Shown piece by piece: positions 1 to 64,000 of a DNA stretch of 64,000 nt; the stretch's first letter is position 1; each line of letters opens with the position of its first letter. The notes beneath the pieces were generated by a model. That model was not told the DNA's origin, did not search any database, and worked only from the letters and a program-made list of their open reading frames with translations. The DNA lies in NCBI RefSeq assembly GCF_003073045.1, contig NC_037595.1, positions 11,338,074-11,402,073 of the forward strand, in the 5' to 3' direction. The translations under genes were made by a program, and so were the position numbers. Origin of the DNA: Pomacea canaliculata (Eukaryota; Mollusca; Gastropoda; Architaenioglossa; Ampullariidae).

Positions 1-59
1 TTTCGGTGCTGTGGACGACACTTTATGCTTCTTTAAATAGTTTTTTGTTTCACCCACAG

Positions 60-245
60 TTCATTTCTTCAAATCCAGTCGAATTTGTAACTTTATGTTG
101 CAATTGGAAATGTTTTGCAGTCTTGCATAAGCCTTTTGTTTTTTTGGACGAGTCATTTGACTGGGAAAATATTCACAAGGCGTTACAATTAATTAAAAAT
201 GAAGAAAAACTGAGATTTACCATCTCTCCTATGAAAAAAAGGTAG
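60..245 (+). CDS. possible last exon of an unidentified gene
   Basis: An open frame follows an acceptor-like cacccacag ending at 59 and closes with TAG at 243-245. The C-terminal half looks like ordinary soluble protein (…FVFLDESFDWENIHKALQ…), with mixed acidic and basic residues and no low complexity. A second acceptor-like site (ttttgcag, ending at 120) could start a shorter version. I do not recognise the family and see no clear AATAAA just downstream. The rest of the gene would lie left of the window. It could also be a chance frame; I rate it a weak exon candidate. Confidence 0.3.
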   Translation, partial: FISSNPVEFVTLCCNWKCFAVLHKPFVFLDESFDWENIHKALQLIKNEEKLRFTISPMKKR

Positions 246-3200
246 AATACAAATATTTCAGACGGTGGTAAAATCGATTCAGTGTTTAAGAATGTCTGCG
301 TTCGCCTTCTTTTTTCTTTTGCCTGTGATGAGAAAATTTTTGCGGTTTATGTTGTGCTAACGGACAAACGGTTTCTGAGTGCTCTGAGGCCTTGGCTTTC
401 CTCCCTCCGTCAGCCCAACCATCCAATGTTGCAGAAGTACAGCCGGTGCAATTTTCAGCGGAATTTTCCAGGCCCGAGGCAGTGTTGGCTGTAAAATAAT
501 GTCTTCCATCATTATTAAGGATATCCACATTTTTGTCTCAAACTAGTGTTGGTCAAACCCAGAAATGTAGCATCACTGTTTAAATCGCGCTGTGATTTTT
601 TGGCGATCAGAGGACGATAACACAAGTCCGAAAATACGCGAGGTGGCGCTGAGGTTGGGGTGGTTGTGGGTTGTCGGGGTGGGTGCAGAAGACTTGTCTA
701 GTCGTTCCTCCCAAGTTCGCGGGAGGAGATGCATCAAGGCTTAGCGGTCAGGTCCATTAAGTGGAAGTTGCTTGTCCTGACATGATCCTCACACACCATG
801 GATCGCGGAAGCTGCTCCTTGCGAGGGCTTTGAACACTTAAGACGCTTTCAGTAACACCTGGCGATTGCCCACCTACCAACTGTTGTCCACTCACATGCT
901 GTTTGATGCGGTCGTGATAACAATGGTTCATTCGGTGTTTCATTTCTGAGAGAAGGGCTTTTGTTTGTTTGCTTTTTGTTTTGTTTTTCCAGGCACGCAA
1001 TTGAGTTTTATTTGGCGTAGATACCTTTGTTTCCTTTTTTACAGTTTAGAACACAGGTAAATCTGAGGAGCACAATTTATTGAACTGACATCGGGCAGCT
1101 TCAGGTGCTGTGCCAGGTAAAAACCAAATTTCTTTAGACTGAGAGTTAGAGCATGCCTAGCAACTGCTGACTTTATATTTCCTACATTCAAAAACAACGT
1201 GTCACGTGATGGCGTCTCTGATGTCATTAGCTTGACCTGTGATCCCAAGTTTGACCTGACAGTTTTTTTTTTTTTTCAAATTTCAAATATCATATTCACA
1301 TAGTCGGTAGTGTGTCCCTGATGTCATATCGGGGATGAATTGGGACACTGAACTCGGGGACATGACTAATAAATAATAGTTCGGCCAAAATGCAATTTCT
1401 TCGCTGAAGGGTGAGAAGGAAGACTGATTTTCCATGTATGGGTGTCGTTGAGCTGATTATAGTGTATGCAGACATCTTAAAAACTGATGGGTTTTCAGAG
1501 TTGATGACACAGCTTCGACCAGAGTGACCAAGATAATGCTTGGGTCGATCATAATTACGACCTTCTGACATCTGGTGCAGGCACGAGACACTGCTTATCG
1601 CTTGTTATAGGCGGACCATTGACATGGCAGACTCTGGAAGATGGGCCAGCGAACGCTTTGATTTTTATTTATTTGACGGAAATCTCTCTTTTTATCTGTG
1701 TCTGCGTGTGTTAACACAACTGTGATAGTCTGGAAGCAAGACTGGTGGCTAAAGGTTGAGCCTTGGTAGGTGACACTCGGGCCACGATTACAGACAAACG
1801 TTCAGTACACCCTGAATTTTCCCCTCGTCTCCACCCCGCACCTTCAGCCCACCCTGGTGCTTCAGCGTGTCTCACCGTGTGTCAGAGGCTTTAGTCAGAA
1901 CCAGTCTGCACACGTTCGATTTCTGCTTGTCGCTGGCTTGTTAGACGCGCGGGTCGTCAGACGCACTTGACGCCAGTCGGCATCAGACATGAGAATGTCG
2001 CCGCGGGGCTTGTGACAGTTTAGAAAACCGCTTCAGGTGACTGTTCTCGTTATAGACGTGCGTCAGGAGCAAGTTAGTCATGCCAGCGACAACAACAGAC
2101 TTGCTGTATGACCCGAGGGAAATAACCAGATTTTTACAAAGGAGCAAATATGGATTCAGAGGAAACCAGAAGTAATTTCATACGTTGAAAGTGCTTGATT
2201 TTTTTTTTTTAAGAGGGGATGAGGGAGTAACAGGGTGACTCGGTGACGCAACAGTAAAACGCTTGAAAAAAACAAACAACAAAAAAAAAAAAAACAAACA
2301 AAAAACAACAGTGAGCATCCAAGGTTTAGATCGTTGGCCCATCTCTTGCTATTGTATTTTTTTTTTTTACATTGCTAAATTAGGGCACTTATTGCAGGTT
2401 GCATTTTACAAACGCGCTCAATTCGTTTGATGTTATGAAAGGCGAAATCTGTGCGATTGTTTCGCATTCATCCTTTTTGAAGAATGAAAAAAAAATTCGT
2501 TGAAGACCATTCTTAACACTGGGCAAATGTCAGATTGTTTGACCAAGTTTGGCAACGTGAAGACAGGTCCCAAAAGAACACTGGTTTTGGGGACGAACGT
2601 TGGGGTATTCGATCTTAGGTAAACATGTTAAAGCCAAACTCCAGTGCATTGACCAGAGTACGACGAGAATGTGGATTTGGGGGCTCTCAAGAGATTCTTT
2701 AATGTCACACTTGATGTTTTGCAAACCAAACCGCCACACTCATGATGTTTCTCGCTAAAAAAAAAAAACAAAACAAACAAAAACAAAAAAAAAAAAAAAA
2801 CAAAAAAAACAAACAAACCAACCAAACAAACAAAAAAATAAATAAATAAAAAATAAAGCCGAACACAAATTTCGAGAAGTCTGTGCTTTTCATTTGTCGG
2901 TTTAAGCCGTTGGAGGGCTTGGCAGCTCCGTGTGAGTGTGACCCGTAAGCTGGGTGCACGGGGCATCGATCCACCAGCGCCATCCTTGCAGGTCTGTGAA
3001 AGTTTTCGCTTCATCGTCCATCGTCCTGCAAGTTCCAACGGCCGGTTCGTCCTGTGACGTCATGCGACGCCGAGGGAGAGCTGGGAACGCGGTGACGCGA
3101 CTGAAGCAGCTGCAATTGTTTCGGGTCACGTGCTGCTGTCCGAGTCACGCGGGGCAGGCGTCGTGTAGAATGACGGGCATGGGAGGGTCAGGTGACCTAC

Positions 3201-6200
3201 GACTGCGCGCGGATATCGTTCTGTTTTCGTGTCTGTGTGTGTGGGATGAAGCCAATCCCTCTGGCTGTCCTGTCCCATCCATCTGATTGGGATGAGAAAC
3301 TAATGTCCGCTGGTCACGTGTGGAGCAAACTTTGTGGTCAGAAAATTAGCAGGACGTGTTACACTCTCAAGCTGGCTCCTTTTGTTCGTATACTCTAGCT
3401 AACACACACGCACGCACACACACGCCCAAGGCATTGAAGGGAGTGCACTCAGCCTCCCAGTCCACCTCCATCATCTGCGTCCCGCTAGTCTGGACAGCTG
3501 CCAATGACTAGGGATGCGTTCAGAAAACTGCTTTGTTCACGGCTTTAGTTTGCACTGGCCGTCCTTAGTTCGAGTCTGACTACTGTTCTCAAAAATGAGA
3601 GTTTTTTTTTTTTTTCTTTTTTTTTTTTTTTCTCGCTTTGCCGGATCATCAGGAAGAGTTCGTGGTGTAAGGAGGTTTCAGGTGAGAAAGCGAAAATAGC
3701 TGCAGGATGGGATGTTAGGTTTATCATTCCCGTCTTAACCTGCTTTACAACTCGCCCGCTCAAATCATCAGAAGGAAAAGCAATTGCATAAAAAAAGGGT
3801 TTATCATTGCATGGGATGCGGGTACCCATTGCAGGTAGGGATGGGATTGGGCGGTGGTAGAGAGAGAGAGCGTGTAAGGGGGTGGGATGACTGCAAATGT
3901 GTAAAAGCACGTGATGACCCCGTGTGCTAAAATCCAGCGATGAGTGTCGGCCTAATCGTTGCAAGTGCATCCGGAGGCACGTGCGTTGTGATGATAATTC
4001 TTACATTTTATTCCCGGGGAGTTTTTATTTGAATAGATTATTGACCTTGATTGTTGTTGTAAATGAGGTTAACGATCCGTTGGCGATGTGATTCATTCAG
4101 TTATCACCTAAACCTCCTCTTGTCTCTGTGGGTCTCACATCCAGCTTCACTGCTGTTACATCGCAGTCCGTTTGAGGTGCAGCTGGTTGTCTTTTCTGAT
4201 CACTAGATCATTCTCCATCTTTAGACTGTTTATCAGCACACACCCCAGCACGTACACGCAGAGAGAGAGAGAGCATGGGGAAGTATAAAAGGTAATGGCT
4301 GCTTATTAGAAGTGTTGAAAGTAATTGTCATTGAAATAAGGATCGTTTTTCTTCCCAGCTTTGAAATGTCAGTCGATGACTTCATATAAAGAATGTGTGA
4401 TCAAGTGTCGAGCGGTGGTGATTGCCAGCGAACTAGGTCACTGCAGTTGACATACCTGTCGATGAATGAGGTCAGGTCAGTCGCGTTGAGAGGTGTGGTC
4501 CATGCAGCCAAGGTAAAAAGTCAGCTTAGTCATAGTCTCAGCAGTCAAGGTATCTAACAGAAGTAGTCGTTGAACCTCAGCTCCGTGCAGCATCCCACCA
4601 TGGGTTGGTTTATGTGATCTGGTTACAGGATATCAGCTTCATCATCGGATTCATTTATGCTGGTGCACGTACACACACACATACAGGCTGGCAGCTAGTG
4701 GATGTGGTGCCGGCGGTTGTTGTCACGTTAGGAGGCATTAATTTGCCTAATGTCTAGTTTAGTATTAGACAACGGCGAAAATTAAGGTGCACTGTCATTC
4801 TTTCGCGCCTTCAACTGGAAATTACCGAAACAAATTCGAACCAACATGGCAGCAGCTTTGTACTCTTATCTACTGAGTGTCGTATATGGCATGTTGACTC
4901 AACAGCTGTTTCTTTGTATCAGTGGATCTTGTAACCTCTTTCAACCTTTGAAAGTGTCAGGTTTCCAGGTGCTGGGAACAGTTTTTGTTTGTAATTTTTT
5001 TTTTTTTTGACCGCAAATTTCGATTTATCTTCTTCTGCTATGAACTGTTTATCAGCGTTGATTTTCTTATGATACCTGTAGCAACTACTTAACTCCGTAG
5101 CCGTGCAAATATGGGCAAATTCTTGACCAAATATGGCCAAATGTTTGCATGACGGCTGTATAAGTTGTATAAAAGCTTTACCGAACTTGCTAAAACGCTC
5201 GTCCACGTTTATCCGGTTAAGAACGGAAACTGAACTGTTAAAAGGACAACTTTTGATAAGTGATACAAGGTTAGGTTTGGTGAAGAGTGGATGTTTTGAC
5301 CAAGGATGTGACTTGTCTTCGCTGCTTCGCATAATCAGTATTTTTATCTTTCTTCGTTCTCTCTTTCATTCACGTTATACTGGTGGAGATAGTGTACTAT
5401 TTAGACGTGTGTTTTCGCCTTAAGCATATTTTTCTCGTGGAATATTCGGGTGAGATGGACCACCCTTCATTGTCTGTTTGGACGAGTTAGCGCCTAGCAT
5501 CCTCCTGGTCTAATTGATGGCCAGCGGCGGTCAGCAAAATACTCACCCTGTCGTGGGCGATCGCCGGAAAGTGTCCACCTCCGGACTGGCAGGCAGAACT
5601 GTTAAACCATCTTGATGCCAGGCCAGTCTCCTAGATACCTTGTCTTGTTGTTCTGGTGGTAGGAACGTCTGTAATGGACTTTGCTTGTTTGTCGCAGCAG
5701 GAGGGGTCATTATGGCGAGCGTTTGCTAGTAAAGATGCTGTGCAGACGACATCGAGGCCTCTGCATCAGATCAGGTTCAGCTTGGGGATCGAGAGTATCT
5801 AGGACTTCTTTAACCTGGTCTGACTATTAACGATAATTCTGGCGATGTTCTACCTTTTCATGAAGTCCATTATGATGCTTAAAGTGAGTGTGGTGGGTAG
5901 GACTGCTTCCGTTGGCCTTGGGTTTCCTTACTTTCTTACTTCGTTACGTCCTCACACGTTTCTCAACGCCGGAGGTTCCGTTTTTGTAATGATGTTTGTT
6001 GACGAGATTCTTTGATGAGGCTGGCAGCAATAAACCTCTAAATGTATTTTCATCCATTCTTGCTGAGTACGTTAGCCTTGACATTTTAAACCACTTGTTG
6101 GGACAAACTTCTTCTAAGCAGTGCCAACATCATTAGGTAACAGGGCAAGATGTAGGTAACAGTTTGATTTCCTCTTTCGTTGAGATGTGAAGGTCATCAG

Positions 6201-7271
6201 TGGAAAATGTAGGCTTAAAAAAAAAAAGAAGAAAACAAAAATCGCGTTTCGTTTGGAGTTGTGTTCTGATACGAAATTTAATAGTATTGTTGTATTGTGG
6301 TTATTTCGACTTCCCAGTTGTTCGTTTTTGTTGTTCTTCTTCTTTCTTTAAAAAAAACAACAAAACAACAACAAACCTTTCGCATGTGCGGAATCAGTCC
6401 ATCTTGAAAACTTTTAATGTCACTAAGTCTCTTGAATCGTCTCAACATGAAACAAGCGCAGAAACGCAATTTTTCAAATTTTGTTTTATTTCCGCTGATT
6501 TTCGCTCCACACAAGAGTTATTTTCAAGAAAGCTGTGCGCAGCGATTGTCCCTGTAGCACGTCTTGAGGTCTCCTGTCTGCGCTAAATGATCTATCCCCC
6601 ATTAACGGGAAACGTCTGCCAACAATATTTTTCGAAAACTTTCTGGAATAGAATTTGTGGATTTTTTTTAAAAAACATTATTCGCGAAAACAGGGCAGGC
6701 TAACACATTTAAGTATCCCTAAGTGATATATAGCTTCTTTTTCTCCCTGGTATCGTTTTTTTGTACATTCTAACGCGATTGTTTTTCCCGAGACGATGCC
6801 TGCAAAGTGTAGATAATTGAGGGAGGAAAAAATAGTCTGTCGGGTGTACGCGACTGGAATAGGTTTCGTCCACAACTTTGCTCTGTCTCTCTTTCTTTCT
6901 ATTTTTGCTCCCGATGTTATCAACAGCTAGGAAGACAGGAAATCATTTCTTTCATGACCCAGCCTTTCTGGTCTCTGTCTCTGTCTCTGTCGCACATCCT
7001 TCTCCTTTGTTCACGACATTGACGTCATCATGTCAACACCTGGATGAGGTCGACTTGGGAGAGGGGAGGGGCGGGCTCGTCGAACTGCAGGTGTGCTGTT
7101 TGTTGTTGTTGTTGTTGTTGTAAAGGCAGATGACGTCATAGGTGTGGTCTTCACCTGGATGAGGAGGCAAGAAGTGAAGACACGTGCTTGTTAGAAGATG
7201 AGTTTTTGTTGCTTGCTGCAGCTGTTGTAGTCTATGTGTGTCTTAATCATGCATATACACGTGTGTTCCAG
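246..7271. other. stretch without a supported gene; probably holds the 5' end of TMEM242
   Basis: No ORF here shows a recognisable domain or a convincing exon with both splice sites. The stretch has poly-A and poly-T runs, a CT/GA tract near 4260 and a moderately GC- and CpG-rich patch at about 2900-3260 that could be a promoter. The first coding exon of TMEM242 should be here, since the first recognised exon needs one base from an upstream exon. I could not pick it out; vertebrate TMEM242 N-termini are short and poorly conserved. Confidence 0.4.
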
Positions 7272-10200
7272 AATCAGTGTTCCTGGCGACAGTGGCGGGC
7301 ATGTCCATTCTTGGAGGCTTCGGAATGACCATCGCCATGGCGAAGAGGAAAGACCCTCACATGTTTGTCAAAGTACGAGTTCCTCTCTTCATCCTCCACT
7401 CTTACATAAAATGCGCTCTGTCCTTCACCTTGTGCTGAAGTTTTATTTTTATTATTTTCCTCCCTCCATTGACGATGTGGTCTGCTAGGTGCGCAAGTTT
7501 CAGTAGACAGCAAAATGATGAATCGATATTTTTATTGGGTAGAAACGGCCGGGAGGTGAGGAACGAAAGGTCTGCCTGGCTACTGTCGATGGTGGTACAA
7601 GCTGGCCTGGTGGCTTGCCGGTCTGACTGCCTAGCAAGCAACGATGTGTGTGTCTGTGTGGTTTGTTTTAAATAAAGGAAAGACGAATAGCTTTGTTCGA
7701 CGAAGTTCATACGTTATGGACTGGGCACTCGGACTCAGAAGAGAATCACACTTAATGTAAGATTATATGATTTCTGTAATGTTGAAGCTTTGCTTAATTA
7801 AGAGCTGCCTAAAATGTTATATTTTTGGGTGGAAGGTTGCATAATCAGTTGATTTTCTTTATAGCGTCATCCTCCTCCTCGTCGTCATCATCATCATCCT
7901 GCCATCCCACAGCTGTGTGTTCAACTCTCCCACTGGAGTGTTCAGGTCGTTCCAGCTTCTGGTGGTAGTAATTGTACCTACGACGACAATCGACAACAAA
8001 ATGTTTCCCGCCTCATCTTTCCGTCTAACGGGCGTTCTTAAATTAAAAAAAACAAAACATGGACAAACGTTTGACCTGGACCGGCAATGTTTTCATTTAA
8101 CTGTCATGTCAAACCTTTGTCAAACTCGATCAAACTTCGTCCATGTTTGTCTTGCAAAGAACGGCCTTTAAGGGAGGTCCGCTCGCAGCTCTTGGCTGAT
8201 GTGTGCTTGAAGTCACTTTTAGTCACAGAGTTCGAGGCTGAGAGGCTTTTCTTCCAACAGCCCAGGCGTTGGTCGCTGGCGACGGGCAGGGTGCGGGCTA
8301 GAAATTTCCACGCGTGCGAAAACAGTGGAAGCAAACATGGCAGTCAGCAAACGCGATCGATGTGTCTGGAACATTCAGGTAGCAGAGGCGGATACCCCAA
8401 GGATAGTCGTGTTGGGAAAAAAAAACCACCACCAGAGGACTTCATGCGCAGAAGACTCTAGCTTCCCTTTATAGGAATGCTTTGCGAACACTTTACTTAT
8501 CGGTATTCTCTTTCTTTCTCTCTATCTGAGGCGAGGGCTTCTTACATGGTAAACCAACAGACGTCACGTTCCAGAGATGGGTCCTAGATCGTGACCCGGA
8601 ATCAGATTAAAGGTCAACTGTTCTTTTGCCGTCTCGTGGCGCCTCCGTCATCACTTTGTCCCGAGTTAGACGCGCGTGATGAGTACATATCATATCCAAG
8701 GAGTGGTGGGTTGAGGGAATAATCACTGTCTTGTTCATCATGTGACGGAAATATAGTTTAGTGGGTTTTCCTAGAACTCGTGCTAAAGAAAAGCATTCCC
8801 CACTCACCCCTGTTTTTATATTTTTATCATCATCATTCGTAGTCGGAAGAGAGGAAGACACCGAGGCAGTGTCTCCAACAGCAGATGCTAGTGAATGAAC
8901 TGCGCTCACGAGGACAAGAAAATACCGCAAAACTCCACACGTGAGGACCTGGTAGACTGGTAAACATCGTGTGCAGCTGGCGGTGCAGGGCAAAGGGCAG
9001 TTGCAGTGGAGGGGTGTGAACTGCGTTTAGCTGCAAGCCTCTCATCAATACACATCGCGCACATCGATCGGCTGTCAGGTCTGGTGGCGGTTCTCCCTGT
9101 GTTGTGTCATCGGTTCCGCTGTGCTATTCCCGGCCCTGATTACAGGCTTGGCAATTTTCCGGTGTTGCGCCTGCATCATCATTATTGCATGGCGTAAACG
9201 TATTTTGAGCCGTGTGCAGCCTGATTAATGCACCGCGTAAACTTACTTGAGCCACGAGGTTTTCAGACTGAGGAAGATATAGTGCTTCTGCGTGTTTACG
9301 TTTCTTTTTATATAAAAAAAAGGAGGGCGGATGTGAAGGATAGGAAGAAAGAAATACAACTAAAGGAATTGATAGTGATACTTTAATAACTAGAAAACCC
9401 CAGACTTTGAGAACTTTAAGATGAAGTTTAAGTTTCTGTTCTCCCTTGATTTGTATAATGTGATTGTCATCTCCATCAGTTTATATCCTTTTCCGTGTGT
9501 TTCCAGGGTTTGCTTCCGTCACGTGAGGTACCCGAGAGTGGAGGCAGCTTAGCCATGCGAGCGCTTGGATGGGGAACGCTGTACTCAGTAGCAGGAGTAG
9601 GCTCCATTTGCTTCGTCGTCTGGAAATTGCTTGGCGTTCAGAATGTAAAGTTCATTTCCCTCTTTTTTTTCTTTCTGTCCTCTCTCTCTCTCTCTCACCT
9701 TTCCACAAGTCTTAGTTTTTTTTTTAATTAACTAGTCTTGCATGCTAATTAAAACTTTGCTGAGAAAGAGCATCTTTCCATTAAGATCATTCCGGGTGAT
9801 TAACTATGGAAGGCGGACCATAGTTGTCAGAACAGACTTAATAACCGAGATGATATTGTGCAAAGAGACCACAAAGTGCGTTTGCATTGTTAAGAATGTA
9901 TATTCAGTGACAGCGAGTGCGACGTAAGGCGACATTTGTGTTTATTTTTGGGAAAGGGCCATGAGCAATTGCGTCGTTTTTTTTTTTTTAATATACAGTG
10001 GAACCTCGGTTAACGAACTTAATCCGTTCTGGAAAGTTGTTCGTTATCCGAAATGTTCGTTATCCGAAACAATTTTTTCCATAAGAAATAAGGGAAATAG
10101 ATTTAATTGGTTCCCAGCCTCTGTTGACTCGCTAATATTTGAAAGTTACAGGCTATATAGATATTTGTAATGAAAACAGTTATAATGCAATATAAATGAA

Positions 10201-11174
10201 GTTAAATAAACATAAAACATTAATGAACGCATTTAAACATCAGAAAACTTGCCGTTTTGATGGCGTGGTTGGAAGCAGGTGTGGGAGGAAGGGGTGGAAT
10301 TACTGCTTTGATTCCCCCTCCATGAGCACGTGACATTGTAAAGTCGGGGTGACTTCCCTTTTCTGTCACTTTGAGGTTAAAGGAAAACACTTGTCCAGTG
10401 TCTGTTCCTTCTGCCTTTTTGTAAAACTTCGGTAATACGACATCACATATCCGACAGACGCATGCCACCTTCATACTTTGAAATCATTTCCTTTTTCAAT
10501 TCATTTGTTGGCCGCTTCCTTGTCATTACCTCACTACTATTAATTGCTCTTAATCTTCTTTGGAGCCATGATTGAGGACTAACTTATTAAAATAAAGCAC
10601 AAAAATCACTAAATAAGAAGAATGCGCACAGATAAGGAACGACTGATCGTAACTGTGTGTCGACCGCGAATGATGACACGCTGGTCGGTCACGTGTGGTT
10701 CACGTGGCTGTTCGTTATCCGAAATTTTGTTCGCTATCCGAGACAAACTTTTAACGAAATTTTTGTTCGTTAACCGAAATATTCGCTATCCGAGGCGTTC
10801 GCTAACCGAGGTTCCACTGTATGTACACAATTTTAGTATAAAACTCACTTAAGGGAGGTAATCTGTATGAACTGTCTACTCTGCGTTCTTAACCTGTGTT
10901 GCCTCCCTTACCTCTCGTGCGATTGTCTCATCTGTTCCACACTGTTGCAATAATTGCATTTTCCGATTTTTTTTTATTTCTTACACTATAAAATACGCTA
11001 CAAAGTTTTTCTCCTTTTTTACAGTTGAACGAATTCAGAGAAAAGGTCGGTAGTGTTCTTCCTAGAATTCCCAAGAAAGAAAATCCAGGCCGTGGAGACT
11101 TTAGAACACTGCGAGAACTTCTTGAATACATCATAGAGGAGGACACGAAGAAGAAAAGCGCCAAAGAATCTTAA
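7272..11174 (+). CDS. TMEM242: TMEM242 family transmembrane protein (5' exon not located)
   Basis: Three exons read through in phase: 7272-7372, 9507-9644 and 11025-11174, with TAA at 11172. All have AG acceptors, and the first two have GT donors (gtacga, gtaaag). Exon one encodes a hydrophobic segment (FLATVAGMSILGGFGMTIAM) followed by AKRKDPHMF. Exon two carries the family signature PESGGSLAMRALGWGTLYS and a second membrane segment ending WKLLGVQN. Exon three is a charged tail starting LNEFREKVGSVLPRIPKK. Vertebrate TMEM242 (C6orf35) has the same order, two membrane helices around an ALPESGSSLALRALGWG-type motif and a short polar tail. TMEM242 is a mitochondrial inner-membrane protein linked to ATP synthase assembly (family knowledge). 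The reading starts with the last two bases of a split codon, so at least one upstream exon with the ATG is missing. A DNA transposon lies in the last intron. Confidence 0.9.
9996..10819. mobile_element. non-autonomous pogo/Tc1-mariner-like element (MITE)
   Basis: The ends form an inverted repeat: cagtggaacctcggttaacg at the left and its near-perfect complement at the right, with one mismatch in the first 23 bases. A TA target duplication flanks it (9994-9995 and 10820-10821). Just inside both ends are clusters of the word ttcgttatccgaa and variants (10040-10071, 10711-10802), typical of subterminal transposase-binding repeats. The 824-bp element has no transposase-like ORF, so it must have been moved in trans. 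TA duplication plus the CAGTGGAACCTCGG terminus point to the pogo/Tigger side of Tc1-mariner (inference from the termini). It sits in a TMEM242 intron. Confidence 0.88.
10850..10911. repeat. short palindromic repeat, copy 1 (AAGGGAGG…CCTCCCTT)
   Basis: About 60 bases bounded by taagggaggtaa and its inverted partner ttgcctccctta. A second, related copy lies at 13819-13880, so this is a dispersed hairpin-forming repeat, probably a tiny MITE remnant. It abuts the right side of the pogo-like element but is outside its target duplication. Confidence 0.5.
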
Positions 11175-11644
11175 CCAAGAAGACCAACCATCGACGGGAT
11201 TCCCAGCAAGCATTGTGATTCTTGATTCGTGTTGTTTTGTATTGTTACAGGGACAAAATGTGAACTTGCGCTACTGCCGAAATGGAATTCGGTAGATGAC
11301 CCTTGAACTTCTGTTACATCAGCAGAGTGGAGGTGGTACAAAGCAGCACAAAACTGAATTACTAAGACATCATCAGTAAGAGCAAAGAGAAAAACATAAA
11401 GCAACACTGCGTGTGTGTGTTTATTGCCAGTTCAAGCATGTACATTTTAAAATTGTTCACCATTGAGAACGGGTGATATCTTTAAATTTTATTGCCAATC
11501 ACGTCCAGTCGAACTGCTGATGTGTTGTTTTACATTTTATGGAATCTCCTGAACCCTTTATGGAAAATACAGAAATATAAAGAGTCCGGGAGAATTGACA
11601 TTGACCCTACATGAGGGATGCTTGAATGCAATGCACTGTATTAA

Positions 11645-11650
11645 AAATAA
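11645..11650 (+). terminator. candidate polyadenylation signal of TMEM242
   Basis: AATAAA about 470 bases after the TMEM242 stop, followed by a T/G-rich stretch (gatgtttttgttcac). It is the first canonical hexamer I see downstream and would give a 3' UTR of roughly half a kilobase. Confidence 0.5.
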
Positions 11651-12960
11651 AGAGATGTTTTTGTTCACATATTGTTCACACAACTTGAAGTGGGAGTAAG
11701 GACCCGACTGTTTTGAGGGACGTTGTTGAGGATTGTGAGATGCCACACTCCTGAGAAGGAAAACATGCATGATTCTTTGACATAAGCAATGCATTTTTTG
11801 GTGCGACAGGTTTATTTAGTGATTGAGAATCCGTGTGTGTTGGGCCGTAGCATGATCTCTATTCAGGCGCGCGTGTATACACAGATTCTAGTATTTGTAG
11901 ACGAATGTTTTTAAGTGAGCGTGCATGTTCAAATGTGTTGTTTGCTTGCATATATATATTGACTGCTCCTGTAAAGAGAGTGCATGTGTCGGATGCCATT
12001 GTTGGTAATAATCGTGCTTACTATGCTATAACATGCTGCAGTGAAAAACGATATAACCTCATTCAAAAGTGTGATGTAGTCATGTCTCTCGACTGATTCT
12101 GAGAACCATAAAAAGAATGCAATAAAGAAGTTAAAGCGACGCCTTTTATTTGTTATTAACCTAATCTCGAATCGGAATACCATTTGCCTTTGCTCGTGTG
12201 CAGGAATACTTACGAAGCCTCAGGAGACTATGCCAGTGTCAAGGGTCACCTTTTATCCTTCCTGCGTAAATTCGACATTAACCCAACAGCGATGGTGTAC
12301 TTCCCATGAGTGGAAATGTGTATAAAGGCTGCTAGTCTGAAGTGAGAAGATCGGAACTTTGCTTCCGGTTGTAGAACAGGATTTCCTTAATGAGATCGGG
12401 GACCTGAGGACAAGGGTGCCTCTCAGGCGTTTGCTTGAGGTCATAGCCTTGAAGATGGTTTTCCAGAAGTTTACTCTTCCTCCAGTTTCGCTGAAGTCTA
12501 CAAGTCAGTTCTCAAATCCACTTGGTCAACGCTATAAGTACTTGACAGGCGAAACACCCAGCACATGGTTTACAGTTTCGTACTAGAGTTGGACTGGACG
12601 GAAAGGCAACCTGGAATTATCCACTGCGATATCAATATGCATTTTATGGAAAACAAAGTAGTAGTTTTACTAATAAAATAACCTTTTTCTTTTTTTCCCC
12701 ATAAGAAGAGAATGAGGTATGATTAGTGAACTTTCTAATGAGTAATTTTACTTGTGATCTAGGGCTCTCTTTCTCTCTCCGTGTGTGTTCTCCAATCATT
12801 CCGAACATTCTTTGTAATATACTACACCTCATTGATTTTAACGAGTTAAAACAATCCAGGAGATTGGAATCAAGTGAAACTTTGTACCAAACATGGAATG
12901 TGCTTACTTATTAAGAGGTAAGTGTCTAAACAACTCCAAACTTAAAAATAAACTTATATA

Positions 12961-13647
12961 CAGTATGTCCTTCACCCAAACGAACTTCTCCAGGTGTCAC
13001 GTGGTCAAAATTACACCAGTGACGTCGTTGTTGCTGCGGTTTTTGTCAGCTTCAGGCTGGAGACCGTCTACATTTAGGCTGATAACAACAAACTAATGGC
13101 TTCACTTCCCGCGAACACCTTGTTTATTTTTAAGTGTTTGTTTTCCATTCAGCGTCATCCACGTCTGGAGAAAAACAGTTTTTTGTGACGGTTTTGGATT
13201 TCACAAGTTAACAGCACAAATATTCACGTTCGATTCCCTCTCAGGTAGTCGATTTTAAAATAGACGAACCACATTTTGGAAGTCAGTCAGTTATTCTTTC
13301 CTTCCTATTGAACCTCAGTGCGAACATGCACACAACCGATGGGGTGAGTGAGTGTGAGAGAGATGGAGAATTTGAGAAAGGGTTTTGTTTGAATATGACC
13401 TACATGAACTCGTGCATACACATTGAATGTATGCATATATACCAGACGTAGAGATCAATAGCTACTTTTTGAAAGCAGACTTTCTCTTCCCGAAACAAAG
13501 TTCATCTGACCTGCTTGATGTTAAGAGCAATGAGAACAATTAGCGCCGGGATGATGTGTAATTTACTAAACAATTAAGACCTTGGCTAAGTACATCGGTG
13601 GTCTAGTGGTAGAATACTTGCCTGCCACGCGGGTGACCCGGATTCAA
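12961..13647 (+). repeat. tRNA-Gly block, copy 1 (diverged, direct repeat of 19888-20580)
   Basis: Starts with tatgtccttcaccc, passes through gtgacgtcgttgttgctg and a ggcttcaggctg segment, a conserved attttaaaatagacgaacc segment, and ends in a damaged tRNA-Gly. The same words occur in the same order and spacing at 19888-20580, so the two are an old segmental duplication in direct orientation. The copies bracket the lectin gene. Confidence 0.8.
13592..13647 (+). pseudogene. tRNA-Gly(GCC) pseudogene, 3' part lost
   Basis: The first ~50 bases match the intact tRNA-Gly at 20509 almost base for base, including the D arm (ggtctagtggtagaatac) and the anticodon arm with loop CTGCCAC. The T arm is broken (cccggattcaat) and the sequence then runs into a T tract, so the 3' half of the T arm and the 3' acceptor strand are missing. 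It cannot fold as a full tRNA. Confidence 0.85.
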
Positions 13648-13818
13648 TATTTTTTTTCCCCTTTATGTTCTTCAAACTTCATTCTGAATGTAGGCGTGCA
13701 CATAGACCATACATTGTATTGAAAGCCATATATATATATTCCGTAGTTGCGAGTTCCGTGTAATACATTTATTTATTTTGAGAAGGAGCATTTTTGCTGA
13801 CCTGATATGAAAGTTGCT

Positions 13819-13880
13819 TAAGGGGAATAATCTTGCTGAAACGTCTAGTTTGTGTGCTAAGCCTGTATTACCTCCCCTAC
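13819..13880. repeat. short palindromic repeat, copy 2
   Basis: Related to 10850-10911: ttaaggggaataatc at the left, gtattacctcccctac at the right, with a similar ~35-base middle. The ends can pair. Probably a degraded mini-MITE. Confidence 0.45.
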
Positions 13881-14334
13881 TACTTGCGCAACTGCAGCCG
13901 CGATGCGTGCACAAATCTCGTTGTTCTAATTATTTTTAAAAAGCACAGAATACAAAAGTCACAAACCGTCAGAAAAGTGCTACTCAAGCAACAGGATCTC
14001 ACTGAGTACATGACTGAGTCATACAACGGAGCGGAAGGAGAGGTCATGAACTCGAAGGTCAGTGCTCACTTTCTCTTTATAGTTTGTGGTTAAATGTATT
14101 CAAGACACACAGTCTGACATTTCAATAGTGTAGTTCTGAGATGTACTGTTCAGAGAAAACTAGAAAAGTGGATAGTTCCGTCTGGTGCAGGCAAGTGGCA
14201 AGTAGTGTCGCGGTCCCTCTAATTTAACCTCCTTGTTGTATTTATTGTTGTATTTATTGTTGTATTTAACCATCCTTGTGTGTGGCTGCCGATATCGTCT
14301 TCACCCCACAAGGTTGGCAGAGTGGTCAGCAGAC

Positions 14335-15305
14335 ATGAAGCTGACCTGGGCTGTCGTCACTTTTATCTGGGGTGAGTACACATCCTGGTCATAAATAAGG
14401 ATTGGAAACTCAAAGGCGTACAGTTAGTTGATGAAGACATGCATTAATGAGCAGTTGATTGTATATCTGCCTTTTTCGGCGGTGGTAAACAATAGACATT
14501 TTTTGTCTTGCATTATTTTGCGAATATACTACTGTAATTTTTCTTGCTGTTGATAACAAAACAGAACTAATTATTCCGGTAACATGTACTTCTACATTAG
14601 TAACTTTTAATTTCTAGTATTGTTTACATGTCAGACCGAAAATGCGGAACCAGAGCCACCCACTGGGCGCTTAGTTTTCCTTTATAAAATAATTCAACTG
14701 GATACACATATATAGCACATAACCAAAGTACTATTGAGAGATTATAAATATAAGATATAACCATATAAGTACAGAATAGCACTCTATTTCTACACTTAAA
14801 GCGCTTTTGAAAAAGAAAACTCAAATAAAAACAATTTTCAAAAATCGCAAAATTCCCTGCAGGCACTCTGTCCACAAGCACGGAAGGGCTCACCCTGGCT
14901 ACTAACGGAGCAAAAACAGAAATAAAGACAAAGTGTAAGGGAGACAGCTTGGAGTTACACGAACCACGTTTTGACGAGACAGCTCATCATGTGTTTGTCT
15001 ATCGCAACGATGAAACGGTAGCCACTACCTCCGTGCCGGCGGTTGGACGCATGAAGGTAAAATTATTGTTAAATATAACTCTAAGGCAATTGAAAATTAT
15101 TTATTCTTGAATCCTACAAATTGTGGTAGAAATGTAGTAGAAAATAAATTTTAATTTCTTTAATAGGACAACGCGTAGTACCTATGGGTACGACCCGTCC
15201 CTAACGGATCTGTGCGGGGTGAGGTCAAAGGTGAACCAACCGCTGAGAAAGAGAATACAGAAAATTTTTACAAGTGGGATTCAAAGAGCTAAGAATGTAC
15301 TATGC

Positions 15306-15383
<78 letters not shown>

Positions 15384-18300
15384 CGCGCGAAGGAACGGAC
15401 ATACACAATCATGCACTGACTCATTAAAGTTCGTAGAATTCATGCAGCTTCGTCTTACCAGGGTCGCCTGCTCGTGAACTCTGACACAAGTGTCCTGTTG
15501 ACCAACCTGACGTCAGCTGACCTCGGGCTATACCGTGTAGAGGTCAAGCTACCTAATGAAACAACAGAGGAGTTCAGCGTGAGCCTTGTCATCGGAGGTG
15601 AGAGAAAAGATTTCATGGAAAGACAGAATGTCTGATGGAGAGATAAGGAAGGTGTATGGCTGACCGAGTCTTTTCCTGACCAGCTAGTCAATGACTATGT
15701 TACAAAGCAAATAAGAAACTAAGACATTGTTGACGTAAGTTGTCGTTATTTACAAGTTTACACATACTGAGTTTAAACAAGAAAGACACTTGCACCTCAA
15801 CTGAACAAATCCATTTATTATTACAGCGGTTGTATTAAAAAATATACAATGTCCACACAGTCTTTTGAACACGTGATGTCCATTTGTGTTTGTTTGTTCG
15901 TAATATAACAAATGTATCAAGTAAACATGTTTTTTCCTGTTCTCGTGACTCTCTTACCGGACTAAGAACGTTTCTCTGTCAAATATCGCTTGTCTCGTCC
16001 AGCAAAGAAAAGATGTGTAAACTTGTAAACCTGAAGTTTGCTTTGGTTTTGCAGAACCGCCGGAAACCATAGACGGCAAATTGTTTGTCTTTTCTGACTC
16101 GTCAGAAACGTCCTTCGTTAGTCTGAAATGTGGTACATTTACCTCTCTTGGCTACCCTCCGGTGTCAGTCGTATGGAGGGTGAGTGAAGGCCTTTTGTTC
16201 CAGGATGGTGTGAATGGTAGAAACCACCAAGGCTTTATTTGAGAAATTATAATGTGAGCAGGGGAGAGATATGTATGGGGAGAGAGAGAGAAACATCAAG
16301 GGGGAGAGAATAAAGTAAAGTAGTAGAGGCTTTATTTTGATTTGTGCTACTACTGAAAGTTTTGCTACATGCATTGCTTCTTGTAACGTTAACAAATATT
16401 TTTCAGTCCGTCCCTGTGATCCAGCCATCAATACAGTTAGGATTAGCTGTCCTGGGTTCAGAACCCATTACGGGTACTCTGTTATTTCTGAGCATGGGGC
16501 ACCTGTTTACATGGTTGGCTTCTTTTTCCCCTTGCCTCCACACCCTGTCAGGTTCAGTAACTGTAATAGTAATGCTCGACCTGAGAGAACGACTTAGCTA
16601 ATGACTCTTCCCAATATCACTGGCACGTCTTCTTTATTCTTCAAAAAAAAAAAAAGCATAACATTATTTTAGATATTGGCACTACAACATATTTTATTTT
16701 AATTCTCTAAGGGTTCCAGTCTATAATTTTGAGTTCTGTATAATTTTTTTTTTCAAACACCACAGATCTTCAAACATTGTGTTAGCATGGTCTGAGATTT
16801 CTATTCTGCTTGTGTCTAGTTTCTCGCTACTAATTCTCGTGCTAGACACTGTCGTCTGGTAGTTGGATGTTGTCAGCTATAAAAATGACAGCACACTGAC
16901 GTATTGCACATTCAAACAATTGAATACTATCATCACACTCATTCTGTCTTTCTCAGGATCCAACCAACAAGCCCTTTAACCTGATTGGTTTGTAACACAT
17001 CCTTTTGTTCCAGGATCCCTCGGGGCTACTGCTAGCCAGTACAGGATTCTCAGAACAGTTCTTTACATTGAAGTTACCTGTAAACATCGCTAAGTCTGGA
17101 AACTACTGTTGTCAGCTGGACTGCGGTGGACCCAACTATTGTTGCCTTGACGACAGGTCCCCTCTCAGGCAGTGCGCGCAGGTTGATGTACAAACCGGAG
17201 GAAATGACAAACAGGAAGCAAGGTATGCAACACCTTCCAATCTGACCAGCCTTGAACAGCGAGTCTCGGAGATGGACGTGATTCTGCGAGAATTGAATGT
17301 CACCAGCCTGTTACAACGAGTCTCGGAGGTGGACGTCCTGGTACGAGAATTGAGAAGTGAGAAGGTGGGTCAGGACTGTGGTCACAGCAGTGCGGCTGCC
17401 ATGGCTCATCTGGTTCATCGCCAAGCTAAGTGTGACCAGCTCGACAGTTTCATTGACCGAGTGGACGCCGCGGAAATGAAATTCGAAAAGGACTTTGAAG
17501 GTGTCGATAGGATCGTAAAATATATGCAAGATCAGCTAGACTCCATGAATCAGACAATGACAGACCTTCAAAAAGGCGTTGGACACGATTATTCCTTGGA
17601 CAATCATCAGTTAACAACTAACATGAGCGACCAGTTTGAAGATTACATCAGCAGAATGGATGTCATAGACAAGAAATTCAGTAGTTTAGATAAGACTCTT
17701 AATGACCACCGCCTACAGTGCAACGAGGAAACGATGAAAATAAAAACAACTTTACAGAATGAAGTCTCCAGACTGAAACTGATTGATGACAGAATATTGA
17801 AACTCGATGACCGCATGTCAAACGTGGATGACTGGATGTCGAAGTCATCAGACTATCAAAGTCAAATGACAAGAAACCTCACGACCATTGGTCAAGATGT
17901 AGTAGCTATCAAGATGGCCGCTGATCATGGAGTCTCGGCGACAAAGAGCAAAGTAACATCACTGGAGAAGGACCTGTATGCTTATATAAATCGTTGCAAT
18001 TCATCATGTTTGGACTTTAATGCTTTGAAAGGTGAGTAGAAGAAGGCACCTTACAAAAAATATTGCGATGAAATGGCCAAAGTATAGACAATAATAATTT
18101 TGCATTTGCAATTAGCTGCATGAAGGCAGGGTTAGTTAGACCTGTCATGTGCTGTTGATATTTTAATATTTATTACATAAAACTGATAACTGTTGTCTAG
18201 AACACTTACTGTCCTCTGATGCCTCGTGTTTTATGTCCAGGATGCCCACAAGAGAAGGGCTATCGTCTGTTTGGCAAGCGCTGCTTGAAGCTGTACACGC

Positions 18301-18979
18301 TCAAGAAAAGCTTCACTGAGGCGAAATTGCACTGTGAGGCCGATGGAGCCCATCTCGTCCACTTAAAGTCACGTGATATCGACCTCCCGCCATTTATTTC
18401 TCTCATGGCTGCAAATGGTACGCTAGTATGATAAAATGTCTTTGGTACGCAAATACATACAAGGCTCAGTACTCCAGTATCATTTCCCTTTTCCATGACT
18501 GTTCATAGAAGCAAATATATTGTCTGTCACTAATTCTTCCTGCTTTTTAATATGAAAGTACTTTTTCTAAAATACTGTGATCAATATTTTATTTATTATT
18601 ATTTTTTTTGTTAACCGCCATTTTCCTTCTAAGAAACTATATATATATACCGATAAGAACAGGAAAGATAAAATTTCACTTTTTCAGAAAGAATGTACAA
18701 TAATTCTATACTTCTGCAGGGCGACAGAAAAGTGGATCCTACTATGACGGTCTGTGGATTGGAGCGACTGACATTCTGACTGAGGGAAACTTTCAGTGGA
18801 GCGATGGAACCGAACTGTCGACTGACTCCGACCTCTGGGGCAATGGAGAGCCGAACGATAAGCATGACGACGAGGACTGCGTTCATGTTCTTTACTGGTC
18901 GTTTACCGTCTTGAATGATGCAAACTGCTCCAGTGAATACGACTTTGTTTGTCAGACAGACCTCCATTTCGCTACATAG
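14335..18979 (+). CDS. CREP-like secreted lectin: two Ig-like domains, coiled coil, C-type lectin domain
   Basis: Seven exons keep phase throughout: 14335-14371, 14863-15056, 15462-15597, 16055-16179, 17014-18031, 18241-18417 and 18720-18979 (TAG). The start encodes a signal peptide (MKLTWAVVTFIWG…). Exons 2-3 form the first Ig-like domain, ending in the DLGLYRVEV motif. Exons 4-5 form a second one, with LKCG, the core Trp in VVWR and SGNYCCQLDC. Most of exon 5 (about 17220-18020) is a heptad-rich interceding region that includes a 57-base tandem repeat. Exons 6-7 make a full C-type lectin domain: GYRLFGKRC, CEADGAHL, LWIGATD, WGNGEPND with EPN, DCVHV and the final FVCQ. EPN usually goes with Ca-dependent mannose-type sugar binding. 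The order signal, Ig, Ig, coiled coil, lectin is that of gastropod CREPs, haemolymph pathogen-binding lectins. A fibrinogen domain (FREP) is absent. Total about 660 residues. Function is inferred from architecture. Confidence 0.88.
15307..15379 (+). repeat. (AC)n microsatellite in a lectin-gene intron
   Basis: About 36 uninterrupted AC units inside intron 2 of the CREP-like gene, ~80 bases before the exon 3 acceptor. It ends in an acgcgcgcg tract. Confidence 0.97.
17248..17361 (+). repeat. 57-base tandem duplication in the lectin's coiled coil
   Basis: Two in-frame copies (17248-17304 and 17305-17361) encode the related 19-residue units SLEQRVSEMDVILRELNVT and SLLQRVSEVDVLVRELRSE. The heptad pattern continues across the junction, so the unit lengthens the stalk. 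The DNA copies keep words such as cgagtctcggag, which suggests a fairly recent duplication. Confidence 0.85.
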
Positions 18980-19297
18980 TCAAGTATATTTGTTTGTAGT
19001 CAGAGGTAACAACAGGATCTGCTTTTACTATCCTCGTTATCGTTGTCGTCGTTCAGGGTTAACTCCCTTCCTTCTCTTCTACTTGCATGGGTAGCCCTCA
19101 GACAGGGAGATGGGGAGAAGATAAAGTTCTCATAATCCTCCTTCTCATCCATCACCCATGTAATTGCCTGTTAGTGAAAATCCTGTCTTGTGAGGTACGC
19201 CAACATTAATACTCAAAGCTATCTGTTTATCTATTTCTAACAGTTTATTTGCGCTCACTTCTCTAACGTATTTTGTATCATCTCTGACCATGCATCG

Positions 19298-19303
19298 AAT
19301 AAA
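19298..19303 (+). terminator. candidate polyadenylation signals of the lectin gene
   Basis: AATAAA ~320 bases after the lectin stop, with further AATAAA hexamers at 19334 and 19451. Any of the three could be used. Confidence 0.45.
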
Positions 19304-19887
19304 AAGAAATTAAATACTGCACAAAACGCTTGCAATAAAAAATAGTCTGATTGCTTTTTACTGTTCTTTCTCTTCCATGTATAATTATCTTTATGTTTTG
19401 TGTATAATATTATTACTTTTGTGTGTTTACATTGGCTGCTTTGCTGGGAAAATAAATTTCCATTGTAACATTTCAATGAGTTTTGAATATTGTTATTTAA
19501 TTCTTATTTATTACATCAGCCGTTTAAAATATTTTTAAATACCCTTATTTTAATGATGACCTGCTCATGACTATCGCAGTTCTTCAGAGAAATGAATTGT
19601 GGTAATCGCAGGGACCTTCGTGCATTATACTAAAGACCATTTGTAAAAATTCAGCAATTCTGACCTGGTCTGTTCTTTATGTATACTGAGAATTGCTTCT
19701 TTCCTCTTCAAATTCATCTCATGCAGAGGACCCTATTTATAAAAATACTACCCTTTCGTCACTTCCTGTTTTGTTGACAAATCCAAGTGTGATGAAGAGA
19801 AAAGACATTTATGATACATCTCGTGCTTCTTTATGCTCTATTTCTAGCAATATTGGCCGAGCGCTCAAGTTAGCCTTTAAAAAGTCA

Positions 19888-20580
19888 GCTGATGTACGTC
19901 CTTCACCCTGACGAACTTTGCAGGTGTCACGCTGTTATAATTAGCTCGGTGACGTCGTTGTTGCTGTGGTTTTTGTCGGCTTCAGGCTCAAGACCGTCCA
20001 TCTACATTTAAGTCCCCAACAACAACCTAATGGCTTCCCTTAACTCATGCAAACGTCTAGTTTATTTTGAGACAAGTGTCTGTTTTCAGCCCTGCGCCCT
20101 CCATGTCTGCAGAAAAAGAAGGGCTTCTGTGACAATTTAGGTTTTGCGTCCTTCTCAGCTGTTAGGGCTTAAAATAGACAAACCGGATTTAACAAATCAG
20201 AGATTTATTTCTTTCGTTCAATCTATCTTTCTTATTTTCTTCTGTGCATCATCGAGCAAGCATTCGAGCTAGATGGAGAGAGTGTGTGTGTGTAAAAAGG
20301 AAGAAAGAGAATTCGAGGGAGACAGCATCAATATGCACTTATTATTATATGTGTAAAATGGCGTATGTTCAGATGGAGAGAAGTTTGGAAGCAGATATTT
20401 ACTTTACTAGAAAAAGTCTACCTGAATAACTGTAAGGACAACGAAAACTGTCATCGCGAACGACAGCTTACACAAAATATTTAATACTCTTGAGGAAGCA
20501 AGTGTGAAGCATCGGTGGTCTAGTGGTAGAATACTCGCCTGCCACGCGGGTGACCCGGGTTCGATTCCCGGTCGATGCAT
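19888..20580 (+). repeat. tRNA-Gly block, copy 2 (direct repeat of 12961-13647)
   Basis: Begins tgatgtacgtccttcaccc and shares with copy 1, in order, the gtgacgtcgttgttgctgtgg, ggcttcaggct, atggcttcc and cttaaaatagacaaacc segments and the terminal tRNA-Gly. Scattered substitutions and small indels show the duplication is old. This copy keeps the working tRNA. Confidence 0.8.
20509..20579 (+). tRNA. tRNA-Gly (anticodon GCC)
   Basis: A complete 71-base cloverleaf. The acceptor stem pairs GCATCGG with TCGATGC (one G-T wobble), with discriminator A. The D arm carries ggtctagtggtagaat, the anticodon stem pairs ctcgc with gcggg around loop ctgccac (anticodon GCC), and the T arm is ccggg-ttcgatt-cccgg. 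The A-box and B-box (ggttcgattcc) are intact, and a TTTT Pol III terminator follows at about 20583. CCA is not encoded, as usual in eukaryotes. There is no intron. Confidence 0.97.
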
Positions 20581-20947
20581 CCTTTTATTATTTTCTTTTA
20601 AATTCAAGTGTGCTTGAGGTAAAATTAGTCTCTTTGACTTAGCTCAGTCTATGGCCGTCGAGTTTTTTTCCCCCCCCCCAAACCTAGTACATTTATGATA
20701 TGCCTGCAATGCTATGGTTTTCTTTCAAATAAAATCAATCAAATTAGTTTATTACATATACTTTTTTTGTCACAATGAAACATAAGCAAAGATAAGTGTC
20801 ATTTAAAAAAAAATTGCTTTGAATCTCTTTTTTCCCATAGATGGTATTTGTATGTGTCAGCTTCTCACAAAAACCTGTTACAGTCCGAGAGGCACAGACA
20901 AACAAGCACGGAACGATGCACAAGCACACACGCAACAACAGCAACAT

Positions 20948-21005
20948 CCTCCTCCTCCTCCTCCTCCTCCTCCTCCTCATCATCATCATCATCATCATCA
21001 TCATC
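20948..21005 (+). repeat. compound (CCT)n(CAT)n trinucleotide repeat
   Basis: About a dozen CCT/TCC units pass directly into about eight CAT units. The runs produce polyproline, polyserine and polyhistidine frames that are by-products of the repeat. Confidence 0.95.
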
Positions 21006-21179
21006 TGATGCTGTTTCCGTTCCTTCCATGACCACTGCCCCTGCCACCACCATCAGAGCCACATCATTCCAAGACTGCGAGGATGTGATTCTGAGTAATA
21101 ACAGTTTTACTGAGAGAGGGGTGAGCAGTACTCAGGACTGGCGCTTTCCAAGACGATTCGCTTGACTACAGGACTCTTA

Positions 21180-21253
21180 TTTGTATGTGTGTATGTGCGT
21201 GTGCATGTGTGTATGTGCGTGTGCATGTGTGTATGTGCGTGTGCATGTGTGTG
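21180..21253 (+). repeat. minisatellite, ~22-base unit of TG-rich DNA
   Basis: The unit tgtgtatgtgcgtgtgcatg repeats about three times with little change, giving a GT-rich array with regular A and C interruptions. Confidence 0.85.
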
Positions 21254-21552
21254 TGGAAAGGGGTGTTTAGGGAGGCTGAGGAAAGTCACTCATCGATCCC
21301 ATGTACCCGAAATAGAGACAACCGTGAAAATTGTAGTAATTGCCAGCTTAGCACGGGAATACTGACCGGAACTGAGGACAGCTTTCATCGAAAGTCGGTG
21401 TGTGAGTTAGAGAAAAAGAGAGGGGAAGTGTATAACGGGATGAGAAGATACTGATGAAAAGGAAAAATCAAAGAGGAAACGAAATAGGAAACAAAAGCAG
21501 ATAAAAATGGATGCATAGAATCAGCACATTCAAACGTACACGTAAACTAACA

Positions 21553-21553
<1 letters not shown>

Positions 21554-21601
<48 letters not shown>
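21554..21601 (+). repeat. (CA)n microsatellite
   Basis: About 24 perfect CA units in intergenic DNA. Confidence 0.97.
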
Positions 21602-21605
<4 letters not shown>

Positions 21606-22252
21606 TACACATGCATACCATATAGTATGTACTTCACATGCTCATCACAATGTATAGTACAATGAACAGTCTCATCACACTCTATAATCACAATCAATGT
21701 TTTCTCTTTTTTATTACAGAATTATCGAAATTGTCAAAAATTCCCCATAAATCCTACCTAACCTCATCTCTCTTTAACATGTTATTTATTGAAAATCAAA
21801 ATATTATTCCGATAGATGATGTAAGAGTGTTGCTATGCGTATTCAGAATTGTTGTCTCAGTATATGTAGCTGTGAATGTGATTTATTTGATATCATATTG
21901 ACTTCTCCCGACATTTTTAATTACGATTAGTGGTCAAAGATCATGATTGATGTACTTGTTGAACCATCTTTCACCAGCTTCTTAAGACCCCTTGAGGCAA
22001 GAAAGAACCCAAGAAACTTTACAAACATCAATTATTTACTATTATTTACACAATCGAATGTTTGAAAACTGGGCTGGTGCGAAATCGTTAACCATCATCC
22101 TTTCAAAAATACTCGTATTTCTTTCGTATTAAAAAAAAAAAATTGGTGTAAAATTCTGGAGGTCTTGCAATGTAAATAACTCCGTTTGGATGTTGTCAAC
22201 CAGGAAGCCGAACTCCATGATGTTTTCTTGCGCACGTGCATTTTCTTTAAGT

Positions 22253-22285
<33 letters not shown>

Positions 22286-23279
22286 GGAAAAGCCAAAGTA
22301 GACGCATGATATTTACCAAACTCTGTCAGCTGGCTGGCTTCCTGTGGAGTCTAGAGTCTTGTCTACACACTGGCACTCAATACAGCAGCTGCTCCTGCGT
22401 CCTCTCATCTGGAAGGCTTCCAAACAATTTGGACCTCAATTTACAGCTCGTCAATAAATCAGGAGAAAAAAAAACTTTCTCGTGTTTGCCATCGCGGTCA
22501 GGTCGTTAACTGAGGCATTATCAGACAGCATCACGTGTCAGTGTGGAATATGGCGGTAAGGGAAAGGAGATAGGGGACTGGGGACAGGACAGAGGGGAGG
22601 GGAGAGGGAAGAGGGAAGAAAAGAGAAATGAGGACGAAGAAGAAATAAGTGTGACAAGGACATTAGTGCTGAATAGAATAATTTATATCTTTAGATCGAT
22701 ATTAAAGAATTTTTCTGAACAAGAAGAAAGCTTTAATTAGGATTTTTAAAAAGTTGTTAAAGCACATGCGTTTGTTCAGTTCTCATCCTTCTTTGCAGAA
22801 CGAGCGATCAGATATATCTACTTTTTTTTTTATCTCGTTTAGTTTTGTTTTTCTAAGACCGACCTAAAAATGCATGGATGTGAGTTAAAAAGAGGTCCCT
22901 GAGCTCAGATGCAGACAGACCATGGTACAAGTGAAGAAAATGAAAATGAATTTTAAACTGAAGAACATAGGAATAAGATGATTCGATGATACACACATTT
23001 TAATCAAAAAAGCGTATTTTCAGGACACGGATCACAAGTGTAACAATATAACAATAACAACGCCGTTCAAGAACAAAACTCAACCTTATGGTCAAAGTTT
23101 AAAACAGCTAATACAAAATGATTGCAGAAAAGCTACATGTCAAACATAATTAGCAGGCGAGGGCATTAAGCGTCGTCATGGTGATAAGTTTAATTAAGCG
23201 ATGTACGATGTTGGACTGATAGTCATTTCCAAGAATGCTTAAGCCGCTCATTGTTGTACATATTATACATAGTTATAAC

Positions 23280-23512
23280 AGCAATGTGTTCGAAATTCCA
23301 AGGCTTCGATATTTGTGTGATAATAAACTTCCCGAGGAGTGTGTGGATGCTCAGTTCATTGAGATGTTGACTGCGTTTCTATATAGTCATCAAAGCATTA
23401 CTACTACTGGCCATGGGATTAGACAAGGATATCAGTGGACTTGGTACCCCCAAAAGATCCAGATATCTGAAAGTTTCTGCTCAGTACACGTGGATGGTAG
23501 AAGACAATGAAA
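23280..23512 (+). other. exon-like open frame of unknown identity
   Basis: After an acceptor-like ataacag there is an open frame (…FEIPRLRYLCDNKLPEECVD… through YQWTWYPQKIQIS) that ends TGA AA next to a donor-like gtgagt at 23513. Composition is protein-like, with four Cys and four Trp/Tyr in the last half. I recognise no family and see no partner exon. It may be an exon remnant or chance. Confidence 0.2.
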
Positions 23513-26461
23513 GTGAGTTATTTTACAAATACTGTTTTTGAAATTCCTGTGTGAGATCAATGTCCAAAGAAAGAAATAATTCTAAAACTATTTATAGTAA
23601 TTTCTTTAAAGACAGTATCTTCCTTACAGAATAAAGGCTAAAAGCTTATCCCTAATATTCATCAAAGGACTAATTGTATGGATGTCAAATACTTTGGTAA
23701 GATCCACAATTGTTGCACAGGTTCCTACAATCTGAATCTGACCGCCTCTTACTACCGTGCTTCCGTGATGGACGTCCATCGAGTGTCAGTTCAAATATGT
23801 CATACGAACGATGTTGATAAGATAAACTCTTCTATAATTCTGCTTGAAATAAAATGAAATAAAATGTAAAACTTCATTCTGAATTAAATCTAAGGTAGTC
23901 CTAAGCAAATGCAAATGCAAAAAAAAAAAAAAAAAGCCGATAATGAATCTCATGTCGTATGGAATCCATACAAAGGTTATTCAGTAAAATGTAGGCACAA
24001 ATGTTACATCGAAACACTGAAATAACAAAATCACCGATGTATAAACCACGACAACATTTTATAGAAGTATGAATGTCAAATTATTAGTAAAATCGTAATT
24101 GAAATTGTTTCATACACAACGAGAACATAACAATGTGCAAGAAAGCTATTTAACAAGAAGTGAAAAAGTAAAGTGTAAAAGGCAATTGTTTGTTTTGAAC
24201 ATGTATAAATGCTTTCATTTTAAGAGGAAAGCTAGAAAACGGATGATTCATATTTTACAATTTGTATTTCCCAAATTTATATTTTTATACATTCTCTTTA
24301 CAACATGTGAGATATTCTAAGATCCAGTCTGAACACTTTACCTGAAAAAAAACTATTCTTAAAAATGCTCTGCTTGAGGCTACACTTAAGGCATGTTTTT
24401 GGAACAACAGCAACAAACAAACAAACGTTGCTTGACAACACCACTTGACCCCTTGACCTTTCTTTGCCCATGAAGTGTCCACTCCAGCATCAAACCCATT
24501 CATTCGTAACTTCCAGTCTCACGACCACGCTGACAAACACTTCAAAAAACTTTGTTTACATTGTGAATCAACGGCGCTGATGTGCATATGTCATTTTCTT
24601 TTTACATTTTTATTTCATCTGCTTTTAGCAGATGCCATTAATATTCTCGGCGTTTTCAGATGCTGAACTGTTATTTTCTTGAAATAAAATGGTATTTTTA
24701 AGTCAAGCTTGGATTGTGTGAATAATATTTTGATATGCGCCCTCTGTAAAAAGCCATTTTGTGTGTCACTGATTTCATAGGATAAAGCCAAAATCTTTAT
24801 TAACAAAGTGTAAACAGAGAGTTTGCAAAGATCTTTTGATAACAGTCTATCACTAGATAAAATAATCATGTTTTTAATTAATTGACTCTGCTTGCTTTCT
24901 TACTTTCATCATCAGGGCTACTTAGCTGTGCAAAATGAAAGACTACTTAAATTGTAAAATTGAAGTTCGATCATTGAAACATCTTATTATTGACATTATC
25001 CCGATCGGTATGTAAAATGTAAAAACGACAGATGTATTCCCAAGTTTTATTATACACAAAGACAGTTTGTTGGTACAGAAGCACAGGTCGGCTGTTGCAG
25101 ACTGTCATGATGGCTTGATGGTTGTAGCTCCAGACATTCTACTCTACACAAGACGAAAGTCAGTGAGTTAATATGACCACAGACACTAAATATTGGACAA
25201 AGTATTGTGCGAAAGCCCAGTCTGCGTGAGAGAAACACGTGAAACTATAACATGTAAATGTCACAGGATTCACTAGTTTCTAAAGATGCCAATGAAAGCC
25301 ATATTTACATTCAATTTACAGTCCAACAAACCATAAGGTATGTATGTAACAGTTGGAGATAAATAGTCAACACAAACGCATGAAACTGTCGGGTCGAGTT
25401 GGCATTGACTACATCCTAGACTCTCAATATACTCGTACACAAGTATAAACAAAATGATATTATACTAGACAATAGATTGAACTCGATATACACTGGCATG
25501 ACAAAAGTTGTCTTATTACAAAACTTTGTCGAGCGCAACTCATGAAGCAAAGTCAAAATATTTTTAGAGAAACAATTAGGGTTTTGTCTCTGTACGGAAG
25601 AAACCCTGACCCTTTAGGAAAGAAACTACTGGTTAAGACTACATCGATGATGAAAGAAAAGAATCGAATATAAAAAAAGATAATGAAGGAAAGATGGAAG
25701 ATCGATAGATGGAAGAAAATAATACTAATTAATAGATTATTTACAAAGCGCACCTTCCGCTTGACAAGTGACTGAACGCTAAACCGTAACAAGAAGAGAA
25801 AAAGTTAAATAAAATAAATAGATGTTAAAGAATGAAAGACAAAAAAATGTATGTAAAGATGACCAAAACTCGAACAATTCTCTACCAACCCTCTTTTTTC
25901 TCAAAATTGGAGAAAATTACATTGATGTAGGCATTAGGCTAATTCGTGACACACTCTTGACATGTTTGAAGTGTCTCTTCTCCACACACCCCATCAATCT
26001 AGAATAAAATGAATTCGGGGTCCTTCCCACTCACGCCATGGTGCAGGAGGAAAGATTTCAACTGTCAAAGCAAATACCGGCACACAAAAAGTCACGTGAG
26101 AGTTACGTTGTTTTTACGGCATTCTCCGATTTCTTTGATTCACCCCGTGACCCTTATTTCTCTTCTCTAGGATTGTCTCAGCTTTCTTGCTTTCGATTCC
26201 TTCTCTCAGGTTTCATGTAAATAATTCAGTGGCCGTTTGTTATTGACGCATTCTGTCTTCATCTCCATGGAAAAAATGAGAAAAAAGTAATAAAACCTCA
26301 CTGAAACCCTCCTTTCTTCCTTCATGATAGATGCTGTGCCCGAATACCAATCTTTATGTCGTAATGTCCTCCTGCTGCGGCTATTTATTTCAACATTACT
26401 GGCCCTCACACGCACGTCCATATAACTCAACAAAATTTATAACCGTGTGCTGAGCCACAAA

Positions 26462-26467
26462 TTTATT
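26462..26467 (-). terminator. candidate polyadenylation signal of the receptor gene
   Basis: AATAAA on the minus strand about 95 bases past the receptor stop. It is the nearest canonical hexamer. Confidence 0.5.
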
Positions 26468-26558
26468 CTTTTGGGGGATCGAGCGGGTAGGAGGGGTCCA
26501 CGTACAACAGTCTTGTCGAAGAAAGAAAGAGAAGCAGCTTCGCCACCCTTCCTGTTCT

Positions 26559-26937
26559 TCAAGCCAGCACGATGACCGCGCACATGAGGTATATGAGGAG
26601 AAAGACGAAGAACAGCAGACGATCGAGAACGAGGCCGACGAGACGCCATTCGTTGATGACCTCAGTGCGCGAGTCCTGAAGATGCGCTCGAGCCGTCAAG
26701 AGATGCAGCTGTCGGCTGACCTCCTCGACCTCACGCTCCAGCCTGGGGCTGCAGCGCATGTCCATGGCCGCCGGCTGGTCCCGCCGGTCGCAGGTGACTG
26801 AGGACGTGGTGAGGGACGTCTTGGGCTGGTCCAGTCCGCGCATGGAGATGGTCTCCAGGTCGTTGAGCAGGTAGTAGGTGTCGGAACCGAGGCACACCAG
26901 GCGTTTCAGGCTTCTCAGGAAGATCTGCAAAAAAAAA

Positions 26938-26968
<31 letters not shown>

Positions 26969-29900
26969 AATTAAAAAAAAGAAAAAAAGAAAAGGTGTCT
27001 GGATGTTCTTTAGATAAATCAAAGCCAAACAATTCAACTTCCATAACGTTCAGAGCTGAGTTCACGGACAGTTGAATACTGAATGGGAAAATAGCAACAA
27101 AAATAAATGTCTCCAGTTCCGTTGTTACGGGGCTTTATGCATAATTTATTTCTTCAGTTATTTAGCAGGACCACACTTCTAATTCAATTTTCAACACTTT
27201 ACTGCACATTTATTTTATTTATTTATTTTTTAGTTTGTTAATGATGGTGTGATTTCTCTTAGAAGCATTTTATTTCTGCTCAATAACCGAAAGCTGTGAT
27301 CAGATAAGTGGTCTGACCTGTGTCATATGCAGATTTCCGTGGTCATAGCCTTTGATAACGCAGTTTATTATTCAGTTTATCATTTCTGCAAAGGGATTGA
27401 TTGAGACTGAATGCGACTTTATTGTTTGCAACAAACTGCAGTTGTCGTGTATTGGCTTCTCCACTTACCCAGCGAATGGTGTCTGGAACTTTCCCTCTGC
27501 GCGGGGCTCTGCTGTGGAGGTTGAGGACGACCATGGAGGAGAGCAGGGCCAGAACGCTCCATAGCAACGACAGAGTGTAAGAAGAGACCTGGAGACAGCA
27601 CGAGGGAACATTTCGGAAATACAACTGTTTCAAGTAATGACCAATGCAATAAACCTATTAAAAAGCAAGAATAATAAGTGATCATACATATCTTCCTGAA
27701 TATTTATATAGACACAAATACATCAAAGTACGTATGTTTCAAACGTATATTTGTAAGATTTTCTCTTTTTAGGCAATAGTGTACCAACACCAGTTAGAGG
27801 CGTTTCCTGGCAACAAAACTCATCACTGACCTATGGCTGGAAGTTCAGCATGTGCGTTGGGCAGTACGTCCTGCAACTTGATGATGAGCAGCAACAACAG
27901 CGCCATCAGGATAGAACCTGCAGTGGGATGAGTCAAAGGTTAGTAACGGTCACACTTCATCAAAAATGTTCCTTTCGAACTCTACATAAGGCAAAGAAGC
28001 AGAGGGTCAAACAAGCAGATAAAAAATAGAAAGAAAGAAAGAAAATATGAAAATAAAGATAAAGATAACAAAGAATAGGAAATGATGGAGAGAACAAAGC
28101 ACCGAACAAAAATAAAGGAATTACAGAACAATTTCCAGGCAAAAGTTTAAATTTCATCAATTCGTGATAATTAATGTGTTGTAGGGAAGAGGTAGTCACT
28201 ACCTATCGGTTAAGTTCCAACCGGACATCACTGAAGGTTTGAGCAGGACTCACCCAGTGTGATACGCTCGGAGGAGTCTGGCGGAAGCAACATGTGGAAG
28301 GGCACCAGCAGACCAATCAGAAGTGCGGGAATGATGAACACGTGCACGTAAAACAGTGGATTTCGTCGCAGTGTCAGGGTTACGATGAAATCCGGGAAAC
28401 TCTCCAGACAGCAGGAGTAATATTTACTTCGGATTTCCGCTTCTCGCTTCACCACCGTCCATTCATTGTTCGTCTGAAGCAAGTACAAGTGGCTGGATGT
28501 GAATATTTTGTTGTTGTTGTTGTTGTTGTTGTTATTATTATTATTATTATTATTATTTAAACTATTAAAATAATAAACATTCCTGACATAAAATTAAAAT
28601 ACTGATAAGGCATAGTCAATAGGCTGGTCTAGAATAAACTCTAAAATAAACCTTTACCAGGAAAAACAAAGATATATATATATACTTAGCACCGTACATC
28701 ACCAAAGACGACGCTAAAATATCTTTACAAAAAAAAAAAGATTTAAAGTAGGTTAAAATAAACAAGATAATCAAAAGATAGTACCGACTACTATTCATTT
28801 CTTCCGAAGTATTATTACTACTGCTACTACCACCACCACACACTACGTCCACAAGAACGTCTTCAATAGGAAGACTGTGGATACCCCGTCAACCCCTGTT
28901 ACCTCCTGTTCAAACCGAGATGATAGTGGAATCAGACCCAGACTCCAGTGGCAGTCATGACTCAGAAAACATCAGAATGAAGTCCAGTGACAGAACAAGA
29001 CATCAGACGAGACATAAAGGTAGACAGCAGTCTTCTTAACTCGTCCGTCCTCAAGTCCTTCAGGGTACCTCGAATCGGAGTCACACGATCTCCAGGTTTT
29101 TAACCACGATGGGCATCTCGTTGAATCAGTGAATGTGTTTCGTTTAAGTAAATTTTTTTACAAAGTCAGGCGAGGTAACCCTTCTTGTGAAAATTTTCTC
29201 CAGCGACTACTCAAAGTCGCAATGTGATTGGTCATGACGTCACCATAGAAGGTAGGGCATCGAGGGTTAATTGACTGTTTAGATTTTATTTTCATGGTTG
29301 TCATTATTGCCAGTCATGTTCAAGAGAAGATAACTTTGTACACACTATTATTAAATATAAGTTATACATACTGTGAGGGCTGGAATGATGTGTAAGGGTT
29401 ACAACGATGCTTTGATCACAAATTGCAACACGCCGACTGTGACTCTCATTTTTTTAAAAGGCTTCATCGAGAAAAGCATCTGTTCTATCTCTATCATCCA
29501 AGACATTAATCTAGTCATCTTCCGACTGTTATTTACGTCTCTTACCGCCTCGGACTCGACCTTAAAAGCAGCTCCCGAGTTGTCTCCCCACAGGCTGAGG
29601 TTGAGCTGGTTGCCATGATGGGTCCAGCTGGCGAAGTAGAGGGCGCACTGCTGCTCGTCAAACGGAAATGTGTGCAGATCGACGCGACAGATCGTGCGCA
29701 GGCGCAGAGGTGCAAACCATATCACGTGACCGGAAGCGAACACCGACACGGTGGTGTCAGCCAAGTTCTTGTCTGTGTCCAAACTGCCGCCAAAACAGAG
29801 ATAAAACCGCAAATTATTCTCGAAAGAAAGTGACAAAACTGTGTACGACTGTCACGTGACTGTCTCCTAAACCTGTCACACGACTGTCACGTCAGGTTAG

Positions 29901-32900
29901 CGTAGCAAGCACTTCATGTGGAGTTGTCCTCCCGCAAGGGTAGTCAAGCTGCACGGGTAGAGCTCCCCCTAGACCTACCTGTTATATGGAACAATGTCCG
30001 GCTTCCACACTTTGCTGGAAGGCACTCTGACCTCCGTGACGTCAGCATACTGAGTGTAGTTCCACTCCAGGCGGAAGTCGTGCCACGACTGCATGATGAT
30101 GGCGTACGTCTCCAAGACCTCGTCCTCTTCATTCTGCAAGAAAAATGACTTTTTTGGAACGCGATAACTAAAATCAAAACGAGAATTTCTTAAAATTTAA
30201 ACGCAATTTAATGTTATAACGTTAATTACAGTCTTGTGAATATTTGTCAAGAAAACACCTAGGTGTCCGAAGAGTTCATGTATCGCCAACGCCTTTTCTC
30301 AACGGCGTGTTTGTCTTTCCCGTTATCCTTGTCATTCCACAGTCCCAGTCATAATTTTACCTATTTGCAGGTAGTTAGTGTTGACCAAATGTTGTATATT
30401 ATAAAAGTCATCCACAAACAAAAAAGTTTTGAAGACCTTGACATACAATTTTGTCAAACTTGGGCAAACGTTCAACGACCTCACTCCAGGTTCAACACTC
30501 GGCAACACCTGGCATCGAACACCACGTCATAGGAATAGCAGGACATAGCAAAAACAATCATTAGCATTAGCAGTAGCATGGAAAACAATAGCTTACCAGC
30601 TCTAGGATGTTGAGAAGATCCAAACCCACGGACACTTGGATCGCCTCCGTGTGGTTGTAGTACGGTCGAACATTCATGTCATAATTCTGGAAAAGACTCT
30701 TGAGTAAACTTTGCTCAGCATCCAGAGTTGCGTACTCGGTTGTGTTCCACGCATTTCCTTCTGCAACCAGAATAAACCCTCAGCTTTGAGCTAGAAACTA
30801 TAATGAAAACAAAGAGTGGAACAAAGCAAAAAATAAGTTGTTACTTATTACATGAATAAAGAGTGAATGAATGAATGAGAGGAAGTTACAAAGACAAAAC
30901 TAACGGGTGCCTGCAGTTTGTCCACAGCAGTCGTGGTTGTGAGAAGATGAAGGAGGAATCAAAAATGGTCTTTCAAAGCATAAGAAAGAAAATGGAAGAA
31001 ATCTGAATTGGTCTCAAGAGAAAGGGATTTCACAGAACTCTTTGATGAGCAACCCTAGAGATAACTTATAAAGATCTTACAGAACTGGAAGCTCAGAGAA
31101 AAAAGTAAGAGAATAACAAGATTAGCTGAAAGAACCTAAAGAATTTCAGAATGTAAGCTAATGGCAAAGGGATTTTATCTACATGATGAGGCTTTGGTAG
31201 TTTTTAAATCACAGAATCCGAACAGAACTCAAAGGTTGCAGAAGCTGCTTCAGTTTACAAGGTCAGGGTACGATTACTTTTTTTTCTTTAATCAGGAATT
31301 ACATTTGCCTAACTTTTAACATTTTCTTATGTAAAATAGATGTAGCACATTCTTGATGCCTTATAACCCAGGATTCTCTCGTTTTAAAGTACCTGACAAT
31401 GTCGCAGTGACGCCTGTCAGTACATTTACAGTTTGTATCTCAGTTCAGACTTTACAAGTATTTCATTATTTTATTTCATTGAAATTATAAATGGTACCAA
31501 AGTGCAGCAAACTATCTCCACCTTTAAGTCTTGCTACAATCCACCAAAATCAGATTGTAATGAGAGAAAGGTCATCGACCAGTTTGCTTTCATTGCACTA
31601 ACCACGACTTCTAATACCGCTAATTTCGCAGTTCATTTATTAAAATATTTAAAATAAACTATTAACACCATAATCACATTATGCTTTTCTTTTGTAGTTT
31701 TTTTTTCGCTCCAGTAGTAATTACCTCAACATCATGATAATCAGTAGGAGGTATCGATATCTAGTATTTCACTAATATTAGTCTTCTGATGATTTCCTGA
31801 AATGTATCCTCTTGTCTGCAACTATGGCCGCATAATGCCAGGGGGTCAAGGCAACAACAACATTCAAAACATGGTAAAAGCTACTGGGAAACATTATTTG
31901 CAATTAATGGTGTCGAAATTTGAAGGTATAACAACAAAACAACATGAGAAAAAAAAGAAGAAATAAAAGAAGATGAAGAAGAAAATCACAAGAATATTAA
32001 GAAGTACAAGAAGACAAAAAATGGCGATCTTTCTCTCTCTGTTTTCGTTGATAGCCAAGACAAAGGATGGTTTTTGTTCTTTGAGTAATGGGGGAGAGCA
32101 CTGTGCAGGGCTCAGGTGACGTAACTCCAGCACAGCAGCCTTAATGTCCAGACCAGCAGACTTGGGATTCCAAGGTCTGGAAAGTCCAGGGACAAAAACT
32201 GTGGTGACGACCCTGAACGTGATCCGCCGGCTGATGGGGAGACACGGCGTCTAACAGGTTTTCCCAGGCTCAGCCACGTCCTGCTCTTCCTGACCTCCTT
32301 GTGGAAATGAAGACAGACAGACGAGGTTTTATGTCTGACCAGACGGTTTCCTATACCTCTGGGCGTCGATCTCGTCTTCTCATTTAATTAGTGCTACCTT
32401 GATCAGGCATCTCTTAACTAGTTTCTCGACAAGGTCAAAGTGCACAAAGCAAGACGTTCTCGTTGTCGGTGAACTACGACTTCAGTTACATTGTTTCCTC
32501 GGAAAAAATTCCGAGTAAAACTAGAAAATGTTGTGTCAACTAATTAAGTTTTCCTGTTACTGCACGCGATCATTTTTTTTTCCTTTTTCTTTCTTTTCAT
32601 TTTAGACAGGAAAATGGTAAAAAAATAGGGTGGTGGAAGGATGTGTGTTTTTAATTTTTTTCTAAAGTGTGTACTCACGATCGAGAGAAAGAGTTTGTTT
32701 ACTTGCTTGCACGTGAAGGGGTGTACAATGGCAGAAGGTGACGAAAGAAATGGAAAGGTGACAGGGATAACAAAAACGAATGACGATAGAGGAAACAGTG
32801 AGCATGAAAATAGATAAAATTGTTCATACACATATATACTTTCACTTATTTGTTTCACAATACTTATCTTTATTTAATTATAAAATGTTTTTCATTACCG

Positions 32901-32955
32901 CAGTCACAAAACGACAACGAATTAGGACGACGAAGATTTGCACTTCCAGAAAAGC

Positions 32956-33024
<69 letters not shown>

Positions 33025-36000
33025 GAAAGGAAATTTCAGCAAGAAAACACAATTTTGTCAGCTTCCTCTGTGAGCCCCTGACAAATAGCCCGGGGTAGGG
33101 TGGTTCAGCGACCTCGAAATTTTTTTTCAAACTTCCTTATCTACGAGAATGTCTGAAATGTCAACAGAGACGTTAGGAGGCAGGAAAGAAAAGAAAAATA
33201 ACGACATTATCGTCGGCAGCCGAGGTGCGTACGACGCTCGGATCACTTTACGTCACAAGACAAGTTCTTGGCTTTGCCATCGATCAGCTGCCAGCCCTGA
33301 TTCCAGTGACCTCGCCAAACCAACGGCTGTCAAAACAGGTTGCATGACACTTGTAAGAATTATTGTTTTTCTTTTTTCCTGATATTAGTTTTCTTTTCTT
33401 TTTTAAGTTATTATTATTTTTTTTAAAATTCTCCCTGAAAACTTTTTCAACACTTTTGTGGTTATTTTGTGATAAGGTTCAGAACGAGTTCATGTCATCT
33501 TTAATAAGTTATTTGTTCTGAGTTCAAGCCAGTTGGCACGTTCTTCTTCCTTTTATATTTAAGAATTTAAGCTTAAGAATTTATTTGGAAGTGACATTGG
33601 ACTAGGAAGATAGTGATGGTTACAATTATTACGGTCTTCACATTCACGGACGCACACTCGAAGGCTTACAACACACACACACACTGCCGGCTATAGAAAC
33701 CAAGGAGACGAATAACTTTCTGTTCAGACGAGGACGAGTGTTGGCTTGACATTTAAGGTAATGAAAGGTCTGTTTGCCTAACTTCTTTTACAGAAGAGCA
33801 AAAGCAGTTGTAGTGCATGCAATGTCCATGACATGATCCAAGGAACACCAGGACCTAGTAACAAGCCATTCGCTTCAAAAGTAAAGTGAGAGCACATCCG
33901 TGTAAACATGATGCTAACAAGAAGCTGCTGCCAAGACAGTGACGAATTATTTGGACATTGTTATCTCAGAACTCACCGACTTTCAACAAGAAATCAATCT
34001 GAAGAGACGGGAGGCCACCTAGTTAACATCAAAGAGCGCGGGAAGACCTTGTAAAGAGATTCCACTATCCAAGCCATCGAGAACTTCCCCAGAGTTTTGC
34101 TGAAGCCTGTGTTTTTACTTTCCACAAGTGAAAAAATGGATCTTTTAAGCCTATTTTATTTTTTAAGCCGATCAAAGTGCAGTCTGATCTCGTACAGACC
34201 TGTAGGCTACCGACGGGGAAGGTAGCAAAACGAACAGATGTATGTCTACATGTCCTACTTCAACACTTTCCCTGCGGAGACCACGTGTCATGGAGTCACG
34301 TGCACACTTGACAGCAAGTGATATATTGTGAGAAACTGCATTTTGATAACAACGCTGATATATGGTTTTTTTTCTTTGTGTGCTTTTTTCTCTCTCCTCC
34401 TAATTACCTTCCTGCCTTTTTTGATTTATTACTTTCTATCTCTCATGTACGCGAGCTCACCTGTGTGCACCGAAGAAAAAAAATTCATATTTTAGACAAT
34501 ATTTGAATTTTTGTTTGCTTAATTATCAACATCATGTAAAAATGTATCCAGTATGTGACAATATATCACCGACTAGAAAGACGGTTAGGTTCACAAAGTT
34601 CGTGCACTCTCATGTCACATAAAAGAAGTTCCACTGATTACAAGTCCTGCGAACTGCTGCACTCAGTCTATCGACTTTCATGAGGTAATCACTCCATCAT
34701 CGAACGGTCTCATGGGGATCAAAGCTATTACCATGTATTACCAATTAAAGAAAGGAACAAAAACAAACCTTAAAAAGGCGCACCAAGCTGTCTTTTATGT
34801 TCTGATAGGTTTTAGGGGAAAAAGTGTTAATGGGTTTGGAAGATTTTGGATCGGTTTGAGGTCTCTCGGAAAATGGAAGTGACGTTGTCTAGGAGATGGG
34901 GAGAGAGAATTCAGCAACCCTGTAGTGAAAAGGTTTTTCGTTTAGGTTCATCTGGTGTATTCGAGATATTTTTACGTGAGTGCTGCTGTCTAAGATGTGG
35001 AGCTTTTTCAAAACCAATTTCAAACTACCGACACAAAAGATATGTTTCATGTCGAGACATCTGTTGACATTAGAAGAGATAGTTAAGTGGCGAAGGACTT
35101 TATCACAACTCCTCTCACCCCTAACCCAAACATTGTGTGTTACGAGTAGACAGTCCTACGGAAAACTTACCGTAAACTCTTTCACTGTCAGTCCAGGAAA
35201 TACATTACAAGAAATATAGGGTTTCCATAAACAACTACCCCTAAAACGTTTGGATACAGTTCAACTTTTCAATTGACCAAAGAATATACAAGTAAATATA
35301 AACAAAAGTAAACAATAGTCTAGCCAGGCTTGCAGACATCTCTACACAGCCTCCCACCTGGATGTGGATCTGTATTTATATAGAGAAGAAGAAGAACCGC
35401 CATGATGCCAGATGCTCCTCATCAAGATTGTTTACTTGATTGTTTACCCCTACAAATCAGAGTTCGCACCACTTGTACTTTGTCCATGAAGACAGGGTGT
35501 GCGTTGTCTAAAACGTCTTGGTCATAATGACAGTGTCAAAGACATTTTCCTTTCGTATTTTAATTATGTGTTGTATATTTATAGATAAATAAATTGTATC
35601 ATATTCTTCGAGTATCCCTATGGAAACCTTTTACTTAACAGTGTTCTTACTTACAGTTTGCATCGATCTTTGAAAGGGTTGGAGACAGTGGATTACTTGC
35701 TGATTATAATTGTCTCAAAAATAATGACATGTACCTCAATATACAGGCATACATACACGCTGTTGCAAACATACAGACAGACAAGTAGTATCTTTAAGAG
35801 GAGTTATCTAAATTCCTAAAGCATTTCTTTCTTCTCAGTACAGATACAAGAGATCGCGTTTCCTATGTCAGATATTATTTTTCTCCATGAAGCTGTAACA
35901 GATCTCGACTCCTAAATCGTTATTTTTCTGTAAGAATGAAATGTTGGGTCGTGTGTAATCCAGTCTTCTTTCACACATACAACACAATGTACGTGCTGTC

Positions 36001-37709
36001 TTTGGGTGTTTTTTTTCTATATTTCTTTCCTTTTTCAATTTTTTTCTTGCCACAGACTGGCCGAGACGTAAACAAGGAGGATTTACGATTGCGTGTCTCA
36101 CAGACATTGTCGCACTCCAGTCTCGTCGCCATCTGGGTCAAGCCATTATGAAATCCTCTGTCGTGTATTCAGGTCGTTTCTTACACGACTGTGCGTTCCG
36201 TTTCCCTGAGGCGTCCGAAGTTAAAAACAAACAAACAAAACTCTAAGATAAAATAAAAAGAGAGAGTCAGAAAGAAAAAAAAAACTGCTCAACAACTTGT
36301 TTTTTTCTTTTTTCAAGGATTTTTTCCATCTGTTAAGATTCACACACGCTCATGTCCAATATGTCAGTGCATACCACACAGATCCCTTATCAGACGTTAT
36401 AATTACCTGACATTACCGGATTACCTGACATTACCGGATTACCTTACATGCAGAACCCGGTGACAGCTGCATCACCGTACAACCTTTGCTGCGGATCGCA
36501 TAAGTGCATCTTCCGGACACGGGAGGGGCTCGCGCCGTACCGCAGGAGGGAATGTGGAGGGGGGGGTAGACGGGAGGGTGCAGTGGAAGGGGGACGAGGG
36601 CCAAGCGGTTAGGGTAGGGTGACTCGAGACTGGGTGCATTTGATTACCTTAATGGACGCGAGCGCCGCGCTGTCATAAAATCAATTCGCCGAAAATTCAC
36701 TTGACGGCCAGCTGCTAGGGGAGGTAACCGCAACAGGCCCTTGGCACCCTTTCTTCTGGACGGAAGTAGACGGAAGTTTGTCGTTCATTTTGTCCTCACC
36801 GCGTGCTGCTTGCCTGTGAACACGCAGCATTGCAGACGGACATTGTCTAAGTTCACATGCACCGTTTGTGAGAGTCTGGGGGCATACTTCCGGTGTACGA
36901 TGTCGGGCAGAGAGAGCGATCAGAAGGTCTTCGCTTGCGTCTCCAGCTGTAGACTGCGGACCTTCAGCAGTCCAGAGGGAGGACGGCTAGTCGATGTCAT
37001 TGAATTTCTTCATCTGTCTACGGTTTCGACGATCAATTTCGCTATAAATGCATTCGATTATCATTCTTCTCACAGGATCAGACACTGAAGTAGTTCAACA
37101 GCCAAACGTTTTACAAGTGCAATTGGAGACTCTTGCTTGGGACGGGATCATTCGAATTAACACATTTCCAAAGATTTCTTTATCAACGAAACAAAACTTA
37201 TTGCATAGCGTGATAGAAGAGATACAAACAATAGTCCGAAAACAAAGAAATACAGAAATAAAAATATGTTCGACCTCTGGGAGATTGGAATCCATTTATT
37301 AGATACAGCCAACATCTCACGAACGACTGTTGGTCCCAACAAATCTCAAATTTCCAATTCCAACTACCCACGTTCATTACAAATCTCATTTGCTCACCAC
37401 AAGACTCAGACAGTTGTGGTAATTCCCTACAGTCATCACAGCAGCGTTTTCAGTATCAAGAATTCCCTGTAAATAAGGAAACAGTCCCGAGGAATCACTG
37501 AAAAATGACTTGTAGACACTGAAGATGCTATGCAGACCAGATGTGTCTGTTCACTTACCGACTGCCACAAGCAGAAGCAGGATAGTTGTCGGAATGAAGA
37601 TGCGGTGAGTGGCGTCCAGCCCTCGGCCATCTTGAGGTCTGGGTTCGGTTCCGGGCTGGCGACAACGAGCAGCTGCTTCCTCTGACAATCGCCTCGTCAA
37701 CTGTCGCGC
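26559..37709 (-). CDS. nicotinic acetylcholine receptor alpha-like subunit (Cys-loop ion channel), start not found
   Basis: Eight minus-strand exons: 37709-37559, 30760-30597, 30133-29979, 29783-29546, 28473-28254, 27917-27831, 27588-27469 and 26924-26559. The first holds a hydrophobic leader (RIFIPTTILLLLVAV). The extracellular domain follows, with the SWHDFRLEWN and VWKPDIVPYN motifs and the Cys-loop CRVDLHTFPFDEQQC (13 residues between cysteines). YYSCCLESFPD carries the vicinal Cys pair of alpha subunits. M1 (FYVHVFIIPALLIGLLVPF) is followed by the SERITLG entry to M2, then M3 (ending VVLNLHSRAP), a ~85-residue cytoplasmic loop and M4 after NEWRLVGLVLDR. These subunits form pentameric ligand-gated cation channels. 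Splice phases agree everywhere except M2 to M3, where the canonical sites leave one base too many. No in-frame ATG precedes the leader in its exon, so the start lies in an unseen 5' exon. Identity is firm; integrity is uncertain. Confidence 0.85.
26935..26970. repeat. (AAAT)n microsatellite at the last-exon acceptor
   Basis: About nine AAAT units, plus-strand sense. On the minus strand it forms the T-rich tract directly before the acceptor of the receptor's last exon, so its length could affect splicing. Confidence 0.9.
28508..28558. repeat. (TTG)n(TTA)n compound microsatellite in a receptor intron
   Basis: Eight TTG units followed by about eight TTA units, 35 bases from the exon starting at 28473 (minus strand). 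Confidence 0.95.
30761..37558 (-). other. large first coding intron of the receptor gene
   Basis: Joins the leader exon to the first extracellular exon with matching phase 1. It holds an AAT microsatellite and AT-rich sequence. A GC-rich, CpG-containing patch at about 36440-36980 is notable, but I found no exon in it. A 21-base near-tandem (cctgacattaccggattac, twice) lies at 36411-36445. Confidence 0.6.
32956..33023. repeat. (AAT)n microsatellite
   Basis: About 22 perfect AAT units. The polyasparagine and polyleucine frames across it are artefacts. Confidence 0.97.
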
Positions 37710-40700
37710 CTGAAAAAGTCAGGTTGGTAGATGGATTGTGGTCCTTGATAAATGGCAGTGAGTAATTAATTTACAGCACTGATTAAGATTGTCATTAAAT
37801 AAGGTCATCTGAACCGACACACCGTCCAGGGCGCGTGTATGGCAAAGTTTTGTACGTGATGGTGAAATATAGAATTTGAAATATCTGATACTGTGTCATG
37901 TTTACAGTTTTATGGCTGACACACACACACACAATTTCTCTCGCACTTTTACAAACTATCAAGTGTAGTGTCGGGTTGTCCACGGTTTTCGTGTACCGTA
38001 GGTCTTACCAAAAAGCATGGCCATGTATTTCTTTTGTTATGCCTGACGGTCCATAGCTGTATTCCTGCATGTGAACAGAACGATATTGTTCATTTTTATA
38101 TATTCTGCTATGCTTTGTTAATATTTTGACTGAACCTCTCCCAAGGGATAATGCAGAGATCAATGACATTAAAGGCATCAAGTGTCTTTGTTCTCTTCCC
38201 CAACTCCCTGTCCTAGGAAACTCCTTCAAGCTGCTTAAGTGTGTTACTAAAAGTTTGTTCTTTGTAGTAGAAGTACATTTCCCAACACACATCCATATCA
38301 ACTTCATATAAAAGAAAACAATAACCCTGCTCACAAAAGGGTTGTTGATCTGCATTATTAAACCACCCACCTTCACAAACATGCAAACACACACACACAC
38401 ACGGATACACACTGTCTGTGTGTTTGTTTGTGTGTTTGTGTGTGTCTGTGTGTGTGTGTGTGCACGTTTACAAAACTTTCCGACATCCGCTGTTCACTTA
38501 ACCGAAGCTAAAACACAGTTGTCATGATCAGTTGCGCATTCTCGTCGGAAATATAACACAACATAAACAAAGACAGCTGAAGCGATGAAGAGTAAATAAA
38601 TTAGCAAATAATCCGACTTTCTCGCCGATCAATATCAGCTCCGTTTTCCTGCTCCACTCAATCGTTCCTCCCGGCCAGACACGAGTGTCGAGCTGCTCCC
38701 CATCCTCCTCTCCATCCTCCTCTCCTCCTCCTCCTCTCCTCCTCCTGTCTGCTTGCTGCCTGCCGCACCGAACTCACAGACTGTCAATACGCAATTTTCG
38801 TTTTGTTGCAGCAACTCCGATTGTCAGATGGCAGACGAGAACGCAAGGGCGCTGCCTTGACCTTTAAGGGCCCTTAAGTATATCCGGGTCAAAAGGTTAG
38901 CGGCAGACCCGCTGGTCTACGCACGGTGCCGACCACGACACTCGGTCTGAGGGAAAAAGCACTCAATGGTGCAAGTCCGTGGCATGAGACAGGCGTCATG
39001 TTCACATTTTCTTATCTTTCTTATTTTTCGTGTAGTTTTGTTCATTTTTTTAAGTGGATCGTCAAGATCAGCGACAGCAGAAACATAAACAACAATGTCA
39101 ACATTTTGTTTGAGGTTTTCTTATCGAACACTTTTTCACTATGTTTTCTTTAAATTTAAATTTTAGAAAATGGAAAGAAAAGATAAATTTTATTTATTCG
39201 TTTGCACAGGTCATGGAAACTAGTTCGTTATGATATAAAGATTCACTTCTGGCAGATATGTATAAGATTGAACTGGACTTACGGTAAAATATTTTTGGCG
39301 AGGAAAACTTGAGTTGTGATTGTGAAGGGACACCTGACGTTGAGGCCGTGGACTTCTGATTTTGATTTTAATTAGGCAAAGTTTACTGTTTCTTAAATCT
39401 GCCATCAGGTCTTAGAAAGCTGGAAGCGGGAAGTGGACAGGAGAAAAGAATCTGAATTTAAAATTTTTGTTGAGTGGCCTTCGATCCTTTTCAAGGGAAC
39501 AATGCAAACGCAATTCAATCAAGGATGCATACCAAGTTACACATCGACGGACACTGCATTGAATATCCAACTATCAGTTTAAAACTACTTCCTCGATCTC
39601 CTCATAGGTGTAATGAACTACTCTGACAGAATTAATTTTACTAACATTAAATAATAACTCTTTATAAACCAAGCCACGGGCATGTATGATATCTAACACA
39701 TTTAAAATCAGCCTACACCTCCATGACCTGATTTTTTTTCATTTCAGTCTTTGGTTTAAGTTATAACTGTGCAACTTACCGCTTATTAACAATAACAATG
39801 AAACTAAACATTGGAGGAAAAAAGATTTACCTTATTTATTATTCTCCTAAGACATTTTAAGTAGCCAGTCAGTAAGTACTGATAGTAAATCTTCAAATAT
39901 TTGAGCGGAAGCTTTAGGAAGTCCAGTTGTCCAGAAATGGAATCAGTTTTTGGCTTTTTCCTGGCAGAGTTAGCAGCGGGCAGCCAGGTACAGTTAGCAG
40001 TTTAGCTTTAAATTGAGCAGAAATCTGTCAGTTTTGGCTTTGCTGGCGTGTGATCACTGTTCTGTCTCCCATTAAGATGTATTTCCGTGCACACAAATAC
40101 ACAATTACTTCCCGACATTATTAGATCGACATCGCAGTTTGCTGGCACTGAGCCAGAAATATCGGACCTGGACAATGCTCTTGCACTTTATACCTTCAGT
40201 CTTTCGTGTGAGCTCTTATCTACATGGAAAACTACTCCTCCTCCTCGTCCTCCTCGTCCTCATCGTGATCATCATCATCATTTTATTCTAACGTCTAATT
40301 GTCAGTAGAAGGAACTGCACTTTTTCCGTCTGAGATGGCGATCCTGATCAAGAATATTATATTTTTGCACGAATAAGACTCTCTTGGGCAATAAGAACTT
40401 ATTCATGGTCAATCTTTTTTTTTTCTAGCCATCAGTTCAGCTGTGTAAACTGCTATTGAATTAAGTTGGAATTCGTAAGGTAACTTTTTATATTTTGCCG
40501 CCTCTTAATTTTTTTTCCTTTGTTCTCCCGTAGATTCTGTGTGCCATGGGGAGTAAGGCATCTTGCAAGAAACTGGGAAACAACTTCATGTATTGTGTAA
40601 GGAAACTGCGCAATTACATCGGCAGGTTTCTTCCGGTGTGTGGCGGGAGCACAGTCTCCCTGCCATGGCCCCTCCCTAGTCCTCCAAAGTCTGAAACCCA

Positions 40701-43700
40701 GAAACATCGGAGCCACACGATGCCCTGACGCCAGGAATATTGACGAGGAGGAGTTTTGTACCTAACACACTGGCATAAAACAGCAGTAAAAGGAGAGAAA
40801 GAAACAGAGAGAGGAAGAAAAATGGAGAAAGAAAACTGTAGGAAGCGAAATAGAGAGATAAACTTTGACATTTGACATTTAACACTCGACTTTAATGTCC
40901 TTAGTCATGGCAAGAAGGAAGGATCAAGCGTAATATGAGAGTGTATGCTAGCAGGGTACATATCCTGGATAAATATAAGAATGGACATTTTCGTTACTTT
41001 GAAACCCGAGAGGATATTTGTGACACCGAGAAACCAAGATTTAAAATGATTGTGTGCATTAATTCATTAAACTCAGGACATCGCGAGAAGACCGTTTCCA
41101 AAACATTCACAGACCATTTACAGAACATCTACAGACCATTTACCTTGCACAAAGGACAGATGAGATAAATACTGACTGGAGGAGCAAAGATATCTGATCG
41201 AAAGTAGGCAAAGCTTACGGTTATACATGGATTGTCAAATTTCCTAAATCTGCCACCAGAGCCGAGGTCAGACAATCTTCGAAAGGGAAAGTGGAGAAGA
41301 GACGAAAGGAGATGAGACCGGGACGAGAGAAGACGCGGCTTTGGTGAGATCTCATCAATCCTCCGGCTCTCCTCCAGTCCCTAACACCTTGCTGATTCTG
41401 CCTGGCGCCAGACATTTGTTTATCAGTCTATCTCATTTTCTCTTCCTGTGTAACTGTGTGATTGTGTGATTGTTACTGTGTGACTGTGACTGTGACTGTA
41501 TGATTTGTAAACTCATGGCTACCATATCAGCATTTAAAAAAAAATAAAATAAGGAATTATGTGAACAAATACAGTAAATAAATAGCTATGATAATGGAAA
41601 AAAAACCAAATGAAATAAGACTTTGGCTATGAATAAGCAGGTTTGTTCATCTTTCCATGGTTTGTAACGGTATTTCTTATGTATGTAGTCACTTCCGGTT
41701 GTAGAGTGGCGACACGATCAAGAACTCCATATTGCGAGCTCGTGAGTGTACTTCCGGTTTTCTCATCGAGATTAACTGGAAACGTCATCTCTACTAGGGT
41801 ACTAGCATTATAAGCAGCACTGCAATCATGTCGAGCTGGTTTCCCCGAAAAGTCATGTTCACATGCATAAAAAGCGCGAGAAAAGACAGAACACGACGAG
41901 GACTGTACGACAAAAACAAAAAATAAATAAATAAATAAAATAAAATAAAATAAAATAAAAGAAGACAGAACAGAGCGGCGACGACGGGTAAAATCGGTAT
42001 TCAAATGTGTAGACGGGCTTAGTGTCTTTCTTTGTTCTATGTCTGTCATCAAGAGATTTAAAGGTCTACTGGATGCAATTTGTTTTTAATGGCTGATTAA
42101 AGCTCTGCACAGGACACTATTTCCTCCATGTCAGGGTAAAATATTTCACTCTGTTCTTGAGATAGATGCGTACAAATGACAAGCACAGAAAAAGGTCCTC
42201 AAGACAGACATCATGTTGGTACATGACTATTTTCATTTTAACCAATGGTGTGCTCCGAGACCATATCATAATTACGCATATCTGTGTACAAGCGTGACAT
42301 CACATGTTTTACCTCTCTCTGTGCATGATGCTCTTTCGAGGCTTGTATCTCAAGAACTGAATTCGAGTACTCACTCACCTGTTGGGCTAAGCGTTAATAA
42401 TATTAGAAACCAAAATTGCACTCCGGTAGTTGTTTAAGGTAAACTACATCGATGAATTGGCATCACCGCCAGAAATACTTCATTACATTATTAAAAACAA
42501 TAAAGAAAACGAAGAGAGGGATAATTGAGTAAGTGAGGAAAAAATGATTAAAGATGAATAAAGAAGAAATAATAGACAACATTAAACAAAATCGGCAATG
42601 TTTTCTCATCATTTCGAGGAATCGAATCTCAACCATCCCCTCTCCGGTGCAGTGTAAACAATGTGGTCAAACTTTTATGATGAGTCGATTTCAAAGTCTG
42701 CGAGATTCTCATCTCAGCTCTTGTGCCGATTATGTGTACACAGGCCTTCATCTCTAAAAAAACTTTATTTTTTGAAGAAAAAAATGAAAATAATGAAGGA
42801 GAAGAAGATAGCACGGCTCAGTTATCTCTCAGTAAAAGTGCAGCTCCATCATTTTGAGGCAGGAACTCCATCTGGCAGTGTATAGGGCTAATGAAACTGC
42901 TGGAATGGCGTGCAGGAAGGGGTTCTCTCTGCCTCATGATACGGCTAAAATAACAAACTCGAGAAGCTTTTCTGTTGGAAACACTAATTGTGGCAGAGAG
43001 CAATCAAACTGGAGGGGGTCAAGAGGCCGGCGGGCTGGCATGCAAGTAGAAACCACTGACAGTCTGAGAAGCTGAAGGTCTAAAGACAGGAAGACTTGAC
43101 AGAAAAGAACAAGGACATGGCATAAACACATACATGGATAAGAATAGAGACAGAGGAAAGTAGACAGAGAGAGAGAGAAGGGGAGAGAAGAAGAGAGAGA
43201 GAGGAGGATCGGTCTCCACAGCCAGTTTGATGTTAGGCAGATTTTTGTAGATGGGGAATGGTTTCTTTGCGGTCTGACATGCGGTTCGATCGCCATGTCA
43301 AAGCCAAAAGATTTTCAGGAATAGTGTTTTGCTGGAATTGGCTCGTCGTGTTTTTGCAGAGTAAATATGAGAGAAAGAGCGAGAGGTCCGGAAGTTTTAA
43401 GAAAGCGCTCAATGTTGAGCAGTTGCCAAGTTGTTGATGTGCAAAAGGCTGATGCACGGAGTGAGTGTGAGGCCTGCGTGCTTTTTAAAGTGTGTGTGTG
43501 TGTGTGCGTATGTGTGTGTGGGTGCGTACGTAAGTGCGTACGTACTTATCACCTTTTAAACATGCATGCATAAAAATAAAATGCTATGTCTATATATCAC
43601 ACGCGATTATAAATCTAACAATAGCTGTAATTTTCATTTTCTGTTTCTTTCTTTCCGTTTTCTTATAGAGCTCACAATATACAATTTATGCAATTTTCTT

Positions 43701-44185
43701 TTCTCTGCCTGTCTGCCTGCCTATCTGCCTGTTTATCTGTCTGTCTCACTCATTCCAAACTTATGTGTATTTGTGTGTATGCACGTGTTATGTATATGAG
43801 TACACATGCGTGTTTGTGTATATGTGTATGTGCTTATGTATATGCTTGTGCCTGTGTATATACGTATGCATATCTCTTTCTATATATGTATGTGTGTTTG
43901 TATGTGTGTTTGTTCGTCCACATAGCCTCTTTCTTATATATATATATATATGTGTGTGCATGTGTGTTCGTTCATATAGTGCTAGTGTTTCTTTCCATAT
44001 ACATCCGCTTACCAGCTCAGCAGTACATACATACAAAGCAAATACAAATAAAATTGCTAAATGATCCACAGAAACGACAGTGATGTCAGTCCACTTTCTG
44101 CTCACATCGACGCCCCCTTGCCAAAGTCCCGCTGATCATCTCTCCCCTTTCATCTCAATTTACCACAACAAGAAGTGCAGCTTAC
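37710..44185. other. stretch without a supported coding exon
   Basis: Upstream of the receptor leader exon; may be its 5' intron. Contains CA/TG tracts near 38391-38465, an AAAT/AAAAT run at 41921-41960 and a GT tract near 43491-43520. A small ORF at 40546-40728 begins with an N-myristoylation-like MGSKAS but has no other support. The 43.7-44.0 kb ORFs are TATG-rich low-complexity translations. Confidence 0.45.
41921..41960. repeat. (AAAT)n/(AAAAT)n microsatellite
   Basis: Four AAAT units followed by about five AAAAT units. Confidence 0.9.
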
Positions 44186-44480
44186 CTGTCAGCGGCGCTG
44201 GGTGTCACTGGCGGCAATGAAAGAGTCAAAGGGCGTCACACAGGTCATGAGCTCCGTGCATGTGCTCTACGTCACTGCCCCGACTGTAGTGGTCAGACTG
44301 CCCTGCAAACGATCTCCTTGCAGCTGACCGCCCGACCGAAGACTGCGCTGGCATGTGCCGCTCCCCCCCACTGGTGCAGGTCGCCCAGGCGGCGCGATGT
44401 TGCGAGGAGCGAGTGGAGCGACTGGAGCGAGTGGAGGCAGTTGGTGAGCACAGACCACGACGCCAGGCTGGCGCGTGCAT
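44186..44480 (-). other. candidate non-coding 5' exon (minus strand)
   Basis: GC-rich, CpG-containing DNA ends on the minus strand at a strong donor (gctgacag|gtaagc, exon end 44186). It is the best upstream exon candidate for the receptor gene. If joined to the leader exon at 37709, a TGA falls in the leader's frame four codons before the hydrophobic exon's second codon, so this exon cannot supply the receptor's ATG. It may be 5' UTR of another isoform or another gene. The upper limit is arbitrary. Confidence 0.3.
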
Positions 44481-46847
44481 AGCGCGTGCTTGGAGAGTCG
44501 CAGGCAGCTTTTCTTTCTTTCTATCTCTCTCTTTCTCTCAAAGACTGCTTTAATCGGTCAGCCAGTTAACTGCACTGCCAAGCTTTTGTGGATTGCTGAC
44601 TACAAAGATTAATATATCCTCGAAGTGAAAGAAAGAAAGAAAGAATAAAACCTAGAAAAGAAAGACGGTGAAACGTTGGTCAACATTTAATTGGGACGAG
44701 AGGGATGATGATGATGATGATGATGATGATGCATCACGACCAAGATGCATCATTACTCTCTGCACAGACCAATAAGGATAAATGAAAGATAACAACCAGT
44801 GGACAGTGTGGTACTTATAGACACACTGAACAACAGAAAGATGAGGTACAAGGATAGAATGAAATGTAATGGATGAAGGTATGAAGGAATATTCTTGGCA
44901 CATCCACCTTTCTGAAGCCCTTACAAAGCTGAGTTTTGTTTCTAAGCTTCAAAATTAGACTTTAGCAATCCTTTAACCCTTTCAGTCTAAGATCATTTTA
45001 TAGTAATGGGATGTATGTCTAGTAGTAAAGACAGCACCGCTTGGGAAAAATATTGTGTGTACCCTATCCCTACACTGCTTCGATCATATCCCTTATGCCT
45101 CGGTAAGAGCTCGGTCAAATGTTCGTCACAGATGAAGGTCTCCCTCAAAAGGTCCCGTACTGTGTTGATCATAAATTCTTAGGGACAAAATTAAGTCTTT
45201 ATTGTGTTAGACTTTCAACAGGAAGGTTATATATTTTCTGGGCTTTTTTATATTAGTCATGCTTCGATAACACAGACTGAAGGTCAATACAGCCCTAATT
45301 AGTCTAACATCTGTGATACACTCATCAAAGAAGATATTTTAGAAAAATGAAACAAGAAAAAGTCGGCGATTCTTGGTTCTCTTCATATGAAGAAAAAATC
45401 TGTAGCTAACATTGAATATATAGCTTTGCCAATTTTGCGTTATGTCTCTCATATTTCCCTGAAATTTTTGCATGAACGTGAACAATGGCTGTGAGGAAGT
45501 AATTAACAAGGACGTGGGATTGAGGAGTATACAATCATGACCGATGAACATCGTCACTGTGGTCAACAAACCTGGTCTTCTAGCCGCAGAAAAGTAAAGT
45601 AAGTACGTAAAATTTTATGTGTAACATAATACATGATAATAATAATACATCCAATTACACAGTGCATAATATATGATAATACATGCAATTATATAGTATA
45701 TATGATCATGATAATAAACTATTGTGTCTGTTAATAGTCTACGATGATCGCCTAAGGACAAAATCATCTAATTTCTTAGAACTTATCTCCGTCGTTACTC
45801 CACAAATAATTGCGCTTATCATTGCTTTTTCTAATCAGTGAATTAGTCACACGAGCTAACTCAGCTCTTTTCTATTTATTTATTCTATTTATTGTTTATC
45901 TGTAGTTGTAAGTCCAGTAACAAAAGTCGTGATATAGCAATGACAAAGTTCAATTTTCCTGTCGTGTCTCGAGTTCCAGCACTACCTTGTAGGCTCAGAA
46001 GCTGATTATCTCGTAGAGAAGTAAACACGGGCTTCATCCTCTGATAATCATCTTTCTCACTATTGCTTTTGTCTTCTTCCTTGTCGCTGTCTGCTAATTC
46101 TTCTTCCTCATCGATTTGTTCATTTTTATGTCTCTCGGTCAATCCCTGCTCTGGAGATTTTGATTGCTGTGGTCGGTTTCATGAAAGATTCTATCTCGCG
46201 TTTTGGGACATAAAAGTGTCCGTAAATATCAGAGGGTGAACGGGCTCTACAGTCACTTTTATGTTTGGACTAAACAAGACAGCGACTCGTGCAACCAGGC
46301 CCAGATCCATTCTTCGGCTGCAAGTGAGGACTTGGGTGTACGAGACATCATCGACGTTAGGCACCAGACGGCAAACTGCACATAGCGCGAGAGATCGATC
46401 CTCCTTGTGGAGGAAAAGTCTTTTGTGTGGCATCCCCAGTGTCACCCGCCTGTAGGGTCAAGGCCATCTTCTAGTCTTCTGTGTGCATCCGCAGGCACTG
46501 CTTTCTCAGCTTCGCTTTCCAAACTTCCAATCTTTTATGTCCAGAATCGATTAACCTAACACTCTGTATCCACCCAGATGGGGAGAAAATCTCGGGGGTT
46601 GATGCTGTCAGCGCGATCCAGGCCTGCTTCAGCTGCAGCCAGACATCAATCACCGACCGCCCAGACCTCGCTTGGTGGAGGAGACGATGGTGTACGAGGG
46701 TGTGTGGCGGCTGCAATGTGGGAAGTGGTGTAGAATGTGACGTAATGTGCGGAGTGGGATGCGTTATTTGGCGGGCGTGGAAAGTAGCGTGACGTATGGT
46801 GTGCGCGCGGAAGGGGAGGCGATGTGCGCGTTGTGACGTAACGAATG
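44481..46847. other. stretch without a supported gene
   Basis: Includes an ATG-repeat at 44704-44731. Three consecutive minus-strand open frames (46716-46471, 46445-46191, 46142-45885) have protein-like composition; the last is rich in Glu, Asp and Lys. They could be the remains of one minus-strand gene, but I recognise no domain and see no consistent splice sites. Confidence 0.35.
44704..44731. repeat. (GAT)n microsatellite
   Basis: Nine GAT units in intergenic DNA. Confidence 0.9.
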
Positions 46848-47056
46848 TGCAGGGAGTGTGACCCGATGTGCAACATGTCTAGAGTGTGACGTAGTATGCG
46901 AAGAACGCGACGCGGTTTGAGAGAGAGAGACCTGATTGTGACGTGTGTGGCGGTGACGTAGTGAAGATCATAACTTGCCTGTGGAAGAATTTTCTAGATA
47001 ATCCTCATTTCCTAGTTGTTTTCATGCAAACGTACAGTCATATACATCATTTAGAG

Positions 47057-47236
47057 CAGGGGTGGGAAATTAATTTTCCCAAGGGGCCGCATGAGAAATT
47101 GGGATGGTTTTAGAGGGCCGGACTAATATAGTTAACTCAGTTTTACTCAATACTGTATCTATATAGTATATATACTGGCGGGCGGGCCAGCGGGCGGGCC
47201 GGATGCTGCCCGCGGGCCGGCCTTTGCCCAGGTCTG
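47057..47236. mobile_element. hAT-like MITE with 8-bp target duplication
   Basis: A 180-base element beginning caggggtgggaaat and ending ttgcccaggtctg, with imperfect inverted ends and a GC-rich right half (gcgggcgggccagcgggcgg). It is flanked by the exact 8-base duplication atttagag (47049-47056 and 47237-47244). Eight-base duplications and CAGGGGTGGG-type ends are hallmarks of hAT elements. The empty site is preserved in the paralogous block at 61515-61522. Confidence 0.9.
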
Positions 47237-48726
47237 ATTTAGAGGATGTATTCTGGTTGTTAAGAAACAAATAAACTTTAAAAAGAACAAGCAGAAACTT
47301 TCACTCATTCATGTCATTTTGCAAAAGAAATAAAAGTTCACTTTAAAAAAATAATAATACTTGAAAAATTATCTGTAAAGGTGAAAAGATGGGATACATA
47401 TCTGAGAGTTGACTTGGACCAGTTTATCAGCATGTTACATTTAAAAAACATTATGGCCAGTCTTGATTAAAGTAATAAAAAAAAATCGCCGTCTGTAAAA
47501 CGCATTTTGATTTGAGCTGTACGCTGATACAAAAATCCGTTCATTGTTAAAATATTTTATTTAACTTTGGATAATACTATCCTGACTTTTTAGCTTTATC
47601 TGCGCGATGCATGTATCGCGACAGTCAGGGTTTTAAATGACCACGATTACAAGATAACTTGCTACCAAAGGGAGACAACACCATTTTGCTACGGATTTGC
47701 TTGATGGAGTTACTGTTCTTGACCGTTCGCTGTGCCTACTCTGAATTGTACGACAGTAAACTCCAGTAACTCTTCCTACAAAGATCATTACAAACAGAAT
47801 AGTTTTTTTTTTCTTGAGAGATTTTTCATTAAGAAAACTTATGCAGCAACAAAAGAAAACTTCAGAACTAACATTAGTAAATACGGTAGAGATGATGATG
47901 AGGAGGAAGAAGAGGAGGAGCGCAGTTGTAGAGGTGAACCAAATGCACTGTACTCGCAAGGAGACTTTCGTTATTTTATATTAATCTTAATCATCTTAAT
48001 TATCTCTCTGTTTAGAAAAGTGTTTATCTTCATTGTCACGCTAAAGAGGGTAGATGGTATCAGCACAATTGATAAAAGATATACTTTACACCCCACGCGG
48101 CAATGCCAAATCTGATCGCCAGCCAGGTATGTGCAGACATTGATAAAATATTTGCTGCTAAACTTTCTCAATGAATATCCAAAGTATTCTTCATTAATCT
48201 GATTAATGTGACTGCAATTGTCTGGACCACATGAAAACCACAAGTTGAGAAACGATCAATCATTAAAATATGTTCACGTTAACTGACAACTAGAGATAAA
48301 ACACAAAAGCAGACGAGAAGATGAAAACTGAAGATTTACTTTAAAATCAGTTAAAAGACCCTAATTTTTTTCATGTCTGAAGGAAAGTACCTCAGTAAAT
48401 GGGATCCGAACTGATACATCAAGCAAAAGCAAAAGTGAAAGTACAGTCTTCTTTAGGGATAGAGAAAAGGAAACTTATCATCAGGAGCACGTTGCTGACT
48501 GTGTTTACATCTTATGTTATTTCACGACAGGCAGATAAAAATTACTATCAAAAACAAATCACTGCGCATGTCCAAATTATCCGCCCCTTTTCGACTTATT
48601 TCCCGCACATATGATTACACTTTAGTCTCTTTTAGCGAAGGGAGCTAGTCGGACGTAGTTCTTGCTGAAAAAATCATATTTGACACCAAAATATTACCAC
48701 ATCACAACCGAGATTTCAAATACAAG

Positions 48727-48751
48727 ATGGCGACTGGGCGATATCAAACTC
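48727..48751 (+). pseudogene. 25-base stub of a RING-gene first exon
   Basis: atggcgactgggcgatatca and the next five bases match the start of copy C (62970 on), with the same leader upstream. After actc the sequence switches to the flank of copy A (tatctgccctcacc, as at 54734). The RING, B-box and all later parts are absent. It is the scar of a lost fourth copy. Confidence 0.8.
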
Positions 48752-49410
48752 TATCTGCCCTCACCATGATATTCTTTACATATTACATCCTCTTACTTGG
48801 ATCAACCGTTCAGGCTGACGTTTAGAGCAGTCATTAGCCATAACCGTAAAGACGTTGTCACGAATGTTTCATGATAAATACCGTAGTTTGAACGTATCAC
48901 TCACGCAGACCCTCATTATAAGTGTTCACTAGCCCATGACCGGGATTACTCTAGTTCGCTTTCCTCCCTGTAAACTGAAACAATCTCATGACAGTTGGCT
49001 TCGTGAACACGACAGTGTGTGTGCTAAGCAGGATGTAAAGGGTTAGACCGTTGGTCCCTGCGATTTGTGAAGGCGAGATAACACACAGTACGTGCTAGAT
49101 GATACTGACTGAGTGCATGTTTGTGAACTTAATCGATTGTCCTCCCCTCCACCCGAGAGGGCTCAGTGTGGACAGTTGATACCCCGTGTGCAGCGTTACC
49201 CCTTGTGTACTAAGTCTTATCAAAAAAGTGTCACTGCGCATGTCTGAGTCTGCTTGTACTTGTCACAAGGGATTTTACATTTTCCTTACTGCTGCCGCTC
49301 CAGACTAGTTGTGGTTACACTTGCTTGAAAAAGCCTGATCGACAATACGATAATCAGAACCATCGTTTCATTGGCATCGTTTTCAATTATTAATTGTCAC
49401 AAGTTTACCA

Positions 49411-49418
49411 TATATAAG
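49411..49418 (+). promoter_or_regulatory. TATA box of copy A
   Basis: tatataag lies 40 bases before the copy A ATG, so transcription would start only some 10 bases ahead of it. Copy B conserves this region (55376-55383), while copy C has a different upstream sequence. A very short leader is implied if this box is used. Confidence 0.5.
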
Positions 49419-49450
49419 GACAGGCAGGGGGTTTCAATTACTACATCCAA

Positions 49451-51480
49451 ATGGCGGCTGGACGACATTACAAGCGGGGCTCCGATTTGCGTTTGTCCTG
49501 CAGTCTGTGCATGGAGTCCTATCGTGGTCGCACCCCCAAGCTGCTGCCATGTTTTCACACCTTCTGTCTGCCGTGTCTCGAGAACATCGTCGTCACCGCA
49601 ACGTCCAAGAAATCGGCTTCACACGCAGACGACAGTCCAGTCAAAGACAAGAAGAAAACGTGTGAAGAGAACAAGCAGACCATAGAAGTTACTGAGAAGG
49701 AAACAAATCCTGGACAAAAGAAAGAAGACAAAAATGATGATAGTACCGAGGAGGAAGAAGACAAGGAAGTGATATTTCAGTGTCCTACATGCCGTGTCTC
49801 TATACCTGTCCCCGCAGGTGGAGTGAGTCAGTTTCAGGTGAGTCACACGTTCTACCTTGTCCGTATACTTCATTCAGTTTCTCACAAGTATTATCCTGCT
49901 ATACTCTAGCAATAAATCGTATAAAGGTGATAACAAGTATTATTGTGAGATTCTGCAGCTAAGAACTGATCGAAGGACATCAACAAAGTTTCCAGAATCT
50001 TCCCCTTATACTATTTGTATCAAAAACCTGATAACATTTAACAAAACCTCTACCAAGTCTTGTTGCTTTACTTATTCTCATTCTCCCAGCCACTTTCTTT
50101 TCTCTTCCTCGTTCTTAATTATTTCCTTTCATTGTTTTTTGGCTTTAAGGGGATTCTGTCTTTTAAAAAAAAATGTGTTTAGTCATTTTATTGTAGAAAT
50201 GTACAAAACCATTTCAAATAAAAAAATTAACACGAAATAAATAGAAAAACTGTACTTTTTATACTGTTGTACAATACCCACATTTGTTTGAACCCTGCGG
50301 TGAGGAAAACAAAACAAGAAGTAAATGGGTTGTGTTTTTAAGTGTGAAGCAGCCTTAAGTCTGTCTGAGAGAGCAGGTAGACCAAGTGTACATCTCACCT
50401 ATTTCAGACCAATTTCTACGTGGACTGTGAAGATGAACCTGAAGCCAGTCTAGACCTACCTGTGGAGTGTGACACGTGTGAGGACGGCAGCCGCGAGACA
50501 GCGACACACGAGTGCGGAGACTGTCGTCACAAGATGTGCTCCCGATGCAGTCGTCTGCACGTGATCCATGCGCAAGGTCATCACGTGCGACCTCTCGAGG
50601 CCGGAGCTGCTGGCAAGGCCACCTCCAGAGTTGTAAAGACAAGAGAGTGCCCGAGTCACGCTGGCCAATCGCTGTGCTTCCACTGTCGTCAGTGTGACGT
50701 CAGCGTCTGCCTGCACTGTAAGCTGACGTCACACGAAGGTCACACTACGGAAGATTTTATGGCGGCTGTCACACGAGCCAAAGGAGAGGTAAACAGACTT
50801 ATGGTGACTGCAAACCAGCAGGTGAGTCTGTTCAATAAAAGCTTTTAGATAATCTTATTAACATTATCTGACTATTCTAATCTGACCTCTAGACGAGGAA
50901 AATATTTGAATGTCTCTCTCGTATCTAGATCCAAGTGCTGGAGGCTGTACTGGGTCGTCTGGAGCGTGACACGCTAGAGTTATCCCGCCAGAAGCAGGAA
51001 ATGTTGTCAAACGTGACGTCACGATACGAAGCATTGATGACGTGGGCGACCCGAGCACGTGACGAGGCGCTGGAGGAGATGGAGTGCGTGCAGCGTGCAG
51101 CACTGAAGGAGATGGAGGCCGAGCGGATTGTGGCGCGTGACACCAAACAGCTGCTGTCTCGCCTCGTGACGCGTGCGGCCTCTTCCTGTCACACCGACGC
51201 CGACGCCGACATCGTGCTGCACAAATCGGAGCTGCAGGCGGCGCTGCTGGACGACGACGCTCTCACCCGATACCGTCAACGGGGGAACAAGGAGGGTCAC
51301 GTGACCTTCTTTAGGTGCAGGTCAGATGACAAAGCCGTGCAGCTAGACCAGGTGAGAGACTTCGTGGGCAGACAGGAAGGACAGGACCAGGACAAGCAGG
51401 ACAAGATGGTGATGATGTCAATGAGAGAACTCTCAGAAAAAGCCGTGTCGATGACCAAGTCAATGGAGGATTTGGAATGA
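49451..51480 (+). CDS. TRIM-like RING/B-box/coiled-coil protein, copy A (C1q lost from the frame)
   Basis: Exons 49451-49837, 50408-50821 and 50929-51480, all phase 0, give 451 residues. Exon 1 has a C3HC4 RING: CSLC, CFHTFCLPC and CPTC, with an unusually long 68-residue Glu/Lys-rich insert before the last Cys pair. Exon 2 has B-box 1 (CDTCEDGS…HECGDCRHKMCSRCSRLH) and B-box 2 (CPSHAGQSLCFHC…CLHCKLTSHEGH). Exon 3 is coiled coil (LEAVLGRLERDTLELSRQKQ). RING plus B-boxes plus coiled coil is the TRIM architecture, whose members are mostly ubiquitin E3 ligases, many in innate immunity. There is no signal peptide. Relative to copy B, one base is missing a few codons before the last splice site, so translation stops at TGA 51478-51480 ahead of the C1q exon. 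A donor (atag|gtatgt, exon end 51498) remains, so the C1q exon may be spliced on as 3' UTR. Confidence 0.85.
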
Positions 51481-52181
51481 ACATGACTAGAATGATAGGT
51501 ATGTAGAAGGAATATTGTTGTGTGCGACATAGGTCTAAAGTTTGAAATGAAATAACTTAGGTCTTGTACTTAAATTAGTATTTTCAGTAATTTTTATATA
51601 TTTTCAAACTGACTTTGATATCTTAGAGAGCTGTAGCAATGACTAAGGAACTGAATGATTTGAAGATAAACATGATCGCGATGCTTTAAATGACCAAGTC
51701 CTTACAAGAGAGACAAATGGCACATAACAAATCCTTATCTATGAGGGTAACAGAATAAGCAAAATTTATTCTTCTTTACATCTAGTCATCGATCTTAGAA
51801 AAAATACTTTATTACTACAAAGACACTACAATAAAAAAGAAAAAAAAATACTCGTGTAGTACTTTAAAATTGGACGAATACAATGCCTCAATGTTATGGC
51901 CATTTACATTGTAACTTAAGACGAATAATGTATAGCCATAGTCTCGATCGGTGATCTCGACGTCTTCTTAAAGTGACTCACTCCCAGTGGACCAATGATA
52001 CTTCGTGATGCTGTTGTTGCTGTTAATAATATTACAACTAGCTGTAAAGTACCTTATACGCACTATAAACTATACACGCACAACACAACTCATTCCATCA
52101 CGCAAACACACATGAATTTCTTACGGATGTAATATTTTCCACTAACTCGTTTTATCACATTTCACTGTTGTCTTCTAACAG
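51481..52181 (+). other. copy A last intron with degenerate repeats of the exon 3 tail
   Basis: Segments at about 51626-51688 and 51686-51712 resemble the end of exon 3: the codons for AVSMTKSMEDL recur as AVAMTKELNDLKINM and again as a shorter MTKSLQE. The first begins right after an acceptor-like atcttag. They look like local duplications of the exon end, or a spare last coiled-coil exon. Confidence 0.5.
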
Positions 52182-52588
52182 AGAATGCGATAAGGTCGGT
52201 GTCATTCAGAGTACGGCGAAGTTCGAACCTGACTGTGACGACAGGAAATACTGTGATATTCGATATGGTCGACTACAACGAAGGTGGAGGCTATGACACA
52301 GCCACTGGTGTCTTCACGGCCCCCGTCACTGGAACTTACATCTTTGTAGCCAACTTGTATTCCACGTACTATGCGACTGGCTATAGCTACATCTCTCTCT
52401 CCATAGACAGTAAGATTATGAATTATATGAACGTTTCAAACAGCGTTGGCATGCTCCACGATATTGTCAGCCTTAAGACCGGCCAGAAAGTGTCATTAGT
52501 ACCAAACACGCAGTTCACATTATTGAATAATGAGTTATACACATTTTACACTGGTGCTCTGCTGTGCGCCAACCCAGGCATTGAATGA
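52182..52588 (+). CDS. C1q-domain exon of copy A, cut off from its reading frame
   Basis: Acceptor tcttctaacag is followed by a 407-base exon with a complete open C1q domain and TGA at 52586. Visible C1q features are VSFRVR, VIFDMVDYNEGGGYD, TGVFTAPVTGTYIF, YISLSIDSK, GQKVSLV and the closing TFYTGALL. It has the same phase (1) and length as the C1q exon of copy B. C1q heads are jelly-roll trimers that bind varied ligands; molluscs have hundreds of C1q genes used in immunity. The domain itself is undamaged, but the upstream exon reaches it out of frame. It may be recently orphaned, or used through a splice I cannot see. Confidence 0.75.
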
Positions 52589-53049
52589 AGTCAGTGAACA
52601 CACACAATGTGCCAACATCAACATTCTCGCGCTGTAACATGTCTGTAAATACAGAAACTGTTTATTACCTGTTACCTCCAGAAAGACATGTTTTAAACCT
52701 TCAGTACATAACCTAGAATGAACTATTTCCCACCTGCTGACAGACTTACAAAAGTAACTGCTGTTACTGGTTTCTCAAAACATTTCCACATTCCGTTGTG
52801 GCCAATAGTATTCTTCTTTGAAACACGTGACACACAAGTAAAGCGGCAGCTTACATAGGGCGTTGTCATAGCAACCTGCACACACAGACGTCTCCACCTT
52901 ATTTCGTCAGGCATCTGACAATTCGATATTTAAATATTTCACACAAATATAATCCAGCTGTTTTGCCAGAATTCTTGGATTTAAGATGCTTAAGCAAAGC
53001 TAACAATAGTGCATGAAATTTATTTCCATGTGTTTACAAGTAAAATTAT

Positions 53050-53770
53050 TTTAATTAAAATACCGATCACCTATCTTGATTTTACATTAATTCAAAATTA
53101 AGTAAACGAAATATCTATTTTGTCTGAAATGATGTCTAGTATTTCCTTCATATTTGATTATCTTGTGTCATATCAAATGTTACAGAAAGAAAATGACAAG
53201 AAAATACTGTGCTTCTTTGATAAGGGAGATAACGTTTCTCCATACGATTTTTTTTTCATGGTTACTGTTCTTGGTCGATTTTGCTCCTCGTTGACTTTTG
53301 TAATTAATTGTAAAGATTGGAACATTAATGATAAACGAATGAATTTATCTGTAGTCAGTTAAAAGTATAGATACAACATTTAACTATAGCACATTAAAAT
53401 GAATTTTCCTGTGTTTAGAATTAAAATTATTTGAAAATACCGATTACCTATCTCGAATTTATATTCTTTTCAAATAAACGGAATACCTATTTTGTCTGAA
53501 ATTATGTCTAGTATTTCCTTCATATTTGATTATCTTGTGTCAAATCAAATGTTACAGAAAGAAATTGACTAGAAAATACACTCTTGGATAAGGGAGACAA
53601 CTTTTCTCCATACGATTTGTTTTCATGGTTGCTGTTCTTGGTAGATTTTGCTCCTCATCGATTTTCGTAAAGGGTTCTTTCATTTCTTAAATTCTAAAGA
53701 TTTAAACATTAATGATAAACCAATGAATATGTCTGTAGTGGGTTAAAGTTTATATACAACACTTAAAAAG
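53050..53770 (+). repeat. 372-base tandem duplication in the copy A flank
   Basis: Two adjacent copies share tgtctgaaat…atgtctagtatttccttcat, atcaaatgttacagaaagaaa, aagggaga(t/c)aac and ttctccatacgattt, offset by 372 bases (53122 to 53494). Copy B's flank has one diverged counterpart near 60300, so the doubling happened in block Y copy 1 only. Confidence 0.85.
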
Positions 53771-55375
53771 ATTCCCACAAATAAAGGGAAATAAAGCAAA
53801 TCCCAGACCGACAGTTTTAATACCGTTTTGTCACGACTTTGGAAAGAGAGAATGCAAGAAAGGATTAATAATACTGACAACTGTAAATAAATTTGGACCT
53901 GTAACATTAAAGTGACAAATTGCCACCAAAGGCCTTTCGTTTACAGAAATACATCGGACACCAAACTCGTTGTCTCTTAAATGACTCATTTTAATTTTTA
54001 TTTCTCTTTTTAACATACCTGCACTATTCTCACTAGTCTCGCTACCTAGGTTGAGTTATTTACCACAAATAGACAAACGGATGTTACAGGCAGTAGCACG
54101 AACTCGTTGATTGTTGAGAAACCAGCATGACAATGAAACAGTTTTTCCCCGAAACACGATTCATTGCTTTCGTTTCACTTCGTCGTCCCTCGACTGGATC
54201 GGTCGTTGGTCGCTGGAGGTGAGCACATGGATACAAATGGCGGACTGCAAGGCCCGCCACTCACAGGACGATAAGTTCTTCAAGTTCGTAAGCCAGATCT
54301 TCCTCTCCTCTCTGCGGCGTCGGACCTTCTCCAAGGTACTTTGAATAACAGTATTCGACAAAGTGTCCTGTTGGGTCACGTGGCCAAACGAGAGCAAGAG
54401 TCGCCGCTTGACTGGTTGGACTGTTGCAGCCACGTGACGTAGCACACTGTTAGGGACGCTCGTTGATCGCAGGTGCGAATCCCGTATTTTGCTAGCAGAG
54501 AATTAATTAAAGGATTCGTTTAGGAAGCTGAAATGTACAGGTTAGGTTTAAATCTCCTATATTGTCATATCTGCAATTAGACACAAACCATTCATGTTGG
54601 TCTTTAAATACCCTCCCCTGTCCACCTTAACGAGGGGTGAGCAAGGCACGAATCGCATCCACTTCGAGGACACACGCTTTCCACGCTTTCCACGAGGCAG
54701 AACACATGGGCAACTCTACACCCGTCCCCACTCTACCTGCCCTCACCATGATATTCTTTACATATTCCATCCTCTTTCCTGGATCAACCGTACAGGCAGA
54801 CATATAGAGCCGTCATTAGTCATAGCCGTAAAGCCGTGAGGTTATTTCACTCTCTCATAATAAATACCCTAGTTTGAACATATCACTCATTACGACCCTT
54901 ATTCTACGTGTTCACTATCCCATTACCGGGGTTACTCTAGTTCGCTTTCCTCCCGGTGAACTGAAACAAACTCATGTCAGTTAGCTCCGTGTGTGTGCTA
55001 AGCAACCGGTAAAGGGTGAGACCGTTGGTCCCTGCGGTTTGTGAAGGCGAGATACCACACAGTACGTGCTAGACGATCTTGACTGAGTGCATGTGCCCTC
55101 CCCTCCACCCGAGAGCGACGCAGTGTGGAAAGTGTGACAGTCGATACCCCGTGTGGAGCGTTACCCCTTGTGTAGTAAGCCTTATCAGAAAAGTGTCACT
55201 GCGCATGTCTGAGTCTGCTTGTACTTGTTGCAGGGATTTTACATTTTCCTTTGTACTGCCGCTTCAGACTAGTTGTGGTTACACTTGCTTGAAAAAAGCC
55301 TGCCGGACAATACGGGAATCAGAACCATCGTTTCATTGGCATCGTTTTCAATTATTAATTGTTACAAGTTTACCA

Positions 55376-55383
55376 TATATAAG
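55376..55383 (+). promoter_or_regulatory. TATA box of copy B
   Basis: tatataag, 47 bases before the copy B ATG and in the same context (taccatatataaggacaggc) as copy A. Confidence 0.5.
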
Positions 55384-55422
55384 GACAGGCAGGAGTTTCA
55401 ACGTTTCAATTACTACATCCAA

Positions 55423-58400
55423 ATGGCGACTGGACGACATTACAAGCGGGGCTCCGATTTGCGTTTGTCCTGCAGTCTGTGCATGGAGTCCTATCGTGGT
55501 CGCACTCCCAAGCTGCTGCCATGTTTTCACACCTTCTGTCTGCCGTGTCTGGAGAACATCGTCGTCACCGCAACGTCCAAGAAATCGGCTTCACACGCAG
55601 ACGACAGTCCGGTGAAAGACACGAAGAAAACGTGCGAAGAGAACAAGCAAAACATAGAGGTTACTGAGAAGGAAACGAATCCTGAAGAAAAGAAAGAAGA
55701 CAAAATTGATGACAGTACCGAGGAGGAAGAAGACAAGGAAGTGATATTTCAGTGTCCTACATGCCGTGTCTCTATACCTGTCCCCGCAGGTGGAGTGAGT
55801 CAGTTTCAGGTGAGTCACACGAAGATCTAGTTTGTCCTTTTATGTGCTTCCTTCAGTTTCTCCCAAGTGGTATCCTGCTATAAGTTAGCAATAAATCGTA
55901 TGAAGTGGTAACCAAGTATTATTCTGAGATTCTGCAGCAAAGAATTGATCAAAGTTTATCCACAAAGTTTCCAGAATCTTGCCCTTATACTTGTTGTGGC
56001 AAAAACCTGATAACATTTAATCGAACCTCTACCAAGTCTTGTTACTTTATTTATTCTATCCTCTCAGACAATTCCCCCCCCCCCCCACCTCTCTCTTTCT
56101 TTCTCTTAAATATTTCATTTTATTTGTGCTCGCCTTAAGGAGTTTGTGTTTTAAAAAAGGTGTTTTTGTTATTTTATTGTAGAAACTTACAAAACAATTC
56201 CAAAATACAAAATAGGACGAAATAACATATAAAATTGTACTTTTTTCCCCTTTTCTACAATACCCACGTTTGTTAGAACCCTGCGGTGAGGGAAAAAAAA
56301 AAAAACAACCCAAGTAAATGCGTTGTGTTTCTAAGTGTGAAGCAGCCTTAAGTCTGTCTGAGTGAGTAATATCTGGAGGGCATAACTTTTTTTAAAGCTT
56401 CTGTTCAACAAGGCAACACGCATAGAAGATAACGAGGAACAAATTTGTACTCTTGTCAAATGACCAGAAACAACAGAGAAAAATATCCTTACTAAATTTG
56501 AATACTACATGTATTAGAGGAACTACACTTATACCCTAAAAGGATCACTACAAAACTCATAAAGCTTTCGTCTTCCTACTTTTACATTGTTTTTCAGTCA
56601 ATCTTTCATTTTTGTAGGATCTTAAAGATTAATCATATTCATCATTTATTTTGTATTAACAACAATTTAAATGATTAAACGTATTTGTTTATTTGCTTTC
56701 CAGAAAAACAGTTTCAAGCGTAAAGTGTTAACATCAAACCAACGATAACTTTGACCTGTACTTGTAATCATGTATATCAATATTGCTACAGCATTTTACA
56801 CTCGTGGATACTCCTTTCCCTGACAAATGCTTTTATATTTTTATTAATACCTTTTTCAGTCCATACATTGATCAGGTTTCAGATCAGTTAAAAATTAAAT
56901 AAATATGTGCAGACAAAGGTAAGCCACTTAAAACAATATCATGACGAACAAATCTTCCATCTCATGTGTTTGGTCACACTTTATAGATTGGAATATAATT
57001 TATATTTTGTGACACGATTTACGTTGTAACCTAGCGATACAACACGATAGCAACATTTCGCTGAAACAAATAAATAGGACATCTAGAGAGCAAGTAGATC
57101 AAGGGTACATCTCACCTATTTCAGACCAATTTCTACGTGGACTGTGATGATGAACCTGACGCCAGTCTAGACCTACCTGTAGAGTGTGACACGTGTGAGG
57201 ACGGCAGCCGCGAGACAGCGACACACGAGTGCGGAGACTGTCGTCACAGGATGTGCTCCCGATGCAGTCGTATGCACCCCATCCATGCGCAAGGTCACCG
57301 CGTGCGACCTCTCGATGCCGGAGCTGTTGGCAAGGCCACCTCCAAAGTCGTGAAGACAAGAGAGTGCCCGAGTCACGCTGGCCAATCGCTGTGTTTCCAC
57401 TGTCGTCAGTGTGACGTCAGCGTCTGCCTGCACTGTAAGCTGACGTCACATGAAGGTCACACTACGGAAGATTTTATGGCGGCTGTCACGCGAGCGAAAG
57501 GAGAGGTGAACAGACTTATCGTGACTGCAAACCAGCAGGTCAGTCTGTTCAATAAAAGCTTTAGATAATCTTAACATTATCTGATTATGCTAATCTGACC
57601 TCTAGAAGTGGGAACTATTTGAATGTCTTTCTTGTGTCAAGATCCAAGTGCTGGAGAATGTACTGGGTCGTCTGGAGCGTGACACGCTAGAGTTATCCCG
57701 ACAGAAACAGGAAATGACGTCAAACGTGACTTCCAAATACGAAGCGTTGATGACGTGGGCGACCCGTGCTTGTGACGAGGCTCTGGAGGAGATGGAGTGT
57801 GTGCAGCGTGCAGCACTGACGGAGATGGAGGCGGAGCGGATTGTGGCGCGTGACACCAAGCAGCTGCTGTCTCGACTCGTGACACGTGCGGCCTCTTCCT
57901 GTCACACCGACGCCGACGCCGACATCGTCCTGCACAAATCGGAGCTACAGGCGGCGCTGCTGGACGACGACGCTCTCACCCGGTACCGTCAGCGGGGAAA
58001 CAAGGAGGGTCACGTGACCTTTTTCACCTACAGGTCTGATGACAAAGCCGTGCAGCTTGACCAGGTACGAGACTTCATGGGCAGACAGGAAGGACAGGAC
58101 CAGGACAAGCAGGACAAGATGGCGGTGATGTCAATGAGAGAACTCTCAGAGAACGCATTGACAACGATCCAGTCACTTGAGGATCTAAGGATGAACATGA
58201 GGACCATGACACGTAAGAGGAACAAATGTTGAAGTCAAGCTATTTCTTAGATTATTTGATAGGCAGTCTGTGATCATGATATCATTAAGGAAAAAGTAAA
58301 AGTAGGGTTGACCGAAATCTTCTACAATGATTTTAATGTATTGACCTACTACACCGTAAATCATAGAACTGAGCTCATCACAATATTTTTTATATCCACT

Positions 58401-59136
58401 AGTGTAAAAGATGAATTATCTACTAAGTATTGTGTAGTCTATTTGTCAATCTGGCTGTCATCAATGTTTGTGTTTCAAACCTCTGTCTTTGTACACAGGC
58501 TTGTACATCGAGAATTTGGTGGTGGTCACCAGAATTTTGAGCAAAATCATCTTGATTAAAGCTCTTTCCAATTGTTAGTTTATTATATATTGTAATATAA
58601 TAAATGCCTGTATTAGCTATATACACACACAAGCAAACGCACAAACACGCTTGAAGTTTTAACTAATAAAAAACATATATTACCCATCAGCAAAAAAAAA
58701 GTATTTTATGTCTTTTTTTCTCCTGACAGAAAATGCAACAAGACTGGTTTCATTTAGGGTACGTCTGAGTACACCTCTTAATGTGACGGCAGGTAATCCT
58801 TTTATATTCGATGTGGTCGACTACAACGAAGGTGGAGGCTATGATACAGCCACTGGTGTCTTCACGGCCCCCGTCACTGGAACTTACATCTTCATGGCCA
58901 ACTTGTATGACCAGACATATGGGAGTGGCTATGGCTACATCTCTCTCTCCATTGACAGTAAGAATATCAATTTTATGAACATTTCAAACTGCGTTGGTAT
59001 GATCCACGATATTGTCAGCCTTAAGACCGGCCAGAAAGTGTCTTTAGTACCAGACTCGCAGTTCACATTATACAGCAACGACTTATACACATTTTACTCT
59101 GGTGCTCTTCTGCGTGCCAACCCAAGCGCTGAATGA
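55423..59136 (+). CDS. RING/B-box/coiled-coil/C1q fusion protein, copy B
   Basis: Exons 55423-55809, 57125-57538, 57642-58212 and 58730-59136 join in phase (0, 0, 1) to give about 592 residues. Residues 1-129 hold a C3HC4 RING (CSLC, CFHTFCLPC, CPTC) with a 68-residue charged insert. Residues 130-267 hold two B-boxes, and 268-457 a coiled coil (VLGRLERDTLELSRQKQ; EALEEMECVQRAAL) with an acidic, Gln/Asp/Lys-rich end (GRQEGQDQDKQDKM). Residues ~458-592 are a C1q domain (VSFRVR, IFDVVDYNEGGGYD, TGVFTAPVTGTYIF, TFYSGALL). TRIM proteins usually end in B30.2, NHL or similar; C1q as the output domain is unusual. There is no signal peptide, so a cytosolic sensor or ligase is more likely than a secreted C1q protein (inference). 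An ATG upstream in the same frame (55273) is not used in my model, because it lies ahead of the TATA box. Confidence 0.87.
56366..57085 (+). other. ~720-base segment present in copy B intron 1, absent from copy A
   Basis: Copy A passes directly from ttaagtctgtctgag to agagcaggtagaccaag; copy B has AT-rich DNA between the same words. I see no target duplication, inverted ends or ORF, so it may be unique intron sequence lost from copy A rather than an insertion. Confidence 0.6.
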
Positions 59137-59255
59137 AGTCAGTGAATACATACAATGTGCCAACATCGACATTCTGGCGCTGTAACATCTCTGTAATGAG
59201 AAAACCCGTTTAGAACAATAACATTTTTGTGTCGACATACTACCGTTAATATTTG

Positions 59256-59261
59256 AATAAA
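59256..59261 (+). terminator. candidate polyadenylation signal of copy B
   Basis: AATAAA (in tttgaataaaatgattg) 120 bases after the copy B stop. Confidence 0.55.
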
Positions 59262-61083
59262 ATGATTGATAAGATGTCAAAGTCAAGACAAAACCGCGTG
59301 TACAAACTAAATATCTGAACGACCAGCTTTTGCTTGTGTAGATATTACATTTGAATGTTGTTTACTCTAGCACAGGCTGTAAGCAGCGGTCTCTAAATAT
59401 CACGGTATCAGACTCTTCGGCTCTATTCAATAGCTTCAAACCTGCGGACACTTGGAGCAAATTCTAGAAGTAAAAGTCCAAATAATGTTCAAAACGTTGT
59501 CGTGCATAGAACATGAGATAGAGACTTACAGGAACTGCCTCCATCGTCTTCCTCCTAGATACATTTTTCCTCCGGTCCTAGTTATTGCCGGGAAAAGGTC
59601 ACCTAAAGAATAAAACATTAGTTTCCTATAAAAGTAATGTAGAATGCAGTGAACTTCATCGTTTTACATTATCATCGAACTGATCTTTTGAGTCACATGT
59701 TTTTTGTGAAATTTAAATAAAAACTTACATCTTCTGATCATGATGGCGAGAGACAAAAATGACCACAAACAACAAACCTTTTTGTTAAATTAAAGGAAAG
59801 GAAAATCAGTTTTATTTAACTGCGACACATTTTCCTTGAATGCATAAAGCACCCCCATTATTCACTCTTTTTTTTCTGTAAATAGAAAGAAATTTTCTCC
59901 CCTGTAATAAATAACTCAGACCGAACACGTTCATACGTACTAACAGTTCTTACAAAACACTGTTATTGGCTTCTCAAGCAAATTTTATTCTTCCTTTCTA
60001 CCCCAGAGTATTAATCTGTTAACCCTGTAACCTCACTGATATCTGCCTATGTCGTAAGTAAAGCGGCAGCTTTAATTAGTAGTAGCCATAGCAACCTCTT
60101 GAGATTTACATAGAAATCTTAACCATATTTCGTTAGTCATTTGACTATTTCGATTCTTATTATACTTAAGACAATTTAAATATAGCATATGATAGAAAAT
60201 AGTTTTCCTGGGCTTAGAATTAAAATAATTTGATTATACCGATTCATAAACTGAGTTGATTTTATATTTATTAAAAGTTTAATAAACAGAATGTCTATAT
60301 TGTCTGAAATGGTGTCTTGTGTTTCCTTTCATATTTGATTGCCGTGTGTTGTGTGAAATGTTACAGTAAGAAAATGTCTGTTATAAATACTGTAACTATT
60401 TTCTTTAATAAGGGAGATAACTGTTGGCCCACAATATATTTTCCCTTATTGATTCTTGTAATGGATTCTCTTCTCTACAACACTTATGTATTAATTTTTT
60501 TTTTACGAGAAACAAATGAATGGCTCTGTAGTTCTAGTTTCAGTTTATATACAACATATAAGCCCTTGTCACAAAGAAAAGTAAACTCATAACCGAAAGT
60601 TTTGAATGCTTTTTGACATGACTAGAAAGAGAGAAGGGAAGAAAGATTTAATGATGAAGACAACATTTAAATTAATTAACACATAAAAAAATTTTGATCT
60701 GAAAGAACACCGTCACTTTTTAAAAGCGTTTTTTAAAAATATAGATATCGCTCAACTAGTTCATTAGCTAACTCACATTTTATTTTAATATAATACTTAC
60801 TCTGTAATATATACCTTCACTTTGTGGTGCGTATTTCGTGACACTGCCTTGGTCAAGTCATTTACCACAGGTGGACAATCGGATGCTGAAAGGCAAGTGC
60901 GTGTTTGGGAGAACGAATTGGTTGGTTGTGAAGAAAAAAAACTGGAATAGTTGACAACCAGCTGTTCCCCGAAACATTTCTTTCATTTCATTATTCCCTC
61001 GACTTGCACCAGTTAGGGGGAGCACATGGATTCAAGCGACAGACTGCAAGGTCCACCATTCTCAGGGAAGCAATGTAGCAGAC

Positions 61084-61300
61084 GTGACAGTTGGCACCCC
61101 GTGTGCAGCGTTCCCCATCATCTTGAGTAGCAAGTTGATTTTAAAAAAAAAGTGTTACTGCGCATGTCTGAGTCTGCCGGTACTCGTCTCCGGTGCATTT
61201 ACATTTTACTTACTGTACTTATTCATGTTGCTCCCGAGTAGTTGTATACAATACGGAAATCAGAACAATTGCTTCATTTCCTTCGCTTTGATCTATAAAG
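61084..61300 (+). repeat. third, partial copy of the block Y promoter region
   Basis: Resembles 49167-49380 and 55136-55345: gacagttg…accccgtgtgcagcgtt, agtgt(c/t)actgcgcatgtctgagtctg, acattt, aatcagaac and ttcatt in order. It stops before the TATA box and is joined to block X copy 2, so it drives no visible gene of its own. Confidence 0.7.
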
Positions 61301-61332
61301 TGTGTGGTGTGTGACCTGGTGTTATGTGCAGG

Positions 61333-62994
61333 GAGTGTGACCCGATGTCCAACGTGTCTAGAATGTGACGTAGTATGCGAAGAACGTGATGTGTGTGTGT
61401 GAGAGAGAAAGAGACCTGATTGTGACGTGTAGCGAAGATCTTGCCTGTGGAAAGGTTTTCTGGGTAATCCTCATTTCCTACTTGTCTTCGTGCAAACGCA
61501 CAATCATAGACATCATTTAGAGGATATATTCTGGTTGTTAAGAAACAAATAAACTTAAAAAAAATACAAGCAGGAACTTTCACTCACCATGTTATTTTGT
61601 AAAAGAAAAGTTTACTTTAAAAAACAACCATAATACTAGATTATACACATACATTACAAAAAATATCTGTAAATGTGAAAAGGAGGGATACATATCTGTG
61701 ATTGGACTTAGACCAGTTTATCAGCATGTAACATTTTAAAAAATCAGTCTTGACGGAGTAATTTTAAAAAATCGCCGTCTCCAAAACGTATTTTTCTTTG
61801 AGCTGTACGCTGATACCAAGATCCGCTCATTCTTAAAATGTTTTAATTAAGCTTGGATAATACTATCCCGATTTTTTAGCTTTTACTTGCGCGATGAATG
61901 TATCGCGACAGTCAGCGTTTTAAATGACCATGATTACAAGATAACTTGCTACCAAAAGGGAGACAACACCTTTTTGCTACGGATTAGCTTGATGGAGTTA
62001 CTGTTCTTGACCGTTCACTGTGCCTGCTTTGAGTTGTATGACAGTAAACTCCGGTAGCACTTGCTACAAAGAGGATTATAATCAGAATAGTTTTTTGAGA
62101 TATTTGTCATTGAGAAAACTTATGCAGCAACAAACTAAAACTTCAGAACTAGCAGCAGTAAATACAGTAGAGATGATGATGATTGATGATGATGAGGAGG
62201 AGACTTTCGTTATTTTGAATTAATCTTAATTATCTGAAAAGTGTTAATCGTCATTGTCACGCTAAAGTGGGTATATATGGTATCAGCACAATTGATAAAA
62301 GATATACTTTACACCTCACGCGGCAATGCGAAATCTAATCTATATCCAGGTATGTGCAGCCATTGATAAAATATTTGCTGCCAAACGTTCTCACTGAATA
62401 TTCCGAAGTATTCTTTATCACTCTGATTAATGTGACTGCGATAGTCTGGACCATATGAAAACCACAAGTTGAGAAACCACAAATCACTAAACTATGTTCA
62501 CCTTAAGGGACAATTAGAGATAAAACACAAAAGCAGACGACAAGATAAAATCTGAAGACTTACTTTTAAAATCAATTAAAGACCCAAGGTTTTTTATGTC
62601 TGGTACCTCAGTAATGGGATCTGAACTGATACATCAAGCAAAAGCAAAAGTGAAAGTACAGTCTTCTTTAGGAGTAGAGAAAAGGAAACTTATCATCAGG
62701 AGCACGTTGCTGACTGTATTATACAATTATCAATCAAAAAGTATCAATGAAACTGTAACCTTCACGACAGGCAGATAAAAATTACTATCAAAAACAAATC
62801 ACTGCGCATGTCCAAATTATCCGCCCCTTTTCGACCTATTTCCCGCACATATCATCACACTTTAGTCTTTTTTAGCGAAGGGAGCTAGTCGGACGTAGTT
62901 TTTGCCGCAAAAATCATATTTGACACCAAAATATAATTACCACATCACAACCGAGATTTTAAAGACAAGATGGCGACTGGGCGATATCAAACTC
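61333..62994 (+). repeat. duplicated block X, copy 2 (upstream of gene copy C)
   Basis: Matches 46848-48751 but lacks the hAT-like MITE; the undisrupted target atttagag is at 61515-61522. It contains the copy C leader (agctagtcggacgtagtt … cacaaccgagattt) and runs straight into exon 1. A short ORF of about 36 codons (MGSELIHQAKAKVKVQSSLG…) is shared by both copies (48399 and 62614). Confidence 0.85.
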
Positions 62995-64000
62995 CAGACT
63001 CCAGTGAGGTGCGTTTGTCCTGCAGTCTGTGCATGGAGTCCTATCGTGGTCGCACCCCCAAGCTGCTGCCATGTTTTCACACCTTCTGTCTGCCGTGTCT
63101 GGAAACCATGGCTGCTGCAGCAGCTTCCACAAAATCGTTCTCAGACGAAACAAACGCAGATGAAGACAAGAAGAGTGGAGAAGATGCCGTCATAGATGAG
63201 GAACAAAGCAAAACAAAGACCTTCCTGTGTCCGACGTGCCGTGCCTCCGTTGTTGTGCCTGAGGGTGGAGTAAGTCAGTTACAGGTGAGTCACTAACGGA
63301 AAAAAGAACACAAAGGCCTGGGCTAGCGTTGTCATGATTGCATATTCATTTGTTAATACTTACAGGTTCTGTCAGACTGATTCTTACCTTCAGCCCACTT
63401 TCTCAAGGTTAAAAATTTCTTCAGGTGAGTTGGCATGAGACAATTTAAGATGAGACCGTTCTAGGTGAATCAGATCCATGGCAGTCAACAAAATGCAGTG
63501 CCCTGATTATTTGAAACAATGTTGTCCTAAAGCAAATTCTAAAATAAGGTTTTGTTTTTAAAGAATAAAGAATAAAAGGGATGTAGATAAATGATCACAT
63601 AGGCAAGAAAACAATGTTGATTTATTGTAGGGTTCTGCTTAAAGAATTCATACCCTGTCACTATAAAAACATTTTTTATTGATGATTTATGTACATTTAA
63701 GCGCGTAATTAATACTTAATAAAGAAAAAAAGGAGTGTAATCTTTAATCGATATAAAAGAACTTTGTTCATCACAAAGATAAACAACTAGATTGCTAAGT
63801 TTGGATATCTTTCAGACCAACTTCTACGTGGACTTTAATGACTCGTCAGATGTGACTCTACCTGTGGAGTGTGACACGTGTGAGGACGGCAGCCGCGAGA
63901 CAGCGACACACGAGTGCGGAGACTGTCGTCACAAGATGTGCTCCCGATGCAGTCGTCTGCACGCCATGTTTGCTAAGGGTCATCGCGTGCGACCCCTGGA
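62970..64000 (+). CDS. TRIM-like RING/B-box protein, copy C (runs off the window)
   Basis: Exon 1 is 62970-63284 (105 residues); exon 2 starts at 63816 and continues past 64000. The RING is intact (CSLC, CFHTFCLPC, CPTC), but the insert before the last Cys pair is only 43 residues and unrelated in sequence to copies A and B, with a run of alanines. Exon 2 begins TNFYVDFNDSSDVTLPVECD, and B-box 1 (CDTCEDGS…CSRCSRLH) is nearly identical to A and B. The upstream region is block X, not the block Y promoter, so this copy may be regulated differently. Whether it ends in a C1q domain cannot be seen here. Confidence 0.85.

Follow-up and report, generated by a model that had tools for sequence, protein, structure and literature searches.

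Recognition by TRIM proteins in vertebrates is carried largely by B30.2 and related heads, and in TRIM2 and TRIM3 the C terminus is formed by filamin and NHL domains. The RING, B-box and coiled-coil (RBCC) order of TRIM2, TRIM3 and TRIM56 is also predicted for the gene described here, which we call copy B, and these three proteins are the best solved-structure matches to its RBCC part. Copy B differs from TRIM2 and TRIM3 in that it ends in a C1q domain instead of filamin and NHL and in that its RING finger carries a 68-residue insert. It lies, with the related copies A and C, in a window of 64,000 nucleotides from Pomacea canaliculata (contig NC_037595.1, forward strand), which is the whole stretch of DNA that was analyzed and to which all coordinates refer.

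On the C1q side, the excerpts of PMC6835236 give 476 C1q genes for the Eastern oyster, sorted into secreted head-only, collagen-tailed (none found), coiled-coil-tailed, multi-C1q and other forms; 79 are classed as "other/uncertain," some of them perhaps cytosolic or membrane bound, and 16 are SUEL/C1q genes. In the secreted bivalve sC1q-like type II proteins, a C1q head comes after a coiled coil (PMC6835236, same excerpts), an order also predicted for copy B. Copy B is set apart from them by a RING and B-box region in front and by the absence of any signal peptide that we could find. Caprin-2 is not known to have a RING or B-box. It matches copy B weakly and shares with it a C-terminal C1q domain. 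According to the extracts of PMC11480233, the C1q domain of Caprin-2 forms a trimer, its family was first identified as cytoplasmic and mutations disrupting the C1q trimer lower its activity in LRP5/6 phosphorylation. Fusions of a C1q head to another module are found in mollusks in the oyster SUEL/C1q proteins and in the gastropod QREPs (immunoglobulin-C1q), as described in the portion of PMC6835236 cited above; there the partner is a binding domain, whereas in copy B it is a ligase module.

Like copy B, the invertebrate C1q proteins of the class named cghC1q are without a signal peptide, for which the available sections of PMC10672478 offer intracellular location or prediction error as reasons. 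The class is described in those sections as globular-head proteins, and their text does not contain "TRIM," "B-box" or "RING" as whole words (PMC10672478). Since cellular C1q proteins without a signal peptide are already listed (PMC10672478, same sections), intracellular C1q is not new in itself. A survey of Aplysia reports 22 genes for TRIM proteins and 11 for C1q proteins, with no joint architecture named among the 12 passages covered, of 14 (PMC9334734). A preliminary description of the present locus had called it a good candidate for an undescribed class, and "undescribed" is consistent with our search of the open-access literature (subscription journals and annotated sequence databases being outside its scope), where no TRIM-C1q protein was among the matches listed and none appeared in the accessible parts of PMC10744619, PMC4346834, PMC8382680 and PMC5549309. 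The architecture may stand, without a name, in annotated databases or in subscription papers.

Gene model and domain content of copy B

Copy B (RBCC-C1q) occupies positions 55423-59136 on the forward strand, and its gene model has four exons. Pfam placed a RING finger in exon 1 (55423-55809), which also holds the start codon, a B-box region in exon 2 (57125-57538) and a C1q domain in exon 4 (58730-59136), which ends with the stop codon; exon 3 (57642-58212), which ends in phase 1, was assigned as the putative coiled-coil region. All three introns are GT-AG, with phases 0, 0 and 1, and the resulting open frame encodes 592 residues. A TATA-like box stands at 55376-55381 (forward strand), at a distance of 47 nt from the ATG downstream of it.

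We scored the exons both singly and as a joined protein. Exon 1 reached 30.0 bits with the RING family PF13445 (cut-off, 25.2) and was also above the cut-offs of PF13639 and PF00097; on the joined protein, PF13445 (26.7) and PF00097 stayed above the cut-off, and PF13639 fell below it. The insert in this RING lies between CLPC and CPTC, before the last cysteine pair, and includes 21 D/E and 11 K/R residues. Exon 4 reached 40.2 bits with PF00386 (C1q; cut-off, 23.7) over profile positions 2-126 of 127, and the joined protein still scored 36.0 bits, above the cut-off, over positions 2-106. For the B-box family PF00643, exon 2 alone scored 37.7 bits against a cut-off of 24.1, but the joined 592 residues scored 23.9, just under it. 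The claim of a full TRIM module with a C1q head in copy B thus stood for RING, B-box and C1q when taken exon by exon, and it fell just short for the B-box on the joined protein. The best PF00643 stretch was at residues 78-115 of exon 2, with a weaker B-box-like match, below the cut-off, at residues 21-53, and a solved TRIM28 chain aligned to residues 17-121 of the same exon (2.4e-05). Exon 3 gave no match when searched alone, in Pfam included, and NCBIfam, a bacterial and archaeal library, matched none of the four exons. GC3 was 0.69 in exon 3 and 0.49 in the C1q exon, a difference that counts against the four-exon reading.

Among the solved structures, the top match to the RBCC part was TRIM3 (5e-13), followed by TRIM2 and TRIM56, and 12 of the 13 matches listed were to TRIM2, TRIM3, TRIM32, TRIM56 or TIF1-beta (which we take to be TRIM28), with a plant protein as the remaining one. 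The TRIM3 match spanned the B-box and continued into exon 3 (copy B residues 208-338). In exon 3, a heptad scan run without a control had hydrophobic residues at 6 of 8 a/d positions of the best register in 5 of 12 windows. The 13 matches listed for the C1q part included C1q, EMILIN-1, adiponectin, Caprin-2, collagens X and VIII, CTRP5 and a cerebellin-1 fusion; they covered mostly its first half, and the one to Caprin-2 was weak. AlphaFold2, run on the C1q head with two input sequences, returned an unusable model (mean pLDDT, 33.1).

Proposed joining of the coiled-coil exon to the C1q exon

Next, we looked into the junction on which the fusion depends. Intron 3 of copy B (58213-58729, forward strand) contains AATAAA/ATTAAA hexamers at 58555, 58599 and 58665. 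On splice-site scores based on textbook frequencies, the acceptor of the C1q exon, which starts mid-codon, ranked in the top 0.1% among AGs in the window, and the donor (CAC/GTAAGA) was middling, in the top 3.4% among GTs. Six GTs in or just after exon 3 scored above 0; those in phase 1 were the one used, at 58213 (2.34), and one at 57886 (0.72), and a GT stronger than 58213 lies upstream at 58065, in phase 0 and mismatched to the C1q acceptor. If left unspliced, the frame runs six codons beyond the donor to a stop at 58230-58232. The preliminary description had stressed that every splice phase matches, and phases 0, 0 and 1 do keep the frame open, but since a match at one junction is expected by chance one time in three, it is modest evidence for the join, and we rejected it as strong proof.

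We also evaluated whether the protein or its C1q part might be secreted. No signal peptide was found in frame before the copy B RING, and the stretch from the upstream stop at 55270 to the ATG holds no other methionine, which bears out the earlier statement that copy B lacks a signal peptide; the in-frame stretches preceding the ATG of copies A and C are likewise without another methionine. The alternative that had been named as refuting the fusion, in which C1q would be encoded by a gene apart that has a start and signal peptide to itself, was unsupported in copy B, where none of the three ATG frames of at least 12 residues in intron 3 had a hydrophobic start on our script's measure. Ten ORFs chosen from the gaps between the copies and from intron 3 contained no Pfam domain at cut-off, and two of them had matches below it, to a DUF (E value = 0.043) and to AROS (E value = 0.0071).

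Copy A, copy C and the structure of the array

Copy A (49451-52588, forward strand) has the same exon order as copy B, with a RING exon (49451-49837), a B-box exon (50408-50821), a coiled-coil exon (50929-51498) and a C1q exon (52182-52588), and a TATA-like box stands 40 nt before its ATG. Its intron 1 is shorter than that of copy B by about 0.7 kb, corresponding to an unaligned stretch of copy B (56366-57085) between two aligned blocks. Exon 3 is one base shorter than its counterpart, and a TGA at 51478-51480 closes the frame, leaving 18 nt before the donor at 51499. The C1q exon is fully open, over 134 codons, and scored 46.4 bits with PF00386, compared with 40.2 bits in copy B; an acceptor AG stands before 52182 and a second AG before 52184. 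The closure is either recent, or an assembly error or polymorphism, or else copy A is spliced differently. Use of the phase-0 donor at 51352, a strong one, with the AG before 52184 would join RBCC to C1q in frame while skipping the closed tail, but as the first AG is normally preferred as acceptor, we count this join only as a possibility.

Intron 3 of copy A contains one poly(A)-signal-like hexamer and, by translation and a shuffle test, a decayed duplicate of the exon 3 tail (51627-51689, forward strand), whose score was reached by 1 of 1,000 two-base-block shuffles when compared with copy A's own tail and by 3 of 1,000 when compared with copy B's. In the stretch 51627-51758, this coiled-coil tail duplicate is followed by another similar-looking short frame. 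This arrangement suggests that the linker ahead of C1q used to be longer or is prone to repeats. Further along the same intron, at 52008-52112, lies a frame of 35 residues whose start is strongly hydrophobic (MLLLLLIILQLAV). Among the six ATG frames of the intron it was the only one with such a start, but no donor passing our script's filter offered the phase that the C1q exon needs.

Copy C is represented by its RING exon (62970-63284, forward strand), with a shorter insert of 43 residues, and by an exon 2 that is cut by the window end (63816-64000, forward strand); no TATA-like box was found in the 200 nt before copy C. The 5' flank of copy A (48400-48751) is 88% identical to 62615-62994, that is, to the flank of copy C and the first 25 nt of its exon 1, and beyond this part it directly continues into sequence common with the flank of copy B. 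We propose that this is either the scar of unequal recombination or a truncated further copy. In copies A and B, the C1q exon follows the coiled-coil exon at 0.5-0.7 kb on the same strand. The idea of a tandem family is weaker than that of the fusion itself: copy A retains an open C1q exon at the corresponding position, but its frame closes ahead of the donor, and copy C runs into the end of the window. An open fusion is thus seen in this window only in copy B.

Divergence between copies A and B

We compared substitution rates between copies A and B for the RBCC part and the C1q head. The RBCC part was constrained (dN = 0.037, dS = 0.184, dN/dS = 0.20), and in the C1q head the values were higher (dN = 0.141, dS = 0.288, dN/dS = 0.49), corresponding to 3.8 times the dN and 1.6 times the dS of the RBCC part. 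The split between nonsynonymous and synonymous changes differed between the two, at 38:50 for RBCC and 40:22 for C1q (Fisher test on rounded counts, P value = 0.013). In the head, 32 of 134 residues were changed, and one run of 26 was unchanged (shuffling, P value = 0.012). We rejected the dN/dS of 0.49 as proof of diversifying selection, given that it is below 1, comes from one pair and could be explained by relaxed constraint on copy A. With A and B as the one pair, faster adaptive change in the head cannot be told apart from such relaxation. The unchanged run and the higher Pfam score of copy A argue against simple decay.

Synonymous divergence was uneven along the gene. Exons 1 and 2 gave a dS of 0.12, against 0.68 for the 20 codons that end exon 3 and 1.24 for the 20 that open C1q. 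Codons 19-44 within exon 3 were also high, at 0.63, and elsewhere in exon 3 and C1q the value went down to 0.08, all of these windows holding few changes. Identity between the copies was 81% in the first part of intron 1 and 89% in intron 2, and for intron 3, blastn gave no alignment, while the exons flanking it do align. The unaligned intron 3 and the high dS at the adjoining exon ends point to an RBCC-C1q order that probably has a greater age than one would judge from how similar exons 1 and 2 are, but because dS is uneven elsewhere too, this argument about age is soft. In the simplest reading, gene conversion would have kept parts of the copies alike, and the zone around intron 3 would show that they are older; in that case the order of RBCC and C1q would date back at least that far.

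Interpretation and competing explanations

At the level of sequence the feature is real, and the open fusion is read from copy B. The best reading is that copy B encodes a putative cytosolic RBCC-C1q protein, an E3-like recognition protein of the TRIM kind. We give a probability of roughly 60% to copy B being a real four-exon gene whose product is a cytosolic TRIM-type protein with a C-terminal C1q recognition head, a judgment made from the DNA. RING clustering has been proposed to switch on ubiquitin transfer in TRIM5 and TRIM21. In copy B, the RING would recruit a ubiquitin-loaded E2, the coiled coil would pair the chains, and the C1q head, perhaps trimeric as in Caprin-2, would bind a repeated ligand, so that clustering on the ligand would, by analogy, bring the RINGs together and switch on ubiquitin transfer. 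This ligand would be a glycan or protein, of microbial or damaged-self origin, that is met in the cytosol. In a wider proposal, cytosolic TRIM ligases of this kind would form a tandem family specific to the lineage, would use C1q heads with fast-changing positions as recognition domains where many vertebrate TRIMs have B30.2, and would mark their targets with ubiquitin, an intracellular use of a complement-type lectin head. This wider proposal is a tentative one, and we lean against it in its full form; the innate sensor/effector role put forward in the preliminary description is likewise a proposal. A C1q head on a TRIM would mean that in another lineage the same ligase chassis acquired a recognition head of a different, lectin-like type, and it would bring into the cytosol, as a ubiquitin-linked sensor, a domain met chiefly in secreted proteins of the complement-like sort. 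This opens a clear test, namely, what the C1q head binds and whether binding triggers ubiquitination.

The RBCC exons might instead encode a TRIM-only protein to which C1q is rarely or never joined, with copy B transcripts ending in intron 3 and copy A encoding RBCC only. In its favor are the closure of copy A at 51478-51480, the poly(A)-signal-like hexamers (three in intron 3 of copy B, one in that of copy A) and the middling donor before the copy B C1q exon. Such hexamers are, however, expected often in AT-rich introns as a general matter, the acceptor of the copy B C1q exon is among the strongest in the window, and both C1q exons are fully open, with copy A's scoring above copy B's in Pfam. 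In a simple simulation that allowed for substitutions and nothing else, an exon evolving neutrally stayed open with a chance of 0.127 at 0.155 changes per site, so that the open exons are suggestive only, and we consider a TRIM-only protein unlikely. Less probable still is that the C1q exon is part of a separate secreted C1q gene after each TRIM copy. Most Eastern oyster C1q genes are in secreted classes, according to the excerpts of PMC6835236, and the hydrophobic start at 52008-52112 in copy A would suit such a gene. Yet that start has no filter-passing donor in the needed phase, copy B has nothing like it among its three candidate starts, and the C1q exon begins mid-codon behind a strong acceptor.

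A more serious rival accepts the RBCC-C1q protein as real and makes it a house-keeping scaffold without a defense role, like Caprin-2 in Wnt signaling or like TRIM2 and TRIM3, which have a role in neurons. It is serious because the RBCC part is closest to TRIM2 and TRIM3 among solved structures, with TRIM3 and TRIM2 as its top matches, and an immune role was shown by none of our analyses. Tandem copies and a head that changes faster than the rest are more usual for recognition genes, and copy B has both: the C1q head has changed faster than the RBCC part, which fits a sensor/effector role and speaks against a scaffold. This counterargument is weakened by the fact that relaxed constraint on copy A's C1q could also have produced this ratio. 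The part of Caprin-2 in LRP5/6 phosphorylation is served by its C1q trimer, probably by way of aggregation (PMC11480233, in the extracts), which also suits a scaffold. We hold a scaffold to be rather doubtful, less so than a TRIM-only protein.

Other collections and neighboring features

We searched viral contigs with the pair of C1q sequences and found two loci, L001 and L002. L001 has a C1q-like stretch at 4839-5420 that is 32% identical to that of copy B in the best segment, and the ORFs of this locus, read by eye, would be phage tail-type proteins, one of them with the C1q-like match. The B-box pair found no match in the viral contigs or in prokaryote genome contigs, collections that are not meant for animal genomes.

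Elsewhere in the window, the reverse strand at 29399-29851 encodes a neurotransmitter-gated ion channel ligand-binding domain (PF02931, 63.1 bits), and the frame beside it (29944-30189, reverse strand) had no Pfam match. At 16996-18979, a 347-residue open stretch that looks coiled-coil-like by eye is followed further on by a C-type lectin domain (PF00059, 54.6 bits, 18704-18979), and this is possibly another lectin gene in the window.
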